DNA from: Agromyces allii
GTDB taxonomy: Bacteria > Actinomycetota > Actinomycetes > Actinomycetales > Microbacteriaceae
Reading direction: 5' to 3'
Assembly: GCF_009749385.1 (NCBI RefSeq)
Contig: NZ_WBIN01000010.1
Coordinates: 1-64,000 of the forward strand
DNA length: 64,000 nucleotides
Of the stretch, positions 1 to 64,000 are shown in pieces. Every line of letters begins with the position of its first letter. Position 1 is the stretch's first letter. The translations under genes and the position numbers were made by a program. The notes beneath the pieces are model-generated. The model was given only the letters and a program-made list of their open reading frames with translations, did not search any database and was not told where the DNA came from.

Positions 1-16
1 TCGCCGGGAGACTGGC

Positions 17-77
17 GTCGTTCGGTCAGTCGTGGTCGCACTCTGGCACGTGAAGCGACCACAAGTGACCGAACGAC
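17..77. repeat. Long imperfect inverted repeat (hairpin)
   Basis: Bases 17-28 (GTCGTTCGGTCA) pair perfectly with 66-77. After a 3-base mismatch, 32-39 (GTGGTCGC) pairs with 55-62, which leaves a 15-base loop. The arms span 23 bp. It may be the terminator of a gene left of the window. No T-run follows, so the role is uncertain. Nothing else is seen in bases 1-120. Confidence 0.5.
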
Positions 78-120
78 GGGTGCAAGGGCGGGGCAGAGTG
101 TGGCGGGGCTTGGGTGGCGA

Positions 121-173
121 TACCTCGCACTGCGAGGTATATTGCTGATCCAGATACCTTGAGCTGCAAGGTA
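121..173. promoter_or_regulatory. Twin palindromic operators upstream of padR
   Basis: Two 19-bp palindromes, TACCTCGCACTGCGAGGTA (121-139) and TACCTTGAGCTGCAAGGTA (155-173), share the ends TACCT and AGGTA. Their starts lie 34 bp apart, about three helical turns, and the second ends 22 bp before the padR start. PadR proteins commonly bind such palindromes in their own promoters. Autoregulation by the adjacent PadR is inferred. Confidence 0.7.
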
Positions 174-195
174 CGCACCACGCAGGAGGAGCATC

Positions 196-561
196 ATGCG
201 CATCGGCAAGGACCTCGTCGCGGCGGCCGCGACCCCGGTCGTGCTCGGCATCCTGGCCGAGGGCGAGTCGTACGGCTACGCGATCCTCCAGCGCATCACC
301 GCGCTCTCCGACGGCGAGCTGGAGTGGAGCGATGGCATGCTCTATCCGCTGCTGCACCGCCTCGAGCGGCTCGGCCACGTGCACTCCGAGTGGCGCCAGT
401 CCGACAGCGGGCGCCCGCGCAAGCACTACCGTCTGACCGAGCAGGGCGCCGGCGTGCTCGCCGAGCAGCGCCGTCAGTGGTCGGTCGTCGGCGATCTGCT
501 CAGCAAGGTCTGGCCCGACGACGGCGGCCCGCGCATGCGCCTCGCCTTCGGGGAGATCTGA
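196..561 (+). CDS. PadR family transcriptional regulator
   Basis: This 121-residue protein is a compact PadR winged-helix repressor. The family signature is visible: GYAILQRI in helix 2, then MLYPLLHRLERLGHV in the recognition helix and wing, then a GRPRKHYRLTEQG turn. The start is fixed by an AGGAGG-like site (184-189) just before ATG. It ends one base before the start of a membrane protein carrying an N-terminal HAAS-like region, a very common PadR partner in Gram-positive bacteria. Two palindromes upstream suggest autoregulation. The inducer is unknown. Confidence 0.9.
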   Translation: MRIGKDLVAAAATPVVLGILAEGESYGYAILQRITALSDGELEWSDGMLYPLLHRLERLGHVHSEWRQSDSGRPRKHYRLTEQGAGVLAEQRRQWSVVGDLLSKVWPDDGGPRMRLAFGEI

Positions 562-562
562 C

Positions 563-2083
563 ATGACGCCCGAGACCCCGCTCCCCGACCGCACGCCGGC
601 GGCCGACGCCGACGGACCCGGCCGCACCGAACCTGGCGCCCCCGACGAGCTCGGCGCGCTCGTCGCCTCCTGGCGCGCGTGGATGCAGCGCCACGACGCC
701 GTGAACCGTGCCGACCTCGACGAGCTCGAGAGCCACCTGCTCGACCGCGTCGACGCGCTGCGCGAGGTCGGGCTCCACGACGACGAGGCCTTCCTCGTTG
801 CAGTGAAGCGCCTCGGCGCGGTCGACGAGCTCTCGCACGAGTACGCCCGCGTGCACTCCGAACGATTGTGGAAGCAGCTCGTGCTCGACGGCGAGGCGGA
901 GCCCGGCGCGGCCGACCCCGGCGCGCGCGCCGCGACATCCGACCCCCTCGACCCTGCGGATGCCGCGGGCGGGCGCGTGCCGTTCTGGAGACGTGCGAAC
1001 GGGCTCGCCGTCGCGCTCGCGCTGGGCGTCGGTGCCGGCCTCGTCGTGACGTCGGCGACACTCCTCGGAGCCGACCCCGCGTTCTTCCTGCGGAACGCCG
1101 CACTGCTCGTGCTGCCGTTCCTCGCCGCCTGGTTCGTGTGGCGTCACCGTCCGCCGACGGCCGCGGTGCTCGCCGTCGCGGGCGCGTTCGTGCTCGCCGG
1201 CGTGGTGCTGAACGTCTTCCCGTGGGCCTCCCTCGCCGCTGCGCAGGCGTTCGGCGGTGCGGTGGCCGACACCGAACTGCTCGCGTCCCTCGGCGCCGCC
1301 GTCGCCCTCTGGCTCATGACGGGCGTGGCCTACACGGCCGGACGGTGGCGCAGCAGTGGTGCCCGCATGGACTTCGTGCGGTTCAGCGGCGAGTGGGTCG
1401 TGTACTACGTGCTCATCGCCCTCGTCGGCGGGGCCCTGTCGGCGCTCACGATCGGCGTGTTCTCGACGATCGACGTCGACGTCGCGTGGTTCTTCGGCCA
1501 GTGGGTGCTGCCCTGCGCGATCCCGGGGGCCGTGCTCGTCGCGGCCTGGCTCGTCGACGCCAAGCAGCGCGTGATCGAGAACATCGCGCCCGTGCTCACG
1601 AAGGTCTTCACGCCGCTCTTCACGATCATGCTGATCGCCCTCGTCGTGGCCGCGGTGCTGCAGTGGAACATCGTCGACGCCGACCGCGAGCTCCTCATCG
1701 CGTTCGACCTGGTGCTCGTCGTGGTGCTCGGGCTGCTCGTCTACTCGTACTCGTCGCGCGATCCGCTGCTGCGGCCCGGATGGTTCGACCGCATCCAGCT
1801 CGTGATGCTCGTCGCGGCGCTCGTGGTCGACGTGTTCGTGCTCGTCGCGATGCTCGGGCGCACGGGCGAGTTCGGCTTCAGCCCGAACAAGACCGCCTCG
1901 CTCGGGCTCAACCTGATCCTGCTCGCGAACCTCGCGTGGGCCGCCTGGCTGCAGCTCGGGTTCCTGCGCGGGCGCGAGCCGTTCGACCGCCTCGAGCGCT
2001 GGCAGACGGGGTACCTTCCGGTCTACCTCGCCTGGGCGGCCGTGCTGGTGCTGGTGTTCCCGCCCGTCTTCGACTTCGCCTGA
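563..2083 (+). CDS. Multi-pass membrane protein with permease-prefix/HAAS-like N-terminus
   Basis: 506 residues. The first 120 or so are soluble and helical: a segment near residues 35-95 (SWRAWMQRHDAVNRADLDEL to LGAVDELSHEYARVH) resembles the permease-prefix or HAAS domain that pairs with PadR regulators. From about residue 145 there are roughly nine hydrophobic helices and no obvious catalytic motif. It begins one base after the padR stop, so the two are translationally coupled. The likely role is a membrane stress or permease-like component controlled by PadR. No substrate can be named. Confidence 0.75.
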   Translation: MTPETPLPDRTPAADADGPGRTEPGAPDELGALVASWRAWMQRHDAVNRADLDELESHLLDRVDALREVGLHDDEAFLVAVKRLGAVDELSHEYARVHSERLWKQLVLDGEAEPGAADPGARAATSDPLDPADAAGGRVPFWRRANGLAVALALGVGAGLVVTSATLLGADPAFFLRNAALLVLPFLAAWFVWRHRPPTAAVLAVAGAFVLAGVVLNVFPWASLAAAQAFGGAVADTELLASLGAAVALWLMTGVAYTAGRWRSSGARMDFVRFSGEWVVYYVLIALVGGALSALTIGVFSTIDVDVAWFFGQWVLPCAIPGAVLVAAWLVDAKQRVIENIAPVLTKVFTPLFTIMLIALVVAAVLQWNIVDADRELLIAFDLVLVVVLGLLVYSYSSRDPLLRPGWFDRIQLVMLVAALVVDVFVLVAMLGRTGEFGFSPNKTASLGLNLILLANLAWAAWLQLGFLRGREPFDRLERWQTGYLPVYLAWAAVLVLVFPPVFDFA

Positions 2084-2110
2084 GCGCCGCGGGACGCACC
2101 CAGCGCCCGC

Positions 2111-2130
2111 CCGACCGACCGACCGACCGA
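2111..2130. repeat. (CCGA)5 tetranucleotide repeat
   Basis: Five exact CCGA units lie in the gap between the membrane protein and the ABC importer operon. A 4-bp repeat can vary by slippage, but it is upstream of the likely promoter and outside any gene. Any effect would be on spacing only. Confidence 0.8.
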
Positions 2131-2165
2131 CCGGACGGACTGTCGGGTCGCGGCATCCGCACCCG

Positions 2166-2184
2166 ATGGAATGTCTCATTCCAT
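2166..2184. promoter_or_regulatory. Perfect inverted repeat, candidate operator of the importer operon
   Basis: ATGGAATG-TCT-CATTCCAT is a perfect 8-bp inverted repeat with a 3-base centre, about 85 bases before the ATP-binding gene. No regulator is encoded in the operon, so the binding protein would act in trans. The size and symmetry fit a dimeric repressor or activator (GntR, IclR or TetR-like). The assignment is inferred. Confidence 0.5.
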
Positions 2185-2268
2185 GCCGCGGCGTTGCACG
2201 GCGGCGACCGCGGGGATTGAATGGGCCTCCGGCGCGATGCTGCGCGGGTGAACAGGAGGCGTCATCAG

Positions 2269-3456
2269 ATGACCACGGCAACCACGATCGAGGCCGGCGG
2301 CGGAACGGCTCCCGGCGTCGGAGCAGCTCAGGGCGAGGCCCCCGGAACCGTCGTCATCGACTCGGTCACGAAGCAGTACGGCGACGCCACCGCCGTCGAC
2401 CGGCTCTCGCTCACGATCCAGCCGGGCGAGTTCATCTCGCTGCTCGGCCCCTCGGGCTGCGGCAAGACCACGACCCTGCGCATGATCGCCGGCTTCGAGC
2501 ATCCGGATGCCGGTGACATCCGCGTCTCCGGACGATCCGTCCTGGGCGTGCCGCCGTACCGCCGCGACGTGAACACGGTCTTCCAGGCGTACGCGCTGTT
2601 CCCGCACATGTCGGTCGCCGAGAACGTCGCCTACGGCCTGCAGCAGAAGCGCACGCCGAAGTCCGAGATCCGCCAGCGCGTCGTCGACGCGCTCGACCTC
2701 GCCCAGATGCGCGGTTTCGCCGACCGCAAGCCGACCCAGCTCTCCGGCGGCCAGCAGCAGCGTGTCGCGCTCGCGCGGGCGCTCGTCAACCGCCCCTCGG
2801 TGCTGCTGCTCGACGAGCCGCTCGGCGCGCTCGACCGGCAACTGCGTGAAGAGATGCAGCTCGAGCTGAAGCTGCTGCAGTCCCGACTCGGCATCACGTT
2901 CGTGTTCGTCACGCACGACCAGGGCGAGGCGCTCTCGATGAGCGACCGCATCGCGATCATGCGCAGCGGACGCATCGAGCAGCTCGCCGACGCCGACACC
3001 GTCTACGCCAGGCCCGTGTCGGCCTACGTCGCGGCCTTCGTCGGCCAGCAGAACTTCTTCCGCGGAACGGTCGGGGGCGATGGATCCTCGATCGACGCGA
3101 CGCACGCCAAGGTCCGTGCGGCGAGCGCGTCGCTGCAGGAGGGCACCGCCGGCCAGGCGGCCGTTCGCCCCGAGTTCGTGGAGATCGCGGCCGACGGACC
3201 GACCGCCGCGGCATCCGGAACACCGAACACCGCGCGCGGCACCCTGATCGGGGTCTCGCACCAGGGCGAGACGATGCAGTACCTCGTGCAGCTCGGCGAC
3301 GACCAGAGCCTCATCGCCCGCCGCCCGTCGCCCGAGGCGCCGCAGCTCGCCGTCGGCGATGCGGTCGTGTGCTCGTGGCGCGCCGAGAGCGTGCTGCTGT
3401 TCCCGTCCGACGACGCGGCGAGCGCGGGCGGCTACGTCGCCCCGCCCACGGCCTGA
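2269..3456 (+). CDS. ABC transporter ATP-binding protein (PotA-like, polyamine/opine type)
   Basis: This 395-residue ATPase energises the importer encoded by the next three genes. It shows Walker [10 protein letters not shown] (residues 60-68), the Q-loop region, the LSGGQQQR signature and Walker [12 protein letters not shown], followed by a THDQGEAL switch histidine. The C-terminal 100 residues match a TOBE domain, as in PotA and FbpC. The start ATG is chosen because AGGAGG sits 9 bases upstream; an in-frame ATG at 2221 has no such site. Substrate class is inferred from the solute-binding protein. Confidence 0.9.
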
Positions 3457-3474
3457 GCCCGATCGGGAGCCCCC

Positions 3475-4653
3475 ATGTCACGCGAACCCGACATCCGCAT
3501 CCTCGCCCCGGCCGGCGCGGCCAAGACGATCCGCCGCGAGCTCTCGCGTCGCCGGTTCCTGAGCTTCGCCGCCGCGGCGGGCACGACCGCGGCACTCGCC
3601 GCATGCGCGTCGCCGGGCGCCTCCACGACCACCCGCGCCTCGGGCGCACCGCTCGAGGACCGCCTCTCGATCTACACCTGGGGCGACTACGACGCCCCCG
3701 ACGTGCTCGACGCGTTCACCGCCGACCTCGGCCCGAAGGTGTCGTTGAGCGCCTTCAACTCCAACGAGGAGATGGTGGCCAAGCTCGTCGGCGCGCGCGG
3801 CACGAGCGGCTACGACCTCGTCGTGCCCACCGGCACGTTCGTCGCGCAGATGGCCGAGCACGGGCTCCTGACCAAGCTGAACCGCGACCTGATCCCGAAC
3901 ATCGAGTACCTCGACCCCGCGTTCCTCGGCCGCAGCTGGGACCCCGACAACGAGTACTCGATCTGCAAGGCGTGGGGCACGACCGGCTTCGTGTACGACG
4001 TGACCCTGATCGACCGCGAGCTGAAGGACTGGAACGACTTCATCGACGCCGCCCGGAACGAGGCGAGCGGCAAGACCTCGGTGCTCGACGACCCGGCCGA
4101 GCTCACGGGCCTGTACTTCTGGGCCAACGGCATCCCGTGGAACACGACCGACGAGCGCGACCTCGACGCGGCCGAGAAGTTCCTCGTCGAGGAGCTCGCG
4201 CCGCACATCTCGGCCTTCGACCCGTACCCGGGCGGCGGGGCGATCCCGCAGGCGACGCAGATGCTCATGCAGTCGTACAACGGCGACGCCAGGCTCGGCA
4301 TCCTCGAGAGCCCAGACCCCGACCGCTGGAAGTTCGTGCTCGGCTCCCCCGCGACCGAGCTTTGGATGGACAACTGGGCGATCCCGGCGGGCGCGCCGCA
4401 CCCCGAGGCGGCCCACGCGTTCATCAACTACGTGCTCGAACCGCAGAACGCGCTCGACGAACTCGACTACATCGGCTACCACACGGGTGCGAAGGACGCC
4501 GAGCAGGCCGCGGCCGATGCCGGCCTGCCGATGCTCGACCTCGTGTTCTTCACGCCCGAGCAGCTCGCCACCATGCACACCGGCGAACTCACCGAGGCGC
4601 AGGAGCGCATCGTGCAGATCTGGAACAAGATGAAGGCGGCCGCCGGTGCGTAG
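3475..4653 (+). CDS. Extracellular solute-binding lipoprotein (PotD/PotF-like)
   Basis: This 392-residue protein captures the substrate outside the membrane. A twin-arginine motif (SRRRFLSF, about residues 24-31) and the lipobox LAAC (Cys near 43) mark it as a Tat-exported lipoprotein. The mature part starts with LSIYTWGDYDAPDVLDAF, typical of spermidine/putrescine-binding proteins, and contains WGTTGFVYD and MDNWAIPAGAPHPEAAHAFI, also typical of PotD. It lies between its ATPase and two permeases. A polyamine or related cation is likely, but ligand residues cannot be assigned with certainty. Confidence 0.9.
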   Translation: MSREPDIRILAPAGAAKTIRRELSRRRFLSFAAAAGTTAALAACASPGASTTTRASGAPLEDRLSIYTWGDYDAPDVLDAFTADLGPKVSLSAFNSNEEMVAKLVGARGTSGYDLVVPTGTFVAQMAEHGLLTKLNRDLIPNIEYLDPAFLGRSWDPDNEYSICKAWGTTGFVYDVTLIDRELKDWNDFIDAARNEASGKTSVLDDPAELTGLYFWANGIPWNTTDERDLDAAEKFLVEELAPHISAFDPYPGGGAIPQATQMLMQSYNGDARLGILESPDPDRWKFVLGSPATELWMDNWAIPAGAPHPEAAHAFINYVLEPQNALDELDYIGYHTGAKDAEQAAADAGLPMLDLVFFTPEQLATMHTGELTEAQERIVQIWNKMKAAAGA

Positions 4654-5605
4654 ACGATCCCCCGGATTCCTGCTGGCCGCGCCCGCGTGGGCCTGGCTGC
4701 TGATCTTCTTCATCGCCCCGGTGGCGATGGTCGTGTGGTTCAGCTTCGGATACAAGCCGAGCATCTTCGCGACCCAGGCGACCGACAAGCTCTCGTTCGA
4801 CCGCTACGCCGAGGTGCTCGACCCGACCTTCTTCGCGACGTTCCAGAACACCCTGTGGGTCGGCATCGCCGGCACCGCCCTCTGCTTCCTGATCGGCCTG
4901 CCGGTCGCGTACTGGATGGCCGTCAAGGCGCCGCCGTCGAAGCGCGGCCTGCTCGTCGCGCTCGTCATGGTGCCGTTCTGGACGAACTTCCTGGTGCGCA
5001 CCATCGGCTGGCAGGTGATCCTCTCGCCCGACGGCTGGCTGTCGACGGCGCTGCAGGCGGTCGGCTTCGAGCCGCTCGCGATCCTCAACACCCGCGGCGC
5101 GGTGCTGCTCGGCGTGGTCTACAACTACCTGCCGCTCATGATCCTGCCGCTGTTCGTCGCGTTCGACCGGGTCAACGGGCCCCTCCGCGAGGCGTCGAAG
5201 GACCTCGGCGCGGGCAAGTGGACGACGTTCTTCCGCGTCACGCTGCCGCTCGCGCAGCCGGGCATCATCGCGGGCGTGCTGCTCGTGTACATCCCGCTGA
5301 TGGGCGACTACATCACGGCGACCGTGCTCGGCGGGGCCAAGGGCAACATGGTCGGCCAGCTCGTCGCGAGCCAGTTCCAGACCGCGCAGAACTGGGCGCT
5401 CGGGTCGGCGATGGCGGTCGTGCTCATCTTCGTGATCCTGCTGAGCGCCGGTATCGGCGCCGGCATCGTGTGGCTCGTGACGCTGCCGTTCCGCGCCCGC
5501 AACCGGTTGGTGATCGGCCCGCCGGCGCCCGTGCCGTCGGCGCCGTCTCCGGGTTCCGGCCCGGCCGCGGCATCCGCTTCGATTCGTGAGGAGGTCGGCG
5601 CATGA
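4646..5605 (+). CDS. ABC transporter permease (PotB-like)
   Basis: 319 residues with about six transmembrane helices. The EAA loop is visible as EASKDLGAGKWTTFFRVTLPLAQPGI, which contacts the ATPase. The GTG start at 4646 overlaps the end of the solute-binding gene by 8 bases, so translation is coupled. The C-terminal 35 residues are a Pro/Ala/Ser-rich cytoplasmic tail. It forms the membrane channel together with the next gene. Confidence 0.9.
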   Translation: MRRRSPGFLLAAPAWAWLLIFFIAPVAMVVWFSFGYKPSIFATQATDKLSFDRYAEVLDPTFFATFQNTLWVGIAGTALCFLIGLPVAYWMAVKAPPSKRGLLVALVMVPFWTNFLVRTIGWQVILSPDGWLSTALQAVGFEPLAILNTRGAVLLGVVYNYLPLMILPLFVAFDRVNGPLREASKDLGAGKWTTFFRVTLPLAQPGIIAGVLLVYIPLMGDYITATVLGGAKGNMVGQLVASQFQTAQNWALGSAMAVVLIFVILLSAGIGAGIVWLVTLPFRARNRLVIGPPAPVPSAPSPGSGPAAASASIREEVGA

Positions 5606-6465
5606 GCGATCGACTGACCCGGCGGCCGCGCAGATCGTGGTCGGATGTCGCGTTCAACGTGTGGGGCGTGCTCGTCATGCTCTTCCTCTTCGCGCCGATC
5701 CTCGTGATCATCGTCTCGTCGTTCAACGTCGGGCGCCTGCTCGTCTCGTGGGACCACTTCGGGTTCGACTCGTTCCTCGCGCTGCTGGCGAAGCCCGCGA
5801 TCCGCGACGCCGTCTGGATCTCGGTGCAGACGGGCTTCATCGCCGCCCTCGTCGCCACGGTGCTCGGCACCCTCGCCGGCATCGCGATGTCGCGGAATCC
5901 GGGCAAGTGGGTGTGGTGGTTCCTCGGCCTGCTGCTGCTGGTGTCGGTGACGCCCGAGATCGTCGACGCCGTCGCGCTGCTGCCGTGGATGGTGTTCCTC
6001 GGCCAGGACCTCGGCATGTCGCTCTTCAACGACGGCATCGTTCGCCTCGTGATCGGCCACTCGCTGTTCTCGGTCGCGGTCGTGTCGTACCTGGTGCGCG
6101 CACGCCTCGTCGGCCAGGAGGCGAACCTCGAGGAGGCGTCGGCCGACCTCTACGCGACGCCCGTGCGCACGTTCCGCAAGGTCACCCTGCCGCTCGCGAT
6201 GCCGGCCGTGCTCGCCGGCTTCCTGCTCTCGTTCACGCTGAGCCTCGACAACACCGTCATCGCGGCCTTCGTCTCGGTGTCGGGATCGACGCCCTGGCCG
6301 GTCTACGTGCTGAGTGCGCTGCGCAGCGGCCTGCGGCCCGAGATCGCGGCGGTGTCGACGATCATGCTCGTGCTGACGCTGATCGCCCTCGGACTCGTCG
6401 CGTACGTGCTGCGCCGCGCCGGAGACTCGGCAGCCGACATCGCCCGCACGATGGGTGGCGGCTGA
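5602..6465 (+). CDS. ABC transporter permease (PotC-like)
   Basis: 287 residues with about six transmembrane helices. It is the second half of the channel. The EAA motif reads EASADLYATPVRTFRKVTLPLAMP. The ATG overlaps the previous stop by 4 bases (ATGA). The segment SFTLSLDNTVIAAFVS is characteristic of PotC-type permeases. It completes the A-D-B-C set in the order ATPase, binding protein, permease, permease. Confidence 0.9.
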   Translation: MSDRLTRRPRRSWSDVAFNVWGVLVMLFLFAPILVIIVSSFNVGRLLVSWDHFGFDSFLALLAKPAIRDAVWISVQTGFIAALVATVLGTLAGIAMSRNPGKWVWWFLGLLLLVSVTPEIVDAVALLPWMVFLGQDLGMSLFNDGIVRLVIGHSLFSVAVVSYLVRARLVGQEANLEEASADLYATPVRTFRKVTLPLAMPAVLAGFLLSFTLSLDNTVIAAFVSVSGSTPWPVYVLSALRSGLRPEIAAVSTIMLVLTLIALGLVAYVLRRAGDSAADIARTMGGG

Positions 6466-6544
6466 CCCGTCCCATCGCGACCCACCACCTGACCGACTTC
6501 CGGATGCCGCGGCCGCACCCTGCTGCGCCCGCGAAAGGAGCTTC

Positions 6545-8200
6545 ATGACCCACGCCGACCTCGTCTTCTCGGGCGGGCCCGTGTTCACCGCGACCACGCA
6601 GCGCACCCGCGCGAGCGCCGTGGCGGTGACCGGCGGACGCATCGTCGCCGTCGGCCACGACGAGGTGCGCGAGCTCATCGGGCCGCGCACCGAGCACGTC
6701 GACCTCGCCGGACGCATGCTCGTGCCCGGCTTCCAGGACGCGCACGTGCACCCGGTCTGGGGCGGGCTCGACCTCATGCGCTGCAACCTCGCCGAACTCG
6801 AGACGCGCGACGCGTACCTCGGGCAGATCGCCTCGTACGCGGCGGCGAACCCCGAGGCCGAGTGGATCCTCGGCGGCGGCTGGTCGATGTCGGCGTTCCC
6901 GGGCGGCACGCCCACGGCGGCCGACCTCGACACCGTCGTGCCCGACCGTCCGGCGTTCCTGCCGAACCGCGACGGCCACGGCGCCTGGGTGAACTCCGCG
7001 GCCCTGCGCCTCGCGGGCATCGATCGGCACACGCCCGACCCGAGCGACGGCCGCATCGAACGCGATGCCTCGGGCGCGCCATCCGGAACCCTGCACGAGG
7101 GCGCGATGGGCCTCGTGAACCGGCTGCTGCCCCGCACGAGCGACGAGGAGCTCGAGGAGGCGCTGCTGCTCGGGCAGGCGTACCTGCACTCCTACGGCAT
7201 CACGGCGTGGCAGGACGCGATCGTCGGAACCTACGGCGATGCCGGCGACCCCGGCCCCGCGTACGTCTCGGCCGCGGCATCGGGCAAGCTGACCGGGCGC
7301 GTGGTGGGCGCGCTCTGGTGGGACCGCCTGCGCGGGCTCGAGCAGATCGACGAGCTCGTCGAGAAGCGCTCGCAGTACCAGGGCGGGCGCTTCCGTTCGA
7401 CCAGCATCAAGATCATGCAGGACGGCGTCGCCGAGAACTACACCGCCGCGATGCTCGAGCCCTACTGCGACGGTCACGGCCACTTCACCGACAACTCGGG
7501 CATCTCGTTCGTCGACCCCGCGGTGCTGCTGCCGGCCGCCGCGCGACTCGACGCGCTGGGGTTCCAGCTGCACTTCCACGCCATCGGCGACCGCGCCGTG
7601 CGCGAATGCCTCGACGCCGTCGAGCATGCGATCGAGCACAACGGCCGGAACGACCACCGCCACCACATCGCGCACATCCAGGTCGTGCACCCCGACGACA
7701 TCCGCCGGTTCCGCGAGCTCGGGGTCGCCGCGAACATGCAGTCGCTCTGGGCCGCGCTCGAGCCGCAGATGGTCGAGCTGACGCTGCCGTTCCTCGGGTC
7801 GCCGCGCGACGCCTGGCAGTACCCGTTCGGCGACCTGCAGCGCTCGGGCGCCGTGCTCGCGGCGGGCAGCGACTGGTCGGTCTCGACGCCGAACCCGCTC
7901 GCGGCGATCCACGTGGCCGTGAACCGCGTCGCGGCGCCCGGCTACGAGGAGGGAGAGTTCGACGTGTTCCTCCCCGAGCAGGCGATCGACCTCGCGACCT
8001 CGCTCACCGCCTACACGGCCGGCTCGGCCTACGTGAACCACCTCGACGACGTCACCGGCACGATCGAGGTCGGCAAGTACGCCGACCTCGTCGTGCTCGA
8101 CCGCGACCCGTTCGCCGGGCCCGCCTCGCAGATCGGGGCGACGCGCGTGCTCCAGACGTTCGTCGAGGGCGAGCGCGTGTTCGCGGCATCCGACGCCTGA
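6545..8200 (+). CDS. Amidohydrolase family 3 protein (YtcJ-like)
   Basis: This 551-residue metal-dependent hydrolase belongs to the large amidohydrolase family. It has FQDAHVHPVWGG (first metal-binding His pair, near residue 65), FHAIGDRAVR, HIAHIQVVHPDD, and AAGSDWSVSTPNPL, which carries the conserved Asp. It closes with the beta-sandwich signature GTIEVGKYADLVVLDRDPF. The start is set by AAAGGAG 5 bases upstream. Placed last in a polyamine-type importer operon, it may act on an imported amide or N-acyl amine. The exact substrate is unknown. Confidence 0.85.
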   Translation: MTHADLVFSGGPVFTATTQRTRASAVAVTGGRIVAVGHDEVRELIGPRTEHVDLAGRMLVPGFQDAHVHPVWGGLDLMRCNLAELETRDAYLGQIASYAAANPEAEWILGGGWSMSAFPGGTPTAADLDTVVPDRPAFLPNRDGHGAWVNSAALRLAGIDRHTPDPSDGRIERDASGAPSGTLHEGAMGLVNRLLPRTSDEELEEALLLGQAYLHSYGITAWQDAIVGTYGDAGDPGPAYVSAAASGKLTGRVVGALWWDRLRGLEQIDELVEKRSQYQGGRFRSTSIKIMQDGVAENYTAAMLEPYCDGHGHFTDNSGISFVDPAVLLPAAARLDALGFQLHFHAIGDRAVRECLDAVEHAIEHNGRNDHRHHIAHIQVVHPDDIRRFRELGVAANMQSLWAALEPQMVELTLPFLGSPRDAWQYPFGDLQRSGAVLAAGSDWSVSTPNPLAAIHVAVNRVAAPGYEEGEFDVFLPEQAIDLATSLTAYTAGSAYVNHLDDVTGTIEVGKYADLVVLDRDPFAGPASQIGATRVLQTFVEGERVFAASDA

Positions 8201-8208
8201 ATCGCACC

Positions 8209-8272
8209 TCGCACACTGCAGTCCGCGAGCGCCCCGCCCCGACCGGCCGAGGCGCTCGCGAGCCGTGTGCGA
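8209..8272. terminator. Two-level inverted repeat between convergent genes
   Basis: An outer stem, TCGCACAC (8209-8216) with GTGTGCGA (8265-8272), encloses an inner stem, GCGAGCGCC (8225-8233) with GGCGCTCGC (8251-8259). It fills the gap between the converging amidohydrolase and SDR genes. It has no T-run, so it may act as a transcript-end stabiliser or a weak bidirectional terminator. Confidence 0.55.
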
Positions 8273-9142
8273 CTACGCGCCGGCCGGCACGACCTCGTCG
8301 AGCACGCGTGCACGCTGCGGCTCCCAGCCGAGTGCGCGGGCCTTCGCGCCGTCGGCCGCCTGGTCGAGCAGCAGCGCGTCGGCGAAGGCCGCCCCGAGGC
8401 GCTCGCGGGTCGCCTCGACGGGCTCGGTGACGACGCCGGGGGCTCCGGATGCCGCAGCCGCCGCCTCGGCGAGCGCGCGCACCCTCGTCGGCGCGCCGTC
8501 GGAGCCGATCACGCGGCCGGCCGCGGCCGGGTTCGCGAGCGCGACCAGGTAGAGCCGTGCGAGGTCGTCGACGTGTACGAACGACCAGCGCTGCTCGCCG
8601 TCGCCGAGGAGCGTGAGCTCGCCGTCGGCGGTGACGGGCGCGTCGGTCACGAGGTTCAGCAGGCCCTTGCCGTGGCCGTAGACGATGCCGGGGGCCACGA
8701 TCGCCGCGTCGACGCCCGAGGCGAGCAGGCGCTCCTCGATCGGAACGCGCCAGGCGACCAGCGAGGGCGGCGCGAGCGGGCCGTCGTCGACGATCGCGTC
8801 GCCGCCGCCGTCGCCGTACTCCCACACGCCGCTCGTGAGCACGAAGCGCTTGGCCGTGCCCGAGAACGCCTGCACGGCCGCATCGACCACGGCGGCGTTG
8901 AACGCCTCGGCGTCGGCCTCGGGGGCCGCGGCGTGGATCGCGCCGTCGGCGTCGGCGAGCACGCGCGAGAACCACGCGACATCGGTCACGTCGCCGACCA
9001 GCGCGGTGGCGCCGCGGGCGGCGACCCGTTCGGCCGCGCTGTCGCTGCGGACGACGGCGAGCACGTCGTGCCCGTCGTCGAGGAGGGCGTCGAGGATTGC
9101 GGATCCGATGTACCCGGTCGCGCCGGTGAGGAGAATGGTCAT
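8273..9142 (-). CDS. NAD(P)-dependent epimerase/dehydratase-like SDR protein
   Basis: 289 residues starting at ATG 9142 (a GTG three codons earlier is also possible). The N-terminus has the atypical SDR nucleotide motif TGATGYIG, followed by VVRSD and LVGDVTD. VYGHGKGLLNL occupies the YxxxK neighbourhood, and SFVHVDDLARLYLVAL is a conserved epimerase segment. It is transcribed divergently from an HxlR regulator, an arrangement often seen for redox or quinone-stress genes. The substrate is not known, and an NmrA-like sensor role cannot be excluded. Confidence 0.8.
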   Translation of the reverse strand: MTILLTGATGYIGSAILDALLDDGHDVLAVVRSDSAAERVAARGATALVGDVTDVAWFSRVLADADGAIHAAAPEADAEAFNAAVVDAAVQAFSGTAKRFVLTSGVWEYGDGGGDAIVDDGPLAPPSLVAWRVPIEERLLASGVDAAIVAPGIVYGHGKGLLNLVTDAPVTADGELTLLGDGEQRWSFVHVDDLARLYLVALANPAAAGRVIGSDGAPTRVRALAEAAAAASGAPGVVTEPVEATRERLGAAFADALLLDQAADGAKARALGWEPQRARVLDEVVPAGA

Positions 9143-9213
9143 GTCGATCACGGTACGGATCGACGTCCGGTATCTTCAACGGAACTTCCCTCGACGAAAC
9201 CTGGGGTCACATC

Positions 9214-9621
9214 ATGCGCGTCGACGTCACATCCGTCGTGGACGACCGGGGCACGACCGACGTCGCGGGCCACGACGTGCTCGCCCCGGACTGCCCGAGC
9301 CGCGTCGTGTTCGGGCGCATCGGCGAGCGCTGGACCATGCTCGTGATCCTCGCGCTGGCTCGCGCCGGAACGCTGCGCTTCACGGAGCTGAAGACGCAGG
9401 TCGGGCGGGTGACGCCGAAAGTGCTCACCGAGACGCTCCGCGCACTCGAAGACGACGGGCTCATCAGCCGTCGGGCGTTCCAGGACTCGCCGCCCCGCGT
9501 CGAGTACTCGCTCACGCCGCTCGGCGAGTCGCTCCTCGAGCCCATCGATGCGATGCGCGCGTGGGCCGAGCGCCACGTCCCGGAGGTGCTGGCCGCACGC
9601 GAGCGGGCCGCGTCGGCCTGA
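9214..9621 (+). CDS. HxlR family transcriptional regulator
   Basis: This 135-residue winged-helix protein carries the HxlR core: IGERWTMLVILALARAGTLR, FTELKTQVGRVTPKVLTETL (recognition helix) and a wing ending VEYSLTPLGESLLEPI. A cysteine at residue 28 (DCPSR), before the HTH, sits where thiol-sensing HxlR proteins such as YodB or QorR have theirs. It is divergent from the SDR gene with a 71-base shared promoter region and probably controls it. The redox-sensing role is inferred. Confidence 0.88.
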   Translation: MRVDVTSVVDDRGTTDVAGHDVLAPDCPSRVVFGRIGERWTMLVILALARAGTLRFTELKTQVGRVTPKVLTETLRALEDDGLISRRAFQDSPPRVEYSLTPLGESLLEPIDAMRAWAERHVPEVLAARERAASA

Positions 9622-9667
9622 TCGCCTCCGATCGGTCGCGACCGGGTACGAACGCGCCCCGGTGCAC

Positions 9668-9673
9668 TAGCGT
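9668..9673 (+). promoter_or_regulatory. -10 box TAGCGT for leaderless transcript
   Basis: TAGCGT is followed by 7 bases and then GTG at 9681. No ribosome-binding site is present, so the transcript probably starts at the start codon. Confidence 0.55.
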
Positions 9674-9680
9674 GACTCGC

Positions 9681-10244
9681 GTGACCCGCACACTGCTCAT
9701 CATCGACATCCAGAACGACTACTTCCCCGGTGGCGCGCACCCGCTCGTCGGGCCCGAGGCCGCCGCGACCGCCGCCGCCCGACTGCTCGCCTCGCACCGC
9801 GAAGACGCGCAGCCGGTCGTGCACGTCCAGCACGTGTGGGACGCCCCCGACGCCGCGTTCTTCGCGCCGGGCACGGCCGGCGTCGAGATCCACCCGCTCG
9901 TCGCCCCCATCGAGGGCGAGCCCGTCGTCGTCAAGGCGCAGCCGAACGCGTTCCTCGGCACGGACCTCGACGAGCGGCTGCGCGCGGCGGGCGCCGACGA
10001 CGACGGTGTCGTCATCGTCGGCATGATGTCGAGCATGTGCGTCGACGCGACGGTGCGCGCGGCCGCCGACCTCGGCTATTCGGTGACCGTCGTGCACGAC
10101 GCATGCGCCGCGCCCGACCTGACGTTCGGCGACGAGCTCGTGCCCGCCGCCCAGGTGCACGCGGCGTTCATGGCCGCGCTCGCCGACAGCTACGCCGAGG
10201 TCGTCAGCGTCGACGAACTGCTCGGCGGTTCGACCGCCCCGTAG
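9681..10244 (+). CDS. Isochorismatase-family cysteine hydrolase
   Basis: 187 residues from GTG 9681 (GTG 9672 would add three). The catalytic triad of the family is visible: Asp9 (LLIIDIQNDYF), Lys85 (VVVKAQPNAF) and Cys120 (GMMSSMCVDATVR), with the usual cis-peptide region just before the cysteine. Such enzymes hydrolyse amides (nicotinamide, N-carbamoyl compounds) or isochorismate, and the substrate cannot be told here. Its last 55 bases overlap the converging WYL regulator gene. The start is leaderless. Confidence 0.88.
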   Translation: MTRTLLIIDIQNDYFPGGAHPLVGPEAAATAAARLLASHREDAQPVVHVQHVWDAPDAAFFAPGTAGVEIHPLVAPIEGEPVVVKAQPNAFLGTDLDERLRAAGADDDGVVIVGMMSSMCVDATVRAAADLGYSVTVVHDACAAPDLTFGDELVPAAQVHAAFMAALADSYAEVVSVDELLGGSTAP

Positions 10245-11215
10245 GTCTCGGCGAGGCGCGCGCCGAACGCGGCGAGCCGCTGGCGCACGCCTTCGGGCTC
10301 GATCACCTCGGCTCCGTCGACCCAGGCGGCGAGCCGGCGGGCCAGGGCGACCTCGCTGGGGGCGGTGACGCGCACGAGCACGCGCCCGGACCCGTCCGGC
10401 TCCGCCGAGGCCGGAGTGGCCTCCTGGCCGCCGCCGCCGACGAGTTCGGTGCCGCCGACCCATGCGCGGAACTCGTCGAGCACGTCGGCGGCCACGCGTA
10501 CCGTTGCGGTCGCACGCGTTCGGGCCCGGCCGACCTCGGCGCTGAGCTCGCTCCACGCCGCGTCGAGGTCGAAGCCGGCCGGCGGCTCGAACCGCTCGTC
10601 GAGTGCCTCGGCGTCGGTCATGCGATCCACGCGGTAACTGCGCAGTGCGGTGTCGGATGCCGCCGAATCGGCGACGAGGTACCAGGTGCCGCCCTTGTCG
10701 ACGAGCCCGAGCGGACGCACCGTGCGCGCACGGGCTGGCCTGCCCCACGCGGCGTAGTCGAAGCGCACGACCCGCCGTTCGACCACGGCGGCCTGCAGCA
10801 CCGCGACAGCCGTGGGGCGCACGGCCGACGCGCCCCATCCGCCCGCCTCGACCACGACCGACTCGGCCGCCGCCTCGGCCTCGGCGCGGAACGTCACGGG
10901 CAGGGCGCGCATGACCTTGCGGAGCGCCGAACGCGCCGCGTCGCTCTCGCCGGCGCGCGGGCCGAGCGTGAGGAACAGCGCCCGCGCCTCCGACGCGGTG
11001 AAGCCGCTGAGGTCGGTGCGACCCTCGCCGAGCAGCTGCCACCCGCCGCCGCGGCCGGCCTGGGGATAGACGGGGATGCCCGCCGACGACAGCGCCTCGA
11101 GGTCGCGGCGGGCCGTGGCGACCGAGATCTCGAGCTCCGCGGCGAGCTCGGCCGCCGTGACGCGACCGCGCGCCTGCATGAGGAGGAGGGTGGCCACGAG
11201 GCGGTCTGCGCGCAT
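10190..11215 (-). CDS. WYL-domain transcriptional regulator (YafY/DeoR-like HTH)
   Basis: 341 residues. An N-terminal helix-turn-helix (RLVATLLLMQARGRVTAAEL to SVATARRDLEAL) is followed by a GIPVYPQAGRGGGWQLL wing. The middle holds a WYL-type domain with RPLGLVDKGGTWYLVAD and an RSYRVDRM loop that normally binds nucleic acid or small ligands. The C-terminal part matches the WCX extension. It is divergent from a VOC-fold gene. The final 55 bases overlap the isochorismatase gene, and the overlapping tail (VEPPSSSSTLTTSA) looks like read-through sequence. Confidence 0.88.
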   Translation of the reverse strand: MRADRLVATLLLMQARGRVTAAELAAELEISVATARRDLEALSSAGIPVYPQAGRGGGWQLLGEGRTDLSGFTASEARALFLTLGPRAGESDAARSALRKVMRALPVTFRAEAEAAAESVVVEAGGWGASAVRPTAVAVLQAAVVERRVVRFDYAAWGRPARARTVRPLGLVDKGGTWYLVADSAASDTALRSYRVDRMTDAEALDERFEPPAGFDLDAAWSELSAEVGRARTRATATVRVAADVLDEFRAWVGGTELVGGGGQEATPASAEPDGSGRVLVRVTAPSEVALARRLAAWVDGAEVIEPEGVRQRLAAFGARLAETYGAVEPPSSSSTLTTSA

Positions 11216-11227
11216 GTCTCCATTCTC

Positions 11228-11246
11228 GTCAGAAAAGTAGTCAGAA
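11228..11246. promoter_or_regulatory. Direct repeat GTCAGAA x2, candidate regulator site
   Basis: GTCAGAA occurs at 11228-11234 and again at 11240-11246, one helical turn apart, in the 105-base gap between the WYL regulator and the divergent VOC gene. The region is locally AT-rich. It is a candidate site for the WYL regulator. Confidence 0.4.
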
Positions 11247-11320
11247 GGTGAGCACTTATGGGGAGGAGTATGGAATTCATCAGGGCGGCACCGGGTCGCC
11301 AGACACCGAGGGAGACTCCC

Positions 11321-11761
11321 ATGCTGCGAGGCATCGCCACCGTCAACTGCTACGTCGAGGACCCCGCCGCCGCGGCCGCCTGGTACGCCGAGGTGCTCGG
11401 CATCGAGCCGTACTTCACCCGCAACGGCCCCGACGGCACGCCCGCGTACGTCGAGTTCCGCATCGGCGACCATCAGCAGGAGCTCGGCTTCATCGACCGC
11501 CGGTTCGCGCCCGACTCGCTCGCGCCGACGACCGTCGACGGCCGCACCGCCGGACCGCTGGCGCACTGGCACGTCGACGACCTCGAGGGTTCGCTCGCGC
11601 GGCTCATCGAGCTCGGCGCGACCCCGCTGCTGCCGATCACCGAGCACGGCCCAGGCTTCGTCACCGCCTCGGTGGTCGACCCGTTCGGCAACGCGCTCGG
11701 CATCATGACCAACACGCACTACCTGGCGCAGCTCGGCGAGCCGGCCGCGGCGACGGTCTGA
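11321..11761 (+). CDS. VOC-family protein (glyoxalase/bleomycin-resistance fold)
   Basis: This 146-residue protein has two beta-alpha-beta-beta-beta modules: TVNCYVEDPAAAAAWYAEVLG in the first, and HWHVDDLEGSLARLIELGA with VVDPFGNALGIM in the second. The start is the ATG at 11321, preceded by GGGAG; upstream in-frame ATGs lack a site and add non-homologous residues. Divergent from a WYL regulator, it is probably controlled by it. It may be a metal-dependent lyase, dioxygenase or binding protein. Confidence 0.82.
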   Translation: MLRGIATVNCYVEDPAAAAAWYAEVLGIEPYFTRNGPDGTPAYVEFRIGDHQQELGFIDRRFAPDSLAPTTVDGRTAGPLAHWHVDDLEGSLARLIELGATPLLPITEHGPGFVTASVVDPFGNALGIMTNTHYLAQLGEPAAATV

Positions 11762-11800
11762 CCGCGCCCGCCCCACCCGCTGCGCGGACCACGCAGACGA

Positions 11801-11837
11801 GCGGATGCCGGGGCGGTCGCCTGCCCGCGGCATCCGC
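11801..11837. terminator. Hairpin terminator built from the CGGATGCCG repeat
   Basis: GCGGATGCCGGGGC (11801-11814) pairs with GCCCGCGGCATCCGC (11823-11837), with one bulged base. It lies between the converging VOC and M20 peptidase genes. The arms carry the 9-mer described in the findings. Confidence 0.6.
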
Positions 11838-11845
11838 TCGGACCG

Positions 11846-13201
11846 CTACTGGGCTTCGGCCGCGACGAACTTGCGGATGAAGCCGACCTGGGCGGCGATC
11901 ATGCGCTGGATCTCGCCGGGGTCGACCGACTCGTCGGAGGCGTGGATGCGGGACTTCGCCGTGTCCTCCGCGCCCCAGAGCAGGATCGCGGCATCGGGCG
12001 AGACCTTCTTCAACGACGCCACGAGCGGGATCGACGCCCCGCTGCCGATCCGCTCGACCTCGACGCCGTAGGCCTCGGTGAGGGCCTGCTCGCCGGCCAG
12101 GATCGCGGGGTGCGACTCGTCGACGTGGAACGGGTAGCCGGTCTTGACCTTCTCGACGGTGACCTCGCAGTTCCACGGCCGCTTCGACCGCAGGTAGTCC
12201 ATGAGCGCGTTCAGCTGCTCCTCGGCGTCGACGCCCGGGATGATGCGCATCGACAGCTTGGCCTTCACCTCGGGCAGGAGCACGTTCGACGCCTCCGCGG
12301 TGCTCGGCAGGTCCATGCCGAGCACGGTGACCGACGGCTTCGCCCAGATGCGGTCCGAGAGCGACCCGGTGCCGAGGAACTCGACGCCGGGCCGGATCGC
12401 CGATCCGCCGCGGTACACGTCCTCGTCCATGTCGGCACCCTCCCAGGTGCCGCTCGGCACACCGGGGATGACGGTGTCGCCGTGCTCGTCGTGCAGCGAG
12501 TCGAGGATGCGGATCATGGCCGTCATCGCATCGGGCGCCGCGCCGCCGAACTCGCCCGAGTGCACCGGGAACTCGAGCGTTCGCACGGTCACCGTGCACG
12601 CGACGTCCCCTCGGAGCGCGGTCGTGAGCCCTGGGCGCCCGGAGGCCTGGCCGCCGATGTCGCCGATGACGAACGCGTCGGCCGCGAACAGGTCGGGGTT
12701 GGCCTCGACGAACGGCTCGAGGTGCGAGATGGTCTCCTCCTCGCCCTCGACGAGGAGCTTCACGCGGCACGGCCGGTCGGGTCCGAGCAGGCGCAACGTG
12801 GCGTAGTGCATGACGAGGCCCGACTTGTCGTCGGCGGCGCCTCGACCGTAGATGCGGCCGTCCTCCTTCGTCACCGGCTCCCACGGGTCGCTCGACCAGT
12901 TCTGCGACTCGGGTGCCGGCTGCACGTCGTAGTGCGCGTACAGGAGCACGGTCGGCGACCCCTCGGGGCCCGGCAGGTCCGCGTAGACGCACGGGTAACC
13001 GTCGGGCACGTCGAGCAGGCGCACACCCTCTGCACCTGCATCCGTGAACAGGTCGACGACGGCCTGCCCCATCTCGTGCACGGGCTCGGGGTCGAAGCCC
13101 GGGAACGCGACCGATCGGATGCGCACGAGCTTCTCGAGGCGCTCGATCACGTCGGGCATGAGCGCGGCAGCCGCTGCGTTCAGATCGTCGGACTCGGACA
13201 T
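11846..13201 (-). CDS. M20-family dipeptidase (carnosinase-like)
   Basis: This 451-residue zinc dipeptidase has the M20 signatures: LLYAHYDVQPAP (first zinc ligand and catalytic Asp), GRGAADDKSGLVMHYA (bridging Asp), LVEGEEET (catalytic Glu pair) and HVDESHPAIL near the C-terminus. The length and order match the CNDP/PepV dipeptidase group. It lies 72 bases downstream of a Dcu-type transporter on the same strand, so co-transcription is likely. A link between dipeptide cleavage and aspartate or C4-acid transport is plausible but unproven. Confidence 0.88.
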   Translation of the reverse strand: MSESDDLNAAAAALMPDVIERLEKLVRIRSVAFPGFDPEPVHEMGQAVVDLFTDAGAEGVRLLDVPDGYPCVYADLPGPEGSPTVLLYAHYDVQPAPESQNWSSDPWEPVTKEDGRIYGRGAADDKSGLVMHYATLRLLGPDRPCRVKLLVEGEEETISHLEPFVEANPDLFAADAFVIGDIGGQASGRPGLTTALRGDVACTVTVRTLEFPVHSGEFGGAAPDAMTAMIRILDSLHDEHGDTVIPGVPSGTWEGADMDEDVYRGGSAIRPGVEFLGTGSLSDRIWAKPSVTVLGMDLPSTAEASNVLLPEVKAKLSMRIIPGVDAEEQLNALMDYLRSKRPWNCEVTVEKVKTGYPFHVDESHPAILAGEQALTEAYGVEVERIGSGASIPLVASLKKVSPDAAILLWGAEDTAKSRIHASDESVDPGEIQRMIAAQVGFIRKFVAAEAQ

Positions 13202-13273
13202 GGTTCCTCCTTGAGTGGATCGGAGCTGGAGCGGATCGGGGGCCGACCGCGGGTCGACCCGAGCCGAAGCCGG

Positions 13274-14731
13274 TCAGACCGGGATGACGAGCTGCATCAG
13301 CAGGCCCGCGGCGACCACCGCGACCCACGAGACGAGCATGGGGATCGTGAACGAGTGCCAGATCGGCACCTGCGTCAGCTTCGTCGATCCGGTGAGGTCG
13401 GTCTCGACCGCCGCGATCTGCGAACCGTTCGCGGGGAACAGCCAGACGCCGACGAGCGACGGCCACATCGCCGTGATGACACCTGGCGCGAGCCCCGCGG
13501 CGAGCGCGATCGGGATGAGCGTGTTCGTCGTCGCCGACTGGCTCGTGGTGAGGCCCGCGACGAGGAACAGTGCGACGGCGAGCATGATCGGCTGCTGCTC
13601 GATGAAGGCGCCGAGCGGGGCGATGATCGTCTCCTCGTTGGCGCTGATGAACGTGTCCGCCATCCAGGCGATGCCGAACAGGGCCACGGCGGCGACGAAT
13701 CCCGCCTTCAGCAGTGGCTGCTCGACCACCACCGAGGGCTTGACCTTGCGCACGAGGATGATCACGAGGGCCGCACTGAACATGACCATCTCGATGACCG
13801 TCGACATGCCGATCGGCACGAGGTCGCCGTTCTCGTCGGGGAACGCCGGCCGCAGGCCGGAGAACAGGCCGAACAGCACGATGAGGAACGTGCCCGAGAG
13901 GAAGATCCACGCGGCCGTCGCGCCGCCCTTCGGCACGGGGTGCTCGATGCGGTCGGCCTTCGAGGGCTTGGGGGCCGTCGCGGTCGCCGTGTCGCCGGCA
14001 CCCGCACCGGCCGCGCCACCGGCCGTCGCGGTCGCGGTCGCCGTCGACCCGGTCGCCGCGGCGAACTCCGCCTGCAGCACCGGGGGCACCTCGACGGCGC
14101 CCTCCTTGACCTTGGCGAGGAACTTCGGGTCGTGGACGAGCTCCTTGCCGATCCGCTGCTGCACCACGGAGGTGGCGACGCAGGCGACCAGCGAGGCCGG
14201 GATCGTGATGGCGAGGATCTGCGGGAGTCCGTAGCCGGTGCCGTCCATGAGCACGAGGTAGGCGGCCATCGCGGCCGAGACCGGGCTCGCCGTGATGCCG
14301 AGAGCCGACGTGACCGTCGACGAGGCGAGCGCGCGCTCGGGGCGCTGCCCGTTGCGGTAGGCGGTCTCGTAGATGATCGGGATGAGGGCGAAGTAGATGT
14401 TCGAGGTGCCGGCGAGCACCGTGAACACGAACGCCACGATGGGCGCGACGTAGGTGAGCCGCTTCGGGTTCGCCTGGATGATCTTCGACGCGATCGACAC
14501 GAGGTAGTCGATGCCGCCTGCGGCCTGCATGGCCGACGACGCCGTGATGACCGCGATGATGATGAAGAACGCGTCGATCGGGATCGAGCCCGGCGGCAGG
14601 TGGAACCCGAACACGAGGATCGCCGTGCCCACGACGCCCCAGAGCCCGAGGCCCAGGCCGCCGGTGCGAACGCCCATCACGATCGCGCCGATGACGACGA
14701 CCGCCTGCAGAATGACGACCACGTATTCCAT
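13274..14731 (-). CDS. Anaerobic C4-dicarboxylate transporter, DcuA/DcuB type
   Basis: 485 residues with about eleven transmembrane helices. The N-terminal half closely follows Dcu transporters: GGLGLGLWGVVG, ASSAMQAAGGIDYLV, FTVLAGTSNIYFALIPIIYE and ALGITASPVSAAMAAYLV. A central Gly/Ala/Thr-rich hydrophilic loop (about residues 220-265) is longer than in E. coli Dcu proteins. The start is ATG 14731, with a G-rich site upstream. Dcu proteins exchange fumarate, malate, aspartate or succinate. Its presence in a probable aerobe suggests C4-acid or aspartate handling. Confidence 0.85.
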   Translation of the reverse strand: MEYVVVILQAVVVIGAIVMGVRTGGLGLGLWGVVGTAILVFGFHLPPGSIPIDAFFIIIAVITASSAMQAAGGIDYLVSIASKIIQANPKRLTYVAPIVAFVFTVLAGTSNIYFALIPIIYETAYRNGQRPERALASSTVTSALGITASPVSAAMAAYLVLMDGTGYGLPQILAITIPASLVACVATSVVQQRIGKELVHDPKFLAKVKEGAVEVPPVLQAEFAAATGSTATATATAGGAAGAGAGDTATATAPKPSKADRIEHPVPKGGATAAWIFLSGTFLIVLFGLFSGLRPAFPDENGDLVPIGMSTVIEMVMFSAALVIILVRKVKPSVVVEQPLLKAGFVAAVALFGIAWMADTFISANEETIIAPLGAFIEQQPIMLAVALFLVAGLTTSQSATTNTLIPIALAAGLAPGVITAMWPSLVGVWLFPANGSQIAAVETDLTGSTKLTQVPIWHSFTIPMLVSWVAVVAAGLLMQLVIPV

Positions 14732-14856
14732 GAGCCCCCCAGCCGCACAACGACACCCACGACGGCGCCTGTTCGTGAGCATATCGGCGGAGCCCCCACC
14801 GTGGCCAGTACCTGCCGAGCCGTGTTCCGAGCGGATGTCGCGAGCCCGCGCACCGT

Positions 14857-14947
14857 GAACTTCGGGAGTTCTTCACGCACGCGTACGACCATCCGAGCGT
14901 GAGGACGCCGTTTTCACGCCCCGGCGCGGAACTTCGCAGGGAGTTCC
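14857..14947. promoter_or_regulatory. Pair of GAACT/AGTTC inverted repeats between dcu-like and ramB-like genes
   Basis: GAACTTCGGGAGTTC (14857-14871) and GGAACTTCGCAGGGAGTTCC (14928-14947) share the GAACTTCG...GAGTTC pattern, their starts 71-72 bp apart. They lie in the divergent promoter region before the RamB-like regulator at 14985 and could be its operators. The motif is not the RamB box I remember from Corynebacterium. Confidence 0.45.
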
Positions 14948-14984
14948 GTTTGCGGCATCCGCTCGCCCGTGTGACCATCGGAAG

Positions 14985-16523
14985 ATGATCACCGCCGATC
15001 GACGCCCCCGACTCGACGCACACGAGCACCGCACGCCCGCCACGGCCGGTCGCGCCGCCCTCGAGGTCGACGCCGAGCCCGGCACCGAGGTCGACGCGCT
15101 CACGCTCGGACGGCGCATCCGCGAGGGTCGCACGGCACGCGGCCTGACCCTCGGCGAGCTCGCAGCGGCCATCGAGCGGGCCCCGTCGCAGGTCTCGGCG
15201 ATCGAGAACGGCAAGCGCGAGCCGCGGCTGTCGATGCTCCGCACGATCGCGCTCGCGCTCGGCACCACGGCCGACGAGCTGCTGAAGACGGATGCCCCGT
15301 CGGAGCGCGCGGCCCTCGAGATCGCCGTCGAGCGGGCCCAGCGCGGGCCTGTGTTCGCCGCACTCGGGCTGCCCTCGTTCCGCGTCGCGAAGGGCATGAG
15401 CGACCAGACGCTCACGACGATCCTCGCGCTGCACCAGGAGATCGACCGCCTGCACCGCGAACGCGCCGCGACCCCCGAAGAGGCCCGCCGTGCGAACGCG
15501 CAGCTCCGCGCCGAGATGCGCGCCCGCGACAACTTCTACCCCGAGCTCGAGGCCAAGGCCGCCGAGCTGCTCGAGGCCGTCGGACACACGGGCGGGCCGG
15601 TCTCGCACCAGCTCGTCGCCGACATGGCCGGGCACCTCGGCTACTCGCTGCACTACGTCGGCGACCTGCCGCACTCGACCCGGTCGGTGACCGACAAGCG
15701 CAACGGGCGCGTCTACCTGCCGACCGCCCAGTCGCCGTCGCGCGACTCGCGCTCCCCGATCCTCCAGGCACTCGCCTCGCACTTGCTCGGGCACCACGAG
15801 CCGCGCGACTACGCCGAGTTCCTGCGGCAGCGCATCGAGACGAACTACCTCACCGCGGCGATCCTGCTGCCCGAGCAGGCGACCGTGCGTTTCCTCACCG
15901 AGGCGAAGAACCTGCGCCGCATCTCGATGGAAGACCTGCGCGACGCGTTCGCCGTGTCGTACGAGACCGCCGCGCACCGGTTCACGAACGTCGCGACGGC
16001 GCGCCTCGACATCCCGGTCCACTTCACGAAGGTGCACGAGTCGGGCACCATCATCAAGGCCTACGAGAACGACCGCGTGCGGTTCCCGAGCGACGCGCTC
16101 GGCGCGATCGAGGGCACCACGATGTGCCGCAACTGGACCGCGCGCACGGTGTTCGACGTCGAGGACCGCTTCAGCCCCTGGTACCAGTACACCGACACGT
16201 CGTCGGGCACGTTCTGGTGCACCTCGCGCATCGAGAAGGCGAAGGAGGGCGAGTACTCGGTCTCGGTGGGTGTGCCGTTCGAGCACGTGAAGTGGTTCCG
16301 CGGGCGCGAGACACCCCACCGGGCGGTTTCACGCTGCCCCGACCCGTCGTGCTGCCAGGCACCCGCAGGGCTGGCCGAGCGGTGGGCGGATGCCTCGTGG
16401 CCGGCCGCGCGAACGCCGACCTCGCTGCTCGCGGCACTGCCCACCGGCACGTTCCCCGGGGTCGACCAGACCGAGGTGTTCCAGTTCCTCGAGGCGCACG
16501 CGCCGGCTTCGCAGGCGGGGTAG
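14985..16523 (+). CDS. XRE-family regulator of the RamB/short-chain fatty-acyl type (ScfR)
   Basis: 512 residues. After a variable 35-residue leader comes an XRE helix-turn-helix (LGRRIREGRTARGLTLGELA to SAIENGKREPRLSML). A middle region with QALASHLLGHHEPRDYAEF resembles the IrrE/ImmA-like fold of this family, and the C-terminal half carries the conserved cysteines CRNW, FWCTSR and RCPDPSCC. This order is that of RamB and PrpC-type regulators, which control acetate, propionate and glyoxylate genes. No such targets lie nearby; the closest divergent gene is the Dcu transporter. Confidence 0.85.
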   Translation: MITADRRPRLDAHEHRTPATAGRAALEVDAEPGTEVDALTLGRRIREGRTARGLTLGELAAAIERAPSQVSAIENGKREPRLSMLRTIALALGTTADELLKTDAPSERAALEIAVERAQRGPVFAALGLPSFRVAKGMSDQTLTTILALHQEIDRLHRERAATPEEARRANAQLRAEMRARDNFYPELEAKAAELLEAVGHTGGPVSHQLVADMAGHLGYSLHYVGDLPHSTRSVTDKRNGRVYLPTAQSPSRDSRSPILQALASHLLGHHEPRDYAEFLRQRIETNYLTAAILLPEQATVRFLTEAKNLRRISMEDLRDAFAVSYETAAHRFTNVATARLDIPVHFTKVHESGTIIKAYENDRVRFPSDALGAIEGTTMCRNWTARTVFDVEDRFSPWYQYTDTSSGTFWCTSRIEKAKEGEYSVSVGVPFEHVKWFRGRETPHRAVSRCPDPSCCQAPAGLAERWADASWPAARTPTSLLAALPTGTFPGVDQTEVFQFLEAHAPASQAG

Positions 16524-16530
16524 CCGCGGG

Positions 16531-17067
16531 TCAGCGGCGGCGCTCCTGCTCGGCGAGCGCGAGGAACCAGTCGAGGCTCGCCCGGTGCGACACGATGCCG
16601 TAGTCGAGCGTCGCCCGGCGGTACCTGAACAGGCGCGCGTACTCGTCGGGGACGTCGAGCGCGTCGATCTGCCCGGCGAACCCCTCGAGGGCGTCGCGCT
16701 CGTGCGTGATCGCGGCGACGAGGTCGTCGAGCACCGCCTGCCGCACCTCGTCGTCGTCGACGAGTCCGAGGTGGTAGAGCTTCGACAGGGCGGCGACCTC
16801 GAGGTCTCCGCCGGCCACTGGGGCGCGCATCCAGGCGTCGAACGCCTCGCCGCCGGCATCCGTGATCGAGTAGGTCTTCTTGTTGCGGCCGCCGTCGATG
16901 CCCTCGACGAAGGTCACGTACCCCTTGGCGAGCAGCGCCTTGAGCGCGCTCTGCAGGCTGCCGTAGCTCGCGCGGTAGAAGAGCGAGATGCCCTGCTCGA
17001 ACTGCTTGTTCAGCGAGTAGAGGGTCTGCGGGCCGATCAGCAGCAGCCCGAGGATCACGTTGCCCAT
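16531..17067 (-). CDS. PadR family transcriptional regulator (with C-terminal helical domain)
   Basis: This 178-residue PadR of the longer, AphA-like class has MGNVILGLLLIGPQTLYSLN, then YGSLQSALKALLAKGYVTFV (recognition helix and wing start) and GGRNKKTYSITDAGGEAF. The last 90 residues form the helical dimerisation domain. The ATG at 17067 is chosen because GAGAGGAG precedes it; an open reading frame continues upstream without a site. It is divergent from a serine hydrolase and shares a palindromic operator candidate with it. It converges with the RamB-like gene with only 7 bases between stops. Confidence 0.88.
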   Translation of the reverse strand: MGNVILGLLLIGPQTLYSLNKQFEQGISLFYRASYGSLQSALKALLAKGYVTFVEGIDGGRNKKTYSITDAGGEAFDAWMRAPVAGGDLEVAALSKLYHLGLVDDDEVRQAVLDDLVAAITHERDALEGFAGQIDALDVPDEYARLFRYRRATLDYGIVSHRASLDWFLALAEQERRR

Positions 17068-17129
17068 GCGGCTCCTCTCGTGAGTCGGTCGACGACGGAT
17101 GCGGTCGGCGGACGTTAATGCTACGTTCC

Positions 17130-17154
17130 GTGATGTAACGGTTAGTGACATCAC
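17130..17154. promoter_or_regulatory. Inverted repeat GTGATGT-N11-ACATCAC, candidate PadR operator
   Basis: Perfect 7-bp arms are separated by 11 bases, in the 118-base divergent region between the PadR gene and the serine hydrolase. It is the only symmetric element there. Control of both genes by PadR is inferred. Confidence 0.55.
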
Positions 17155-17185
17155 GAACCGCGATCCGTCGGAAGGATTCTCGCAG

Positions 17186-18391
17186 ATGCCCGCCGCACGA
17201 CCCCTGACGCCACGGCCCTCGACGCCACGACCCTCGACGCCCCGACGCATGGCACCACGACCGAAGCCGAGGCGCGCGCTCGACCCCGAGGCGTTCGGCG
17301 CGAAGCTCGACGCGCACCTCGCCCGGGTCAGCCGACGCCGCGGCGAGCTCGGCGCACCGCAGGACGCCGTGCGATCAGAACGGCTCGGCCTCGACTACCG
17401 CTTCGGCGACCAGCAGCAGCGGTTCCACGTCGCGAGCATCGGCAAGACGTTCACGGCGACGCTCGTCATGCAGCTCGTCGAAGCGGGCGCGTTCACGGTC
17501 GACACGCCGATCAGCGCGCTGCTCCCCCGCGACGAGGTCACCGGTCTCTTCGACACGGAGGGCACGGCGGATGCCGCGGGCGGCGCGACCGTGCACCACC
17601 TTCTCACGCACACGGCCGGCGTCGCCGACTACTTCGAGGGCGCCGTCACGAGCGGCCCGCGGATGCTCGACCTCGTGCTCGCCGAGCCCGACCACCTCTG
17701 GACGCCGGCGCAGCTGCTCGACTTCAGCCGCGAACGCCAACGGCCGGTCGGGCGGCCCGGCGAGCGCTTCGCGTACTCCGACACCGGTTACGTGCTGCTC
17801 GGCCGCGTGCTCGAGCAGGCCACCGGCCGCGCGTTCTACGAGCTGCTGCACGAGCGCGTCTTCACGCCGCTCGGCATGCGCGACAGCGCGCTCCAGTTCT
17901 TCTCCCGCCCGGCGCGCGACACCGGCACCGGCACCGACGACGGCTCCCGGGCCGAGCGGCCCGTGACGACCGAGATCGCCCCGTTCCGACTCGGCAGGGT
18001 CGAGGCGAGCCGCTTCACGAGCATCAGCTGCGACTGGGCGGGCGGCGGCATCATCTCCACGCCTGGCGACCTCACCACGTTCAGCGGCGCCCTGCACCAC
18101 GGCGACCTCGTGAGCGCCGCGAGCCTCGAGGTCCTCGGCGAGATGCGCAACCGGTTCCGCCCCGGCATCCGGTACGGCGCGGGCCTGATGCAGGTGCGCT
18201 TCGAGGGCTTCTCACCGCTGCTGCGCCGGCTTCCCCGCCCCGTCGGGCACATCGGCGTGCTCGCCACGCACCTGTTCCACGACCCCGCGCACGATGCGGA
18301 CATCGCGCTGAACTTCGCGTCGACGCGCGAGATGGTGCGGAGCTTCCGCACGCTCATCACGATCGAGCAGCTGCTGCAGCGGGTCGGGTAG
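17186..18391 (+). CDS. Serine hydrolase, beta-lactamase/D-Ala-D-Ala carboxypeptidase-like (class C fold)
   Basis: 401 residues. The catalytic SxxK is ASIGKTF (Ser84, Lys87) and the second motif is YSDTGY (Tyr197), as in class C beta-lactamase-fold esterases and peptidases. No signal peptide is visible; the N-terminus is instead a Pro/Arg/Thr repeat (TPRPSTPRPSTPRR) encoded by near-identical 12-base units. It is therefore probably cytoplasmic. ATG 17186 follows GGAAGGA. It is likely regulated by the divergent PadR. The substrate is unknown. Confidence 0.83.
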   Translation: MPAARPLTPRPSTPRPSTPRRMAPRPKPRRALDPEAFGAKLDAHLARVSRRRGELGAPQDAVRSERLGLDYRFGDQQQRFHVASIGKTFTATLVMQLVEAGAFTVDTPISALLPRDEVTGLFDTEGTADAAGGATVHHLLTHTAGVADYFEGAVTSGPRMLDLVLAEPDHLWTPAQLLDFSRERQRPVGRPGERFAYSDTGYVLLGRVLEQATGRAFYELLHERVFTPLGMRDSALQFFSRPARDTGTGTDDGSRAERPVTTEIAPFRLGRVEASRFTSISCDWAGGGIISTPGDLTTFSGALHHGDLVSAASLEVLGEMRNRFRPGIRYGAGLMQVRFEGFSPLLRRLPRPVGHIGVLATHLFHDPAHDADIALNFASTREMVRSFRTLITIEQLLQRVG

Positions 18392-18486
18392 CGATCACGG
18401 CACCCTCCGGCGCGGCACAGCCTGTCCGAGCGGGGGCGGATGTCGAGACAGCCGCCACTGGCGCCGTCCGTACGCTGCACGGGAGG

Positions 18487-18516
18487 ATGAAGCTACCAAC
18501 CATCGCATCGGAGTGA
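18487..18516 (+). CDS. Nine-residue leader ORF (MKLPTIASE) upstream of the amine oxidase
   Basis: ATG at 18487 is directly preceded by GGGAGG and opens a 9-codon frame ending in TGA at 18514, 6 bases before the GTG of the oxidase gene. It uses CTA, CCA and GCA, codons that are rare in the surrounding genes. Its ribosome-binding site is stronger than that of the main gene. It may be a translational leader. No family exists for so short a peptide. Confidence 0.4.
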   Translation: MKLPTIASE

Positions 18517-18522
18517 TACCCC

Positions 18523-19974
18523 GTGGGAACCACCGTCTTCGAACGACGCCGACCCCAGACATCCGTCGTCGAGCACTCGCTCGCCGCAACCCGGCAGGCG
18601 GTGTTCTGGCTCGAAGACCTCCCCGAGGGCGCCACGGGCGGTCGCCCGAAGCTCGCGGGCACGCGCGTCGCCGACCTCGTCGTCGTCGGCGGCGGCTACA
18701 CGGGCCTCTGGAGCGCGGTGCTCGCCAAGCGCCGCAACCCGAACGCGCGCGTCGTGCTCGTCGAGGCGAAGTCCATCGGCTGGGCGGCCTCTGGCCGCAA
18801 CGGCGGCTTCTGCGAGGCGAGCCTCACGCACGGCGACGAGAACGGCGAGTCGCGCTGGCCCGACGAGATGCCGACGCTGCACCGCCTCGGAATGGCGAAC
18901 CTCGACGCGATCGAGGCGTCCGAGGCCGAGCTCGGCATGGACTTCCACTTCGAGCGCACGGGGCAGCTGGCTCCCGCGATCGAGGAGCACCAGGTCGAGT
19001 GGCTGCGCGACTGGCACGCCGGCGCCGTGGCGAAGGGCGAGGGCGACGAGGTCGTGTTCCTCGACGAGGCGGCCGTGCAGGCATCCGTCGCCTCCCCCAC
19101 GTTCCTCGCGGGCGTGTGGGAGAAGAACACGAACGGCATGCTGCACCCGGCGCGCCTCGTCTCGGAGCTCGCGCGCGTCGCCGAGGAGCTCGGCGTCGAG
19201 ATCTTCGAGCACTCGCCCGTGAAGGGCATCGAGACGCCGGGGTCGACGGGCGCCGTGAGCGTCGTCACCGACGGCGGCCGCGTCGACGCCACGCACGCCG
19301 TGCTCGCGACGAACGTGTTCCCGTCGCTGCTGAAGCGCAACCGGCTCATGACCGTGCCGGTCTACGACTACGTGCTCATGACCGAGCCCCTCTCGGCGCA
19401 GCAGCTGGCCGACATCGGCTGGAACGACCGCCAGGGCATCGGCGACATGGCCAACCAGTTCCACTACTACCGCCTCTCGAAGGACAACCGCATCCTCTTC
19501 GGCGGCTACGACGCGATCTACCACTACGGGCGCAAGGTGCGCAGCTCCTACGAGAACCGGCCCGAGACCTGGCAGAAGCTCGCGAGCCACTTCTTCACGA
19601 CGTTCCCGCAGCTCGAAGGCCTGCAGTTCAGCCACCAGTGGGCCGGCGCGATCGACACGAGCACGCAGTTCACGGCGTTCTTCGGCACGGCGCGCGACCA
19701 CCGCGTCGCCTACGCCGCAGGCTTCACCGGGCTCGGCGTCGGCTCGACGCGGTTCGCCGCCGAGGTCATGCTCGACCTGCTCGAGCGTCGCGAGAACGAG
19801 CGCACGCAGCTCGAGATGGTGCGCAAGCGCCCCCTGCCGTTCCCGCCCGAACCGGCCGCCGCGATCGGCATCAACGCGACCCGCTGGTCGCTCGACCGGG
19901 CCGACCACAACGGCGGTCGTCGCAACCTGCTCCTGAAGACGCTCGACGCCCTCGGATTGGGGTTCGACTCGTGA
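18523..19974 (+). CDS. FAD-dependent amine oxidoreductase (DAO fold, PuuB-like)
   Basis: 483 residues. The Rossmann FAD motif is VVVGGGYTGLWSA (about residues 52-64), followed by VVLVEAKSIGWAASGRNGGF, the typical DAO-family flavin loop of gamma-glutamylputrescine oxidase and sarcosine-type oxidases. The C-terminal flavin contact is AAGFTGLGVGSTRFAAEV. The GTG start has only a weak GGAG. It overlaps the next gene by 4 bases and is followed by a cupin and an aldehyde dehydrogenase, so it probably oxidises an amine to the aldehyde used by the dehydrogenase. Puu-type specificity is inferred. Confidence 0.85.
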   Translation: MGTTVFERRRPQTSVVEHSLAATRQAVFWLEDLPEGATGGRPKLAGTRVADLVVVGGGYTGLWSAVLAKRRNPNARVVLVEAKSIGWAASGRNGGFCEASLTHGDENGESRWPDEMPTLHRLGMANLDAIEASEAELGMDFHFERTGQLAPAIEEHQVEWLRDWHAGAVAKGEGDEVVFLDEAAVQASVASPTFLAGVWEKNTNGMLHPARLVSELARVAEELGVEIFEHSPVKGIETPGSTGAVSVVTDGGRVDATHAVLATNVFPSLLKRNRLMTVPVYDYVLMTEPLSAQQLADIGWNDRQGIGDMANQFHYYRLSKDNRILFGGYDAIYHYGRKVRSSYENRPETWQKLASHFFTTFPQLEGLQFSHQWAGAIDTSTQFTAFFGTARDHRVAYAAGFTGLGVGSTRFAAEVMLDLLERRENERTQLEMVRKRPLPFPPEPAAAIGINATRWSLDRADHNGGRRNLLLKTLDALGLGFDS

Positions 19975-20342
19975 CCGGCGAGCAGGCCGACGCGCTGCGA
20001 CTCGTCGCGGGCGCGCTGACGGATGCCCCGAGCCTGGCGCTCGAGCACGAACCCGTCCCCGCCGACCAGGTCGTCGCAGGCGCCCCGACCACGGGGTATC
20101 TCGCGCTCGACGAGTCGGATGCCGGTGAGATCGGCGTCTGGGAGATGTCCGTCGGCGCGATGCGCGACGTCGAGGTCGACGAGGTGTTCGTCGTGCTCGC
20201 GGGCGATGCGACCGTGGAGTTCGAGTCCCCGGCGCTCGCGTCGATCGAGCTCGGGCCTGGATCGGTCGTACGGCTCGAGGCCGGCATGACGACGGTGTGG
20301 ACGGTGCGCGAGACGCTCCGCAAGGTGTTCATCTCGCGCTGA
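19971..20342 (+). CDS. Small cupin-domain protein (DUF861-like)
   Basis: 123 residues starting at GTG 19971, which overlaps the preceding stop as GTGA. A single cupin barrel is visible: WEMSVGAMRDVEVDEVFVVLAGDATVEF, then LGPGSVVRLEAGMTTVWTV. The metal-binding histidines of classic cupins are largely replaced, as in the DUF861/cupin_3 group. It lies between an amine oxidase and an aldehyde dehydrogenase in one operon. Its role in amine breakdown is unproven. Confidence 0.8.
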   Translation: MTGEQADALRLVAGALTDAPSLALEHEPVPADQVVAGAPTTGYLALDESDAGEIGVWEMSVGAMRDVEVDEVFVVLAGDATVEFESPALASIELGPGSVVRLEAGMTTVWTVRETLRKVFISR

Positions 20343-20367
20343 GGCGCGGACTGGAAGGAAGACAGAC

Positions 20368-21744
20368 ATGGCGAAGTACCGAGTTCAGAACCCCGCGACC
20401 GGCGAGATCGTCGAGACCTTCGAGGCCGCGAACGATGCTCAGATCGAGCAGACGCTCGCTGCGGCCGACGGCGCCTATCGCGAATGGCGCGAGCGCAGCG
20501 TGCAGGAGCGCGCCGCCGCCGTGAGGCGCGTGGCCGAGCTGTTCCACGAGCGCCGCGACGAGCTCGCCCGCCTCATCGCGGTCGAGATGGGCAAGTCGAT
20601 CGCCGAGTCGCTCGACGAGGTCGAGTTCGCCAGGTCGATCATCGACTACTACGGCGTGCACGGGCCGAGCCTGATCACCGATCACGAGATCCCGAGCACC
20701 ATCCCGGGCAAGGCGATCATCGAGCACCTCCCGGTGGGCGCGCTGCTCGGCGTGATGCCGTGGAACTTCCCGTACTACCAGGTGGCGCGCTTCGCGGCCC
20801 CGAACCTCGTGCTCGGCAACACGATCATCCTGAAGCACGCCGACATCTGCGCACGCTCGGCGCTGACGATCCAGGAGATCATGGAGGAGGCCGGCGTTCC
20901 CGTCGGCGGTTACCAGAACGTGTTCGCCACGCACGACCAGATCGCGACCATGATCGCCGACCCCCGCGTGCAGGGCGTGTCGCTCACCGGCTCCGAGCGG
21001 GCCGGCGCCATCATCGGCGAGCAGGCGGGGCGTCATCTCAAGAAGGCCGTGCTCGAGCTCGGCGGCATCGACCCGATGGTCGTGCTCGACTCCGACGACG
21101 TCGCGGGCGTCGCGAAGGCCGCGTGGGACTTCCGCGTCTACAACGTCGGCCAGGTGTGCAACTCGAACAAGCGGCTCATCGTGATGGACGAGATCTACGA
21201 CGAGTTCGTCGCCGAGCTGCGCCGCCTCGCCGAAGGCCTCGAGCCGGGCGACCAGTTGGACCTCGGCGAGGGCCAGTACGCGCCGATGTCCTCCCGCGCC
21301 GCTGCCGAGACCGTGCATGCGCAGGTGCAGAAGGCGATCGCCGAGGGCGCCACGCTCGAGGCGGGCGGCGTGCTCGCCGACGGGCCGGGCGCGTACTACT
21401 CGCCCGCCGTGCTGACGGGCGTCCCCCGCGACTCCGAGTCGTACCGCGAGGAGCTCTTCGGGCCGGTCGCCACGGTCTACCGCGTGTACAGCGACGAAGA
21501 GGCGCTCGAGCTCGCGAACGACTGCGACCTCGGGCTCGGCGGCTCCGTCTTCTCGACCGACGAGGCTCGCGCCGCGCGCCTCGCCTCGCGGCTCGAGGTC
21601 GGCATGACGCACGTCAACATCATCGCGGCCGAAGCCGCCGAGCTGCCCTTCGGCGGCGTGAAGCGATCCGGGTTCGGGCGCGAGATGGGCCCGATCGGCA
21701 TCGGCGAGTTCGCGAACCGCCGCCTCTCGTTCGTCGCGAAGTAG
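20368..21744 (+). CDS. NAD(P)-dependent aldehyde dehydrogenase (succinate-semialdehyde type)
   Basis: 458 residues. Landmarks are MPWNFPYYQVAR (cofactor loop), SLTGSERAGAIIGEQAGRHLKKAVLELGG (NAD-binding turn and general-base Glu) and the nucleophile Cys264 in GQVCNSNKR. The length and the MPWNFPYYQ segment match the GabD/SSADH subgroup. As third gene after an amine oxidase and a cupin, it likely oxidises the aldehyde formed (for example gamma-glutamyl-aminobutyraldehyde or succinate semialdehyde). GGAAGGAAG precedes the start. A second copy of the same class is at 39166. Confidence 0.9.
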   Translation: MAKYRVQNPATGEIVETFEAANDAQIEQTLAAADGAYREWRERSVQERAAAVRRVAELFHERRDELARLIAVEMGKSIAESLDEVEFARSIIDYYGVHGPSLITDHEIPSTIPGKAIIEHLPVGALLGVMPWNFPYYQVARFAAPNLVLGNTIILKHADICARSALTIQEIMEEAGVPVGGYQNVFATHDQIATMIADPRVQGVSLTGSERAGAIIGEQAGRHLKKAVLELGGIDPMVVLDSDDVAGVAKAAWDFRVYNVGQVCNSNKRLIVMDEIYDEFVAELRRLAEGLEPGDQLDLGEGQYAPMSSRAAAETVHAQVQKAIAEGATLEAGGVLADGPGAYYSPAVLTGVPRDSESYREELFGPVATVYRVYSDEEALELANDCDLGLGGSVFSTDEARAARLASRLEVGMTHVNIIAAEAAELPFGGVKRSGFGREMGPIGIGEFANRRLSFVAK

Positions 21745-21751
21745 CCGGCAT

Positions 21752-21790
21752 CGCGTGACCCCGTGCCGGTCGCACGGGGTCACGCGTTTT
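21752..21790 (+). terminator. Rho-independent terminator of the amine oxidase operon
   Basis: CGCGTGACCCCGTG (21752-21765) pairs perfectly with 21773-21786 across a 7-base loop and is followed by TTTT. It closes the oxidase-cupin-dehydrogenase operon. Confidence 0.85.
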
Positions 21791-21853
21791 GCACGAGGCA
21801 TCCTGCGCCGGTAGAAGTGGACGGACCACCCCGAACAGTCAGGAAGCACCGCC

Positions 21854-22219
21854 ATGCGCAAGCTCGTCACCACCGGATCGCCCTGGGAGACCCGGATCGG
21901 CTACTCGCGAGCGGTCGTCGTCGACGACACGATCCACATCTCCGAGACCGCCGGCGCGGGCGACGACCTCTACACGCAGACGCGCACGGCCCTCGCGACC
22001 ATCGAGTCGGTGCTCGTCGAGAACGGCTTCTCGCTCGAGGACGTCGTGCACAGCCGCCTCGCCGTCAGCGACTTCGCCAACTGGGAGGAGGCGGCCCGCG
22101 CGCACGGCGAGGTCTACGCCGACATCCGCCCGGCGTTCACGCTCACGCACGCGCTGCCGTTCGTCGACCCCGCGATCCTCGTCGAGGTCGGGGCGGTCGC
22201 CACGCGCAGCCGCGCCTGA
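21854..22219 (+). CDS. RidA-family protein (enamine/imine deaminase)
   Basis: 121 residues of the YjgF/YER057c/UK114 family. These trimers hydrolyse reactive enamines and imines made by PLP or flavin enzymes. Visible segments include ETRIGYSRAVVVDDTIHISETAG, TRTALATIESVLVENGFSLEDVV and the C-terminal AFTLTHALPFVDPAILVEVGAV. The Arg of the usual RPART active-site loop appears replaced by an RPAFT version, so catalytic activity is not certain. Placement after an amine oxidase operon suits a clean-up role, though a terminator separates them. Confidence 0.85.
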   Translation: MRKLVTTGSPWETRIGYSRAVVVDDTIHISETAGAGDDLYTQTRTALATIESVLVENGFSLEDVVHSRLAVSDFANWEEAARAHGEVYADIRPAFTLTHALPFVDPAILVEVGAVATRSRA

Positions 22220-22250
22220 CGCGACCGGCCTGACGCGACCGGCCTGACGC
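22214..22250. repeat. 14-bp tandem repeat (2.6 copies) at the ridA stop
   Basis: The unit GCCTGACGCGACCG is repeated head to tail from 22214, starting within the last codons of the RidA gene and running into the spacer. It may be slippage-born. No function is seen. Confidence 0.75.
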
Positions 22251-22261
22251 AGGCTCCGAGA

Positions 22262-22873
22262 TCAGCCGCAGAGTTCCTTCGGCGCGATCGGCGTGCTCGA
22301 GACGCCGATCATCGTGATCGCGTCAGCGTTGACGGTGAAGTCGATCCAGCCGTTCACGTCGTCTCCTGCGGCGTACACGAACGTGTCCTGACCGATCTGG
22401 CCGGCGACCTCCAGTGCGGGGTGGGCCGCGTCGAGCTCCGCCTTCGTCGACCCCGGGCGGATGCCCGACTCGGTCGCCGGAACCGGGATCGCCGGGTCGA
22501 CCGCGGCAGAGACCCAGACCGCCCGGACCGTGCCGTCGTCGTTCAGCGCCAGGGTGAAGCCCGGGGTGTCCTCGCGCTGCAGCCCGACGATGCCCGGGCA
22601 CCACTCATCGGCCGTGAACGTGGTCAGGGGTGCGATCACGTCGGGATAGGCAGCCCCGCGGGTGAGCGGCCCGATGCCCTGACCGGAGATGACCCAGGTC
22701 GAGACGTCGGCGGGGTCGATGACGACCGGCTCGGGCGTCGGCGTGGGCGTCTCGACGGGCGCCGCCGACGGCGTCGAGGAGGCCTCGGGGTCGGCGGTGG
22801 CGGTCGGGGCGCAGGCGGCGAGCGTCAGCACGACGAGCGCTGCGCCGAGGATTCGAACCGGATGGATGCGCAT
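22262..22873 (-). CDS. Secreted lipoprotein of unknown function
   Basis: 203 residues. The N-terminus is a Sec lipoprotein signal ending in LTLAACAPT (lipid-attached Cys near residue 21), followed by a Thr/Pro/Ala-rich linker to about residue 48. The rest is a small globular domain with two repeated modules: ISGQGIGPLTRGAAYPDVI and TESGIRPGSTKAELDAAHP. Such GIGPLxxG and GIRPGST modules recur in actinobacterial lipoproteins of unknown role. Two cysteines (DEWCPG and KELCG) could form a disulfide. No function can be assigned. Confidence 0.8.
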   Translation of the reverse strand: MRIHPVRILGAALVVLTLAACAPTATADPEASSTPSAAPVETPTPTPEPVVIDPADVSTWVISGQGIGPLTRGAAYPDVIAPLTTFTADEWCPGIVGLQREDTPGFTLALNDDGTVRAVWVSAAVDPAIPVPATESGIRPGSTKAELDAAHPALEVAGQIGQDTFVYAAGDDVNGWIDFTVNADAITMIGVSSTPIAPKELCG

Positions 22874-22983
22874 CTTCGGGCTGCTTTCGATTCAGGCTCG
22901 GCGAGTCCGAGGACCATCAGAATACTGAGCAGCGACCGGCAGCGAGCGCACCGCTTCGTTCCGATCCGGTAACGCGCCTCCGG

Positions 22984-23715
22984 TCACGCCGCGACGGCCG
23001 CCTCGGCATCCGTCGTCGGCGTCGCCGGCTCGATGCGGAACGTCGCACCGAACCGATCGAGCAGCTCGTCGCCGCCCGAAACGACGGTGAGCGAACCGGC
23101 GCGGCGCGCCGCTGCAGGCCGCCCCGAAAGCAGCTCGGGCAGGGCACGGGCCTCGAGCTCGAGTTCGAGCACGCCCGACGGCACGGGCTCCAGCGCCGAG
23201 CGGCGGCGCGGCTGCGGCAGGGCTCCGGGGCCGACCGGCACGACGTCGAGCGTGCGGCCGACGACGATCGCCGACAGGGAGACGGCGCCCACGTGCAGCA
23301 CGTACTCGGTGGGCGGGAGGGCGGCCGCGGCATCCGCCCGGAAGGCGGCGCGAAGCGCGTACGCGAGCGAATCGGCGCTGACCGTCTCGTCGTCGCCGGG
23401 TTCGCCGAGCACGGCCCAGCCCCAGCGTTCGAGCGCGGTGATGACGGGCTCGAGGTCGCGCCCGAGCGGGGTGAGCTCGTAGCCGCCGCGCACGGTCGGC
23501 ACGCGCCGGAGCACCCCGGACTCCTGCAACTCCTTGAGCCGGTCGCTCAGGATGTTGGTGGGGATCCGGGGCAGTCCGGTCTTCAGGTCGCCGTAGCGGC
23601 GAGGGCCGACGAGCAGGTCGCGCACGATGAGCAGTGCCCACCGGTCGCCGACCCGCTCGAGCGCCCTCGCCGCTCCGCCGTACTGGCCGTAGCCGCGCGT
23701 GCCGCGTGTCGCCAT
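22984..23715 (-). CDS. HxlR-type winged-helix regulator with C-terminal domain
   Basis: 243 residues, about twice the usual HxlR length. The first 100 hold the wHTH: RVGDRWALLIVRDLLVGPRR, DLKTGLPRIPTNILSDRLKE (recognition) and RGGYELTPLGRDLEPVI. The remaining 140 residues form an alpha/beta domain resembling SCP2-like or sterol-carrier modules found behind such regulators (TEYVLHVGAVSLSAIVVG). It starts 10 bases after the stop of a VOC gene on the same strand, so it is co-transcribed and probably autoregulated from the palindromic promoter at 24250. Ligand unknown. Confidence 0.83.
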   Translation of the reverse strand: MATRGTRGYGQYGGAARALERVGDRWALLIVRDLLVGPRRYGDLKTGLPRIPTNILSDRLKELQESGVLRRVPTVRGGYELTPLGRDLEPVITALERWGWAVLGEPGDDETVSADSLAYALRAAFRADAAAALPPTEYVLHVGAVSLSAIVVGRTLDVVPVGPGALPQPRRRSALEPVPSGVLELELEARALPELLSGRPAAARRAGSLTVVSGGDELLDRFGATFRIEPATPTTDAEAAVAA

Positions 23716-23725
23716 GCGGTCGAGA

Positions 23726-24190
23726 CTAGGCCGTCGCGGCCGTGGGCTCGGCCGCGCCCTGCTCGGCGAGGTAGGCCTCGGGCCCCTGCTCGGCGGCGGC
23801 CTGCTCCATGAAGAGGAACGAGAGGTTGTTGCCGTCGGGGTCGTCGAGGTCGCGCGAGTACATGAAGCCGTAGTCCTGCGCCTCGCGCGGCTCGCTGCCG
23901 CCGGCGGCGAGGCCCTTGGCGAGCACCTCGTCGACCTCGTCGCGCGAGTCGCGGCTCAGCGCGATCGACATCTGCGCGTGGGTCTTCGGGTCGATGATCT
24001 GCTTGTCGGTGAAGGTCGCGAGGTACTCGCGCTTCAGCACCATGAAGTAGATCGTGTCGCTGAGCACGACGCAGGCGGCGTTGTCGTCGGTGAAGTTCGG
24101 GTTGATGCTGAACCCGAGGGCCTCGTAGAACGCCTTCGCGCGGTCGAGGTCGGTGGTGGGAAAGTTCACGAAGATGCTGGTCGCGGTCAT
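23726..24190 (-). CDS. VOC-family protein (lactoylglutathione lyase-like)
   Basis: 154 residues from ATG 24190, preceded by GGAGGCG. The fold is a two-module VOC: VNFPTTDLDRAKAFYEALGFSI, then MVLKREYLATF and DLDDPDGNNLSFLFME. The last motif (DPDGNxLS) is the hallmark of the YaeR/PhnB-like glyoxalase group. It is the first gene of a two-gene operon with an HxlR regulator, an arrangement seen for electrophile or antibiotic response genes. The substrate is unknown. The Ala/Glu-rich last 20 residues are probably disordered. Confidence 0.85.
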   Translation of the reverse strand: MTATSIFVNFPTTDLDRAKAFYEALGFSINPNFTDDNAACVVLSDTIYFMVLKREYLATFTDKQIIDPKTHAQMSIALSRDSRDEVDEVLAKGLAAGGSEPREAQDYGFMYSRDLDDPDGNNLSFLFMEQAAAEQGPEAYLAEQGAAEPTAATA

Positions 24191-24249
24191 GATCGCCTCC
24201 GGGAGATCGTCTGGTCGTGTCGTGTTGACATCGCCTAGCTTGCTCTTTG

Positions 24250-24265
24250 CAAGTGCACTTGTCAA
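24250..24265 (-). promoter_or_regulatory. Promoter with TTGACA -35 overlapped by a perfect palindrome
   Basis: On the minus strand TTGACA (24265-24260) overlaps the perfect 12-bp palindrome CAAGTGCACTTG (24250-24261). A further GCAAG arm (CTTGC-N5-GCAAG) lies next to it, and CAAGTG recurs at 24270. It controls the VOC-HxlR operon 60 bases downstream. HxlR repression is inferred from position. Confidence 0.6.
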
Positions 24266-24341
24266 TAGCAAGTGAAAGAAACTTCGGATGCCGCGGCGCG
24301 GCGCCTGCCGGAGCGGTCGACACGCGCGGGTCACGCGCGGG

Positions 24342-25985
24342 TCAGCGCGCGGCGCTCCGCCGCACGAGCAGCGCCAGGTGCAGTGCCGTGAGCACCTCGC
24401 CGTCGTCGAGGTCGACGCCGAGCAGGTCGCCGATGAGCGCGATCCGCTGGTAGAAGACCGAGCGCGACAGGTGCGAGGCCCCGGCCGCGGCCGTGCGGTT
24501 GCCCGGGTGCGCGAGCATCGCGCCCAGCACGCTCAGCAGGTCGCCGTCGCGCGCGAGGTCGTACTCGATGAGCGGGGCGAGCATGCGCTCGCTGTGCTGC
24601 AGCAACCGGGGATCGTCGCGCAGCGAGGTGACGAGCCGGATGAGCGGACGGTCGTCGCCGCGGCGCACGATGAGTCCGCGCGCACCACGCGGACGAGGAC
24701 CGCGGGCGAGGTCGGCGGCCTCCTGCACCGAGCCGAGCGCATCCTCGAGCCCGGCGGCGGGGGCGCCGATCGAGAACACGAGCCGGTCGGCCGCGGCCTG
24801 GTCGCCGCCCACGAGGGCGAGGGCGAACGCCTGCACCTGGGCCTCGGTCAGCGCCTTGGGCGCTGAGAGCAGCACGATGCGGGCCGACGCCGGGGCGCCT
24901 GCGGCGTTCGCGGCACCGTCGATGGCGCGGCCCGCGAACGCCCGCGCCGCGGCATCCGCCACGCCTGAAGCGACCGGAGCGCCCGACGCGACGATGCCGT
25001 AGAGCACGGCCCCCTCGACCGGCAGGCCGGCCGCCGCGACGCGCGCCGCAGCCCCCGCGACGCCCGCGAACCGGCCCGCGAGCAGCCCGTCGACGAGCCG
25101 CTGGCGACCCACGCGAGCCCACTCGTCGCTCGGACCGTCGGCGAGACGCCCGAGGGCGAGCGCGATCGCGCCCTGCTCGAGCACGCTCGTGCGGCCGGCC
25201 GGATGCGCCGGACCCGGTAACGCGATCAGGTGACCCCACCGGGTGCCGCGCGCCTCGACGGGAACGATGAGCCAGTCGCCCGATTCGCCGCGGCGGTGCG
25301 CGAGCCGAGAGCGCGCCTCCCAGTCGGTGAAGAGCGCGGCCTCGTCGGCGGGCGGCACCTCGGCCGCGACCACCTCGTGCGCGAGGTTCTCGAGCACGAC
25401 GGCCGATCCGAGCGTCTGCGCGAGCTGGTGCACGATGAAGTCCGCAGGCGACCCGCGCAGGCTGAGCGCGGTGAAGCGCTCGCGCACCTCGTCGCGCGCC
25501 CTGAGCGCGGCCGTCTGCTCCGAGATGATGCGGCTGTGCACGGCCTCGGTGAGGGTCACGAACTTGACCTCGCGGTGCAGCACGACGAGGGCGAGCCCGT
25601 GCTCGCGCGCCGACTGCTCGACCACGGCCGGCACGTAGCGGTAGTGCACGCCGAGCTCGAGCACGAGGCCCGAGAGCCCGGCCTCGACGAGGCCCGCGAT
25701 GAACGCGTCGAGCTCCGCCGGCTCGGTCGGCCAGCCCGACCCGGTCGAGAGCAGCAGCTCGCCGCCGTCGAGCAGCCGGGCGACGCCGCCGCTGTCGGAC
25801 ACGTGCACCCAGCGCACCCGCGCATCGAGCAGGCCGTCGGCCGCGAGCACCTCCGGCAGGCCGTTCGCGACGGCCGGCAGCGTCAGGATCTCGCGCACCG
25901 TCGGCAGCCCGCCGTCGGCCGTCGAGGCGGCCGAAGCGGTCGGACGGTCTGTACGGATCGCTGCGTCTTCGCGACGTTCTGCCAT
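24342..25985 (-). CDS. PucR family transcriptional regulator
   Basis: 547 residues in the PucR order. The N-terminal PucR ligand domain spans about 28-150 (TVREILTLPAVANGLPEVLA, WVHVSD, GGELLLSTG). A GGDEF-like central region follows, and the C-terminal helix-turn-helix is near residues 490-545 (ALIEYDLAR relative, HPGNRTAAAGASHLSRSVFYQRI). These proteins activate purine, GABA or amino-acid catabolic genes. It is divergent from methylmalonate-semialdehyde dehydrogenase and an omega-aminotransferase, its probable targets. Confidence 0.9.
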   Translation of the reverse strand: MAERREDAAIRTDRPTASAASTADGGLPTVREILTLPAVANGLPEVLAADGLLDARVRWVHVSDSGGVARLLDGGELLLSTGSGWPTEPAELDAFIAGLVEAGLSGLVLELGVHYRYVPAVVEQSAREHGLALVVLHREVKFVTLTEAVHSRIISEQTAALRARDEVRERFTALSLRGSPADFIVHQLAQTLGSAVVLENLAHEVVAAEVPPADEAALFTDWEARSRLAHRRGESGDWLIVPVEARGTRWGHLIALPGPAHPAGRTSVLEQGAIALALGRLADGPSDEWARVGRQRLVDGLLAGRFAGVAGAAARVAAAGLPVEGAVLYGIVASGAPVASGVADAAARAFAGRAIDGAANAAGAPASARIVLLSAPKALTEAQVQAFALALVGGDQAAADRLVFSIGAPAAGLEDALGSVQEAADLARGPRPRGARGLIVRRGDDRPLIRLVTSLRDDPRLLQHSERMLAPLIEYDLARDGDLLSVLGAMLAHPGNRTAAAGASHLSRSVFYQRIALIGDLLGVDLDDGEVLTALHLALLVRRSAAR

Positions 25986-26060
25986 CGGTGCACCTTCAAA
26001 CCCTCTGAAAAACTTGAGGACGTCAGCCTAACCGACGACCGGGCGGAATGTCCGGGCCGA

Positions 26061-26074
26061 CCGCACCAGTGCGG
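26061..26074. promoter_or_regulatory. Inverted repeat CCGCAC-CA-GTGCGG before mmsA
   Basis: Perfect 6-bp arms lie in the 126-base divergent region between the PucR gene and mmsA, 38 bases before the mmsA start. The AT-rich stretch at 26000-26020 is the more likely promoter core. It is a candidate PucR site. Confidence 0.4.
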
Positions 26075-26111
26075 CCGCGGCATCCGTCGCTCCACCACGA
26101 AGGAACTGCTC

Positions 26112-27689
26112 ATGAGCATCACCGAGACCGCCTCGTCGCCCGCCTCGACGTCTGAAGCGCCCGTCATCGGGCACTGGATCGACGGCGCCCACCGCGCATC
26201 GACCTCGGGGCGAACCGCCCCCGTGTACAACCCCGCGACGGGTGCCGTGCAGGCCGAGGTCGCGCTCGCCGACCAGGCCGAGATCGACGCGGCCATCGCG
26301 TCGGCGCACGCCGGGTTCCAGGTGTGGAGCGGCTACTCGATCGCCAAGCGCCAGACCGTGCTCTTCGCGTTCCGCGAGCTCCTGAACTCGCGCAAGGGCG
26401 AGCTCGCCCACATCATCACGGCCGAGCACGGCAAGGTCGTCTCCGACGCCATGGGCGAGATCCTCCGCGGCCAGGAGGTCGTCGAGCTCGCGACCGGCTT
26501 CCCGCACCTGATCAAGGGCGCCTACTCCGAGAACGCCTCCTCGGGCGTCGACGTCTACTCGGTGAAGCAGCCGCTCGGCGTGGTCGGCATCATCAGCCCC
26601 TTCAACTTCCCGGCCATGGTGCCGATGTGGTTCTTCCCCATCGCGATCGCCGCGGGCAACGCCGTCGTGCTGAAGCCCTCCGAGAAGGACCCCTCGGCCG
26701 CGCTCTGGCTTGCAGAGCTCTGGCGCGAGGCCGGCCTGCCCGACGGCGTGTTCACCGTGCTCCAGGGCGACAAGCTCGCCGTCGACGGCCTGCTCACGAG
26801 CCCGCTCGTGCAGTCGATCTCGTTCGTCGGCTCGACACCGATCGCGCAGTACATCTACGAGACCGCCTCGAAGCACGGCAAGCGCGTCCAGGCGCTCGGC
26901 GGTGCCAAGAACCACATGCTCGTGCTGCCCGACGCCGACCTCGACCTCGTCGCCGACTCGGCCGTCAACGCCGGCTACGGCGCCGCCGGCGAGCGCTGCA
27001 TGGCGATCTCGGTCGTGCTGGCCGTCGAGCCCGTCGCCGACGAGCTGATCGCCAAGATCTCCGAGCGCATCGCGACCCTGAAGATCGGCAACGGCGCGGG
27101 CGTCGACACGGCCGACGGAACCGTCGAGCCCGACATGGGTCCGCTGATCACCGCGGTGCACCGCGACAAGGTCGCCTCGTACGTCGACATCGCCGAGGCC
27201 GACGGCGCGACGGTCGTCGTCGACGGTCGCGGCCTCACGGTCGACGGCCACGAGGACGGCTTCTTCTTCGGCCCGACGCTGCTCGACAACGTCCCCACGA
27301 CGAGCCGCGCCTACACCGAGGAGATCTTCGGCCCGGTGCTCTCGATCGTGCGCGTCGAGTCGTACGACGAGGGGCTCGACCTCATCAACTCGGGCCAGTT
27401 CGGCAACGGCACGGCGATCTTCACGAACGATGGCGGCGCGGCCCGCCGGTTCCAGAACGAGGTGCAGGTCGGCATGATCGGCATCAACGTGCCGATCCCC
27501 GTGCCCGTCGCCTACCACTCGTTCGGCGGATGGAAGCAGTCGCTGTTCGGCGACGCGAAGGCGTACGGCGTGCACGGCTTCGACTTCTTCACCCGCGAGA
27601 AGGCCATCACGAGCCGCTGGCTCGACCCGGCCAAGCGCGGCGACTCCGCCAACACCGGCATCAACCTCGGCTTCCCCCAGAACCACTGA
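26112..27689 (+). CDS. mmsA: CoA-acylating methylmalonate-semialdehyde dehydrogenase
   Basis: 525 residues. The family marker GAAGERCMAIS carries the nucleophile Cys296, and there is no general-base Glu in the AKNHMLVLPDADLD segment, which distinguishes CoA-acylating MMSDH from hydrolytic aldehyde dehydrogenases. The cofactor loop is ISPFNFPAMVPMWFFPIA. It converts methylmalonate or malonate semialdehyde to propionyl-CoA or acetyl-CoA. The next gene is an omega-aminotransferase that could supply the semialdehyde from beta-alanine or 3-aminoisobutyrate. The start has GAAGGA 7-12 bases upstream. Confidence 0.93.
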   Translation: MSITETASSPASTSEAPVIGHWIDGAHRASTSGRTAPVYNPATGAVQAEVALADQAEIDAAIASAHAGFQVWSGYSIAKRQTVLFAFRELLNSRKGELAHIITAEHGKVVSDAMGEILRGQEVVELATGFPHLIKGAYSENASSGVDVYSVKQPLGVVGIISPFNFPAMVPMWFFPIAIAAGNAVVLKPSEKDPSAALWLAELWREAGLPDGVFTVLQGDKLAVDGLLTSPLVQSISFVGSTPIAQYIYETASKHGKRVQALGGAKNHMLVLPDADLDLVADSAVNAGYGAAGERCMAISVVLAVEPVADELIAKISERIATLKIGNGAGVDTADGTVEPDMGPLITAVHRDKVASYVDIAEADGATVVVDGRGLTVDGHEDGFFFGPTLLDNVPTTSRAYTEEIFGPVLSIVRVESYDEGLDLINSGQFGNGTAIFTNDGGAARRFQNEVQVGMIGINVPIPVPVAYHSFGGWKQSLFGDAKAYGVHGFDFFTREKAITSRWLDPAKRGDSANTGINLGFPQNH

Positions 27690-27709
27690 CCCCGCGAGGA
27701 CCCTCCATC

Positions 27710-29122
27710 ATGACCGACACCCTCAGCGACACCGCGACCGCGGTGCACACCGACCGCCACGGCGCCGTGCACGCGCTGCCCGACCCCGCGGCCGAGGCCC
27801 AGGTGCGCGCCGACGACCGTGCGCACGTCTTCCACTCCTGGAGCGCGCAGGCGCTCATCGACCCGCTGCCCATCGCGGCGGGCGAGGGCTCGACGTTCTG
27901 GGACTACCAGGGCAACGCGTACCTCGACTTCAGCTCGCAGCTCGTGAACCTGAACCTGGGCCACCAGCACCCCGACCTCGTCGCCGCGATCCAGCAGCAG
28001 GCCGGGCGTCTGGCGACGATCCAGCCGTCGATGGCGAACGACGTCCGCGGCGAGCTCGCGCGCCGCATCGCCGAGATCGCCCCGGGCGACCTCGACAAGG
28101 TGTTCTTCACGAACGGCGGCGCCGACGCCAACGAGTACGCCGTTCGCATGGCCCGCGCGGTCACCGGACGACGCAAGGTGCTGTCGATGTACCGCAGCTA
28201 CCACGGCGGCACCGCGACGGCGATCTCGCTCACAGGCGACCCGCGCCGCTGGGCGAACGAGCCCTCCGACGGGTCGGTCGCGCACTTCTTCGGCCCCTAC
28301 GAGTACCGCTCGTCGTGGGGCTCGACCACGCCCGAGGAGGAGGCGCAGCGCGCGCTCGCCCACCTCGAGCAGGTCATCGTGCTCGAGGGCGCGAACACGA
28401 TCGCCGCGGTCATCCTCGAGACGATCGTCGGCACGAACGGCGTGCTCGTGCCGCCGCCCGGCTACCTCGAGGGCGTGCGCGCGCTGGCCGACAAGTACGG
28501 CATCGTCTACATCGCCGACGAGGTCATGGTCGGCTTCGGCCGTGTCGGCGAGTGGTTCGCGGTGAACCACTTCGGCGTCACGCCCGACCTCATCACCTTC
28601 GCGAAGGGCGTCAACTCGGGCTACGCCCCGCTCGGCGGCGTCGTGATCTCGCAGCGGATCGCCGCGCACTTCGACACGGTGGCCTTCATGGGCGGCCTGA
28701 CGTACTCGGGCCACCCCCTCGCGTGCGCCCCCGGCGTCGCCACGTTCGAGGTGTTCGAGCGCGACGGCATCCTCGAGCGGGTGCGCGACCTCGGCGAGCG
28801 CGTCGTCGGCCCCCGCCTGCGCGAGATCGCGGCGAAGCACCCGTCGGTCGGCGAGGTGCGCGGCCTCGGCCTCTTCTGGGCGATCGAGCTCGTGAAGGAC
28901 GCCGAGACGCGCGAGCCGCTCGTGCCGTTCAACGCCGCCGGTGCCGATGCCGCCCCCATGGGCGCGGTGGCCGCTGCGTGCAAGAAGGCCGGCCTCTGGC
29001 CGTTCGTGCACTTCAACCGACTGCACGTCGCTCCCCCGCTCGTGATCAGCGAGGAGGAGCTGCTGCGCGGCCTCGACATCATCGACGAGGCGCTCACGGT
29101 CGCCGACTCGTACGTCGTCTGA
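27710..29122 (+). CDS. Class III (omega) aminotransferase
   Basis: 470 residues of the PLP-dependent class III family. Landmarks are FTNGGADANEYAVRMAR (cofactor phosphate site), SYHGGT, IADEVMVGFGRVGEWF (PLP-ring Asp) and the Schiff-base Lys299 in LITFAKGVNSGYAPLGG. The sequence style matches beta-alanine/taurine/putrescine--pyruvate transaminases. It follows mmsA by 20 bases with no terminator and is divergent from a PucR regulator. Together they form a two-step route from an omega-amino acid to an acyl-CoA. Which amine is used is inferred only. Confidence 0.9.
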   Translation: MTDTLSDTATAVHTDRHGAVHALPDPAAEAQVRADDRAHVFHSWSAQALIDPLPIAAGEGSTFWDYQGNAYLDFSSQLVNLNLGHQHPDLVAAIQQQAGRLATIQPSMANDVRGELARRIAEIAPGDLDKVFFTNGGADANEYAVRMARAVTGRRKVLSMYRSYHGGTATAISLTGDPRRWANEPSDGSVAHFFGPYEYRSSWGSTTPEEEAQRALAHLEQVIVLEGANTIAAVILETIVGTNGVLVPPPGYLEGVRALADKYGIVYIADEVMVGFGRVGEWFAVNHFGVTPDLITFAKGVNSGYAPLGGVVISQRIAAHFDTVAFMGGLTYSGHPLACAPGVATFEVFERDGILERVRDLGERVVGPRLREIAAKHPSVGEVRGLGLFWAIELVKDAETREPLVPFNAAGADAAPMGAVAAACKKAGLWPFVHFNRLHVAPPLVISEEELLRGLDIIDEALTVADSYVV

Positions 29123-29140
29123 CGCAGGGCGCCACCCGCT

Positions 29141-29183
29141 CGAGTCGCCCGGTTCCCCCTCGGAACCGGGCGACTCGTCGTTT
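29141..29183 (+). terminator. Rho-independent-like terminator after the aminotransferase
   Basis: CGAGTCGCCCGGTTCC (29141-29156) pairs perfectly with 29162-29177 across the loop CCCTC and is followed by TCGTTT. It ends the mmsA-aminotransferase operon. Confidence 0.8.
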
Positions 29184-29281
29184 CCGGGCGAGCGGATGCC
29201 GCGGGCCGGCGCCACGCGCGCGTACAGCGCCGGGCAACCGGGCGTTCAGGGCGGCGTCGTGTGGTCGGCGACGCCCTCGGC

Positions 29282-29287
29282 TAGCCT
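29282..29287 (+). promoter_or_regulatory. -10 box TAGCCT for leaderless transcript
   Basis: TAGCCT is followed by 7 bases and the ATG at 29295. No Shine-Dalgarno sequence is present. Confidence 0.55.
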
Positions 29288-29294
29288 GAGTCGC

Positions 29295-30818
29295 ATGGAC
29301 GAACGGGGCGCGTCGAGCGGGATGCCCCGGCGCACGTTCCTCAGGGCGGGCCTTGCCACAGGGCTCGCCGGGGTCTCCGCGATCGTGCTCGCGAGCTGCA
29401 CGTGGAACGAACCGCGTCCGACCGCGACGCCCACGGCCACCCCCACTCCGACGACGCCGGCCACACCGTCGGCCGTGCCGCGCCCGACGAACATGCGTCG
29501 CTCCGCGTGGGGCACCGACCCGTATGCGCGCGGCGCGTTCAGCTTCGCCGAGTTCGGCTCGACCGACCAGATGCGCACGCGGCTCGCGACGCCCATCGGC
29601 GGCCGGCTCGTGTTCGCGGGCGAGGCGACCTCCTCGCTCGCACCCGGCACGCTGCAGGGCGCCCGCCTCTCCGGGCTCCGGGCCGCGGGCGACATCGCCG
29701 GACTCGCCGAGGCCGGCGAGCGCGTCGCGGTCATCGGCGCCGGCCTGGCCGGGCTCACGGCGGCTCGCGAGCTCGCCGAGCGGGGCTTCGAGGTCGTCGT
29801 CATCGAGGCGCGCGACCGCATCGGCGGGCGCGTGCAGTCCATCGTCGACGACGCGTTCGGCACGCCGGTCGAGCTCGGCAGCTGGCTCGTCGGCGACGAC
29901 GAGAACCTCGTCGAGGCGCTGGCCGCGGCATCCGTCGGCACGACCGAGTTCCTGGGCACGGCCGTGGTCGTGCGAGCCGACGGCACCCCGCTCGAGCCGT
30001 CGACCGCCGGCGCCGAGGCGCTCGAGCGCGCCCACGTCTGGTCGCAGGCGCTCCCCCACGACGTGTCGGTCGCGACCGCCCTGCTGCAGTCGGGCGAGGT
30101 GCCGGCCTCCGAGACGCCCGGCGCCGACGGCGTGAGCCCGGCCGGCTGGCTGCGGCACGCCGTCTCGAGCGGGCTCGAGCCGCTGACGGGCGCCGCCGCG
30201 ACCGTGGTCTCCGCACAGGCCTGGGATCCTGCGCCGCTGCTCTCACCGCCCTCGGACCTGCGCGTGCCGACCGCGCCGATCTCCGACCTGCTCGACCAGC
30301 TCGCCGACGGCCTCGACGTGGTGCTGATGAGCGGCGTGACCCAGATCGCCTACAGCGACACCAGGGTGAGCCTCCGTCTCGACACGGGCGAGTCCCTCAC
30401 GGTCGACCGGGTCGTCTCCACGCTGCCGCTCGGCGTGCTGAAGACCGACCAGGTGCGGTTCCAGCCCGCGCTGCCCCGCCCGTACCAGCTCGCCATCTCG
30501 CAGCTCGGCATGGGCGTGGTCGACGTCGTCTGGCTCGCCTTCGACGACCCCTTCTGGCGTGCGGATGTCGCGGCCGACCCCTCGGCGGAGGCGGAGTCGC
30601 CCGACGCCGGCTCACCGGCATCGGTGCTCAGCGTGGTCGGCGGGTTCCCGACGGTCGCACGGTGGATCGACGTGGGCGTCGCGACCGGGTCTGGCGAGGC
30701 CGCTCTCGTCGGCGTCATCGCCGCAGCGCAGGCGACCCGCCTCGAGCAGCTGTCGGATCAGGACTTCCTGTCGGCCGTGCTCGCCGATCTCGAGCCGTTC
30801 GCCACAGCCACCGGTTGA
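29295..30818 (+). CDS. Flavin amine oxidase with circularly permuted motif order (Tat lipoprotein)
   Basis: 507 residues. A twin-arginine signal (PRRTFLRAGL) and lipobox LASC (Cys35) are followed by a Thr/Pro linker to residue 66. Then comes WGTDPYARGAFSF (72-84), FAGEA (107-111) and GTLQGARLSGLRAAG (118-132), the block that normally ends polyamine/monoamine oxidases. Only after this comes the Rossmann motif VAVIGAGLAGL (144-154) with VVVIEARDRIGGR. The chain stops after the substrate domain (ISQLGMGVVDVVWLAFDDPFW), just where the WxxDPYxxG block would usually follow. All core parts are present once, so it is a permutation, not a truncation. The enzyme is probably surface-anchored and oxidises amines. 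The last 104 bases overlap the converging gene. Confidence 0.85.
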   Translation: MDERGASSGMPRRTFLRAGLATGLAGVSAIVLASCTWNEPRPTATPTATPTPTTPATPSAVPRPTNMRRSAWGTDPYARGAFSFAEFGSTDQMRTRLATPIGGRLVFAGEATSSLAPGTLQGARLSGLRAAGDIAGLAEAGERVAVIGAGLAGLTAARELAERGFEVVVIEARDRIGGRVQSIVDDAFGTPVELGSWLVGDDENLVEALAAASVGTTEFLGTAVVVRADGTPLEPSTAGAEALERAHVWSQALPHDVSVATALLQSGEVPASETPGADGVSPAGWLRHAVSSGLEPLTGAAATVVSAQAWDPAPLLSPPSDLRVPTAPISDLLDQLADGLDVVLMSGVTQIAYSDTRVSLRLDTGESLTVDRVVSTLPLGVLKTDQVRFQPALPRPYQLAISQLGMGVVDVVWLAFDDPFWRADVAADPSAEAESPDAGSPASVLSVVGGFPTVARWIDVGVATGSGEAALVGVIAAAQATRLEQLSDQDFLSAVLADLEPFATATG

Positions 30819-31470
30819 CGGCCACGAGCGTCGCCGTCAGCGCGAGGAAGATCGCGAGCACGATCGTGCAGGCGACGACGACGCCGACCACGCTGCCGAC
30901 CTGGGCCTCGTCGAGGAAGAAGTACGGGTACCACCCGACATCCGCACCCCTGATGAGGGTGTAGATCAGCCAGCCGACCGGGAACGGCAGCACCCAGCCG
31001 ACCGTCGACCACGGCACCGCCGGGTTCACGCCGAGCACGCTGTCGACCGACCACGCGATCACGGCGAGCGCCGGCACGACGAAGTGCAGGAGCGTGTCGG
31101 ACCACGGCACGTCGACGCGGTACCCGTGCGACGAGGACTCGGCCACGATGATCGCGAACACGATGCCCGAGAGCACCACGTAGACCGTGACGCACGTGCG
31201 GAGGATGCCGAGCCACGCCGGATCGCGCGGGGCGCTCAGCGCGAAGACGGCCGCGATGGTCAACGTGATGACGGCGAGGAACGCCGACTGGATCGTGAAG
31301 TAGCTGAAGAAGTTCGCCGTCGCGAAGCTGCGGAACCCCAGCACGTAGCGGAAGTTGCCGACGAGGGCGACGATCTCGAGCACGACGATCGCCAGCCGGA
31401 ACACCCCCAGCAGCATGCGCGCCCGCCGAGTCCGGGCCTCTTGCGAGAGTCCGGACGTGACGGCGGGCAT
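30715..31470 (-). CDS. Pr6Pr family membrane protein
   Basis: 251 residues with six predicted transmembrane helices, the usual number for this family, and conserved short loops such as NFFSYFTIQSAFLAVI and DTLLHFVVPALAVIAW. PYFFLDEAQVG is near the fifth helix. No enzymatic motif is visible and the family is uncharacterised. The last 25 residues are Arg/Pro/Gly-rich and lie in the 104-base overlap with the amine oxidase, so they may have been gained by loss of a stop. The start is leaderless (TAGCGT 7-12 bases upstream). Confidence 0.8.
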   Translation of the reverse strand: MPAVTSGLSQEARTRRARMLLGVFRLAIVVLEIVALVGNFRYVLGFRSFATANFFSYFTIQSAFLAVITLTIAAVFALSAPRDPAWLGILRTCVTVYVVLSGIVFAIIVAESSSHGYRVDVPWSDTLLHFVVPALAVIAWSVDSVLGVNPAVPWSTVGWVLPFPVGWLIYTLIRGADVGWYPYFFLDEAQVGSVVGVVVACTIVLAIFLALTATLVAVNRWLWRTARDRRARPTGSPDPTAARGGSPALRR

Positions 31471-31476
31471 GCCTCA

Positions 31477-31482
31477 ACGCTA
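31477..31482 (-). promoter_or_regulatory. -10 box TAGCGT for the Pr6Pr gene
   Basis: On the minus strand TAGCGT is followed by 6 bases and ATG at 31470. This is the same geometry as other leaderless starts in this window. Confidence 0.5.
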
Positions 31483-31514
31483 CGCCAGCGTCGCCGCCGG
31501 GGCTCGTCGGCGGC

Positions 31515-32327
31515 TCAGTCGAGCGGGCGCAGGATGCGGTCGAGGAACTGCCGGGTGCGCGCCTCGCGCGGATTCGTGAACATGCTCCCCGGCGCACCGC
31601 GCTCGACGACCACGCCGCCGTCCATGAAGAGCACCTCGTCGGCCACCTGCCGGGCGAACCCCAGCTCGTGCGTGACGACGACCATGGTCCAGCCCTCGTC
31701 GGCGAGCTCCTTGATGACCTTCAGCACCTCGCCGACCAGCTCGGGGTCGAGCGCGCTCGTGGGCTCGTCGAAGAGCAGCAGGTCGGGCTTCAGCGCCAGC
31801 GCGCGCACGATGCCGACGCGCTGCTGCTGCCCGCCCGACAGGGCGAACGGGTACGCGTCGCGCTTCTCGGCGAGGCCGACGCGCTCGAGCAGGGCCTCGG
31901 CGTCGGCGATCGCCTGCGCCTTCGGCACGCGCTGCACGCGCACCGGGCCCTCGATGACGTTCTCGAGCACGGTCATGTGCGGAAAGAGGTTGTGCTGCTG
32001 GAACACCATGGCCGAGCGGTCGCGCATCGCGAGACGCCCCTGCTTGGTCACCTTGGCCGCGAAGTCGAGGTCGGGCCCGCCGTCGAAGCTCAGGATGCCG
32101 GCATCGGGCGTCTCGAGTCCGTTCAACGAGCGCAGCACGGTCGTCTTGCCCGACCCGCTCGGGCCGATGAGCACGACGACCTCGCCGCGCCGCACCTCGA
32201 GGTCGATCGAGCGCAGCACCTCGTTGTCGCCGAACGACTTGCGGATGCCGCGTGCGGTCAGCAGCACGGCATCGTCGGGCGTCGCTCGGGGCGCGAGGGG
32301 GTCGGCAGGGATCTCAGACGGCGACAT
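31515..32327 (-). CDS. Polar amino-acid ABC transporter ATP-binding protein
   Basis: 270 codons (GlnQ-like). Walker [19 protein letters not shown], signature [16 protein letters not shown], Walker [21 protein letters not shown] and the switch [21 protein letters not shown] are all present. The start is ATG 32327, which overlaps the permease end by 14 bases. It is third in a binding protein, permease, ATPase operon. The ATPase drives import of a polar amino acid or an amino-acid-like compound. Confidence 0.9.
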
Positions 32328-32982
32328 AGCGGTCCAACCTCTTCTCAAGACGGCCCTGCGCGCTCGACAGGACGAGGCAGAAGAGCCAGTAGACGAGCGC
32401 CGCCTCAAGATAGATCAGCATGAACTCGCGGCTGAACGCGGCGATCTCCTGGGCGACCCGGAACAGCTCGGTCACGAGGATCAGCGAGGCGAGCGACGTG
32501 TCCTTCACGAGCGAGATGAACGTGTTCGACAGCGGTGGCACCGAGACGCGCGCGGCCTGCGGAAGGATGATGCGGCGGAGCGTCGTGCCCGACGACATGC
32601 CGATCGTGTACCCGGCCTCCCACTGGCCCTTGGGCACCGAGAGGATGGCGGCACGGATGATCTCGGCGCCGTACCCGCCCACGTTGATCGAGAAGGCGAT
32701 GATCGCGCTCGGCCACGGATCGAGCACGATGCCGATCGCCGGCATGCCGTAGAAGATCACGAAGAGCTGCACCAGCAGGGGCGTGCCCCGCACCACCGAG
32801 ACGAAGAACCTCGCCGCGCCCGAGAGCACGCGATTCTTCGAGAGCCGCGCGAGCGCGACGCCGAGCGCGATGACGAGGCCGATCGCGAACGACGCGAACG
32901 CCAGCGGGATCGTGCCGCTGATGCCGCCCCAGACGATCGGCCAGAAGGAGTCGAGGAACAGTTGCCAGCCCGAGGAATCCAC
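32314..32982 (-). CDS. Polar amino-acid ABC transporter permease
   Basis: 222 residues with about five transmembrane helices. It is a HisM/GlnP-type permease. The characteristic segments are [40 protein letters not shown] and [25 protein letters not shown] (EAA region). A perfect 14-bp hairpin separates it from the upstream binding-protein gene, which probably lowers its expression relative to that gene. A single permease suggests a homodimeric channel. Confidence 0.9.
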
Positions 32983-33024
32983 GTCGGCAGCCCCTTCCGA
33001 TCAGGCGAACGGCCCACCCGAGAC

Positions 33025-33056
33025 GCGAGCGCGTCCGCCGGAGCGGACGCGCTCGC
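33025..33056 (-). terminator. Intra-operon hairpin between binding protein and permease
   Basis: GCGAGCGCGTCCGC (33025-33038) pairs perfectly with 33043-33056 around the tetraloop CGGA. No T-run follows on the minus strand. Such hairpins commonly stabilise or partly terminate the upstream message so that the binding protein is made in excess. Confidence 0.75.
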
Positions 33057-33095
33057 ACTCGAGCAGGTGCGTTCGCACGCTTGCTCTGGAAGGTA

Positions 33096-33902
33096 CTACT
33101 GCGAGACGTCGGCGCCGAAGTACTTCTCGCCGATCTCGGCGAGCGTGCCGTCTTCCTTGAGCTTCGCGAGGGCTTCGTCGACGGCCTTCACGAGGGCGGT
33201 CTTGTCCTTCGTGAAGGCGAGGGCGCTCTCGCTCGGGTCGGTCTCGGCGACGACCTCGAGCTTCGCGTCGGGGTTGGTCTTCAGGTAGTCGAGGAAGGTC
33301 AGCTTGTCGTTGACGGTCGCGTCGACGCGGCCCTGCTCGAGGAGCGCGACGGCCTGGGCCCAGCCCTCGACGGCCTCGACGTTCGCGCCGGCCTCGGTCG
33401 CGAGCTCGTAGAAGTTGCTCGTCAGCGACTGCGCGGTGGTCTTGCCCTTCAGGTCTTCGAAGCTCGAGATCGACGTGTCGCCCTCGTTCACGACGACGAC
33501 GCTCGGCGAGACCGTGTACGGCGTCGAGAAGAGGTAGGACTCCTCGCGCTCGGGGTTGATCGAGACCTGGTTCGCGATCACGTCGAACCGGCCGGCCTCG
33601 AGGCCCGCGAAGATCGCGTCCCACTGGGTCTCCTGGAACTCGATCTCGAGACCGAGCTCGTCGGCGACGGCCTCGGCGATCTCGACGTCGTAGCCCACCA
33701 GGTCGCCCGTGCCCTCGTCGTGGTAGCTGAACGGACGGTAGGTGCCCTCGGTCGCGACCGTGAGCGTGCCCGCCTTCACGAGTCCGAACTCGTTGTCGGC
33801 CGCGTCGTCGCTCGCAGCGGGGGTGCCGCTCGAGCAGGCTGCGAGGGCGAGGACGGCTGCGGATGCGGCGGCGAGGCCGAGAATGCTGCGGACGCGTGAC
33901 AT
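33096..33902 (-). CDS. Polar amino-acid ABC transporter substrate-binding lipoprotein
   Basis: 268 codons from ATG 33902. The Sec lipoprotein signal ends in VLALAACSSG (lipid Cys near residue 22). The mature part is a bacterial SBP family 3 protein: AGTLTVATEGTYRPFSYHDE, GYDVEIAEAVADELGLEIEF, WDAIFAGLEAGRFDVIANQVSINPER and YLFSTPYTVSPSVVVV. It is the first gene of the importer operon. The family binds polar amino acids or cystine. Ligand identity cannot be read from the sequence. Confidence 0.9.
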   Translation of the reverse strand: MSRVRSILGLAAASAAVLALAACSSGTPAASDDAADNEFGLVKAGTLTVATEGTYRPFSYHDEGTGDLVGYDVEIAEAVADELGLEIEFQETQWDAIFAGLEAGRFDVIANQVSINPEREESYLFSTPYTVSPSVVVVNEGDTSISSFEDLKGKTTAQSLTSNFYELATEAGANVEAVEGWAQAVALLEQGRVDATVNDKLTFLDYLKTNPDAKLEVVAETDPSESALAFTKDKTALVKAVDEALAKLKEDGTLAEIGEKYFGADVSQ

Positions 33903-34194
33903 GGGTGGTGCTCCGTTCGTGGGGATGGCAGATCGTGCCGGTACCGTGTTCGGCCGCCCGGCGCTGTTCGAGTCCATCACGCGGGCGACCTAGAGGGAAA
34001 CCGCGTGACCCCCCGTTGCATTCCCGGAGCGGCGTGCGCATGCGCGTCGGGCGGGCGCACTTCGCGCGAGATACACGCTCCGGCGCCGGACGCGCAACCC
34101 CCGATATCGCCCGCGGCGGCATCGCTACCGTTGCGAGGTCGTCGGAAGCTGCCGGCGGCCCGGTGTCCCCGCACCGCTACCCGAAGGGAACCAC

Positions 34195-34524
34195 ATGATC
34201 ACCCTGTCCTGGCTCCTGCTCCTCGCCCTCGTCGGCGGCGTCCTCGCCCTCGTCGACGGCATCTGGCGTCTGCGCGCCCGCGGCGGCTCGACCGTCGTCG
34301 GCGTCATCGAGGTCATCGTCGCCGCGCTGTTCCTGCTCTCGTTCTTCGTGCCCGGCATCCCGTGGGGCCCGCTCGTGCTCGGCGTCGCCACCATCATCGC
34401 GCTCGTCGTCGCCCTCTTCGCCGGCGGCCGCACGGGCCGCGGGGTCACGATCGCCGCGCTCGTCGTCACGGCCATCTGGGTCGTGCTGGTCAACCACTGG
34501 CTGATCATCCCCGGCATCAACTGA
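34195..34524 (+). CDS. Small integral membrane protein
   Basis: 109 residues with three or four hydrophobic helices (SWLLLLALVGGVLALVDG, VIVAALFLLSFFVPGI, LVLGVATIIALVVALFAG, VTIAALVVTAIWVVLV). No known domain is recognised. GAAGGGAA precedes the ATG, and a possible -10 TACCGT lies at 34126-34131, which gives a leader of about 60 bases. It stands alone between an ABC operon and a terminator. Confidence 0.75.
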   Translation: MITLSWLLLLALVGGVLALVDGIWRLRARGGSTVVGVIEVIVAALFLLSFFVPGIPWGPLVLGVATIIALVVALFAGGRTGRGVTIAALVVTAIWVVLVNHWLIIPGIN

Positions 34525-34555
34525 CGCCACCGCACCACGCGGCGCGCTGCGCTGC

Positions 34556-34601
34556 ACGCCGAAGGGCGCCAGGGCATTCAGTCCCTGGCGCCCTTCGGCG
34601 T
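34556..34601. terminator. Strong bidirectional hairpin terminator
   Basis: A perfect 19-bp stem joins 34556-34574 with 34583-34601 around the 8-base loop CATTCAGT. It fills the 87-base gap between two converging genes (34195-34524 and 34612-34887). Confidence 0.85.
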
Positions 34602-34611
34602 CGTCGGCGGC

Positions 34612-34887
34612 CTACGCCGCGTCGTGCGCGTGCTCGCTCGCGTGCGCGTTCGCCCAGGCGAGCGCCTCGACCGCGTCGATGCCGAGTTCCGGATGCCGCG
34701 TGCGGAACTCCGCCGAGCACCCGCTGTAGTCGGCCTCGAGGCGTCGGGCCGCCTTGACGAGGGCCGGTCCGGCCGTGGCGCCGAACCTGGCGATGACGCG
34801 GGCATCGTCGCGCACCGGGACGGGGGCGGTGCCCCATCCGGTCCATTCGACGACGGCGCGGGTGAGTCGAGGCTCCATTGCCTTCAT
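34612..34887 (-). CDS. Small conserved-looking protein of unknown function
   Basis: 91 residues with a clear AAGGAG ribosome-binding site before ATG 34887. It is soluble and contains a helical stretch (GPALVKAARRLEADYSGCSAEF) and a C-terminal EALAWANAHASEHAHDAA rich in His and Ala. No family is recognised. It follows the glutaryl-CoA dehydrogenase gene by 45 bases on the same strand and ends at the strong hairpin at 34556-34601, so it is probably the last gene of that operon. The spacer holds a 9-bp tandem duplication (GGTGATGGT, 34902-34919). Confidence 0.7.
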   Translation of the reverse strand: MKAMEPRLTRAVVEWTGWGTAPVPVRDDARVIARFGATAGPALVKAARRLEADYSGCSAEFRTRHPELGIDAVEALAWANAHASEHAHDAA

Positions 34888-34932
34888 GACTGCTCCTTGT
34901 TGGTGATGGTGGTGATGGTGACGCGAGTGGTG

Positions 34933-36132
34933 CTAGAACGCGGCGATGCCCGTCAGGGCGCGGCCGATGACGAGCTGGTGGATCTCGTCGGTGCCCTCGT
35001 AGGTGCGCACCGACTCGAGGTTGGCCGCGTGCCGCATGACGGGGAACGCGTTCGTGATGCCGTCGCCCGCGAGGATCGAGCGCGCCTGGTGCGCGATCTC
35101 GAGCGCCTCGCGCACGCTGTTCAGCTTGCCGACCGAGATCTGGGCGGGCGTCAGGGCGCCGCGCTCCTTGAGCCGGCCGAGGTGCAGGGCGAGCAGCACG
35201 CCCTTCTCGACCTCGACGAACATGTCGGCGAGCTTCGCCTGCGTGAGCTGGTTCGCGCCGATCGGCTTGCCGAACACCTCGCGCGTGGTCGAGCGCTCGA
35301 GCGCCGACTCGAGGCACGAGCGCGCGGCGCCCATGGCCCCCCAGACGATGCCGTAGCGCGCCTCGTTGAGGCATCCGAACGGGCCGCTGAGTCCGCGGGC
35401 GCCGGGGAGGATCGCGTCGGCGGGCACGCGGACGCCGTCGAGGTCGACGTCGCACTGCACCGAGGCGCGCATCGAGAGCTTGCCGTCGATGGGCGTCGCC
35501 GTGAACCCGGCCGTCGAGGTCGGCACGAGGAAGCCGCGCACGGCGGCGCCGCCCTCGCCGAACGCGCCCGACGGGTCGTCGACGCGGGCCCACACGACCG
35601 CCACGTCGGCGAGCGACGCGAGGCCGATCCAGCGCTTGGCGCCGTCGATGACCCATTCGTCGCCCTCGCGGCGCGCGGTCGTGGTCATCGCCGCCGGGTC
35701 GCTGCCGCCCTGCGGCTCGGTGAGCGCGAAGCATCCGATGAGGTCGCCGGCGGCCATGCCGGGCAGCCACTGCTGCTTCTGCTCCTCTGATCCGTACTTG
35801 TGGATCGCGCTCATCGCGAGCGAGCCCTGCACCGACACGAACGTGCGCCAGCCGCTGTCGGCGGCCTCGAGTTCGAGGCAGACGAGCCCGTAGGCCACGG
35901 CGCCCGCGCCGGCGCATCCGTAGCCCTGCAGGTGCATGCCGAGCAGGCCCGCGTCGCCGAGCACCTTGACGAGCTCGCGGCGGAAGTGCTTGTTCTCGAA
36001 GTCGTCCTCGATGATCGGTGCGATCTGCTCCTGCGCGATGGCGCGGGCGCGCTGCTGCCACTCGCGCTCCTCCTCGGTGAGCAGGGCGTCGAGGTCGAAC
36101 ACCGAGTCGATGCGGGGGGCGGTGGCGGTCAT
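34933..36132 (-). CDS. Acyl-CoA dehydrogenase, glutaryl-CoA dehydrogenase type
   Basis: 399 residues. The sequence follows glutaryl-CoA dehydrogenases: FENKHFRRELVKVLGDAGLLGMHLQGYGC, CFALTEPQGGSDPAAM (flavin loop), RWIGLASLADVAVVWARV, and the catalytic base Glu379 in RTYEGTDEIHQLVIGRALTG. It would convert glutaryl-CoA to crotonyl-CoA and CO2 using FAD and ETF. Its ATG overlaps the stop of the upstream CoA-transferase by 4 bases. This pairing is typical of glutarate catabolism from lysine, cadaverine or 5-aminovalerate. Confidence 0.87.
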   Translation of the reverse strand: MTATAPRIDSVFDLDALLTEEEREWQQRARAIAQEQIAPIIEDDFENKHFRRELVKVLGDAGLLGMHLQGYGCAGAGAVAYGLVCLELEAADSGWRTFVSVQGSLAMSAIHKYGSEEQKQQWLPGMAAGDLIGCFALTEPQGGSDPAAMTTTARREGDEWVIDGAKRWIGLASLADVAVVWARVDDPSGAFGEGGAAVRGFLVPTSTAGFTATPIDGKLSMRASVQCDVDLDGVRVPADAILPGARGLSGPFGCLNEARYGIVWGAMGAARSCLESALERSTTREVFGKPIGANQLTQAKLADMFVEVEKGVLLALHLGRLKERGALTPAQISVGKLNSVREALEIAHQARSILAGDGITNAFPVMRHAANLESVRTYEGTDEIHQLVIGRALTGIAAF

Positions 36133-37355
36133 GCGTGCGGTCCTTTCGAGGGTTCGTGCTGGTCGAGCGGATGCCAGTCGGCGCCGTGGTGCTCGTCGAG
36201 CCGAGGCGGCGGGGTGACGTAGGTCGCGGGGGTGGCCGACAGCCGGATCGGGTTGGCGACCGAGCGGCTCGGCCACGGGTCGTCGGCCGAGCCCCCGCCG
36301 CCGGGCCGGCGCGTCTCGGCGACCGGCTCGAGCCCGAGCGACTCGGCGAACGCGATGGCCTCGGCGATGTCGTTCACGAGCCCGGCGGGCACGCCGGCCG
36401 GCTCGAGCAGGGCGATCCAGTGCGCGGCGGATGCCGCGGCGAGGCGCTGCTCGATGATCTCGGTGAGCTCGTGCCGGTGCGCGACGCGCGCGCCGTTCGC
36501 GGCGAAGCGAGGGTCGTCGGCGAGTGCGGGTTCGCCCAGCACCTCGGCGAGCGCCCGGAACTGCTTGTCGTTGCCGACGGCGATCACGAGCTCGCGGTCG
36601 ACGGCGTGGAACACGGCGTAGGGCGCGATGCTCGGGTGCGCGTTGCCGAGGCGGCGCGGCGGGGCGCCCGTGGCGAGGGTCGAGGCGGCCTGGTTCGTGA
36701 GCGCCGAGAGCAGGCTGCCGAGCAGGTCGAGCTCGACGAGCTGGCCGCGACCGCTGCGGTCGCGCTCGCGCAGGGCGAGCAGGATGCCGGCGAGCGCGTT
36801 CTGCCCGGTGAGCACGTCGACCAGCGCGACGCCCGCCTTCGCGGGGTCGCCGCCGGGTTCGCCGGTGATCGACATGAGCCCGCCGACGGCCTGCACGAGC
36901 AGGTCGTACCCGGCGAGCGCCGCGCCGCGACCGGCGCCGAAGCCCGTGATCGAGCAGTAGACGACGCCGGGGTTGCGCGCCTGCACGTCGTCGTAGGCGA
37001 GCCCGAACCTGGCCATGACGCCGGGGCGGAAGTTCTCGATGACGACGTCGGCCGAACCTGCGAGCCGATGCGCTTCGGCCAGCCCCGCGGCATCCGTCAG
37101 GTCGAGGGCGACCGAGCGCTTGTTGCGGTTGACGCTGCCGAAGTAGGTGGCCTGCCCGTTCGCGTCGACGGGCGGGGTCCAGTGCCGGGTGTCGTCGCCG
37201 GTCGGCGGTTCGATCTTCACGACGTCGGCGCCGAAGTCGGCGAGCATCATCGTGGCGTAGGGGCCGGCGAGCACACGCGAGAAGTCGGCGACGCGGATGC
37301 CCGCGAGCACACCGTCGGGTCGACCTGCCGGCGCCGTCGTGGGCTCGTCGTGCAT
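36129..37355 (-). CDS. CaiB/BaiF class III CoA-transferase (probable glutarate CoA-transferase)
   Basis: 408 residues. Class III features include GIRVADFSRVLAGPYATMMLADFGADVVKIEPP (N-terminal CoA motif), VNRNKRSVALDL, ENFRPGVMARFGL, and a nucleophilic Asp near residue 180 in AGVALVDVLTG. It probably moves CoA to glutarate so that the coupled dehydrogenase can use it, as in human SUGCT with GCDH. The gene starts the operon and is divergent from a GntR/FCD regulator. A minus-strand TAGGAT box lies in the shared promoter region. Substrate assignment rests on context. Confidence 0.85.
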   Translation of the reverse strand: MHDEPTTAPAGRPDGVLAGIRVADFSRVLAGPYATMMLADFGADVVKIEPPTGDDTRHWTPPVDANGQATYFGSVNRNKRSVALDLTDAAGLAEAHRLAGSADVVIENFRPGVMARFGLAYDDVQARNPGVVYCSITGFGAGRGAALAGYDLLVQAVGGLMSITGEPGGDPAKAGVALVDVLTGQNALAGILLALRERDRSGRGQLVELDLLGSLLSALTNQAASTLATGAPPRRLGNAHPSIAPYAVFHAVDRELVIAVGNDKQFRALAEVLGEPALADDPRFAANGARVAHRHELTEIIEQRLAAASAAHWIALLEPAGVPAGLVNDIAEAIAFAESLGLEPVAETRRPGGGGSADDPWPSRSVANPIRLSATPATYVTPPPRLDEHHGADWHPLDQHEPSKGPHA

Positions 37356-37458
37356 CGCTTCCGCCTTCGCGTGTGTGGCACGGCGTCGGCGCCGCGCGAA
37401 TACATCCTATCTTGAATGATTTCTCCGCGCGCCGCCAGCCGACACCCCCCTGCTCCAC

Positions 37459-37464
37459 TAGCCT
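37459..37464 (+). promoter_or_regulatory. -10 box TAGCCT for the GntR/FCD gene
   Basis: TAGCCT, then 7 bases, then ATG 37472, with no ribosome-binding site. Same geometry as at 29282. Confidence 0.55.
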
Positions 37465-37471
37465 GAAACGC

Positions 37472-38233
37472 ATGGAATCGAGGGTGGGCCCCGGCGCACG
37501 CGAAGCCGTGTTCGCCCAGCTCGCCGATGCGGGTCGCGCCGAACAGGTCGCGCAGCGCCTCACCGACGGCATCGTGCTCGGCGTGCTCCACCCGGCCGAG
37601 CGCCTGCCGAGCGAGCCCGAGCTGGCCCGCCGCTTCGGCGTCGCCCTCATCACCGTGCGCGAGGGCCTCGGCATCCTGCGCGAGGCCGGCCTCGTCGAGA
37701 CCCGCCGCGGGCGCGACGGCGGCAGCTTCGTCGTGCCCGACGACGCCGACCACCGCACGATCCTCACGGCCCGCCTCCGCGCCCTCGCGCTCGTCGAGCT
37801 CAGCGACATGGCCGTCTACTTCGGCGCGATCCTCGCCGGCATCGCCGAGCGCGCGGCCGAACGCGCCTCCGACGCCGACGCCGAGCGCCTCGGCGCATGG
37901 CTCGACGGCTCCGACTTCACGACCGCCGCCGGCGCCCGCACCAACCAGGGCGGGTTCTTCCTCGAGCTCGCGGTGCTGAGCCAGTCGGCCAGGCTCGTGC
38001 GCGAGCAGATCCGCCTGCAGGCCGAGTTCGGCCCGCTCCTGCTGCTCGGCTTCGACGACGAGGGCGAGCGGGCGGATGCCGCGGCCGCCGACCGCCGCAT
38101 CGTCGCCGGCGTCGCCGCACACCGCCCGACCGACGCCCGTGCGGCCGCGGGCGAGCTCGTGACCGCCCTCGCCGGGCGGCTGCTCGCCGCCAAGGCCCGG
38201 GTCGAACGTGGAGGTGGCATCGATGCCCACTGA
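37472..38233 (+). CDS. GntR-family regulator, FCD subfamily
   Basis: 253 residues. The N-terminal winged helix reads VAQRLTDGIVLGVLHPAERLPSEPELARRFGVALITVREGLGILREAGLVET. The remainder is an all-helical FCD-type domain; the metal-binding histidines of classic FCD proteins are sparse. FCD regulators sense organic acids such as glutarate, lactate or gluconate (CsiR/GlaR senses glutarate). It is divergent from the CoA-transferase/GCDH operon, which fits control of glutarate use. Its end overlaps the start of a Cache-domain protein gene by 11 bases. Confidence 0.87.
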   Translation: MESRVGPGAREAVFAQLADAGRAEQVAQRLTDGIVLGVLHPAERLPSEPELARRFGVALITVREGLGILREAGLVETRRGRDGGSFVVPDDADHRTILTARLRALALVELSDMAVYFGAILAGIAERAAERASDADAERLGAWLDGSDFTTAAGARTNQGGFFLELAVLSQSARLVREQIRLQAEFGPLLLLGFDDEGERADAAAADRRIVAGVAAHRPTDARAAAGELVTALAGRLLAAKARVERGGGIDAH

Positions 38234-39011
38234 TCAGCCGACCCCCGACCGCGTGCCGGCCGCCGCGCTCGACGCGGCCGCCGCCGTCTCCCGCCTGTTC
38301 TCGGGGGTGTTCGAGCAGCTCGCCGCCTGGCGCTCCCCCATCGAGCAGGCGATCGCCCCCGGCATCCGCGAGATCGCCGCCGAGACCGCGGTGGGCGAGG
38401 TGCGACCGGCCGAACTCGACCAGGTCGTGGCCGGCCTCGTGCTGCCCCGGCTCACCGAGCCCGACCCGCTGCACGTCGGCGCCGGCTTCATCGCCGACGG
38501 CGAGATCGTGCGCGGGCGCGACGTGCACTTCGCGTGGTGGCTCGGCCCGCTCGCCGACAACCCGGTGCTCGGCTCGACCGACGCGCCCACCAGGCTCGAC
38601 CTCTCGACGCGCGGCTACACCGAGTACCTCCGCGACTTCCGCGCGCTCGAGTGGTACCGCATCCCCTCGACCACGCGCCGCGCGCACGTCACCGGACCCT
38701 ACGTCGACCACCTCTGCACATGCGACTACCTGCTCACGCTCACGATGCCCGTGCATGCGCCCGACGGCGAGCGCATGGTCGGCGTGGTCGGCGCCGACAT
38801 CACCGTGCGGCGGCTCGAAGCCGAACTGCTCGCCCGATTCCTCGCGGCCGAGGCCCCGCTCGCGCTCGTGAACGCCGACTCGCGGGTCGTGCTCTCGACG
38901 GAGCCGTCACTGCAGGTCGGGCAGCTCGCAGGCGACGCGGCCGCGACGGTCGCGTGCGAGGGAACGCCGTTCCGGGTGCTCGTCGCGCCCTCGGCGGCGG
39001 CCCGGCCGTAG
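38223..39011 (+). CDS. Free-standing Cache-type ligand-sensor protein
   Basis: 262 residues with no signal peptide or membrane helix. The central part shows the periplasmic double-Cache pattern: VGAGFIADGEIVRGRDVHFAWWLG, LDLSTRGYTEYLRDFRALEWYRIPSTT, VTGPYVDHL, LTLTMPVHAPDGERMVGVVGADITV. No output domain is attached. The ATG at 38223 has GGAGGTGG 7 bases upstream and lies inside the end of the GntR/FCD gene, so the two are translationally coupled. It may bind the effector in the cytoplasm and work with the regulator. That role is an inference. Confidence 0.78.
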   Translation: MPTDQPTPDRVPAAALDAAAAVSRLFSGVFEQLAAWRSPIEQAIAPGIREIAAETAVGEVRPAELDQVVAGLVLPRLTEPDPLHVGAGFIADGEIVRGRDVHFAWWLGPLADNPVLGSTDAPTRLDLSTRGYTEYLRDFRALEWYRIPSTTRRAHVTGPYVDHLCTCDYLLTLTMPVHAPDGERMVGVVGADITVRRLEAELLARFLAAEAPLALVNADSRVVLSTEPSLQVGQLAGDAAATVACEGTPFRVLVAPSAAARP

Positions 39012-39073
39012 CCGCAGCTGTGACCGGCCGGGCCCCGCGACATCCGCCCGACGCCCGCCCGCGGCATCCGGGT

Positions 39074-39118
39074 CGAATCAAATCATCCGTTGATATATCT
39101 TTGATTCGAGCGTATGCA
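39074..39118 (+). promoter_or_regulatory. Promoter with nested operators upstream of the second aldehyde dehydrogenase
   Basis: CGAATCAAA (39074-39082) and TTTGATTCG (39100-39108) are perfect 9-bp arms 17 bases apart. Inside them lies ATCA-TCCGT-TGAT (39082-39094). TTGATA (39090-39095), N17 and TATGCA (39113-39118) form a plausible sigma-70 promoter, so the repeats cover the -35 and spacer. Candidate regulator: the GntR/FCD protein encoded just upstream. Confidence 0.65.
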
Positions 39119-39165
39119 CCGAGGCAGACGAAGCTCTGCGTGTGCACCCGAAAAGGAGAAACCCC

Positions 39166-40530
39166 ATGAGCTATGCCGTGATCAATCCCGCCACCGGTGA
39201 GACGGTCGAGTCCTTCGACACGATCACCGAAGACGCACTGCAGGCCGCCATCGCGAAGGCGACCGAGACGCACCGCACCTGGTCGAAGAACACGACCGTG
39301 GCCGAGCGCGCCGCCCTCGTCCGCCGCGTCGCCGAACTGCACAACGAGCGCGCTCAGGAGCTCGGCGAGATCATCGTCCGCGAGATGGGCAAGCCCATCG
39401 AGCAGGCCGTCGGCGAGGTCGAGTTCGCCGCCGCCATCTACGAGTACTACGCCGACCACGCCGAGTCGCTGCTCGCCGACGAGAAGATCGACCTCCTCGC
39501 AGGCGAGGGTTCGGCCCTCATCCGCCGCTCGTCGCTCGGCCCGCTGCTCGGCATCATGCCGTGGAACTTCCCGTACTACCAGGTGGCCCGGTTCGCCGGC
39601 CCGAACCTCATCATCGGCAACACGATCCTGCTCAAGCACGCCGAGCAGTGCCCCGCGTCGGCCGCCGCGATGGAGCAGATCTTCCTCGACGCCGGGTTCC
39701 CCGAGGGCGCCTACATCAACGTCTACACGTCGCACGCGCAGATCGAGACGATCATCGCCGACCCGCGCGTGCAGGGCGTCTCGCTCACGGGCTCCGAGCG
39801 CGCCGGCGCCGCGGTCGCCGAGATCGCCGGTCGCCACCTGAAGAAGGTCGTGCTCGAGCTCGGCGGCTCCGACCCCTTCATCCTGCTCTCCACCGACGAC
39901 CTCGACGCCACCGTCGAGTCGGCCGTCTTCGCCCGCGTCGACAACAACGGCCAGGCGTGCAACGCGGCCAAGCGCTTCATCGTCGTCGAAGACCTCTACC
40001 AGCCGTTCCTCGACAAGTTCACGGCCGCGATGAACGCCGTCGCCGAGGGCGACCCGGCCAAGGAGGGCACCGCCCTCGGCCCGCTCTCCTCCGCGAAGGC
40101 CGCCGACGGCCTGGCCGACCAGGTCGAGCGCGCCGTCGCGCAGGGCGCCACGCTGCACTCCGGCGGCACCCGCAACGGCAACTACTACTCGGCGACGATC
40201 CTCACCGACGTCAAGCCCGGCTCCGACGCGTTCCACGAGGAGTTCTTCGGCCCCGTCGCGCAGGTCTTCAAGGTCGCCGACGAAGACGCCGCCATCGAAC
40301 TCGCGAACGACACCCCGTTCGGCCTCGGCTCCTACGTGTTCACGACCGACGACGAGCAGGCCCTGCGCGTGGCCGACAAGATCGAGGCCGGCATGGTCTT
40401 CGTCAACGTCGTCGGGGCCGACGGCGCCGAGCTGCCCTTCGGCGGCATCAAGCGCTCCGGCTCGGGCCGCGAGCTCGGCCGCTTCGGCGCCGACGAGTTC
40501 GTCAACAAGAAGATGATCCGCATCGGCTGA
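39166..40530 (+). CDS. NAD(P)-dependent succinate-semialdehyde-type dehydrogenase
   Basis: 454 residues and a close relative of the protein at 20368. It has MPWNFPYYQVARFAGPN, SLTGSERAGAAVAEIAGRHLKKVVLELGG and the nucleophile Cys265 in NNGQACNAAKRF. It is preceded by AAAAGGAG and by an operator-rich promoter, unlike the first copy, which is third in an oxidase operon. Separate control suggests a separate substrate, for example glutarate semialdehyde, succinate semialdehyde or another amine-derived aldehyde. It is followed by a hairpin terminator made of the CGGATGCC repeat. Confidence 0.9.
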   Translation: MSYAVINPATGETVESFDTITEDALQAAIAKATETHRTWSKNTTVAERAALVRRVAELHNERAQELGEIIVREMGKPIEQAVGEVEFAAAIYEYYADHAESLLADEKIDLLAGEGSALIRRSSLGPLLGIMPWNFPYYQVARFAGPNLIIGNTILLKHAEQCPASAAAMEQIFLDAGFPEGAYINVYTSHAQIETIIADPRVQGVSLTGSERAGAAVAEIAGRHLKKVVLELGGSDPFILLSTDDLDATVESAVFARVDNNGQACNAAKRFIVVEDLYQPFLDKFTAAMNAVAEGDPAKEGTALGPLSSAKAADGLADQVERAVAQGATLHSGGTRNGNYYSATILTDVKPGSDAFHEEFFGPVAQVFKVADEDAAIELANDTPFGLGSYVFTTDDEQALRVADKIEAGMVFVNVVGADGAELPFGGIKRSGSGRELGRFGADEFVNKKMIRIG

Positions 40531-40554
40531 TCTCCGATTCGCATCTCGCACGAC

Positions 40555-40588
40555 CGGATGCCCCGGGGCCGACGCCCCGGGGCATCCG
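40555..40588 (+). terminator. Hairpin terminator made of the GGATGCC repeat
   Basis: CGGATGCCCCGGGGC (40555-40569) pairs perfectly with 40574-40588 around CGAC. It follows the aldehyde dehydrogenase by 24 bases and ends just before the promoter of the HAD gene. Confidence 0.75.
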
Positions 40589-40612
40589 TCGTCTCGCGCG
40601 ACATCCGCCGGG

Positions 40613-40618
40613 TAGCGT
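40613..40618 (+). promoter_or_regulatory. -10 box TAGCGT for the HAD hydrolase gene
   Basis: TAGCGT, 7 bases, then GTG 40626. This geometry is the reason for choosing that GTG as the start. Confidence 0.55.
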
Positions 40619-40625
40619 CGATGGA

Positions 40626-41327
40626 GTGACTCCCGTGCAGCGCTTCCAGGCCGTGCTCTTCGACTGCGACGGCGTGCTCGTCGACTCGGAGGTCATCACG
40701 AACGGCGTGCTGCGCGGCATGCTGCACGAGCTCGGCTGGCCGATCAGTCGCGAGGAGTGCGTCGAGCGCTTCATCGGCCGGGCCCTGACCGACGAGTTCG
40801 ACGTCATCGAGGAGCACACGGGCGTGCGGCCCGACCGGGCCTGGCTGCTCGAGTTCCGCGACCGCCGCAATCGCGCCCTCGCGGTCGAGCTCGAGCCGAT
40901 CCCTGGTGCCGTCGCCGCGGTCGCGGCCGTCGCCGCGGCGTTCGACGGGCGCATCGCCTGCGCCTCGGGCGCCGACCGGGCGAAGATCGAGCTGCAGCTG
41001 GCGAAGATCGGGCTGGCCGACGCCTTCGGCGAGCACGTGTACAGCGGCATGGAGACCGCCCGCAGCAAGCCCGCGCCCGACGTCTACCTCGCGGCCGCCG
41101 CGGGCCTCGGCGTGGACCCCCGCGAATGCGCCGTCGTCGAGGACACCGTCGCCGGCGTGACGGCCGGCGTGGCCGCCGGGGCGACCGTCTTCGGCTTCGC
41201 ACCCGGTGGGCCGGCCGCGACCGCCCCCGCAGCCCTGCTCGGGGCCGGTGCATCGCGCGTGTTCGCCGACATGTCGGAGCTTCCCGACCTCCTCGGATCG
41301 GGTCGCCCGCGGCATCCGCGAACTTAA
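40626..41327 (+). CDS. HAD-superfamily phosphatase (beta-phosphoglucomutase-like)
   Basis: 233 residues from GTG 40626. Motif I is AVLFDCDGVLVDSE with the nucleophile Asp and acid/base Asp, motif II is ACASGADRAKIE, motif III is the Lys in METARSKPAPDVYLAAA, and motif IV is CAVVEDTVAGVTAGVAAG. The helical cap follows motif I, as in subclass IA hydrolases such as YieH, GS1-like or PgmB. Such enzymes act on sugar phosphates or 6-phosphogluconate. The substrate is unknown. It stands alone between two transcription units. Confidence 0.87.
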   Translation: MTPVQRFQAVLFDCDGVLVDSEVITNGVLRGMLHELGWPISREECVERFIGRALTDEFDVIEEHTGVRPDRAWLLEFRDRRNRALAVELEPIPGAVAAVAAVAAAFDGRIACASGADRAKIELQLAKIGLADAFGEHVYSGMETARSKPAPDVYLAAAAGLGVDPRECAVVEDTVAGVTAGVAAGATVFGFAPGGPAATAPAALLGAGASRVFADMSELPDLLGSGRPRHPRT

Positions 41328-41442
41328 TCATCCCAACCTATAGTTTTACGACCGGAAGTATGGCTATGCTGGCGCAACCACGATGAGGTGGTCGCGGCGA
41401 GGGGGTGTCGACGGCACCTCTTGACGACCCCGAAAGGCGCAT

Positions 41443-42966
41443 ATGTCCGTCGAACCAGCCAAGCCGACCGACCTCGGCGACGGCGATCACCTCGAAGTCC
41501 TCGGCTATCAGGACTCGTTCAATCGCTCGATGAGCCTGTGGGCGAACTTCGCCCTCGGCTTCACCTACCTCTCCCCCCTGGTGGGCGTCTACTCGCTCTT
41601 CGCGGTCGCCCTCTCGATCGGCGGCCCGCCCTCGATCTGGTGGATCGTGATCGTCGGCGCCGGGCAGCTGCTCGTCTCGCTCGTGTTCGGCGAGGTCGTC
41701 TCGCAGTACCCGATCCACGGCGGCATCTACCCGTGGGCCCGCCGCCTGTGGGGTCGGCGCTACGCGTGGATGGCCGCATGGGTCTACATCTGGGCCATGA
41801 TCGTCACGATCACCGCCGTGGCCGGTTACGGATCGGGCTTCGTCGCGAGCCTCATCGGCATCACCTCGACCCCCGAGTCGACGCTCGCGATCACGCTCGG
41901 CCTGCTCGTGATAGCCCTGATCTTCAACTTCACGGGCACGAAGACCCTCGCCCGCGTCGCGCAGATCGGCCTCGCGGCCGAGCTCATCGGCGTCATCGGC
42001 GTCGGCCTCTACCTGCTGATCTTCCAGCGCAAGCAGGAGTTCAGCGTCTTCTTCGACACCATGAACGTGCAGGGCGACGGCTCGTACGCGACCGCGTTCA
42101 TCGGTTCGGCCATCGCCGGCCTCTTCCTCTTCTACGGCTTCGAGGCCTGCGGGGATGTCGCGGAAGAGGTCGAGAACCCCGGTCGCCGAATCCCCAAGGC
42201 GATGATCCTGACGATCCTCGTGGGCGGCGTCTCGGCGCTGTTCTCGTTCGGCGGCTACGTGCTCGCAGCGCCCGACCTCGCGTCGATCGTCTCCGGTGAA
42301 GACGCGGACCCGATTCCGGGCATCCTCGAGGCCACGCTCGGCACGGTCGGCGCCAAGATCTTCCTCGTCGTCGCCGTGCTCGCGTTCATCTCGTGCGTAC
42401 TGAGCCTGCAGGCCGCCGCCAGCCGCCTGCTCTACAGCTTCGCGCGCGACGGCATGATCCCGGGCCACCGCTGGCTCGCGAAGGTCAGCCCGAACACGAA
42501 GGTGCCGCGCAACGCGCTCATCGTCGCGTGCACCGTGCCCGCGATCATCACGGTGTTCATCTACGTGAACCCCGCGATCACGCTGCCCGTCACCGCGTTC
42601 GCCGTGCTCGGCATCTACATCGCGTTCCAGATGGTCGTGCTCGGCGCCCTCCGTCAGCGCCTGCGCGGCTGGAAGCCCGCCGGCACGTTCTCGCTCGGTG
42701 CCGCGGGCATCGTGGTCAACGTGCTCGCCCTCGCCTACGGCCTGTTCGCGATCTGGCTGCTCGCCACGCCCGGCTCCTCCGGCGACGTCGTGGCCGACTA
42801 CGCGGTCTGGATCGGACTCGGCGTCGTGCTCGTCTCGGGCCTCGCGTACCTGTTCATCGCGCGCCCCGACCGCAAGTCCGACGCCCCCGCGGGCGATGCG
42901 ATCGAGGTCGCCGAGCGCCTGACCGCGCGTCGCGCCGAGACCGCGTCGATGGCGAAGGTCGACTGA
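41443..42966 (+). CDS. APC-superfamily amino acid/amine permease
   Basis: 507 residues with about twelve transmembrane helices. The first helix region reads MSLWANFALGFTYLSPLVGVYSLF, and the loop PIHGGIYPWARRLWGRRYAWMAAW is typical of APC transporters for amino acids, GABA or choline-like amines. GAFEACGDVAEE-like signature residues appear as FYGFEACGDVAEEVENPGR in helix 6. AAAGG precedes the ATG by 6-10 bases, and a TATGCT box lies about 80 bases upstream. Its position among amine-oxidising genes suggests an amine or omega-amino-acid substrate, which is inferred. Confidence 0.88.
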   Translation: MSVEPAKPTDLGDGDHLEVLGYQDSFNRSMSLWANFALGFTYLSPLVGVYSLFAVALSIGGPPSIWWIVIVGAGQLLVSLVFGEVVSQYPIHGGIYPWARRLWGRRYAWMAAWVYIWAMIVTITAVAGYGSGFVASLIGITSTPESTLAITLGLLVIALIFNFTGTKTLARVAQIGLAAELIGVIGVGLYLLIFQRKQEFSVFFDTMNVQGDGSYATAFIGSAIAGLFLFYGFEACGDVAEEVENPGRRIPKAMILTILVGGVSALFSFGGYVLAAPDLASIVSGEDADPIPGILEATLGTVGAKIFLVVAVLAFISCVLSLQAAASRLLYSFARDGMIPGHRWLAKVSPNTKVPRNALIVACTVPAIITVFIYVNPAITLPVTAFAVLGIYIAFQMVVLGALRQRLRGWKPAGTFSLGAAGIVVNVLALAYGLFAIWLLATPGSSGDVVADYAVWIGLGVVLVSGLAYLFIARPDRKSDAPAGDAIEVAERLTARRAETASMAKVD

Positions 42967-43009
42967 CCCGCCTCACCGCGCCCGAACCGGGCTCGCCGAG
43001 CAGAGCGAG

Positions 43010-43045
43010 CGGATGCCGCCCCGGAACGTCTCGGGGCGGCATCCG
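43010..43045. terminator. Bidirectional hairpin terminator with CGGATGCCG arms
   Basis: CGGATGCCGCCCCG (43010-43023) pairs perfectly with 43032-43045 across an 8-base loop. It lies between the converging permease (ends 42966) and DUF1801 gene (ends 43056). Confidence 0.75.
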
Positions 43046-43055
43046 TCGTCTGATC

Positions 43056-43421
43056 TCAGCGCTTCTTGCGGTCGAGCTGAGCGTCGATCTCACCGCGACG
43101 CGTCTCGAAGATGAGGTGCAGCAGCTCGTCGGGGATCTGGTGCTGCGCCGTGAACTTCAGGGCGCCCTGCGACCAGTCGAATCCGTCGAGCTGCTCGCTG
43201 AGCGCGGGCAGCACCTTGCCGCTGAACGGGTAGAGGCCGAGGTGCGACTTCGCCTCGAGCGCGGCGACGAAGCCCTTGCCCCGATAGAGCAGCGCGGGCA
43301 TGCCGTAGCTCTCGCCCTCGGTGAGGTCGGGTGTCGCCTCGCGCGCGACGGCGTACACGCGTGAGAGCGCGGCCCGATTGCCGGCAGCCGCGCGCTCGAG
43401 ATGCGCGTCGATGATCCCCAT
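43056..43421 (-). CDS. DUF1801-family protein (YdhG-like)
   Basis: 121 residues from ATG 43421. The family pattern is visible: LTEGESYGMPALLYRGKGFVAALEAKSHLGLYPF, then ALKFTAQHQIPDELLHLIFETRRGEID. Related Bacillus proteins are described as iron chaperones, but the function in actinobacteria is untested. The start is probably leaderless: a CAGGAT box (43428-43433) lies 6 bases upstream on the minus strand. It is a single-gene unit ending at the CGGATGCCG hairpin. Confidence 0.8.
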   Translation of the reverse strand: MGIIDAHLERAAAGNRAALSRVYAVAREATPDLTEGESYGMPALLYRGKGFVAALEAKSHLGLYPFSGKVLPALSEQLDGFDWSQGALKFTAQHQIPDELLHLIFETRRGEIDAQLDRKKR

Positions 43422-43558
43422 GGCGGAATCCTGCCACCGGCGCCCCGCTTCGGCCAGCAGGTTTCGGCAACTTCGGTCCATCGGGCCCGCGAACTGGGGA
43501 CACGGAGCGCCCCGGCGACGCCCTCGGAACCAGCTCCGGCCCGCTGATCGCCGCCGGG

Positions 43559-43564
43559 TAGGGT
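43559..43564 (+). promoter_or_regulatory. -10 box TAGGGT for acylphosphatase
   Basis: TAGGGT, 6 bases, then ATG 43571, with no ribosome-binding site. Confidence 0.55.
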
Positions 43565-43570
43565 GGGCGG

Positions 43571-43843
43571 ATGATCCGTCGCCACGTCATCGTCTCGGGG
43601 CTCGTGCAGGGCGTCGGCTACCGCTATCTCGCGCGCAAGCACGCGCAACGGCTCGAGGTCACGGGCTGGGTGCGCAACCTCGCCGACGGCACGGTCGAGG
43701 TCGCCGCGCAGGGCGCGGAGCCCGCCGTGCTCGAACTGCTGCGCCGACTCGAACAGGGGCCACCCGACTCGCAGGTGTCGGGCATCGCCGTGACCGACCT
43801 CGAGCTGCGCGACGACGACGAGGGCTTCAGCATCGTGCGCTGA
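43571..43843 (+). CDS. acyP: Acylphosphatase
   Basis: 90 residues, the normal size. The signature VSGLVQGVGYRYLARKHA carries the catalytic Arg (position 20 in GYRY), and GWVRNLADGTVEVAAQG carries the catalytic Asn (position 38). The enzyme hydrolyses acyl phosphates such as acetyl phosphate or 1,3-bisphosphoglycerate in the cytosol. It is a single-gene unit with a leaderless start. A hairpin follows 69 bases downstream. Confidence 0.92.
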   Translation: MIRRHVIVSGLVQGVGYRYLARKHAQRLEVTGWVRNLADGTVEVAAQGAEPAVLELLRRLEQGPPDSQVSGIAVTDLELRDDDEGFSIVR

Positions 43844-43911
43844 GCCGGCCGCGCAAGCTGGGGGCGAATGGCACTGGACGGATGCCGCGACACGGCGCCC
43901 GGGTACGCGAA

Positions 43912-43939
43912 AGGGCCCACCGGCGAACCGGTGGGCCCT
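43912..43939. terminator. Hairpin terminator between acylphosphatase and rplA
   Basis: AGGGCCCACCGG (43912-43923) pairs perfectly with 43928-43939 around a CGAA tetraloop. It serves both converging units, including the ribosomal protein operon that ends at 43991. Confidence 0.8.
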
Positions 43940-43990
43940 CGCGTTCGTCATGCGACGCGTTGCCGCGTCAGACGGAGGAGTCTGCGCGAA

Positions 43991-44680
43991 TCAGATCGCG
44001 TTGACGTCGAGCGGGATGCCGGGGCCGAACGTGGTCGACACGGCGCCCTTCTGGATGTAGCGGCCCTTGGCGCTGGACGGCTTGAGACGGACGACCTCTT
44101 CGAGGGCGGCCTTCACGTTCTCGTCGAGCTGCTCAGCGGTGAACGAGGCCTTGCCGACGACGAAGTGCACGTTGGCGTGCTTGTCGACGCGGAACTCGAT
44201 CTTGCCGCCCTTGATGTCGGAGACGGCCTGGCCGACGTTCGGGGTCACGGTGCCGGTCTTGGGGTTCGGCATGAGACCACGCGGGCCGAGGACCTTGCCG
44301 AGACGACCGACCTGGCCCATGAGCTCGGGGGTCGAGACGGCGGAGTCGAACGAGGTGTAACCCGCAGCGACCTTCTCGATGAGCTCGGCGCCGCCGACCT
44401 CGTCTGCACCGGCTGCGATGGCTGCCTCGGCGGCGGGGCCGGTCGCGAACACGATGACGCGAGCGGTCTTGCCGGTGCCGTGGGGCAGGATGACGGTGCC
44501 GCGCACCATCTGGTCGGCCTTACGGGGGTCGACGCCGAGCTTCAGCGCGACCTCGACGGTCGAGTCGAACTTCGCCGAACCGGTCTCCTTCGCGAGCGCG
44601 ACGGCGTCGGTCGGGGTGTAGAAGGTGTCGGCCTTGATCTTCTCGGCCGCGGCCCGGTAGGCCTTGGACTTCTGTGCCAT
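43991..44680 (-). CDS. rplA: 50S ribosomal protein L1
   Basis: 229 residues, full length. Conserved segments include [44 protein letters not shown] and [18 protein letters not shown]. It binds 23S rRNA at the L1 stalk and in many bacteria represses its own operon by binding mRNA. ATG 44680 follows AAGGAG. It is the last gene of the tRNA-Trp-secE-nusG-rplK-rplA block. The 133-base spacer before it contains a perfect 16-bp palindrome. Confidence 0.98.
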
Positions 44681-44752
44681 GTTGGTTCTCCTTGGAGAGA
44701 GTGTGGTCATCGCGCCTGGCGGGCGCTGCCACGAGTGAAATTCTGAAGTGAC

Positions 44753-44768
44753 GGATGCCGCGGCATCC
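44753..44768. repeat. Perfect 16-bp palindrome in the rplK-rplA spacer
   Basis: GGATGCCGCGGCATCC is the repeat 9-mer fused to its own complement with no loop. In RNA it could not form a tight hairpin, so a DNA-level role or a dimeric protein site is more likely. It lies 73-88 bases before the L1 start on the minus strand. Confidence 0.7.
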
Positions 44769-44813
44769 CGTGCCGACCTGCGTCGCTGAGCGACGCGTCG
44801 ATCGGCGAGGCGA

Positions 44814-45242
44814 TTACTCGACCGTGATGCCCATCGAGCGGGCGGTGCCGGCGATGATCTTCGACGCGGCGTCGAGGTCGTTGGCGTTGAGGTCGACCAT
44901 CTTCGACTCGGCGATCTCGCGCACCTGCGCCTGGGTCAGCTTGCCGACCTTGGTGGTGTGCGGGACGCCCGAACCCTTTGCGACGCCGGCAGCCTTCTTG
45001 ATGAGCTCTGCGGCGGGCGGGGTCTTCAGGATGAAGGTGAAGGAGCGGTCCTCGTAGACGGTGATCTCAACGGGGATGACGTTGCCGCGCTGCGACTCGG
45101 TCTGCGCGTTGTACGCCTTGCAGAACTCCATGATGTTGACGCCGTGCTGACCCAGCGCCGGGCCGATGGGCGGGGCGGGGTTGGCGGCGCCGGCCTTGAT
45201 CTGAAGCTTGATCAGACCAGTGACCTTCTTCTTCGGTGCCAT
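44814..45242 (-). CDS. rplK: 50S ribosomal protein L11
   Basis: 142 residues, full length. The N-terminal domain reads [37 protein letters not shown], and the C-terminal rRNA-binding domain ends in [27 protein letters not shown]. It forms the GTPase-associated centre of the 50S subunit and is the thiopeptide target with 23S rRNA. AGAGAAA stands before ATG 45242, a weak site. It lies downstream of nusG with a hairpin and possible promoter between them. Confidence 0.98.
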
Positions 45243-45328
45243 GATTTCTCTCTTTCTGTTCGAACGCCCAAGTCCTGGGCACTCTCCCGCTCGACCGGCG
45301 GTTCCGGAGGGCGGTGGATCGTGGTGCT

Positions 45329-45372
45329 CACGCAGCACAACCCTCCGAGTATACCCGGAGGGTCGCTGCGTG
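45329..45372 (-). promoter_or_regulatory. Hairpin with TATACT in its loop between nusG and rplK
   Basis: An outer stem (45329-45336 with 45365-45372) and an inner stem (45340-45347 with 45356-45363) enclose an 8-base loop. On the minus strand the loop reads GGTATACT, a good -10 box (45353-45348). It could be the rplKA promoter or an attenuator between nusG and rplK. The -35 match is weak. Confidence 0.5.
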
Positions 45373-45395
45373 CAGCCTGTGAGGTTGTGAGCTCG

Positions 45396-46325
45396 CTAGA
45401 GCTTGGTGACCTGGTCGAAGCTGAGCTCGACCGGGGTCTCGCGCTCGAAGAGCGACACGAGCACCGTGAGCTTGCCGCTCTCGGGCTTGATCTCGCTGAT
45501 CGTGCCGGGCAGGCCCGCGAACGAGCCGTCCTTGATCGTGATGGTCTCGCCGATCTCGAAGTCGACCTCGGCCTGGATGGCGCGTGCCGCGCCGGTGGCC
45601 TGGCCGCCCTTCGCACCCTTGACGGGGGCGACGTCCTTGATCTCGACGAGGCTCTTCAGCATGCCGAAGGCCTCTTCGAAGCGCAGCGGTGCCGGGTTGT
45701 GGGCGTTGCCCACGAAGCCGGTGACGCCGGGAGTGTGGCGGATGACCGACCAGCTCTCCTCGTTCAGGTCCATGCGCACGAGCACGTAGCCGGGGATGCG
45801 CACGCGGGTGACCATCTTGCGCTGGCCGTTCTTGATCTCGACGACGTCTTCCATCGGGACTTCGACCTGGTAGATGTAGTCGGCCATGGCCATCGACTCG
45901 CGGCGCTGTTCGATGTTCGCCTTCACGCGGCGCTCGAAGCCCGCGTAGGAGTGGATGACGAACCACTTGCCCGGGAGGAAGCGCAGTTCGTTGCGGAACT
46001 CCTCGTAGGGGTCGTGCTCGGGCTCTTCGCTCTCTTCGATGACGGCCTCGAGTGCGGCGTCGGCCTCTTCGACCGAGTCGATGTCGAGCGCGTCGTCGAC
46101 GACGGCGTCGGCCTCGGGGTCGTTCGCCTCGGCGATGGCGTCGAGCACGGCATCGAGGTCGACGTCGTTTCCTTCGTCGTCGACGAGGTGGACGGCACGC
46201 TGCTCGGCGGGCTCGACCGACTGCTCGTCGTGCTCGAGCGAGTTGCCCTCCTGGGCCTCGTCGTCTTCGGCCGACTGCTCTGCGGCCGTGGCCCAGTCGA
46301 CGTCGTCGCGCTCAGTCTTTGCCAA
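45396..46325 (-). CDS. nusG: Transcription termination/antitermination factor NusG
   Basis: 309 residues. The NGN domain starts near residue 117 ([20 protein letters not shown]) and includes [31 protein letters not shown]. The C-terminal KOW domain reads [24 protein letters not shown]. The first 110 residues are a highly acidic Glu/Asp-rich extension, as is usual in actinobacterial NusG but absent in E. coli. It couples RNA polymerase to Rho and the ribosome. It follows secE by 62 bases. Confidence 0.97.
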
Positions 46326-46387
46326 TTTCTCGATTCCTTTTCTTGCGTGCGCCCTGCGACGCGCGGTTCTTCAGGACGAGTGGCTGA

Positions 46388-46663
46388 TCAGGCCCCTGTC
46401 GACCCGAAGACGTACAGCACTACCCATCCGAACACCGAGTCGAGTGCCCAGACGAGCGCCATCATGATGACGACGAACACGAGCACGACCACGGTGAAGC
46501 TGAAGAGTTCCTTGCGGGTCGGAGTGACGACCTTCTTCAACTCGGCGATGACCTGCCGGATGAACAGCGCGATCCGCGCGAAGGGGTTTCGCCGCGATGC
46601 GCGCTCGCGCTTCGCGTTGGCGACGACATCCTCGCTGGGTTCGTCGATGATCTTCCGGGCCAC
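46388..46663 (-). CDS. secE: Preprotein translocase subunit SecE
   Basis: 91 residues from GTG 46663, which has GAAAGG 9-14 bases upstream. An in-frame GTG at 46693 would start within 11 bases of the tRNA 3' end and is less likely. The protein has a charged N-terminus (RKIIDEPSEDVVANAKRERAS), the SecE signature FIRQVIAELKKVVTPTRKEL and one transmembrane helix (FSFTVVVLVFVVIMMALVWAL). It clamps SecY in the membrane. The gene lies 40 bases downstream of tRNA-Trp and leads into nusG. Confidence 0.95.
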   Translation of the reverse strand: MARKIIDEPSEDVVANAKRERASRRNPFARIALFIRQVIAELKKVVTPTRKELFSFTVVVLVFVVIMMALVWALDSVFGWVVLYVFGSTGA

Positions 46664-46703
46664 CTCGTACACCTTTCGTGGGCCGGCAATCACTGCCGGC
46701 TCG

Positions 46704-46776
46704 CAGGGCGGACAGGACTCGAACCTGCAACCTGCGGTTTTGGAGACCGCTGCTCTACCAATTGAGCCACCGCCCT
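46704..46776 (-). tRNA. tRNA-Trp (anticodon CCA)
   Basis: The minus strand folds into a full cloverleaf. The acceptor stem is AGGGCGG with CCGCCCT, the anticodon stem GCGGT/ACCGC carries loop CTCCAAA, and the T-arm contains GGTTCGAGTCC. The anticodon CCA is the complement of TGG at 46741-46743. The discriminator is G and no CCA is encoded, so it is added after transcription. It heads the secE-nusG-rplKA block. A 7-bp hairpin (46778-46794, CGGAGAC-GGA-GTCTCCG) adjoins its 5' end. Confidence 0.97.
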
Positions 46777-46886
46777 TCGGAGACGGAGTCTCCGAGGATC
46801 ACACCTTGTGACCGGCTTACCCTACTCGAAGTCCGAGGGAATTCGAGCATGGGGAAGCTTGGTCGTCGTGCGCAACCTCAGCAAGT

Positions 46887-49800
46887 TTAGGTGACGGATG
46901 CCCCACCGCCAAACCGGTGCTCTCTTCGGCCTCGCCAGGGTGCCGAGAGCGCCGCTCCGAGCACCACGACGACGAGGCCCGCGAGCATCGCCCACCACGC
47001 GGCATCCGTCGGGATGTCGAGGTAGACGGTGATGCCGAGGATGCGCGACAGGCCCCACGGCAGCAGCGCCATCTGGTCGTTCCACGCCGTGAGCGCGGCC
47101 TCGAGTCCGATGGCGGCGACGAGCCCGGCGACCGCCGCGATCGCCGCGCCGCACGCGGTCGTCACGACGCCGATCGCGCGCCGGGCGCCGGCGGACTGCG
47201 CGAGCGCCCACGCCGCCGCGACGATGACCCATGCGAACAGCGCGAACGCCACGGTCGAGTAGGCCGAGCGTGCGACGGGCTCCGTCCAGAACCCGAACCA
47301 GTAGCCGCCGGGCCCGGTGGGCGCGAGCGCGAACGAGAGCAGGGCGACGCGCAGCAGCACGGCTCCGGCGACGGATGCCGCGACGGAGGCGAAGGCGGCG
47401 CGCCCGCCGATCGCGCGGGCGAGGAGCAGCGCCACCGCCCCGAACACGAGCCACGCTCCGAGCGTCGCCACGAGGTGCGCGGGCGCCGCGAACCAGGTGA
47501 GGATGCACCGGCTCAGCACCAGCGCGGCGGCCGGGACCGCGACGAGCAGCACGCGCTCGGCGCGGCCCAGTGCGGCCGTCGCCTCCGCGGCCCGCCACGG
47601 CCGGGTGCCCGCGACCCACATCGCTCGCGCGAGGCGCGCGCCCCACCAGCGGGAGACGCGCTGCGAGCGCGCGGCGATGCCGTAGGCGATCCAGAGCAGC
47701 GTCAGGGCGAGCATCGCGACCGCCATCCACGCCATCGCCTGATCGCGGTCGGCCCGCTCCAGCCCGAGCTGCGCGGCCGTGAGGTTGTAGGCCGGGCGGT
47801 ACGGGTCGCCGGCGTAGTCGCGCTCGTGCGCGGCCGACGACTCGAGGAACGCGGCTCTCGCCGTCTGCCATGCGCCGTAGGCGGCGGCATCCTTCGTGTC
47901 GTGCCACTCGGCCTTGTGCAGCACCATGGCCCGGTAGTCGGCGAGCATCGCGAGCGTGCTGCGCTCGTACGCGAGCGACGCGACGAACGCATCGCGCAGC
48001 GCGGCGTCCTTCCACGTGGCGGCGTCGGTGCCGTCGATGAGCGCGTGCATGCGCTCGACCGCCTCGAGCGCCCTGGGGCCTCCGGCGATCGCCTCGTCGA
48101 GGTCGTCGCGGGCGATCGCGTAGATGACGTCGAGCGCGGCGCTGTCGCCGGTCGGGATGTCCCACTCGAAGATCCACATCATGGGCGGCGGTTCGAGGCC
48201 GATCGCCTCGACGCGGTGCTCGGCGTACGGGCCGATGTAGAGCCCGTCGGTGATCGCCTCGCGCGAGTCGGTCATGGCCTCGGTGATCGCCCGGACGGTG
48301 GCCGCGTCATCCGAGAACCATCGCCTGGCCCAGTCGGCGGTGACGGATGCCGCATCCAGCGACGGATCGCGGGCGAGGCGCACGGCCAGCTCGGTGTTCA
48401 GCTCTGCGAGCTGCCAGAAGCCCGCCTTCAGCTCGAGCGAGAGCGGACCGGCCCGCCACGGGCCGCCGTCCTGCGTCCACGTCCAGATGCCCTCGATGTT
48501 CGGGTTCGCCGCGAGCAGCTGCTGCAGGGCCTGGGAGTACAGGTCGCCGAGGTCGTTCGGCCACGCGCCGAAGTTCTCGAACTCGCGCCGGCTCTGGAAC
48601 TCGATGATGCGGCGCTGGTCGCCGACCTCGAGCGTGTCGTTGAACGGGAGGTGGCTGTAGAAGTCGCCGAGCGAGTACTTCGTCGAGACGATGAGCCGGT
48701 CGGAGTCGATGCCCTCGAACACGGCGCGGTACGAGTCCGGGTTCGTGTGCAGGTCGCCGACGGCGCCGACGCCGACCGTCCACGTGCGGAAGATCACCTC
48801 GCGGTCCGCCTGCTCGGCCTGGTCGAGCAGGGTCGTGAGCATGGCCTGCACGGCGTCGACGGTGGTCACGGCGAGCGCCGACCGGTAGTCCCAGTCGGGC
48901 AGGTCATAGACCTGACCGGCCTCGCCGATGCGGATCAGCACGCCGTCGATCGCGGGCATCTCGCGGTACAGCTCGTCGAGGCCGGCGGCGTAGACCTGCC
49001 AGAACTCGGGGTTCTCGGTGTCGAGACCCCCGAAGCGCTCGGTGAGGTACGCCTCGAGTGGCGTCGTGATCACGAGCATGTCGGTGCGCAGGAACACCTG
49101 CAGGCCGGCATCCTTCGCCTCCTGCCACATGGGTCCGAAGGCATCGCGCATGGCGAGGGCGCGCGCCACGTGCTCGTCGCCCGGCTCGTAGACCTCGGTG
49201 CCGTCGCCGACATCCGAGAAGGTCAGGTACTCGAGCAGGCCGGGCACGGCGATCGCCGTGTATCCCTCGGCGAGCAGGTGCGCCACGTAGGCCTCGAAGT
49301 CCACGCGGGCGATCGCGAGCGCGTCCTGGTCGATGTACGGCGCATCCGGCAGGATGACGTCCTCGAACGCCTTCGAGTTGTGCGAGTAGTCGTCGCCGGC
49401 CGCCCAGGCGGCCTCGTCGACCGTCACGCCGACCGCGCCGAGGTCGGCCATGCGGAACCCGAGCTCCGACTCGACGCGCTCGCCGAGGTGCTCGGCCGTC
49501 GAGCGGCCGTCGCGCACGGCCTGCGCGAGGTCGTAGACGCCCCGCACGGCGCCCGTCTCGCTCGCGGCGACGACGCGCAGTGCGTCGGGCGTGCCGTCGA
49601 GCGTGTACGCCTCGTCGGCCGGGTCGCCGTCGCCCGCCGAGACCGACAGCGTCGCCGTGCCGTCGGTGGTCGCGGCATCGGCCACCGCGGCCTCGAGCTC
49701 GCCGACGGCCGCATCCAGCCTCGGCGAACCCGGTGCGTCGATGCGCGTGAACGACGGCGGCGGCACGCTCGCCGCCGCGGGTGCCGCCTCGAGCGTCTCG

Positions 49801-49949
49801 ACCGGGATGTCGGCCGCCTCGGTGCGGATGCCGAGCGCATCGGTCAGCACGAAGGCGATGCCCGCGCCGAGCGCGAGCAGGATCAGGGCGGCGACCACGG
49901 CGAGCGCGGGCCGAGCGGGGCGCGTCATCGCGCCGGGGTGCTTCGTCAC
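46887..49949 (-). CDS. Large glycoside-hydrolase-like protein fused to a polytopic membrane domain
   Basis: 1020 residues from the leaderless GTG 49949. One transmembrane helix near residues 10-35 is followed by a roughly 650-residue outside domain. Its first part (TGAVRGVYDLAQAVRDGRS, ELGFRMADLGAVGV) resembles the N-terminal and TIM-barrel layout of GH67/GH20-type enzymes. Further segments are VLIRIGEAGQVYDLPDWDYRS, VIFRTWTVGVG, RLIVSTKYSLGDFY and GIWTWTQDGGPWRAGPLSLELKAGFW. About seven to eight helices (residues about 735-1005) end the chain. The catalytic acids cannot be fixed. Sugar-chain cleavage at the cell surface is a guess from fold likeness. It ends 110 bases from tRNA-Trp. Confidence 0.6.
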   Translation of the reverse strand: MTKHPGAMTRPARPALAVVAALILLALGAGIAFVLTDALGIRTEAADIPVETLEAAPAAASVPPPSFTRIDAPGSPRLDAAVGELEAAVADAATTDGTATLSVSAGDGDPADEAYTLDGTPDALRVVAASETGAVRGVYDLAQAVRDGRSTAEHLGERVESELGFRMADLGAVGVTVDEAAWAAGDDYSHNSKAFEDVILPDAPYIDQDALAIARVDFEAYVAHLLAEGYTAIAVPGLLEYLTFSDVGDGTEVYEPGDEHVARALAMRDAFGPMWQEAKDAGLQVFLRTDMLVITTPLEAYLTERFGGLDTENPEFWQVYAAGLDELYREMPAIDGVLIRIGEAGQVYDLPDWDYRSALAVTTVDAVQAMLTTLLDQAEQADREVIFRTWTVGVGAVGDLHTNPDSYRAVFEGIDSDRLIVSTKYSLGDFYSHLPFNDTLEVGDQRRIIEFQSRREFENFGAWPNDLGDLYSQALQQLLAANPNIEGIWTWTQDGGPWRAGPLSLELKAGFWQLAELNTELAVRLARDPSLDAASVTADWARRWFSDDAATVRAITEAMTDSREAITDGLYIGPYAEHRVEAIGLEPPPMMWIFEWDIPTGDSAALDVIYAIARDDLDEAIAGGPRALEAVERMHALIDGTDAATWKDAALRDAFVASLAYERSTLAMLADYRAMVLHKAEWHDTKDAAAYGAWQTARAAFLESSAAHERDYAGDPYRPAYNLTAAQLGLERADRDQAMAWMAVAMLALTLLWIAYGIAARSQRVSRWWGARLARAMWVAGTRPWRAAEATAALGRAERVLLVAVPAAALVLSRCILTWFAAPAHLVATLGAWLVFGAVALLLARAIGGRAAFASVAASVAGAVLLRVALLSFALAPTGPGGYWFGFWTEPVARSAYSTVAFALFAWVIVAAAWALAQSAGARRAIGVVTTACGAAIAAVAGLVAAIGLEAALTAWNDQMALLPWGLSRILGITVYLDIPTDAAWWAMLAGLVVVVLGAALSAPWRGRREHRFGGGASVT

Positions 49950-49955
49950 GCGCGG

Positions 49956-49961
49956 AGCATA
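49956..49961 (-). promoter_or_regulatory. -10 box TATGCT for the glycosidase-like gene
   Basis: On the minus strand TATGCT is followed by 6 bases and GTG 49949. No ribosome-binding site is seen. Confidence 0.5.
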
Positions 49962-50110
49962 CCCCGAAGTGGGTCGCGTGACCCACTCGTGATGTCCGCA
50001 CCCGACGGGCGCCGCCCCGCACCACCCGTAGATTGGGAGCGACGCCGAGGCGCGACATCCGCCCCTCAGCGCCACCGAACCGAAGCGCGACCGAACCGAA
50101 TGGGGGCTCG

Positions 50111-51628
50111 ATGATCGTCGAACGCGGAACCCGGCTCGTGACCGAGCCCAGCACGAGCGTGCAGGTCACGGGCGAGCACTCGCAGTTCCGGCTCGACCTC
50201 GAGCGCATCCGGTTCTCGCCGTACTTCTCGCGGCTCTCCGCGGTGACGCAGGTCATCGCGCAGCCGGGCGCCGGGCCGCTCATCCACAACCGGCTCACGC
50301 ACTCCATCAAGGTCACCGCGGTCGCCCGCGCCATCGCGGTCGGGCTCTCGGATGCCGCATCGCCCGCCCGTGCGCTCGCACTCGAGCACGGCTGCGACGC
50401 CGTCGCCGTGCAGGCGGCCGCGAGTGCGCACGATCTCGGACACCCGCCGTTCGGGCACCTCGGCGAGCACGTGCTCGACCGGCTCGCCCGCGAGACCCTC
50501 GGGCTCTCCGACGGCTTCGAGGGCAATGCGCAGACCTACCGCATCATGGCGACGCTGGATGTCTCGGCGAACGCCCCGCACGGCCTGAACCTCACCGCCG
50601 CGGTGCGGGCGGCCGTCGCGAAGTACCCCTGGACGCGCTTCGTCGACGCCGCCTCCCTGCCGAGCGGCCCGCTGCCGCGCGGCATGCGTCGCGTCTCCGG
50701 CGGCGTCGAGGTCGCCAAGTTCTCGGCGTACGACCTCGACTCGGCCGACCTGTTCTCGGCGCGCACGGGCCTGCCGCCGCTGCAGCAGTCGCTCGAGTGC
50801 TCGATCATGGACATCGCCGACGACATCGCGTACTCGATCCACGACGTCGACGACTTCTACCGCGCCGGCCTGCTGAGCCAGGGCCAGGTCGCGCGCGAGT
50901 TCCGCGGCTTCATCGAGAACGGCGCCCAGCTGCGCGAGCTCGACGCCGATGCGATCACCGCGCGCTCGGCCCCGCCCGGCGCGGCGCTCGAGAACCTGCG
51001 GCGCAAGCTGCACCGCTCCGACGCATGGATCGCCTCCGACGAGGCGTTCCGCGAGGCCGTCGACGTCGTCGCCGACGACCTCGTCGACGGGCTGCTCGCC
51101 ATCCCGTTCGACGGGTCGATCGCCTCGGAGCGTTCGCTCTCGTCGTTCACCAACCGCTGGATCAGCCACCTGCAGACCTCGGTCGTGCCCGCTCCCGCCG
51201 ACGAGATCCGCACGGGCTTCGTGACGCTCGACCGGCTGGCCTGGCACGAGGTCGAGGTGCTGAAGTTCGTGCACCGGCACTTCATCCTCGATCGCGCCGA
51301 CATCGCCATGTACCAGCGCGGCCTCAGCCGGGTGCTGACGCGCGCGGTCAAGGGCCTCACCGCGTGGATCACCGACGACATCGACCGCCACCGCGTGCCC
51401 CAGCGGCTGCGCGAGCTCGTCGACCTCGCCACCGAGGGCTACGGGCTGCTGCGGGTCGCCAAGCCCGAGGGCGTTCCGATCCCGGACGCCGGCGACGTGC
51501 ACCGCCTCGGCGTCGGCCGCGGCGTGATCGACTACGTCGCCTCCCTCAGCGACGACCAGGCGCTCGCCGTGTCGGAGGCGATCGACGGCCGCCCCGACCG
51601 ACTGTGGGACATCGGGCAGAGCCTGTAG
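50111..51628 (+). CDS. dgt: Deoxyguanosinetriphosphate triphosphohydrolase (HD-domain dGTPase)
   Basis: 505 residues. The HD metal site is SAHDLGHPPFGHLGE (His107, Asp108). RLTHSIKVTAVARAIA supplies the first His, and CSIMDIADDIAYSIHDVDDFYRAGLL the later Asp. The length and motifs match the Dgt family, which cuts dNTPs to nucleoside and triphosphate and helps balance dNTP pools. A GGGGG run precedes ATG 50111. It is divergent from the glycosidase-like gene. Confidence 0.93.
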   Translation: MIVERGTRLVTEPSTSVQVTGEHSQFRLDLERIRFSPYFSRLSAVTQVIAQPGAGPLIHNRLTHSIKVTAVARAIAVGLSDAASPARALALEHGCDAVAVQAAASAHDLGHPPFGHLGEHVLDRLARETLGLSDGFEGNAQTYRIMATLDVSANAPHGLNLTAAVRAAVAKYPWTRFVDAASLPSGPLPRGMRRVSGGVEVAKFSAYDLDSADLFSARTGLPPLQQSLECSIMDIADDIAYSIHDVDDFYRAGLLSQGQVAREFRGFIENGAQLRELDADAITARSAPPGAALENLRRKLHRSDAWIASDEAFREAVDVVADDLVDGLLAIPFDGSIASERSLSSFTNRWISHLQTSVVPAPADEIRTGFVTLDRLAWHEVEVLKFVHRHFILDRADIAMYQRGLSRVLTRAVKGLTAWITDDIDRHRVPQRLRELVDLATEGYGLLRVAKPEGVPIPDAGDVHRLGVGRGVIDYVASLSDDQALAVSEAIDGRPDRLWDIGQSL

Positions 51629-51680
51629 CACCGGCATCCGCTCACCGCCGGCTGGGCCGGCCCCACCGCGCGTCATGACC

Positions 51681-51702
51681 GCCTGTCAACCCCCGGACAG
51701 GC
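51681..51702. promoter_or_regulatory. Inverted repeat GCCTGTC-N8-GACAGGC upstream of the MFS gene
   Basis: Perfect 7-bp arms lie 15 bases before a TAACGT -10 box (51717-51722), so they cover the -35 region of the MFS gene. This could be a repressor site or the dgt terminator. A normal AGGGGA ribosome-binding site precedes the MFS start. Confidence 0.45.
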
Positions 51703-51746
51703 CTTCCTCGCGCGGCTAACGTCGCCCGTGACGGAGGGGACCGACG

Positions 51747-53198
51747 ATGACGACGACCACGCTGAAGACGATCGAGACGAAGATCCCGGCGCGCATGGAC
51801 CGGTTGCCGTGGGCCAAGTGGCACTGGCTCGTGGTGCTCGGGCTCGGCACCGTGTGGATCCTCGACGGACTCGAGGTCACGATCGTCGGCGCGCTCGGAA
51901 GCCGGCTGACCGAGCCCGACAGCGGACTCGGACTGACTACGGCCCAGGTCGGACTCGCGGCGGGCATCTACGTCGCCGGCGCCTGCGTCGGATCGCTCGT
52001 GTTCGGGTACCTCACCGACCGCTTCGGCCGCAAGAAGCTGTTCATCATCACCCTCGGGCTGTACCTGCTCGCCACCGTCGCGACCGCGTTCTCGTTCACG
52101 CCGATGTGGTTCTTCGTGTGCCGGTTCCTCACGGGCGCCGGCATCGGCGGCGAGTACGCGGCGATCAACTCGGCCATCGACGAGCTGATCCCGGCCAGGC
52201 GTCGCGGCGCGGTCGACCTCGCGATCAACGGCTCGTACTGGCTCGGCACGGCCTTCGGCGCGGTGCTCACGGTGTTCCTGCTGAACCCCGCGCTCTTCGC
52301 CCCCGAGGTCGGCTGGCGCCTCGCGTTCGGCCTGGGCGCGGTGCTCGGCCTCGTGATCCTGCTCGTGCGTCGCAACGTGCCCGAGTCGCCGCGCTGGATG
52401 TTCATCCACGGGCGCGACGAGGACGCCGAGAAGCTCGTCGGCGAGATCGAGCACACGATCGAGGAGGAGACCGGGACCCCACTCGACCCGGTCGGCGACG
52501 ATCAGGCGATCCGCATCAGGCAGCGCAAGAGCACCGGATTCATCCAGATCGCGAAGACCGCCGTGACCGAGTACCCGAAGCGCTTCGTGCTGGGGCTGTC
52601 GCTCTTCATCGGCCAGGCCTTCCTCTACAACGCCGTCTTCTTCACCTACGCACTCGTGCTCACGAAGCTGCTCGGCGTGCCCGACGACATCGCACCCTGG
52701 TCGCTCGTGCCCATCGCGATCGGCAACTTCCTGGGGCCGCTGCTGCTCGGCCGCTTCTTCGACAGCATCGGCCGCCGGGTCATGATCTCGACGTCGTACA
52801 TCGGCTCGGGCGTGCTGCTCGCGATCACCGCCGCGCTGTTCGCGGGAGGGGTGCTCGATGCGTTCTGGCTGACCGCGTGCTGGGTCGTCGTGTTCTTCTT
52901 CGCTTCGGCCGGCGCGTCGAGCGCCTACCTGACGGTGAGCGAGATCTTCCCGCTCGAGACCCGGGCGATGTCGATCGCGTTCTTCTACGCGCTCGGCACG
53001 GGGCTCGGCGGCATCATCGGCCCGATCCTCTTCGGGCAGCTCATCGAGGACGGGATCCCGGCCATCGCGATCGGCTACTGCATCGGCGCGGGCCTCATGA
53101 TCGCCGCGGGCCTCGTCGAGGTGTTCCTCGGGGTGGACGCCGAGCGCAAGCCCCTCGAGGAGATCGCGCAGCCGCTCTCGGCGCGCGACGCCGACTGA
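51747..53198 (+). CDS. MFS transporter (sugar/aromatic-acid porter type)
   Basis: 483 residues with twelve transmembrane helices. The MFS loop 2-3 motif is [13 protein letters not shown], and the second-half copy is [39 protein letters not shown] and [13 protein letters not shown] are typical of the sugar porter and aromatic acid:H+ symporter groups. An insertion of about 60 residues in the central loop carries charged residues. No metabolic neighbour hints at the substrate. AGGGGA precedes the start. Confidence 0.87.
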
Positions 53199-53289
53199 GC
53201 GGCCTCGCGGCGCGCACCTCCCGGACATGCGGTACGGAACCGCTGCGGATGTCGGTCGGCCCGACGGCCTGCGCGCGGCATCCGCTCGG

Positions 53290-53295
53290 TAGACT
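53290..53295 (+). promoter_or_regulatory. -10 box TAGACT for the aminotransferase gene
   Basis: TAGACT, 6 bases, then GTG 53302. Leaderless geometry. Confidence 0.55.
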
Positions 53296-53301
53296 TCACG
53301 G

Positions 53302-54528
53302 GTGACCGAGAAGCCGCGCCTGTCGTCCCGTATCGCCGCCATCGCCGAGTCCGCGACCCTCAAGGTCGACGCGAAGGCGAAGGCCCTGCAGGCCGAGGGC
53401 CGCCCGGTCATCTCGTATGCCGCGGGCGAACCCGACTTCGCGACGCCCGAGCACATCGTCGAGGCGGCGCTCGCGGCCGTGCACGACCCCAAGAACTACC
53501 GCTACACGCCCGCGCCCGGCCTGCCCGAGCTGCGAGAGGCGATCGCCGCGAAGACGCTGCGCGACTCGGGCCTCGAGGTCTCCCCCGGCCAGGTCGTCGT
53601 CACGAACGGCGGCAAGCAGGCGGTCTACCAGGCGTTCCAGGTGCTGCTCGACGCGGGCGACGAGGTGCTCGTTCCGACCCCCTACTGGACCACCTACCCC
53701 GAGGCGATCAAGCTCGCCGGCGGCGTGCAGGTCGACGTGTTCGCGGGCTCCGAGCAGGGCTACCTCGTCACGGTCGAGCAGCTCGAGGCCGCGCGCACCG
53801 AGCGCACGAAGGTGCTGCTGTTCGTGTCGCCGTCGAACCCGACCGGTGCGGTGTACTCGCCCGAGCAGACCCGGGCCATCGGCGAGTGGGCGCTCGAGCA
53901 CGGCATCTGGGTCGTCTCAGACGAGATCTACCAGAATCTGACGTACGCGCCCATCGACGGCGACCCCGATGCCGCCGCTCCGCGCGCCCTGTCGATCGTC
54001 GAGGCCGTGCCCGGTCTCGCGAACCAGACGATCCTCGTCAACGGCGTCGCCAAGACGTACGCCATGACCGGCTGGCGCCTCGGCTGGATGGTCGGCCCCG
54101 CCGACGTCATCAAGGGCGCCGCGAACCTGCAGTCCCACCTCACGTCGAACGTGTCGAACGTGTCGCAGCGCGCCGCGATCGCCGCGCTGAACGGCCCGCA
54201 GGACGCGGTCGAGGAGATGCGCCGCGCGTTCGACCGCCGTCGCCGCCTCATCGTGTCGGAGCTGTCGAAGATCGACGGGCTCACGGTGCCGGTGCCCGAG
54301 GGCGCCTTCTACGTGTATCCGGATGTCTCGGGGCTGCTGAACCGCGAATGGGCGGGCGTCACCCCGACGAACTCGCTCGAGCTCGCCGACCTGATCCTCG
54401 ACAAGGCCGAGGTCGCCGCGGTTCCGGGCGAGGCATTCGGCCCCAGCGGATTCCTGCGCTTCAGCTACGCGCTGGGCGACGCCCCGCTCCTCGAGGGCGT
54501 GCAGCGCCTCCAGCGCCTCTTCAGCTGA
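53302..54528 (+). CDS. Class I pyridoxal-phosphate aminotransferase (aspartate aminotransferase-like)
   Basis: 408 residues. [22 protein letters not shown] opens the fold, [28 protein letters not shown] forms the cofactor phosphate cup, [16 protein letters not shown] carries the PLP-pairing Asn, and the Schiff-base lysine is Lys251 in [16 protein letters not shown]. These match the Ib aspartate aminotransferase group (also acting on prephenate in some bacteria). The enzyme is cytosolic. It is a monocistronic unit with a leaderless start and a clear terminator. In many actinobacteria this gene lies near secE/nusG, as here within 7 kb. Confidence 0.9.
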
Positions 54529-54560
54529 CGCGCCCGCGGTTCGACGAGCCGTCCGGACGC

Positions 54561-54609
54561 ACGAGAACGCCCGCACTCCCCGGTGTGCGGGCGTTCTCGT
54601 TTCTTCTTC
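54561..54609 (+). terminator. Rho-independent terminator after the aminotransferase
   Basis: ACGAGAACGCCCGCAC (54561-54576) pairs perfectly with 54585-54600 over an 8-base loop. It is followed by TTCTTCTTC. This is one of the two hairpins in the window with a real pyrimidine/T tail. Confidence 0.92.
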
Positions 54610-54643
54610 GGCCGCGTCATCGCCGCCGACGGAGCGTGGGGGG

Positions 54644-54817
54644 TCAGTGCTTGAAGGCGTCCTTGACGTCTTCAGCAGCGTTCTTCAGGTCGGCCTTGGC
54701 CTGATCGGCCTTGCCCTCGGCGACCTTCGCGTCGTCTCCGGTCAGCTTGCCCTGGGCCTCTTTGGCCTTGCCCCCGAGGTCTTCGGCGGTGTTCTTGATG
54801 CGGTCGTCGATTCCCAT
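54644..54817 (-). CDS. CsbD-family stress protein
   Basis: 57 residues. It is a short, highly charged, helical protein: GIDDRIKNTAEDLGGKAKEA, then GKLTGDDAKVAEGKADQAKADLKNAAEDVKDAF. This is the CsbD/YjbJ pattern of general-stress proteins of unknown biochemical role. AAGGAG precedes ATG 54817 at 9-14 bases. The upstream spacer holds nothing else recognisable apart from the end of the argP-like gene. Confidence 0.9.
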   Translation of the reverse strand: MGIDDRIKNTAEDLGGKAKEAQGKLTGDDAKVAEGKADQAKADLKNAAEDVKDAFKH

Positions 54818-54961
54818 GATGAACTCCTTCTCGAGCGCCGCGGTCTGCCGTGCTCGAGAACCAGTCAACTCGTCGGCACGTCGTGCGACTAGGGGTTGAG
54901 TTCCCAGCAAGGATCGCCTAACGAGCGCGGCTCAGCCGCCGGCCCTGGCGCAGTCGCGGCG

Positions 54962-55867
54962 TCAGCGCAGGGCCGTCGACGCCTCGGCGGCGAGCGCGTC
55001 GGCGACGGCGTCGAGCAGCGGCGAGCGCAGGTTCCACTGCTGCCAGTGCAACGGCACGTCGACGGGCGGCCCGCCGAGCGGCACGAGGGTTCCGACGGCG
55101 AGCTCCTCGGCCGACTGGAACCCCGGCAGCAGCCCCCATCCGAGGCCGAGCTTGATCGCGGTCGCGAAGTCCGCGGACGCCGGCACGAAGTGGCGGGGCG
55201 TCGATACCGGGTCGACGCCGCGGGCGGCGAGGTACTGCCGCTGCAGGTCGTCACGGCGGTCGAACTCCACGATGGGTGCGACCGCGAACGACTCCGCACA
55301 TTCGGGCAGGCCCCAGCGCGCGGCGAAGGCGGGGGTGGCCACGGCCTCGTAGCGCATGGTTCCGAGCGGCCGCACGAGACATCCGGCGACCGGATCGGCC
55401 TGCGACGTGACGGCGCCCATGACCGTGCCCGACTCGAGCAGGCCGGCCGTGAAGTCCTGGTCGTCGCGGTGCAGGTCGAAGACGACCGGATGACGGTTGG
55501 CCACGCGTGCGAGCGCCGGCAGGAACCACGTGGCGAGCGAGTCGGCGTTCACGGCGAGCGGCAGCGTGACGGGCCGGGCCGGGCCCCCGTCGCGGTCGTC
55601 GCCGCCGCCGTCGAGGCCGAACGCGGCCAGCGTGTCGTGCTCGAGCAGCGCGAGCTGGCGCGCCAACCGCACGACGGCGGCGCCCGCCTCGGTTGCCCGC
55701 GCGGGCTTGCTGCGCACGACGAGCACGCGGCCGAGCTGCTGCTCGAGCGCCTTGATGCGCTGCGACACCGCCGACGGGGTGAGCCGCAGGCGGCGGGCGG
55801 CCGCGTCGAACGTGCCCTCGTCGATGACGACGGCGAGCGTGCGGGCGAGGTCGGTCGGAATCTCCAT
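54962..55867 (-). CDS. LysR-family regulator, ArgP/LysG type
   Basis: 301 residues from ATG 55867. The LysR helix-turn-helix reads TLAVVIDEGTFDAAARRLRLTPSAVSQRIKALEQQLGRVLVVRS, with the ArgP-style PSAVSQRIKALE recognition helix. The effector domain has LPLAVNADSLATWFLPALA, typical of ArgP/LysG, which sense lysine and arginine. It is divergent from a LysE-family exporter with 71 bases between starts, the classic lysG-lysE arrangement. An inverted repeat around its -10 box suggests autoregulation. Confidence 0.9.
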   Translation of the reverse strand: MEIPTDLARTLAVVIDEGTFDAAARRLRLTPSAVSQRIKALEQQLGRVLVVRSKPARATEAGAAVVRLARQLALLEHDTLAAFGLDGGGDDRDGGPARPVTLPLAVNADSLATWFLPALARVANRHPVVFDLHRDDQDFTAGLLESGTVMGAVTSQADPVAGCLVRPLGTMRYEAVATPAFAARWGLPECAESFAVAPIVEFDRRDDLQRQYLAARGVDPVSTPRHFVPASADFATAIKLGLGWGLLPGFQSAEELAVGTLVPLGGPPVDVPLHWQQWNLRSPLLDAVADALAAEASTALR

Positions 55868-55869
55868 CT

Positions 55870-55888
55870 GAAGCAACGCTAATGCTTC
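55870..55888. promoter_or_regulatory. Inverted repeat GAAGCA-N7-TGCTTC spanning the argP-like -10 box
   Basis: The 6-bp arms flank a minus-strand TAGCGT (55881-55876), which lies 8 bases before ATG 55867. A repressor or autoregulating ArgP bound here would block this start and could act on the divergent lysE promoter (TAGCGT at 55927-55932). Confidence 0.55.
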
Positions 55889-55926
55889 TGAAGGAACCTG
55901 AGCTGGATTGATGCTCGATTGCCGCC

Positions 55927-55932
55927 TAGCGT
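55927..55932 (+). promoter_or_regulatory. -10 box TAGCGT for the LysE-like exporter
   Basis: TAGCGT, 6 bases, then GTG 55939. Leaderless geometry. Confidence 0.55.
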
Positions 55933-55938
55933 CGAAGC

Positions 55939-56721
55939 GTGTCCTTCTCCGCCCTGCTCGCCGGCCTCGGCCTCGGCCTCTCGCTCATCGTCGCCATCGG
56001 CGCGCAGAACCTCTTCGTGCTGCGCCAGGGCATCCGCCGCGAGCACGTCTTCGCCGTCGCCGCGATCTGCGCGCTGAGCGACCTCACGCTCATCCTGCTC
56101 GGCGTCTCGGGCGTCGGCGCGGTGCTGCAGGCGGTGCCGTGGCTCGTCGAGGCCGTGCGCTGGGCGGGGGCGGCGTTCCTGATCGTCTACGGGCTGCTCG
56201 CGGCGAAGCGCGCGATCCGCCCGAGCGGCGACGCACTCGTCGCGGGCGAGGGCGGCGACGGAAGCGACGGCAGCAGCGGGGGCACGGGCAGTGGGGCGGA
56301 TGCCGCGGGCGGCCCGGGTACGGACGGCTCGGGTCGGGACACCTCGGCCTCCGTTCCCGGCCCGGCCGCGGCATCCGTCACCCCCACGATCGAACGCACC
56401 CGCACGACGAGCCCCGCGCGTGCCGGGAGCACGACGCTCACGGCCGCCGTGCTCACGTGCCTCGCGCTCACCTGGCTGAACCCGCACGTGTACCTCGACA
56501 CGGTGTTCCTGCTCGGCTCGATCGCGAACACGCACGGCGACGGACGCTGGGCGTTCGCCGCCGGCGCCGGCCTCGCGAGCATCGTCTGGTTCTTCGGGCT
56601 GGCCTACGGCTCGAGGCTGCTCGGCGGGGTGCTCGCGAGCCCTCGCGCCTGGCGCGTGCTCGACGGCGTGATCGCGGTCGTCATGATCGGGCTCGGCGTG
56701 ATGCTCGTGCTGCCGCACTGA
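55939..56721 (+). CDS. LysE/ArgO-family amino-acid exporter
   Basis: 260 residues with six helices. The family start LGLSLIVAIGAQNLFVLRQGIRREHVF and the later LTWLNPHVYLDTVFLLGSIA are diagnostic for LysE/ArgO. Between helices 3 and 4 (about residues 94-155) lies a Gly/Ser/Ala-rich hydrophilic loop of about 60 residues, much longer than in E. coli ArgO. It exports lysine or arginine when internal levels rise, under control of the divergent ArgP-like regulator. Confidence 0.92.
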   Translation: MSFSALLAGLGLGLSLIVAIGAQNLFVLRQGIRREHVFAVAAICALSDLTLILLGVSGVGAVLQAVPWLVEAVRWAGAAFLIVYGLLAAKRAIRPSGDALVAGEGGDGSDGSSGGTGSGADAAGGPGTDGSGRDTSASVPGPAAASVTPTIERTRTTSPARAGSTTLTAAVLTCLALTWLNPHVYLDTVFLLGSIANTHGDGRWAFAAGAGLASIVWFFGLAYGSRLLGGVLASPRAWRVLDGVIAVVMIGLGVMLVLPH

Positions 56722-56781
56722 GCCCGGCAGCACTGAGCCCGGCCGCACTGGGCACGGCCGGGCTCAGCCCGACTGCCGACT

Positions 56782-56858
56782 CGACGGGAGGGGCTCGGCG
56801 TGACGGGAGGTTGTTCCCGCAGAGCGGGTCCTCCGCTCGCGCCGAACTCCTCCCGTCG
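56782..56858. terminator. Large imperfect hairpin between lysE-like and DGPF genes
   Basis: 56782-56799 pairs with 56841-56858 (16 of 18 positions). Inside, CCCGC-AGA-GCGGG forms a second stem. It separates two converging units. Just before it, the 15-base unit around CACTGAGCCCGGC is tandemly repeated from the lysE stop (56716 onward). Confidence 0.55.
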
Positions 56859-56869
56859 CGCGTCGCCGG

Positions 56870-57217
56870 CTACCGCTCGAAGCCCTCGCTGAGCGGCCAT
56901 GCCTTGCGCAGCTCGATGCGGCCGAACCGCGCCATCGGATGCTTCGCGGCGATCTCGATCGCCTCGTCGAGGTCGCGGACCTCGAGCACGTCGAAGCCGG
57001 CGATCCACTCCTTCGACTCGGTGAACGGGCCGTCGGTCACGTACGGCCGGTCGTCGCGGAAGCGCACGGTCTTCGCGAACTCCGGCGGGCGCAACCGGTC
57101 CCCCGCGACCCAGACGCCGCGTTCGTCGACCTCGGCGCCCCATTCGGCGATGTTGTCCTCGGCGGCGACGTAGGGCTCGGCGTCATCGTCGTGCAGCACG
57201 AGCATCAGGAACTCCAC
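56870..57217 (-). CDS. YciI/DGPF-family protein
   Basis: 115 residues. It is a small ferredoxin-like alpha/beta protein with the family block VTDGPFTESKEWIAGFDVLEV (about 60-80) and EIAAKHPMARFGRIELRKAWPL near the end. It is second in a two-gene unit, 4 bases after the upstream DGPF gene. DGPF proteins are the typical neighbours of ECF42 sigma factors; their biochemical role is unknown. Two more copies are at 57222 and 57740. Confidence 0.88.
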   Translation of the reverse strand: MEFLMLVLHDDDAEPYVAAEDNIAEWGAEVDERGVWVAGDRLRPPEFAKTVRFRDDRPYVTDGPFTESKEWIAGFDVLEVRDLDEAIEIAAKHPMARFGRIELRKAWPLSEGFER

Positions 57218-57221
57218 GGTC

Positions 57222-57563
57222 TCACTCCTCGCCGTTCAGCGGCCAGAACGGCCGGATCTCGAGCGCCCCGTGCCGGGCGAGCTCGTCGCCCTTCGCGAGC
57301 TCGATCGCGTGGTCGAGATCGTCGACCTCGAGGATGTCGTATCCCGCGATCCACTCCTTCGACTCGGTGAACGGGCCGTCGGTGACGATCGTCTCGCCGC
57401 CCCGAACCCGCACGGTGACCGCCTCGTCGGCCGGCCGCAACCGCATCGCCCGCTTCAGAACCCCCTGCTCCGCCCTCAGCCGATCCCACTCGGCCACGGC
57501 CTCCTCGTCGACCGGCCCGACATCCACTGCGGGGTCGGCGACCACGAACATCATGATCTCCAT
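57222..57563 (-). CDS. YciI/DGPF-family protein
   Basis: 113 residues from ATG 57563, with AAGGAAG 9-15 bases upstream. It contains TIVTDGPFTESKEWIAGYDILEV and a closing EIRPFWPLNGEE. An in-frame ATG at 57593 (MSKDNEG) would lie almost at the predicted transcription start and is an alternative leaderless start. It is first in the minus-strand pair, behind a TGTCGA-N17-CGTC promoter identical in layout to that of the divergent copy. Confidence 0.88.
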   Translation of the reverse strand: MEIMMFVVADPAVDVGPVDEEAVAEWDRLRAEQGVLKRAMRLRPADEAVTVRVRGGETIVTDGPFTESKEWIAGYDILEVDDLDHAIELAKGDELARHGALEIRPFWPLNGEE

Positions 57564-57601
57564 CACGTCACTTCCTTCGTTGTCCTTGCTCATGCCCTTG
57601 C

Positions 57602-57628
57602 GACGAACGGGGGCCGATCGGATCGACA
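57602..57628 (-). promoter_or_regulatory. ECF42-type promoter, minus strand
   Basis: On the minus strand TGTCGA (57628-57623), exactly 17 bases, then CGTC (57605-57602). The published ECF42 target motif, as I recall it, is TGTCGA at -35 and CGA/TC at -10. It drives the two minus-strand DGPF genes. Confidence 0.75.
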
Positions 57629-57674
57629 TCGGCAGCGACATCCGTTCGATCGGATCTGCGGATGTCGAAGCGCA

Positions 57675-57701
57675 TGTCGATTCATCCTGTCGCCGTTCGT
57701 C
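57675..57701 (+). promoter_or_regulatory. ECF42-type promoter, plus strand
   Basis: TGTCGA (57675-57680), exactly 17 bases, then CGTC (57698-57701), about 39 bases before the DGPF gene that precedes the sigma factor. It is identical in spacing to the minus-strand element, so the sigma factor probably drives its own operon. Confidence 0.75.
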
Positions 57702-57739
57702 GCCTGGGCATACCGTGAACATCGAACCGAGGAGAGCAG

Positions 57740-58081
57740 ATGCGCTACGTCATGTTCGTCGCCACCGACACCGAGCCCGACCGCTCCGGCGACGAGGGCA
57801 TCCCCGTCGACCAGTGGGTCGACGAGAACGACGCCCGCGGCACGCGCATCGAGGGGCAGCGGCTGCAGCATGTGCGCGACGCCACCCTCGTGCGCGTCCG
57901 CGACGGCGAGACGATCGTCACCGACGGCCCGTTCACCGAGTCCAAGGAGTGGATCGCCGGGTTCGACATCCTGGAGTGCCCCGACCTCGACGAGGCCATT
58001 GAGATCGCGTCGCGGCATCCGATGGCCAGGGGCGGGCGCATCGAGCTGCGGCCGTTCTGGAACGGCGAGGAAGACGAATGA
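57740..58081 (+). CDS. YciI/DGPF-family protein, first gene of the sigma-factor operon
   Basis: 113 residues with MRYVMFVATDTEPD at the start (the common DGPF opening), TIVTDGPFTESKEWIAGFDILEC in the middle and RIELRPFWNGEEDE at the end. GAGGAG precedes the ATG. It ends 7 bases before the ECF sigma factor gene, so the two are co-transcribed. The three DGPF proteins here share the central block almost unchanged, which points to local duplication. Confidence 0.9.
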   Translation: MRYVMFVATDTEPDRSGDEGIPVDQWVDENDARGTRIEGQRLQHVRDATLVRVRDGETIVTDGPFTESKEWIAGFDILECPDLDEAIEIASRHPMARGGRIELRPFWNGEEDE

Positions 58082-58088
58082 GCGACGG

Positions 58089-59531
58089 ATGACGCGGGCA
58101 CGGCCCGAATCGTCGTCGACGGATGCCGGGGGCCGGCGCCCGTCGCCCGCGGCACCCGCCGCGCGCGGTGACGCGCCCGCTGCCGCCCGGGACGCGGCCC
58201 GCGACGCCGTCGACCGCATCTACCGCGAGGAGTGGACGCGCATCGTCGCGACGCTGATCCGGTCGACGCGCGACTGGGACCTCGCCGAGGATGCCGCGGC
58301 CGACGCGTTCGTGCGCGCGGCCGAGCGCTGGCCGGTCGAGGGCGTGCCCGACAATCCGGGTGCCTGGCTCACGACCGTCGCCCGCAACCGCGCGCTCGAC
58401 GTGCTGCGGCGCCGCGGCGTCGAGGTCGACAAGGTCAAGGAGTGGATGGTGATGGACGAGATGCGGGGGCCCGGCGCCCCGACCGATCCGGCCGACCTCG
58501 CCGCGGCGTCGATCTCGGCCGCGAGCGACATCGACGACCGGCTTCGGCTGATCTTCACCTGCGCGCATCCGGCGCTGCCGATCGAGGCTCGGGTCGCGCT
58601 GACGCTCCGCGCCGTCGGCGGGCTCGAGACGCCCGAGATCGCGCGGGCGTTCCTCGTGCCAGAGGCGACCATGGCGCAGCGCCTCGTGCGGGCCAAGCGC
58701 AAGATCCGCAACGCGGGCATCCCCTACCGGGTGCCCGAGGGCGACGAGCTGCGGCGCCGGCTCTCGGGCGTGCTCGCGGTGCTGATGCTCGTGCACAACG
58801 AGGGCTACCTCGCGAGTTCGGGCGACAGACTGCTGCGACTCGACCTCCAGGAGGAGGCCATCCGGCTCGCGCGTCTCGTCGCTGGGCTCATGCCCGACGA
58901 GCCCGAGGCTGCCGGACTGCTCGCGCTCCTCCTGCTGCAGCACGCGCGCTCGGCGGCCCGCGTCGATGCTGCCGGCGACCTCGTGCCGCTCGATGCACAG
59001 GACCGCACGACCTGGAACGCGGCCGAGATCGCCGAGGGGCTCGCCGTGCTCGACCGGCTCGACCACCTCGACCGGTTACGGGTAACCGGCGATGCCGGCA
59101 TGGCGGATGCTGCGGCCGGCGCCGCGACCGGCCCGTACCGCCTGCAGGCCGAGATCCAGCGCGAGCATGCCAGGGCCGCGCGCGCCGACGACACCGACTG
59201 GGCCGCGATCGTGGGGCGCTACGACGCCCTGCTCGAGCTCACGCCGTCGCCCGTCATCGAACTCAACCGCGCCGTGGCGGTGGGCCTGGCCGGCCACCCG
59301 CAGGCGGGACTCGACGCACTCGACCGGCTCGCGGCATCCGGAGCCCTCGATCGCTACCACCTGCTGCCCGCAGCCCAGGCCGACCTGCTGCGCCGGCTCG
59401 GGCGAACGGATGCCGCGGCCGACCGAACGCGCCAGGCGATCGCCCTCGCGCCGACCGAGCCCGAACGCCGTTTCCTCGAACGTCGACTCGCCGAGCTGTC
59501 CTCCGGGCCGGCCCCGTCGGACGCGCGGTAG
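58089..59531 (+). CDS. ECF42-type RNA polymerase sigma factor with C-terminal extension
   Basis: 480 residues. A disordered Ala/Pro-rich leader of about 35 residues is followed by sigma region 2 (RIVATLIRSTRDWDLAEDAAADAFVRAAERWP, GAWLTTVARNRALDVLRRR) and region 4.2 (RVALTLRAVGGLETPEIARAFLVPEATMAQRLVRAKRKIR). About 270 more residues form an all-helical TPR-like domain (LLALLLLQHARSAARVD, RAVAVGLAGHPQAGLDALDRL). No anti-sigma gene is adjacent. This layout, together with DGPF neighbours, defines the ECF42 group, where the extension is needed for activity. The activating signal is unknown. Confidence 0.93.
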   Translation: MTRARPESSSTDAGGRRPSPAAPAARGDAPAAARDAARDAVDRIYREEWTRIVATLIRSTRDWDLAEDAAADAFVRAAERWPVEGVPDNPGAWLTTVARNRALDVLRRRGVEVDKVKEWMVMDEMRGPGAPTDPADLAAASISAASDIDDRLRLIFTCAHPALPIEARVALTLRAVGGLETPEIARAFLVPEATMAQRLVRAKRKIRNAGIPYRVPEGDELRRRLSGVLAVLMLVHNEGYLASSGDRLLRLDLQEEAIRLARLVAGLMPDEPEAAGLLALLLLQHARSAARVDAAGDLVPLDAQDRTTWNAAEIAEGLAVLDRLDHLDRLRVTGDAGMADAAAGAATGPYRLQAEIQREHARAARADDTDWAAIVGRYDALLELTPSPVIELNRAVAVGLAGHPQAGLDALDRLAASGALDRYHLLPAAQADLLRRLGRTDAAADRTRQAIALAPTEPERRFLERRLAELSSGPAPSDAR

Positions 59532-59621
59532 AGGACGCCTCGTCCGCGAACGCGCGCAACAACGCAACAGGCTCCGCCCGGAAGCCTGGTCCCGCGCCGC
59601 CTCCGCCTGCATCGGGTCGAC

Positions 59622-59627
59622 TAGCCT
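59622..59627 (+). promoter_or_regulatory. -10 box TAGCCT for the S4-domain gene
   Basis: TAGCCT, 6 bases, then ATG 59634. No ribosome-binding site. Confidence 0.55.
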
Positions 59628-59633
59628 TCGAGG

Positions 59634-59861
59634 ATGACGAACTCCGCTCCGATCGAAGACGTGCCGATCGGCGGCGAGATGATCCGCCTCGGGCAGTTCC
59701 TGAAGTTCGCGGGGTTCCTCGACACCGGTGGCAACGTCAAGGAGGCGATCGCCGACGGCGACGTGATCGTGAACGGCGAGGTCGAGCTCCGCCGCGGGCG
59801 GCAGCTGCAACTCGGCGACCTCGTCAGCTTCGAAGGGCGCACGGTCCGCGTCTGCCCGTGA
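59634..59861 (+). CDS. S4-domain RNA-binding protein (YbcJ-like)
   Basis: 75 residues covering one S4 domain: GGEMIRLGQFLKFAGFLDTGGNVKEAIADGDVIVNGEVELRRGRQL, then GDLVSFEGRTVRV. Small S4 proteins such as YbcJ and RqcP/Hsp15-like factors bind rRNA or tRNA. The helical Arg pattern expected for RqcP cannot be judged here. Monocistronic and leaderless. No other gene is apparent in the next 124 bases. Confidence 0.88.
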   Translation: MTNSAPIEDVPIGGEMIRLGQFLKFAGFLDTGGNVKEAIADGDVIVNGEVELRRGRQLQLGDLVSFEGRTVRVCP

Positions 59862-59985
59862 GCTCCCGCCACGGACCAGTGCCCACGTACCCACCCCGGG
59901 CGCTGGACTGCATGTCGCGGCCCCCGGTCGCGGGCCATCGGTGAGGCACTCCGTCGTGTCATGCTCGACCCCACGGGAGGGCGCC

Positions 59986-60417
59986 ATGGTCGACACGACG
60001 GTGAACAACGATCGATCCGCGGACGTTCGCTGGTTCAGGCGGCGACCTCCAGCGGATCTCGACCGGTTCCTCCGCGGCGTCTGGTGGACCGGACACGCAC
60101 AGCTGTTCGTCGCGGCAGGGTTGCCCGTGGTCGGATTCCTGCTCCTCGCACTGGGTCGGTGGGACCTCGCCTACCTCTGGTTTGGAACGTTCGCGCTCGC
60201 CATGGCCATCCCGTTCCTCTACTCCGGGTTGCTGCTCCGAGCCTCGGTCGGCACCTTTCCCCAAGGCGGCGAAGCACTCCGAGGTCGCTCGCTGCAGTTC
60301 GGCCGAATCGCTCGCCTGGTGGTCGATGTGGTGTTCATCGCCATGCTCGCGATCGCCGGGGTCGGGGCGCAGCTGTCGGTCGTGATCCTCATCACGTACT
60401 GGTCGGCCTGGACGTGA
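59986..60417 (+). CDS. Small integral membrane protein of unknown function
   Basis: 143 residues from ATG 59986, with GGGAGG 6-11 bases upstream. After a charged N-terminus (VRWFRRRPPADLDRFLRGVWW) come two helices in a hairpin (AQLFVAAGLPVVGFLLLALG, LWFGTFALAMAIPFLYSGLLL). Two further helices form at the C-terminus (LVVDVVFIAMLAIAGVGAQL, SVVILITYWSAWT). No family is recognised. Codon use is a little less GC-biased than in its neighbours. Confidence 0.7.
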   Translation: MVDTTVNNDRSADVRWFRRRPPADLDRFLRGVWWTGHAQLFVAAGLPVVGFLLLALGRWDLAYLWFGTFALAMAIPFLYSGLLLRASVGTFPQGGEALRGRSLQFGRIARLVVDVVFIAMLAIAGVGAQLSVVILITYWSAWT

Positions 60418-60502
60418 TCTGCGCGCTCTCGAGCGCGGCGCCGACCTCCTCGGCACCGCACTTCTCGAGCGTGTGGCACTCGATCTGCGGACGGGCGGCA
60501 TC

Positions 60503-60508
60503 TATCGT
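60503..60508 (+). promoter_or_regulatory. -10 box TATCGT for the AIM24-like gene
   Basis: TATCGT, 7 bases, then ATG 60516. The geometry decides the start codon. Confidence 0.5.
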
Positions 60509-60515
60509 GAAACGC

Positions 60516-61232
60516 ATGAAGTCGACGATCGCGGGTACGACCATGCCGATCCTCGAGCTCACGCTCGAGGCCGGGGAGAAGATCGTCGCCGAGGGCGGTG
60601 ACGTCGCGTGGATGTCGCCGGGGTTCGCCCTCGACACCTCCACCGTGCACGGCACGGGCGGTCAGGGCGGCTTCATGAGCGGCCTGAAGCGCGTGCTCGG
60701 CGGGGCCCAGCTGTTCCTGACCGAGTACACCGCGCCCGCGCAGGGCGGACTGGTCGCCTTCGCGGCGCAGCTGCCCGGCACCATCCGCCAGCTCGACATC
60801 GACGCGGCGGACTCGTTCATGGTGCAGCAGGGCGCCTATTCGGCGAGCACCGCGGGCGTCGAGGTCTCGGTCGGCCTGCAGAAGAAGCTCGGGGCCGGCA
60901 TCTTCGGCGGTGCGGGCGTGGTCTTCCAGAAGCTCTCGGGCGACGGCACCGCGTGGGTGCAGCTGGCCGGCGAGATCACCGAGTACGAGCTGCCCGCGGG
61001 GCAGTCGCTGCTCATCCACCCCGGCCACCTCGCACTGTTCGAGGCGGGAATGGACCTGCAGTTCACCTCGGTCAAGGGCATCAAGAACAAGTTCTTCGGC
61101 GACTCGCTCTTCCTCGCCGAGATCCACGGCCCCGGCCGCATCTGGCTGCAGTCCATGACGCCGGCCAAGCTCGCCGCCGCGATCGAGCCCTACCTTCCGG
61201 ATCGCTCGTCGAACTCGAGCAGCAGCAGCTGA
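60516..61232 (+). CDS. TIGR00266/AIM24-family protein
   Basis: 238 residues. The family pattern is clear: ILELTLEAGEKIVAEGGDVAWMSPG, LKRVLGGAQLFLTEYTA, GTIRQLDIDAADSFMVQQGAYSAS, LFGGAGVVFQKLSGDGTAWVQ-like spacing (IFGGAGVVFQKLSGDGTAW), and a C-terminal GPGRIWLQSMTPAKLAAAI. The fold is a beta-prism dimer or trimer related to mitochondrial AIM24. The bacterial function is unknown. A strong hairpin follows after 3 bases. Confidence 0.9.
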   Translation: MKSTIAGTTMPILELTLEAGEKIVAEGGDVAWMSPGFALDTSTVHGTGGQGGFMSGLKRVLGGAQLFLTEYTAPAQGGLVAFAAQLPGTIRQLDIDAADSFMVQQGAYSASTAGVEVSVGLQKKLGAGIFGGAGVVFQKLSGDGTAWVQLAGEITEYELPAGQSLLIHPGHLALFEAGMDLQFTSVKGIKNKFFGDSLFLAEIHGPGRIWLQSMTPAKLAAAIEPYLPDRSSNSSSSS

Positions 61233-61235
61233 ACG

Positions 61236-61275
61236 ACGGATGCCGCGTGCCGGGCGAGCGGCACGCGGCATCCGT
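61236..61275. terminator. Bidirectional hairpin terminator with CGGATGCCG arms
   Basis: ACGGATGCCGCGTGCCG (61236-61252) pairs perfectly over 17 bp with 61259-61275 around GGCGAG. It fills the gap between the converging AIM24-like gene and ppc. Confidence 0.85.
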
Positions 61276-61289
61276 TGCTCGGGGTCGGG

Positions 61290-63998
61290 TCAGCCCGTGT
61301 TCTGCACGCCAGCGGCGACGCCGTTGACGGTGAGCAGGAGCAACGCGTGGTGGTCGTCGCCGGGCACGTCGGCCTCGCCCGCGCGCACGGCCGTGAGCGC
61401 GCGCAGCTGCAGCAGCGAGAGCGCGTCGACGTAGGGGCTGCGCAGGCGCACGGCCTTGGCGAGCACGGGGCGCGCGACGAGCAGTTCGTCGCTCTGCGTG
61501 ACGCGGCCGAGCCACTGCTTCGTGAGCCGCATCTCGTCGAGCACGAGCTCGGCGAGGTCGTCCCGGTCGCCGAGCGCGAGGTACCGGGCGGCAATGCGCT
61601 CGTCGGTCTTCGCGAGCGACATCGAGAAGTTGTCGATCATGGCCGTGAACAGCGGCCACTCGGCGTACGCCTCGCGGAGCAGCGCCTCGTCGCCGACGGC
61701 CTCGAGCGCGGTGCCGAGGCCGAACCAGGCGGCGAGGTTGATGCGGGCCTGACTCCACGAGAACACCCACGGGATGGCGCGCAGGTCGTCGAGCGACTCC
61801 ACCGAGAGACCGCGGCGCGCGGGGCGCGAGCCGAGCGCGAGATGCCCGACCTCCTCCATGGGCGTGACGTCGGCGAACCACGGCGCGAAGCCGTCTGCCT
61901 TCACGAGCGAGTGGAAGCGGGTTCGGGATGCCGCGTCGAGCGTCGTGGCGAGGTCGCCGTACCGTTCGTCGGCCGCCCGGTTGCGCGCCTCGTTCGACGG
62001 GCTGCCGGCCAGCAGAGCGGCCGAGGCCATCTGCTCGAGGTGGCGCTTGGCGATCGCCGGATCGCCGTACTGGGCGAAGATGACCTCGCCCTGCTCGGTG
62101 ATCTTCAGCCGACCCTCGACCGAGCCGGCCGGCTGCGCGAGCACGGCCTCGTTCGCCGGGCCGCCGCCGCGCCCGAGCGCGCCGCCGCGCCCGTGGAAGA
62201 GCGTCAGCTCGATGTCGTTGCGCTCGGCCCAGGCCGCGATGCGCGCCTGCGCGCCGTGCAGCGCGAGCGTGGCCGAGACGGGCCCCACATCCTTCGAGGA
62301 GTCGGAGTAGCCGAGCATGACCTCGACCTTGCGTCCGGTGGCCGCGAGCCGGGCCTGCACCTGCGGGAGCTCGAGCATGGCGTCGAGGATCTCGACGCTC
62401 GCCTCGAGGTCGGCGAAGGTCTCGAACAGCGGGACGACGTCGATCGCGACATCCGCCGCCTCGTCGCCGAGGGCCGCGGCTGCGAGCTCGTAGACGTTCG
62501 CGAGGTCTTCGGGGCTCTGGGTGAACGACACGATGTAGCGGCGCACCGTGCGCACGCCGTAGCGGCGCTGGAGGTCGGCGATGACGCGGAACACCGAGAG
62601 CACCTCCTCGGTGGTCTCGCCGCGTTCACCCCCTGCGCGGATCTCGGCGAGCGACTGCCGGTGCACCTTCGAGTGCTGGCGCACCTCGAGCTCGGCGAGG
62701 TGGAACCCGAACGTCTCGGCCTGCCAGATGAGGTGCTGGAGCTCGCCGTTCGCGCTGCGGAGAGCGCCGCCCGCCCGCAGGGACTCCTGGAGCACGCGCA
62801 GGTCGGCGAGGAGCTGCTCAGGCGCGGAGTACGCGAGGCCCGCATCGCCGCGGCGGGTCGCCGCGATGCGCTCGGCGACGACGAGCAGCACCCGGCGGTG
62901 CGGCTCGTGCGGCGCACGGGTGCCGATGGTCGCAGTCACCTCGGGGGCGAGCTCCTGCTGGGCGGCGAGGAGCGACGTGAGCTCGGCGGAGGCGGGGGTC
63001 TCCTTCGCATCGAGCGTGAGCGTGCGGCCGATGCGCTTCGCGGCGCGCTCGAGGCCGAACAGCACGTGCTCCGCGGCGATGTGGGCGGCCTCGCGCGTGG
63101 TCTCGGCGGTCACGAACGGGTTGCCGTCGCGGTCGCCGCCGATCCAGCTGCCGAGCCGGAGGAACGCCGGGGCGACGGGCTCGGCCCGCCCCGCGACATC
63201 GGGCTGCAGTCGATCGTCGATGCTGCGGTACGCCTGCGGAACGATCTCGAAGAGGGTCTGGTCGAACACGCCCATGGCGCTGCGCACCTCGTCGAGCGGC
63301 GTCGGACGGGTCGTGCGCAGCGGCGCGGTGCGCCAGAGGATGTCGATCTCCTCGAGGAGTCGGCGGTCGATCTCGGCGATCGTGCGGTCGCCGCGCTCGA
63401 GGTCGTCGCGCTCGTCGATGAGCGCTCCGATGCGGCGGATCGCCGAGGCGATCGCGCGACGGCGGGCCTCGGTCGGGTGCGCCGTGAGCACCGGGTGGAA
63501 CCGCAGCTTCTCGACGCGGGCCCGCGCCTCGTCGACGCCGACCTCGTCGACGAGGAGCCGGATGGTCGCCGACAGCGACCCGTCGACGCTCTCGATCGAC
63601 GGCGCTCCCGCATCGGCCGCGTCGCCCGACAACGAGATGCGCTCGCGCGACTCGGCACGGGTACGGAGGATGCGCACGCGCTGGTGCTCCTCGGCGAGGT
63701 TCACGAGGTGGAAGTACACGGTGAATGCCCGCGCGACCTGCTCGGCACGGGCGGGGTCGAAGGACGCCGCGATGGCCTCGGCCTCGGCGAGCGCGGCATC
63801 GTCGCGCGTCTCGTGCGCGTGGATCGTCGCGTGACGCAGGCGCTCGACGTCGTCGAACAGCTCCTGCCCTCCGGCCTCGACGAGGATCGTGCCGAGGAGG
63901 CCGCCGAGCAGACTCACATCGGCGCGGAACCTCGCGTCGATGTCGCTGACGACGAGTTCGCGGTCGCGGTCGTGGGCGGATTCCGTGGTGCTGGGCAT
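61290..63998 (-). CDS. ppc: Phosphoenolpyruvate carboxylase
   Basis: 902 residues, within the usual length. Catalytic landmarks are VLTAHPTEARRRA (catalytic His), RLGSWIGGDRDGNPFVT, VMLGYSDSSKDVG, TLFHGRGGALGRGGGP (HCO3 and PEP loop) and a conserved C-terminal stretch that ends in NTG. The enzyme makes oxaloacetate from PEP and bicarbonate to refill the TCA cycle. ATG 63998 lies two bases from the window edge, so its ribosome-binding site is outside and a slightly earlier start cannot be excluded. Confidence 0.96.
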   Translation of the reverse strand: MPSTTESAHDRDRELVVSDIDARFRADVSLLGGLLGTILVEAGGQELFDDVERLRHATIHAHETRDDAALAEAEAIAASFDPARAEQVARAFTVYFHLVNLAEEHQRVRILRTRAESRERISLSGDAADAGAPSIESVDGSLSATIRLLVDEVGVDEARARVEKLRFHPVLTAHPTEARRRAIASAIRRIGALIDERDDLERGDRTIAEIDRRLLEEIDILWRTAPLRTTRPTPLDEVRSAMGVFDQTLFEIVPQAYRSIDDRLQPDVAGRAEPVAPAFLRLGSWIGGDRDGNPFVTAETTREAAHIAAEHVLFGLERAAKRIGRTLTLDAKETPASAELTSLLAAQQELAPEVTATIGTRAPHEPHRRVLLVVAERIAATRRGDAGLAYSAPEQLLADLRVLQESLRAGGALRSANGELQHLIWQAETFGFHLAELEVRQHSKVHRQSLAEIRAGGERGETTEEVLSVFRVIADLQRRYGVRTVRRYIVSFTQSPEDLANVYELAAAALGDEAADVAIDVVPLFETFADLEASVEILDAMLELPQVQARLAATGRKVEVMLGYSDSSKDVGPVSATLALHGAQARIAAWAERNDIELTLFHGRGGALGRGGGPANEAVLAQPAGSVEGRLKITEQGEVIFAQYGDPAIAKRHLEQMASAALLAGSPSNEARNRAADERYGDLATTLDAASRTRFHSLVKADGFAPWFADVTPMEEVGHLALGSRPARRGLSVESLDDLRAIPWVFSWSQARINLAAWFGLGTALEAVGDEALLREAYAEWPLFTAMIDNFSMSLAKTDERIAARYLALGDRDDLAELVLDEMRLTKQWLGRVTQSDELLVARPVLAKAVRLRSPYVDALSLLQLRALTAVRAGEADVPGDDHHALLLLTVNGVAAGVQNTG

Positions 63999-64000
63999 TC

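Follow-up and report, generated by a model that had tools for sequence, protein, structure and literature searches.

Introduction

The amine-oxidase fold is among the best-studied flavin folds. The described proteins closest to the flavoprotein analyzed here are LSD1 and LSD2 (KDM1A and KDM1B), which are its best PDB matches both by sequence and by structure, and maize polyamine oxidase (1b37). In the canonical order of the family (PF01593), the Rossmann motif is N-terminal and the block with the FAGEA and GA-SG motifs is C-terminal. The family also has a conserved lysine, which we take to be Lys661 of LSD1. In related enzymes, the placement of the lysine sets the rate at which the reduced flavin reacts with oxygen, and some family members use cytochrome c in place of oxygen, one group of them being predicted lipoproteins (PMC12272882). 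NicA2 and NctX are described as members that act, or are thought to act, as dehydrogenases, NctX being a predicted membrane-anchored lipoprotein (PMC12272882).

A natural permutation of the amine-oxidase fold is not mentioned in the titles and abstract openings of the open-access literature searched. Here we describe a flavoprotein, found in a soil actinobacterium and in numerous related bacteria, in which the terminal block precedes the Rossmann motif. We regard it as practically certain that this is a circular permutation of the LSD1/polyamine-oxidase fold, real and conserved, and as probable that the permuted fold, bound FAD and a membrane tether go together. Such a family is a natural test of how freely a fold can be rewired. 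With canonical relatives for comparison, and members with and without the lysine, one may ask whether part order, the lysine and the use of oxygen are separable. Profile methods with local scoring of fragments assign such proteins a name but leave their altered order unseen.

Results and Discussion

Family segments in reversed order

The gene lies on the forward strand at 29295-30818 of the window, by which we mean the whole stretch of 64,000 nucleotides that was analyzed. It is a single open frame whose translation has 507 residues. From the N- to the C-terminus, we observe a twin-arginine motif, a lipobox, a Thr/Pro linker and the segment W-DP-RG...FAGEA...GARLSGLRAA, after which come the GAGLAGL Rossmann motif and the substrate domain (Table 1). 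The motifs WGTDP, FAGEA and GAGLAGL start at residues 72, 107 and 148, and the last element of the chain is the helix that in canonical enzymes comes before the terminal block.

Table 1. Features of the flavoprotein gene and its surroundings, in window coordinates.
Feature	Position	Strand	Basis
Aldehyde dehydrogenase, upstream	26112..27689	+	PF00171
Class-III aminotransferase, just upstream of the flavoprotein gene	27710..29122	+	PF00202
Signal peptide with R12 R13 twin-arginine motif, lipobox LASC and Cys35 as predicted lipid site	29295..29399	+	sequence
Thr/Pro-rich linker, residues 36-59	29400..29471	+	sequence
Relocated terminal block, residues 60-136 (W-DP-RG, FAGEA, GT-GA-SG-RAA)	29472..29702	+	LSD2 and paralogue matches
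Short joint, residues 137-141, from old C-terminus to old N-terminus	29703..29717	+	switch of paralogue match; model
FAD-binding Rossmann start and substrate domain, residues 142-507	29718..30815	+	PF01593, NAD_binding_8, VIA-align to LSD1
Val411 codon, position of the conserved family lysine	30525..30527	+	alignment to canonical paralogue GMGTFDKVFLQF
Pr6Pr family membrane protein, convergent, tail overlap of 104 bases	30715..31470	-	NF038065 match
ABC transporter genes: ATPase (PF00005), permease frame, binding protein (PF00497)	31515-33980	-	after Pr6Pr, near clade

The protein matches PF01593 with 198.2 bits, against a gathering score of 19.8, and the match is split over three stretches. 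The canonical PF01593 order is reversed here, and the flavoprotein is therefore filed as a permuted variant rather than as a canonical member of the family. A phmmer comparison with LSD2 (4gu0_A, 776 residues) aligned residues 142-211 and 292-426 of the query to 337-405 and 495-630 of LSD2, and residues 60-136 to 699-775. That is, the block shared by sequence with LSD1 and LSD2 is C-terminal in those proteins but N-terminal here.

The same genome encodes a canonical flavin amine oxidase of 440 residues (G000 C5, locus L002; loci are cited by our own numbers). This paralogue resembles the flavoprotein over both parts but differs in having the canonical order, in keeping the lysine and in showing, by eye, no signal peptide before its MFDTVIVGAG sequence. 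Residues 60-145 of the flavoprotein correspond to residues 352-437 of the paralogue (45% identity, 70.5 bits), and residues 146-499, the core, to residues 6-345 (32% identity). When the block was shuffled 1000 times as a control, 991 of the shuffled sequences matched the paralogue at all, the highest score being 26.9 bits. No second copy of the block was found in residues 421-507 (best E 0.075, score -0.4). Judged from sequence, the protein is a complete swap relative to its own paralogue, with no part duplicated.

The initial annotation had placed a single terminal block before the Rossmann motif and had read the arrangement as a true permutation. The former is borne out by the translation, by the LSD2 and paralogue alignments and by the scan of the tail, and the latter is supported by the same kind of evidence. 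Its numbers need adjustment: the block does lie ahead of the Rossmann motif, but its bounds are better drawn at 60-136, and the core is of normal size, as had been proposed, but comes to about 448 residues (60-507) rather than about 440.

A duplicated block was considered and rejected, as block and core profile models revealed no ORF with two blocks among the fetched loci. A remnant of a tandem gene was likewise rejected after the window, L009, L010 and L105-L118 had been scanned for extra core or block matches, with chance-level scores (E above 100) within the same proteins set aside; the sole extra match, in L105, was a 29-residue stretch of nucleotide-binding character. Among the best 25 NCBIfam models for each of three permuted proteins, none reached its cut-off.

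Structural model

A first structural model, made from a three-sequence alignment, had a pLDDT of 35.6 and was not used. The second has a pLDDT of 80.7 and a pTM of 0.85. Its alignment (A6) combined the window protein with two proteins from Agromyces and with fragments of eight canonical-order amine oxidases encoded on viral contigs, with the caveat that the canonical sequences were cut into two pieces and the glycine motif was omitted. Over the moved block, the first eight ten-residue means range from 76 to 97; the segments with pLDDT below 50 are 162-165, 365-370, 372-380 and 391-394. In mature-chain numbering, the last helix of the block (61-78) is followed by a short turn and then by the first Rossmann strand (84-88).

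Foldseek returned LSD2 as the top match (E 3.8e-20, TM 0.64 by query length). With VIA-align, mature-chain residues 81-448 were placed on LSD1 277-739 (Z 22.3, 331 residues, 3.0 A), and residues 83-448 on maize polyamine oxidase 5-381 of 459 (Z 20.8, 332 residues, 3.4 A), the moved block being left uncovered in sequence order in the latter case. Because both matches stop short, at LSD1 739 and at residue 381 of the maize enzyme, the core ends where the canonical chains continue. Compared with LSD1, the predicted structure has the core fold of PF01593. In this model, the core is of the LSD1/LSD2/polyamine oxidase fold; the placement of the block relative to FAD was not measured. The superposition on a polyamine oxidase proposed in the initial annotation thus gave a confident model whose core matches LSD1 and the maize enzyme, but the packing of the block against FAD is not covered by it, the aligner being sequential.

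We propose that the ancestral terminal segment, consisting of a strand, the FAGEA loop and the next helix, would have been fused ahead of the Rossmann start via a short joint, and that the chain would have been reopened in the loop following the last substrate-domain helix.

Occurrence in Agromyces and beyond

Matches at E 1e-50 or better were found in 57 of 60 Agromyces genomes, including that of the window. In 55 of the 57, the match extends through the junction between block and core in the permuted order; the remaining two cover the core only (161-503 and 320-507). Two named Agromyces genomes also show this order, and two loci from the same genus encode proteins whose last 440 residues are identical to those of the proteins of A. 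terreus and A. salentinus. Among the Microbacteriaceae, 100 of 299 genomes, from 30 of 85 genera, match at 1e-30 or better. The best matches of all 100 begin at or before query residue 47 and end at or beyond residue 216, and therefore cross the junction. Near full-length matches in other genera of the family have about 38 to 49% identity to the window protein.

Homologues with the same motif order, which the initial annotation had suggested searching for, are thus common, and what had seemed a lone case is instead a widespread family. A sequencing or assembly rearrangement within one gene had been named as a possible refutation; it is excluded for all practical purposes by the conservation of the order in Agromyces, the two named genomes among them, and in the 100 Microbacteriaceae genomes.

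Permuted and canonical proteins were told apart with separate block and core HMMs, applied to the ORFs of the retrieved loci. After filtering, there were 64 permuted proteins (60 from Microbacteriaceae, including the window, plus L070, L104, L077 and L079) and 23 canonical ones. Left out were repeats (L001, L003, L014, L015, L073-L076, L093, L103), a permuted fragment at a contig edge (L097), a canonical protein with a weak core match (L004), and loci without a block match (L005, L008, L089, L098).

Outside the Microbacteriaceae, six permuted genes were found, in six genomes from five other families of the phylum: L070 and L104 belong to one other family of the same order, L077, L079 and L097 to three further families of the same class, and L180 (G662 C5) to yet another family in the phylum, one that falls outside the class in our sampling. 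These wider samples comprised 119 genomes for the order, 118 for the class and 119 for the phylum; in the family of L070, 2 of 12 genomes have the permuted gene. Among the frames from the phylum search, 28 are canonical (some being repeats of earlier loci), one is permuted (L180) and 3 have no block match. Because loci were taken only from genomes within the E-value limits, permuted genes elsewhere may have been missed.

No plasmid record had a single place covering 80% of the query; the plasmid frame L179 and the Haloarcula plasmid match that was examined both have the canonical order. Nor was a permuted version found on viral contigs in the loci examined, where four two-part proteins and L158-L161 are canonical, and L162 is canonical by a weak block match; three more scans of viral sequences added no new contigs. 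IMG/VR contigs listed as viral that carry canonical-order flavin amine oxidases are L120, L121, L122, L124, L158, L159, L160 and L161.

Number of origins

In free trees, the permuted proteins of the Microbacteriaceae form one group (SH-aLRT 100), which L180 joins (bootstrap 100, SH-aLRT 99), and the other permuted proteins are separate, three state changes being needed. These three changes would be in keeping with repeated permutation at the same loop instead of a single event, as would the tree that includes L180, in which none of 200 bootstrap trees unites the permuted proteins and no fewer than two changes are imposed by the branches with good support. On the other hand, a tree that holds all permuted proteins together is not rejected. 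Its p-AU is 0.165 with 53 rows (two long rows dropped) and 0.618 with 40 rows, where the held tree is 3.48 log units better than the free tree; nor is a single change ruled out in the 55-row tree, which was thinned from 87 rows. For the tree with L180, the Microbacteriaceae were reduced to 15 rows, five canonical rows were left out and nine rows were added. Since one clade survives the AU tests, independent origins are not demonstrated, and we judge them somewhat unlikely. One old permutation is the simplest reading, although several are not excluded.

Signal sequence and predicted localization

All 60 permuted proteins from Microbacteriaceae have a twin-arginine motif and a lipobox ahead of the block. 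The motif fits the strict pattern in 55 of them and reads RRTFI or RRSFI in the other five. The apparent Tat lipoprotein with a Thr/Pro linker of the initial annotation is supported to this extent, on sequence patterns alone, as no dedicated signal predictor was used. From the pattern we infer export through Tat and tethering to the membrane by lipid, which we consider highly probable in the absence of localization data. According to this prediction, the product would acquire FAD and its fold in the cytoplasm, be exported via the Tat pathway, and be held on the outer face of the membrane by the lipid and the Thr/Pro linker.

L070 and L104 are permuted and keep the lysine, and by eye no signal peptide directly precedes their block; their starts are uncertain because the frame remains open upstream.

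Cofactor site and the conserved lysine

In the 60 Microbacteriaceae permuted proteins (59 loci and the window), the three Rossmann glycines, the Glu of EAR and the Arg of GGR, all belonging to the FAD motifs, are each present in 60 of 60. Binding of FAD is inferred from this rather than observed, there being no FAD data, but we consider it very likely.

The position of the lysine is a different matter. It is Val411 in the window protein, in contrast to LSD1 and LSD2, and in the 60 proteins it is Lys in 8, Thr in 26, Val in 10 and other residues in 16; among the 23 canonical controls, 20 have Lys and the other 3 show a gap. The GASW tryptophan is kept in 2 of the 60, versus 18 of the 23 controls. 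Outside the Microbacteriaceae, L070, L104 and L077 have Lys, L079 has Arg, and L180 keeps the lysine in the sequence GLLDKVWL. The label 'amine oxidase' is doubtful, given Val411 and the loss of the lysine in 52 of 60 proteins.

Without the oxygen-promoting lysine, the protein probably performs poorly as an oxidase, although no activity data are available. Because this lysine is absent here and in most Microbacteriaceae relatives, our first choice is a dehydrogenase rather than an oxidase, with an acceptor other than O2. We hold this reading tentatively, at slightly less than an even chance, and substrate and acceptor are unknown. The known dehydrogenases of the flavin amine-oxidase family retain the lysine (PMC12272882), so its loss is not their mark and a silent flavoprotein fits equally. 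NicA2 and NctX in particular differ from the protein analyzed here in keeping the lysine and in having a cytochrome c gene in the operon (PMC12272882), whereas no CxxCH motif was found in frames of at least 80 residues in 12 long Microbacteriaceae loci (window 22001-38000, L009, L010 and L110-L118).

A catalytically silent, FAD-binding surface lipoprotein, serving as a sensor, a redox buffer or a structural partner of Pr6Pr, is therefore a serious alternative. Invariant FAD motifs alongside a variable lysine and a variable GASW tryptophan are what it would lead one to expect, but the whole-protein identity of about 38 to 49% across genera suggests selection beyond the FAD site, and we rate this alternative as improbable.

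L180 is Tat-lipoprotein-like and permuted, and keeps both the lysine and the canonical-site W-H (GANWVH). It possibly shows what these proteins looked like prior to loss of the lysine.

Adjacent genes

In the window, the aldehyde dehydrogenase and class-III aminotransferase genes (26112-29122) lie directly upstream of the flavoprotein gene, on the same strand, and are kept in the near clade. The aminotransferase gene adjoins the flavoprotein gene in L009-L013 and L110, and none of the eight loci L111-L118 has a match to it. The aldehyde dehydrogenase is present in L009, L010 and L110, with a partial match of 32% in L111. L114 ends about 0.6 kb upstream and is thus a weak test of upstream neighbors. 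A conserved operon with these two genes was rejected, being confined to the near clade.

These genes bear on the possibility that the protein is a tethered permuted amine oxidase, which would use O2, make peroxide and break down amines together with the adjacent aldehyde dehydrogenase and aminotransferase. Their immediate upstream position in the near clade fits ordinary amine breakdown, the core is closest to LSD1, LSD2 and polyamine oxidase, and the lysine is present in the permuted L070, L104, L077 and L180 outside the Microbacteriaceae. In the window protein, however, the lysine position is occupied by Val, as few as 8 of the 60 Microbacteriaceae proteins have Lys, and L111-L118 lack the aminotransferase and have an aldehyde dehydrogenase only as the partial match in L111. 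Moreover, the flavoprotein is predicted to be outside the cell, and the aminotransferase and aldehyde dehydrogenase inside it. On balance, we find an O2-using oxidase unlikely.

The gene on the other side is more constant. It belongs to the Pr6Pr family (NF038065, 121.7 bits against a cut-off of 30) and is convergent at the 3' side of the flavoprotein gene in 59 of 60 Microbacteriaceae loci, the window included; in the sixtieth, L169, it is about 1.6 kb away and also convergent. If shadow frames on that DNA are disregarded, Pr6Pr and the flavoprotein are the only genes common to 11 long loci (window, L009 and L110-L118). Pr6Pr also occurs without the flavoprotein: at 1e-12, Pr6Pr matches are found in 249 of 299 Microbacteriaceae genomes, versus 100 of 299 for the flavoprotein at 1e-30. 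No Pr6Pr gene was detected near permuted genes outside the Microbacteriaceae in the stretches examined (L105-L109 at 1e-15; L209). A functional link between the two proteins is, in our view, an evenly balanced question. Pr6Pr gains a genetic partner.

More tentatively than the preceding steps, electrons from an amine or another donor may pass through the preferred dehydrogenase to an acceptor that is not O2, perhaps in concert with the linked Pr6Pr. A bolder version is that the lysine-less permuted branch and Pr6Pr would be the two halves of a membrane system, the former donating electrons from its lipid-tethered, extracytoplasmic position, in which the permutation set the tether beside the FAD-covering block and may have had more than one origin at the same loop. 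We regard this as a speculation, and a rather doubtful one.

The Pr6Pr family may resemble the AIG1/ADTRP proteins. No Pfam family scored above its cut-off for it, and its name occurs in no paper of the open-access literature searched. In 62 aligned rows, in which the window is represented twice, Tyr57, Thr59, His129 and Pro133 are invariant, as are six of the eight positions of the WYPYFFLD stretch, the remaining two being conserved in 60 and 58 of the 62 rows. L168 (G088 C3) encodes a close relative of Pr6Pr with no flavoprotein match in 8 kb. In the window, the tails of the Pr6Pr and flavoprotein genes overlap at 30715-30818; negative 3' gaps occur in many Microbacteriaceae loci, and the tail overlap thus seems partly conserved.
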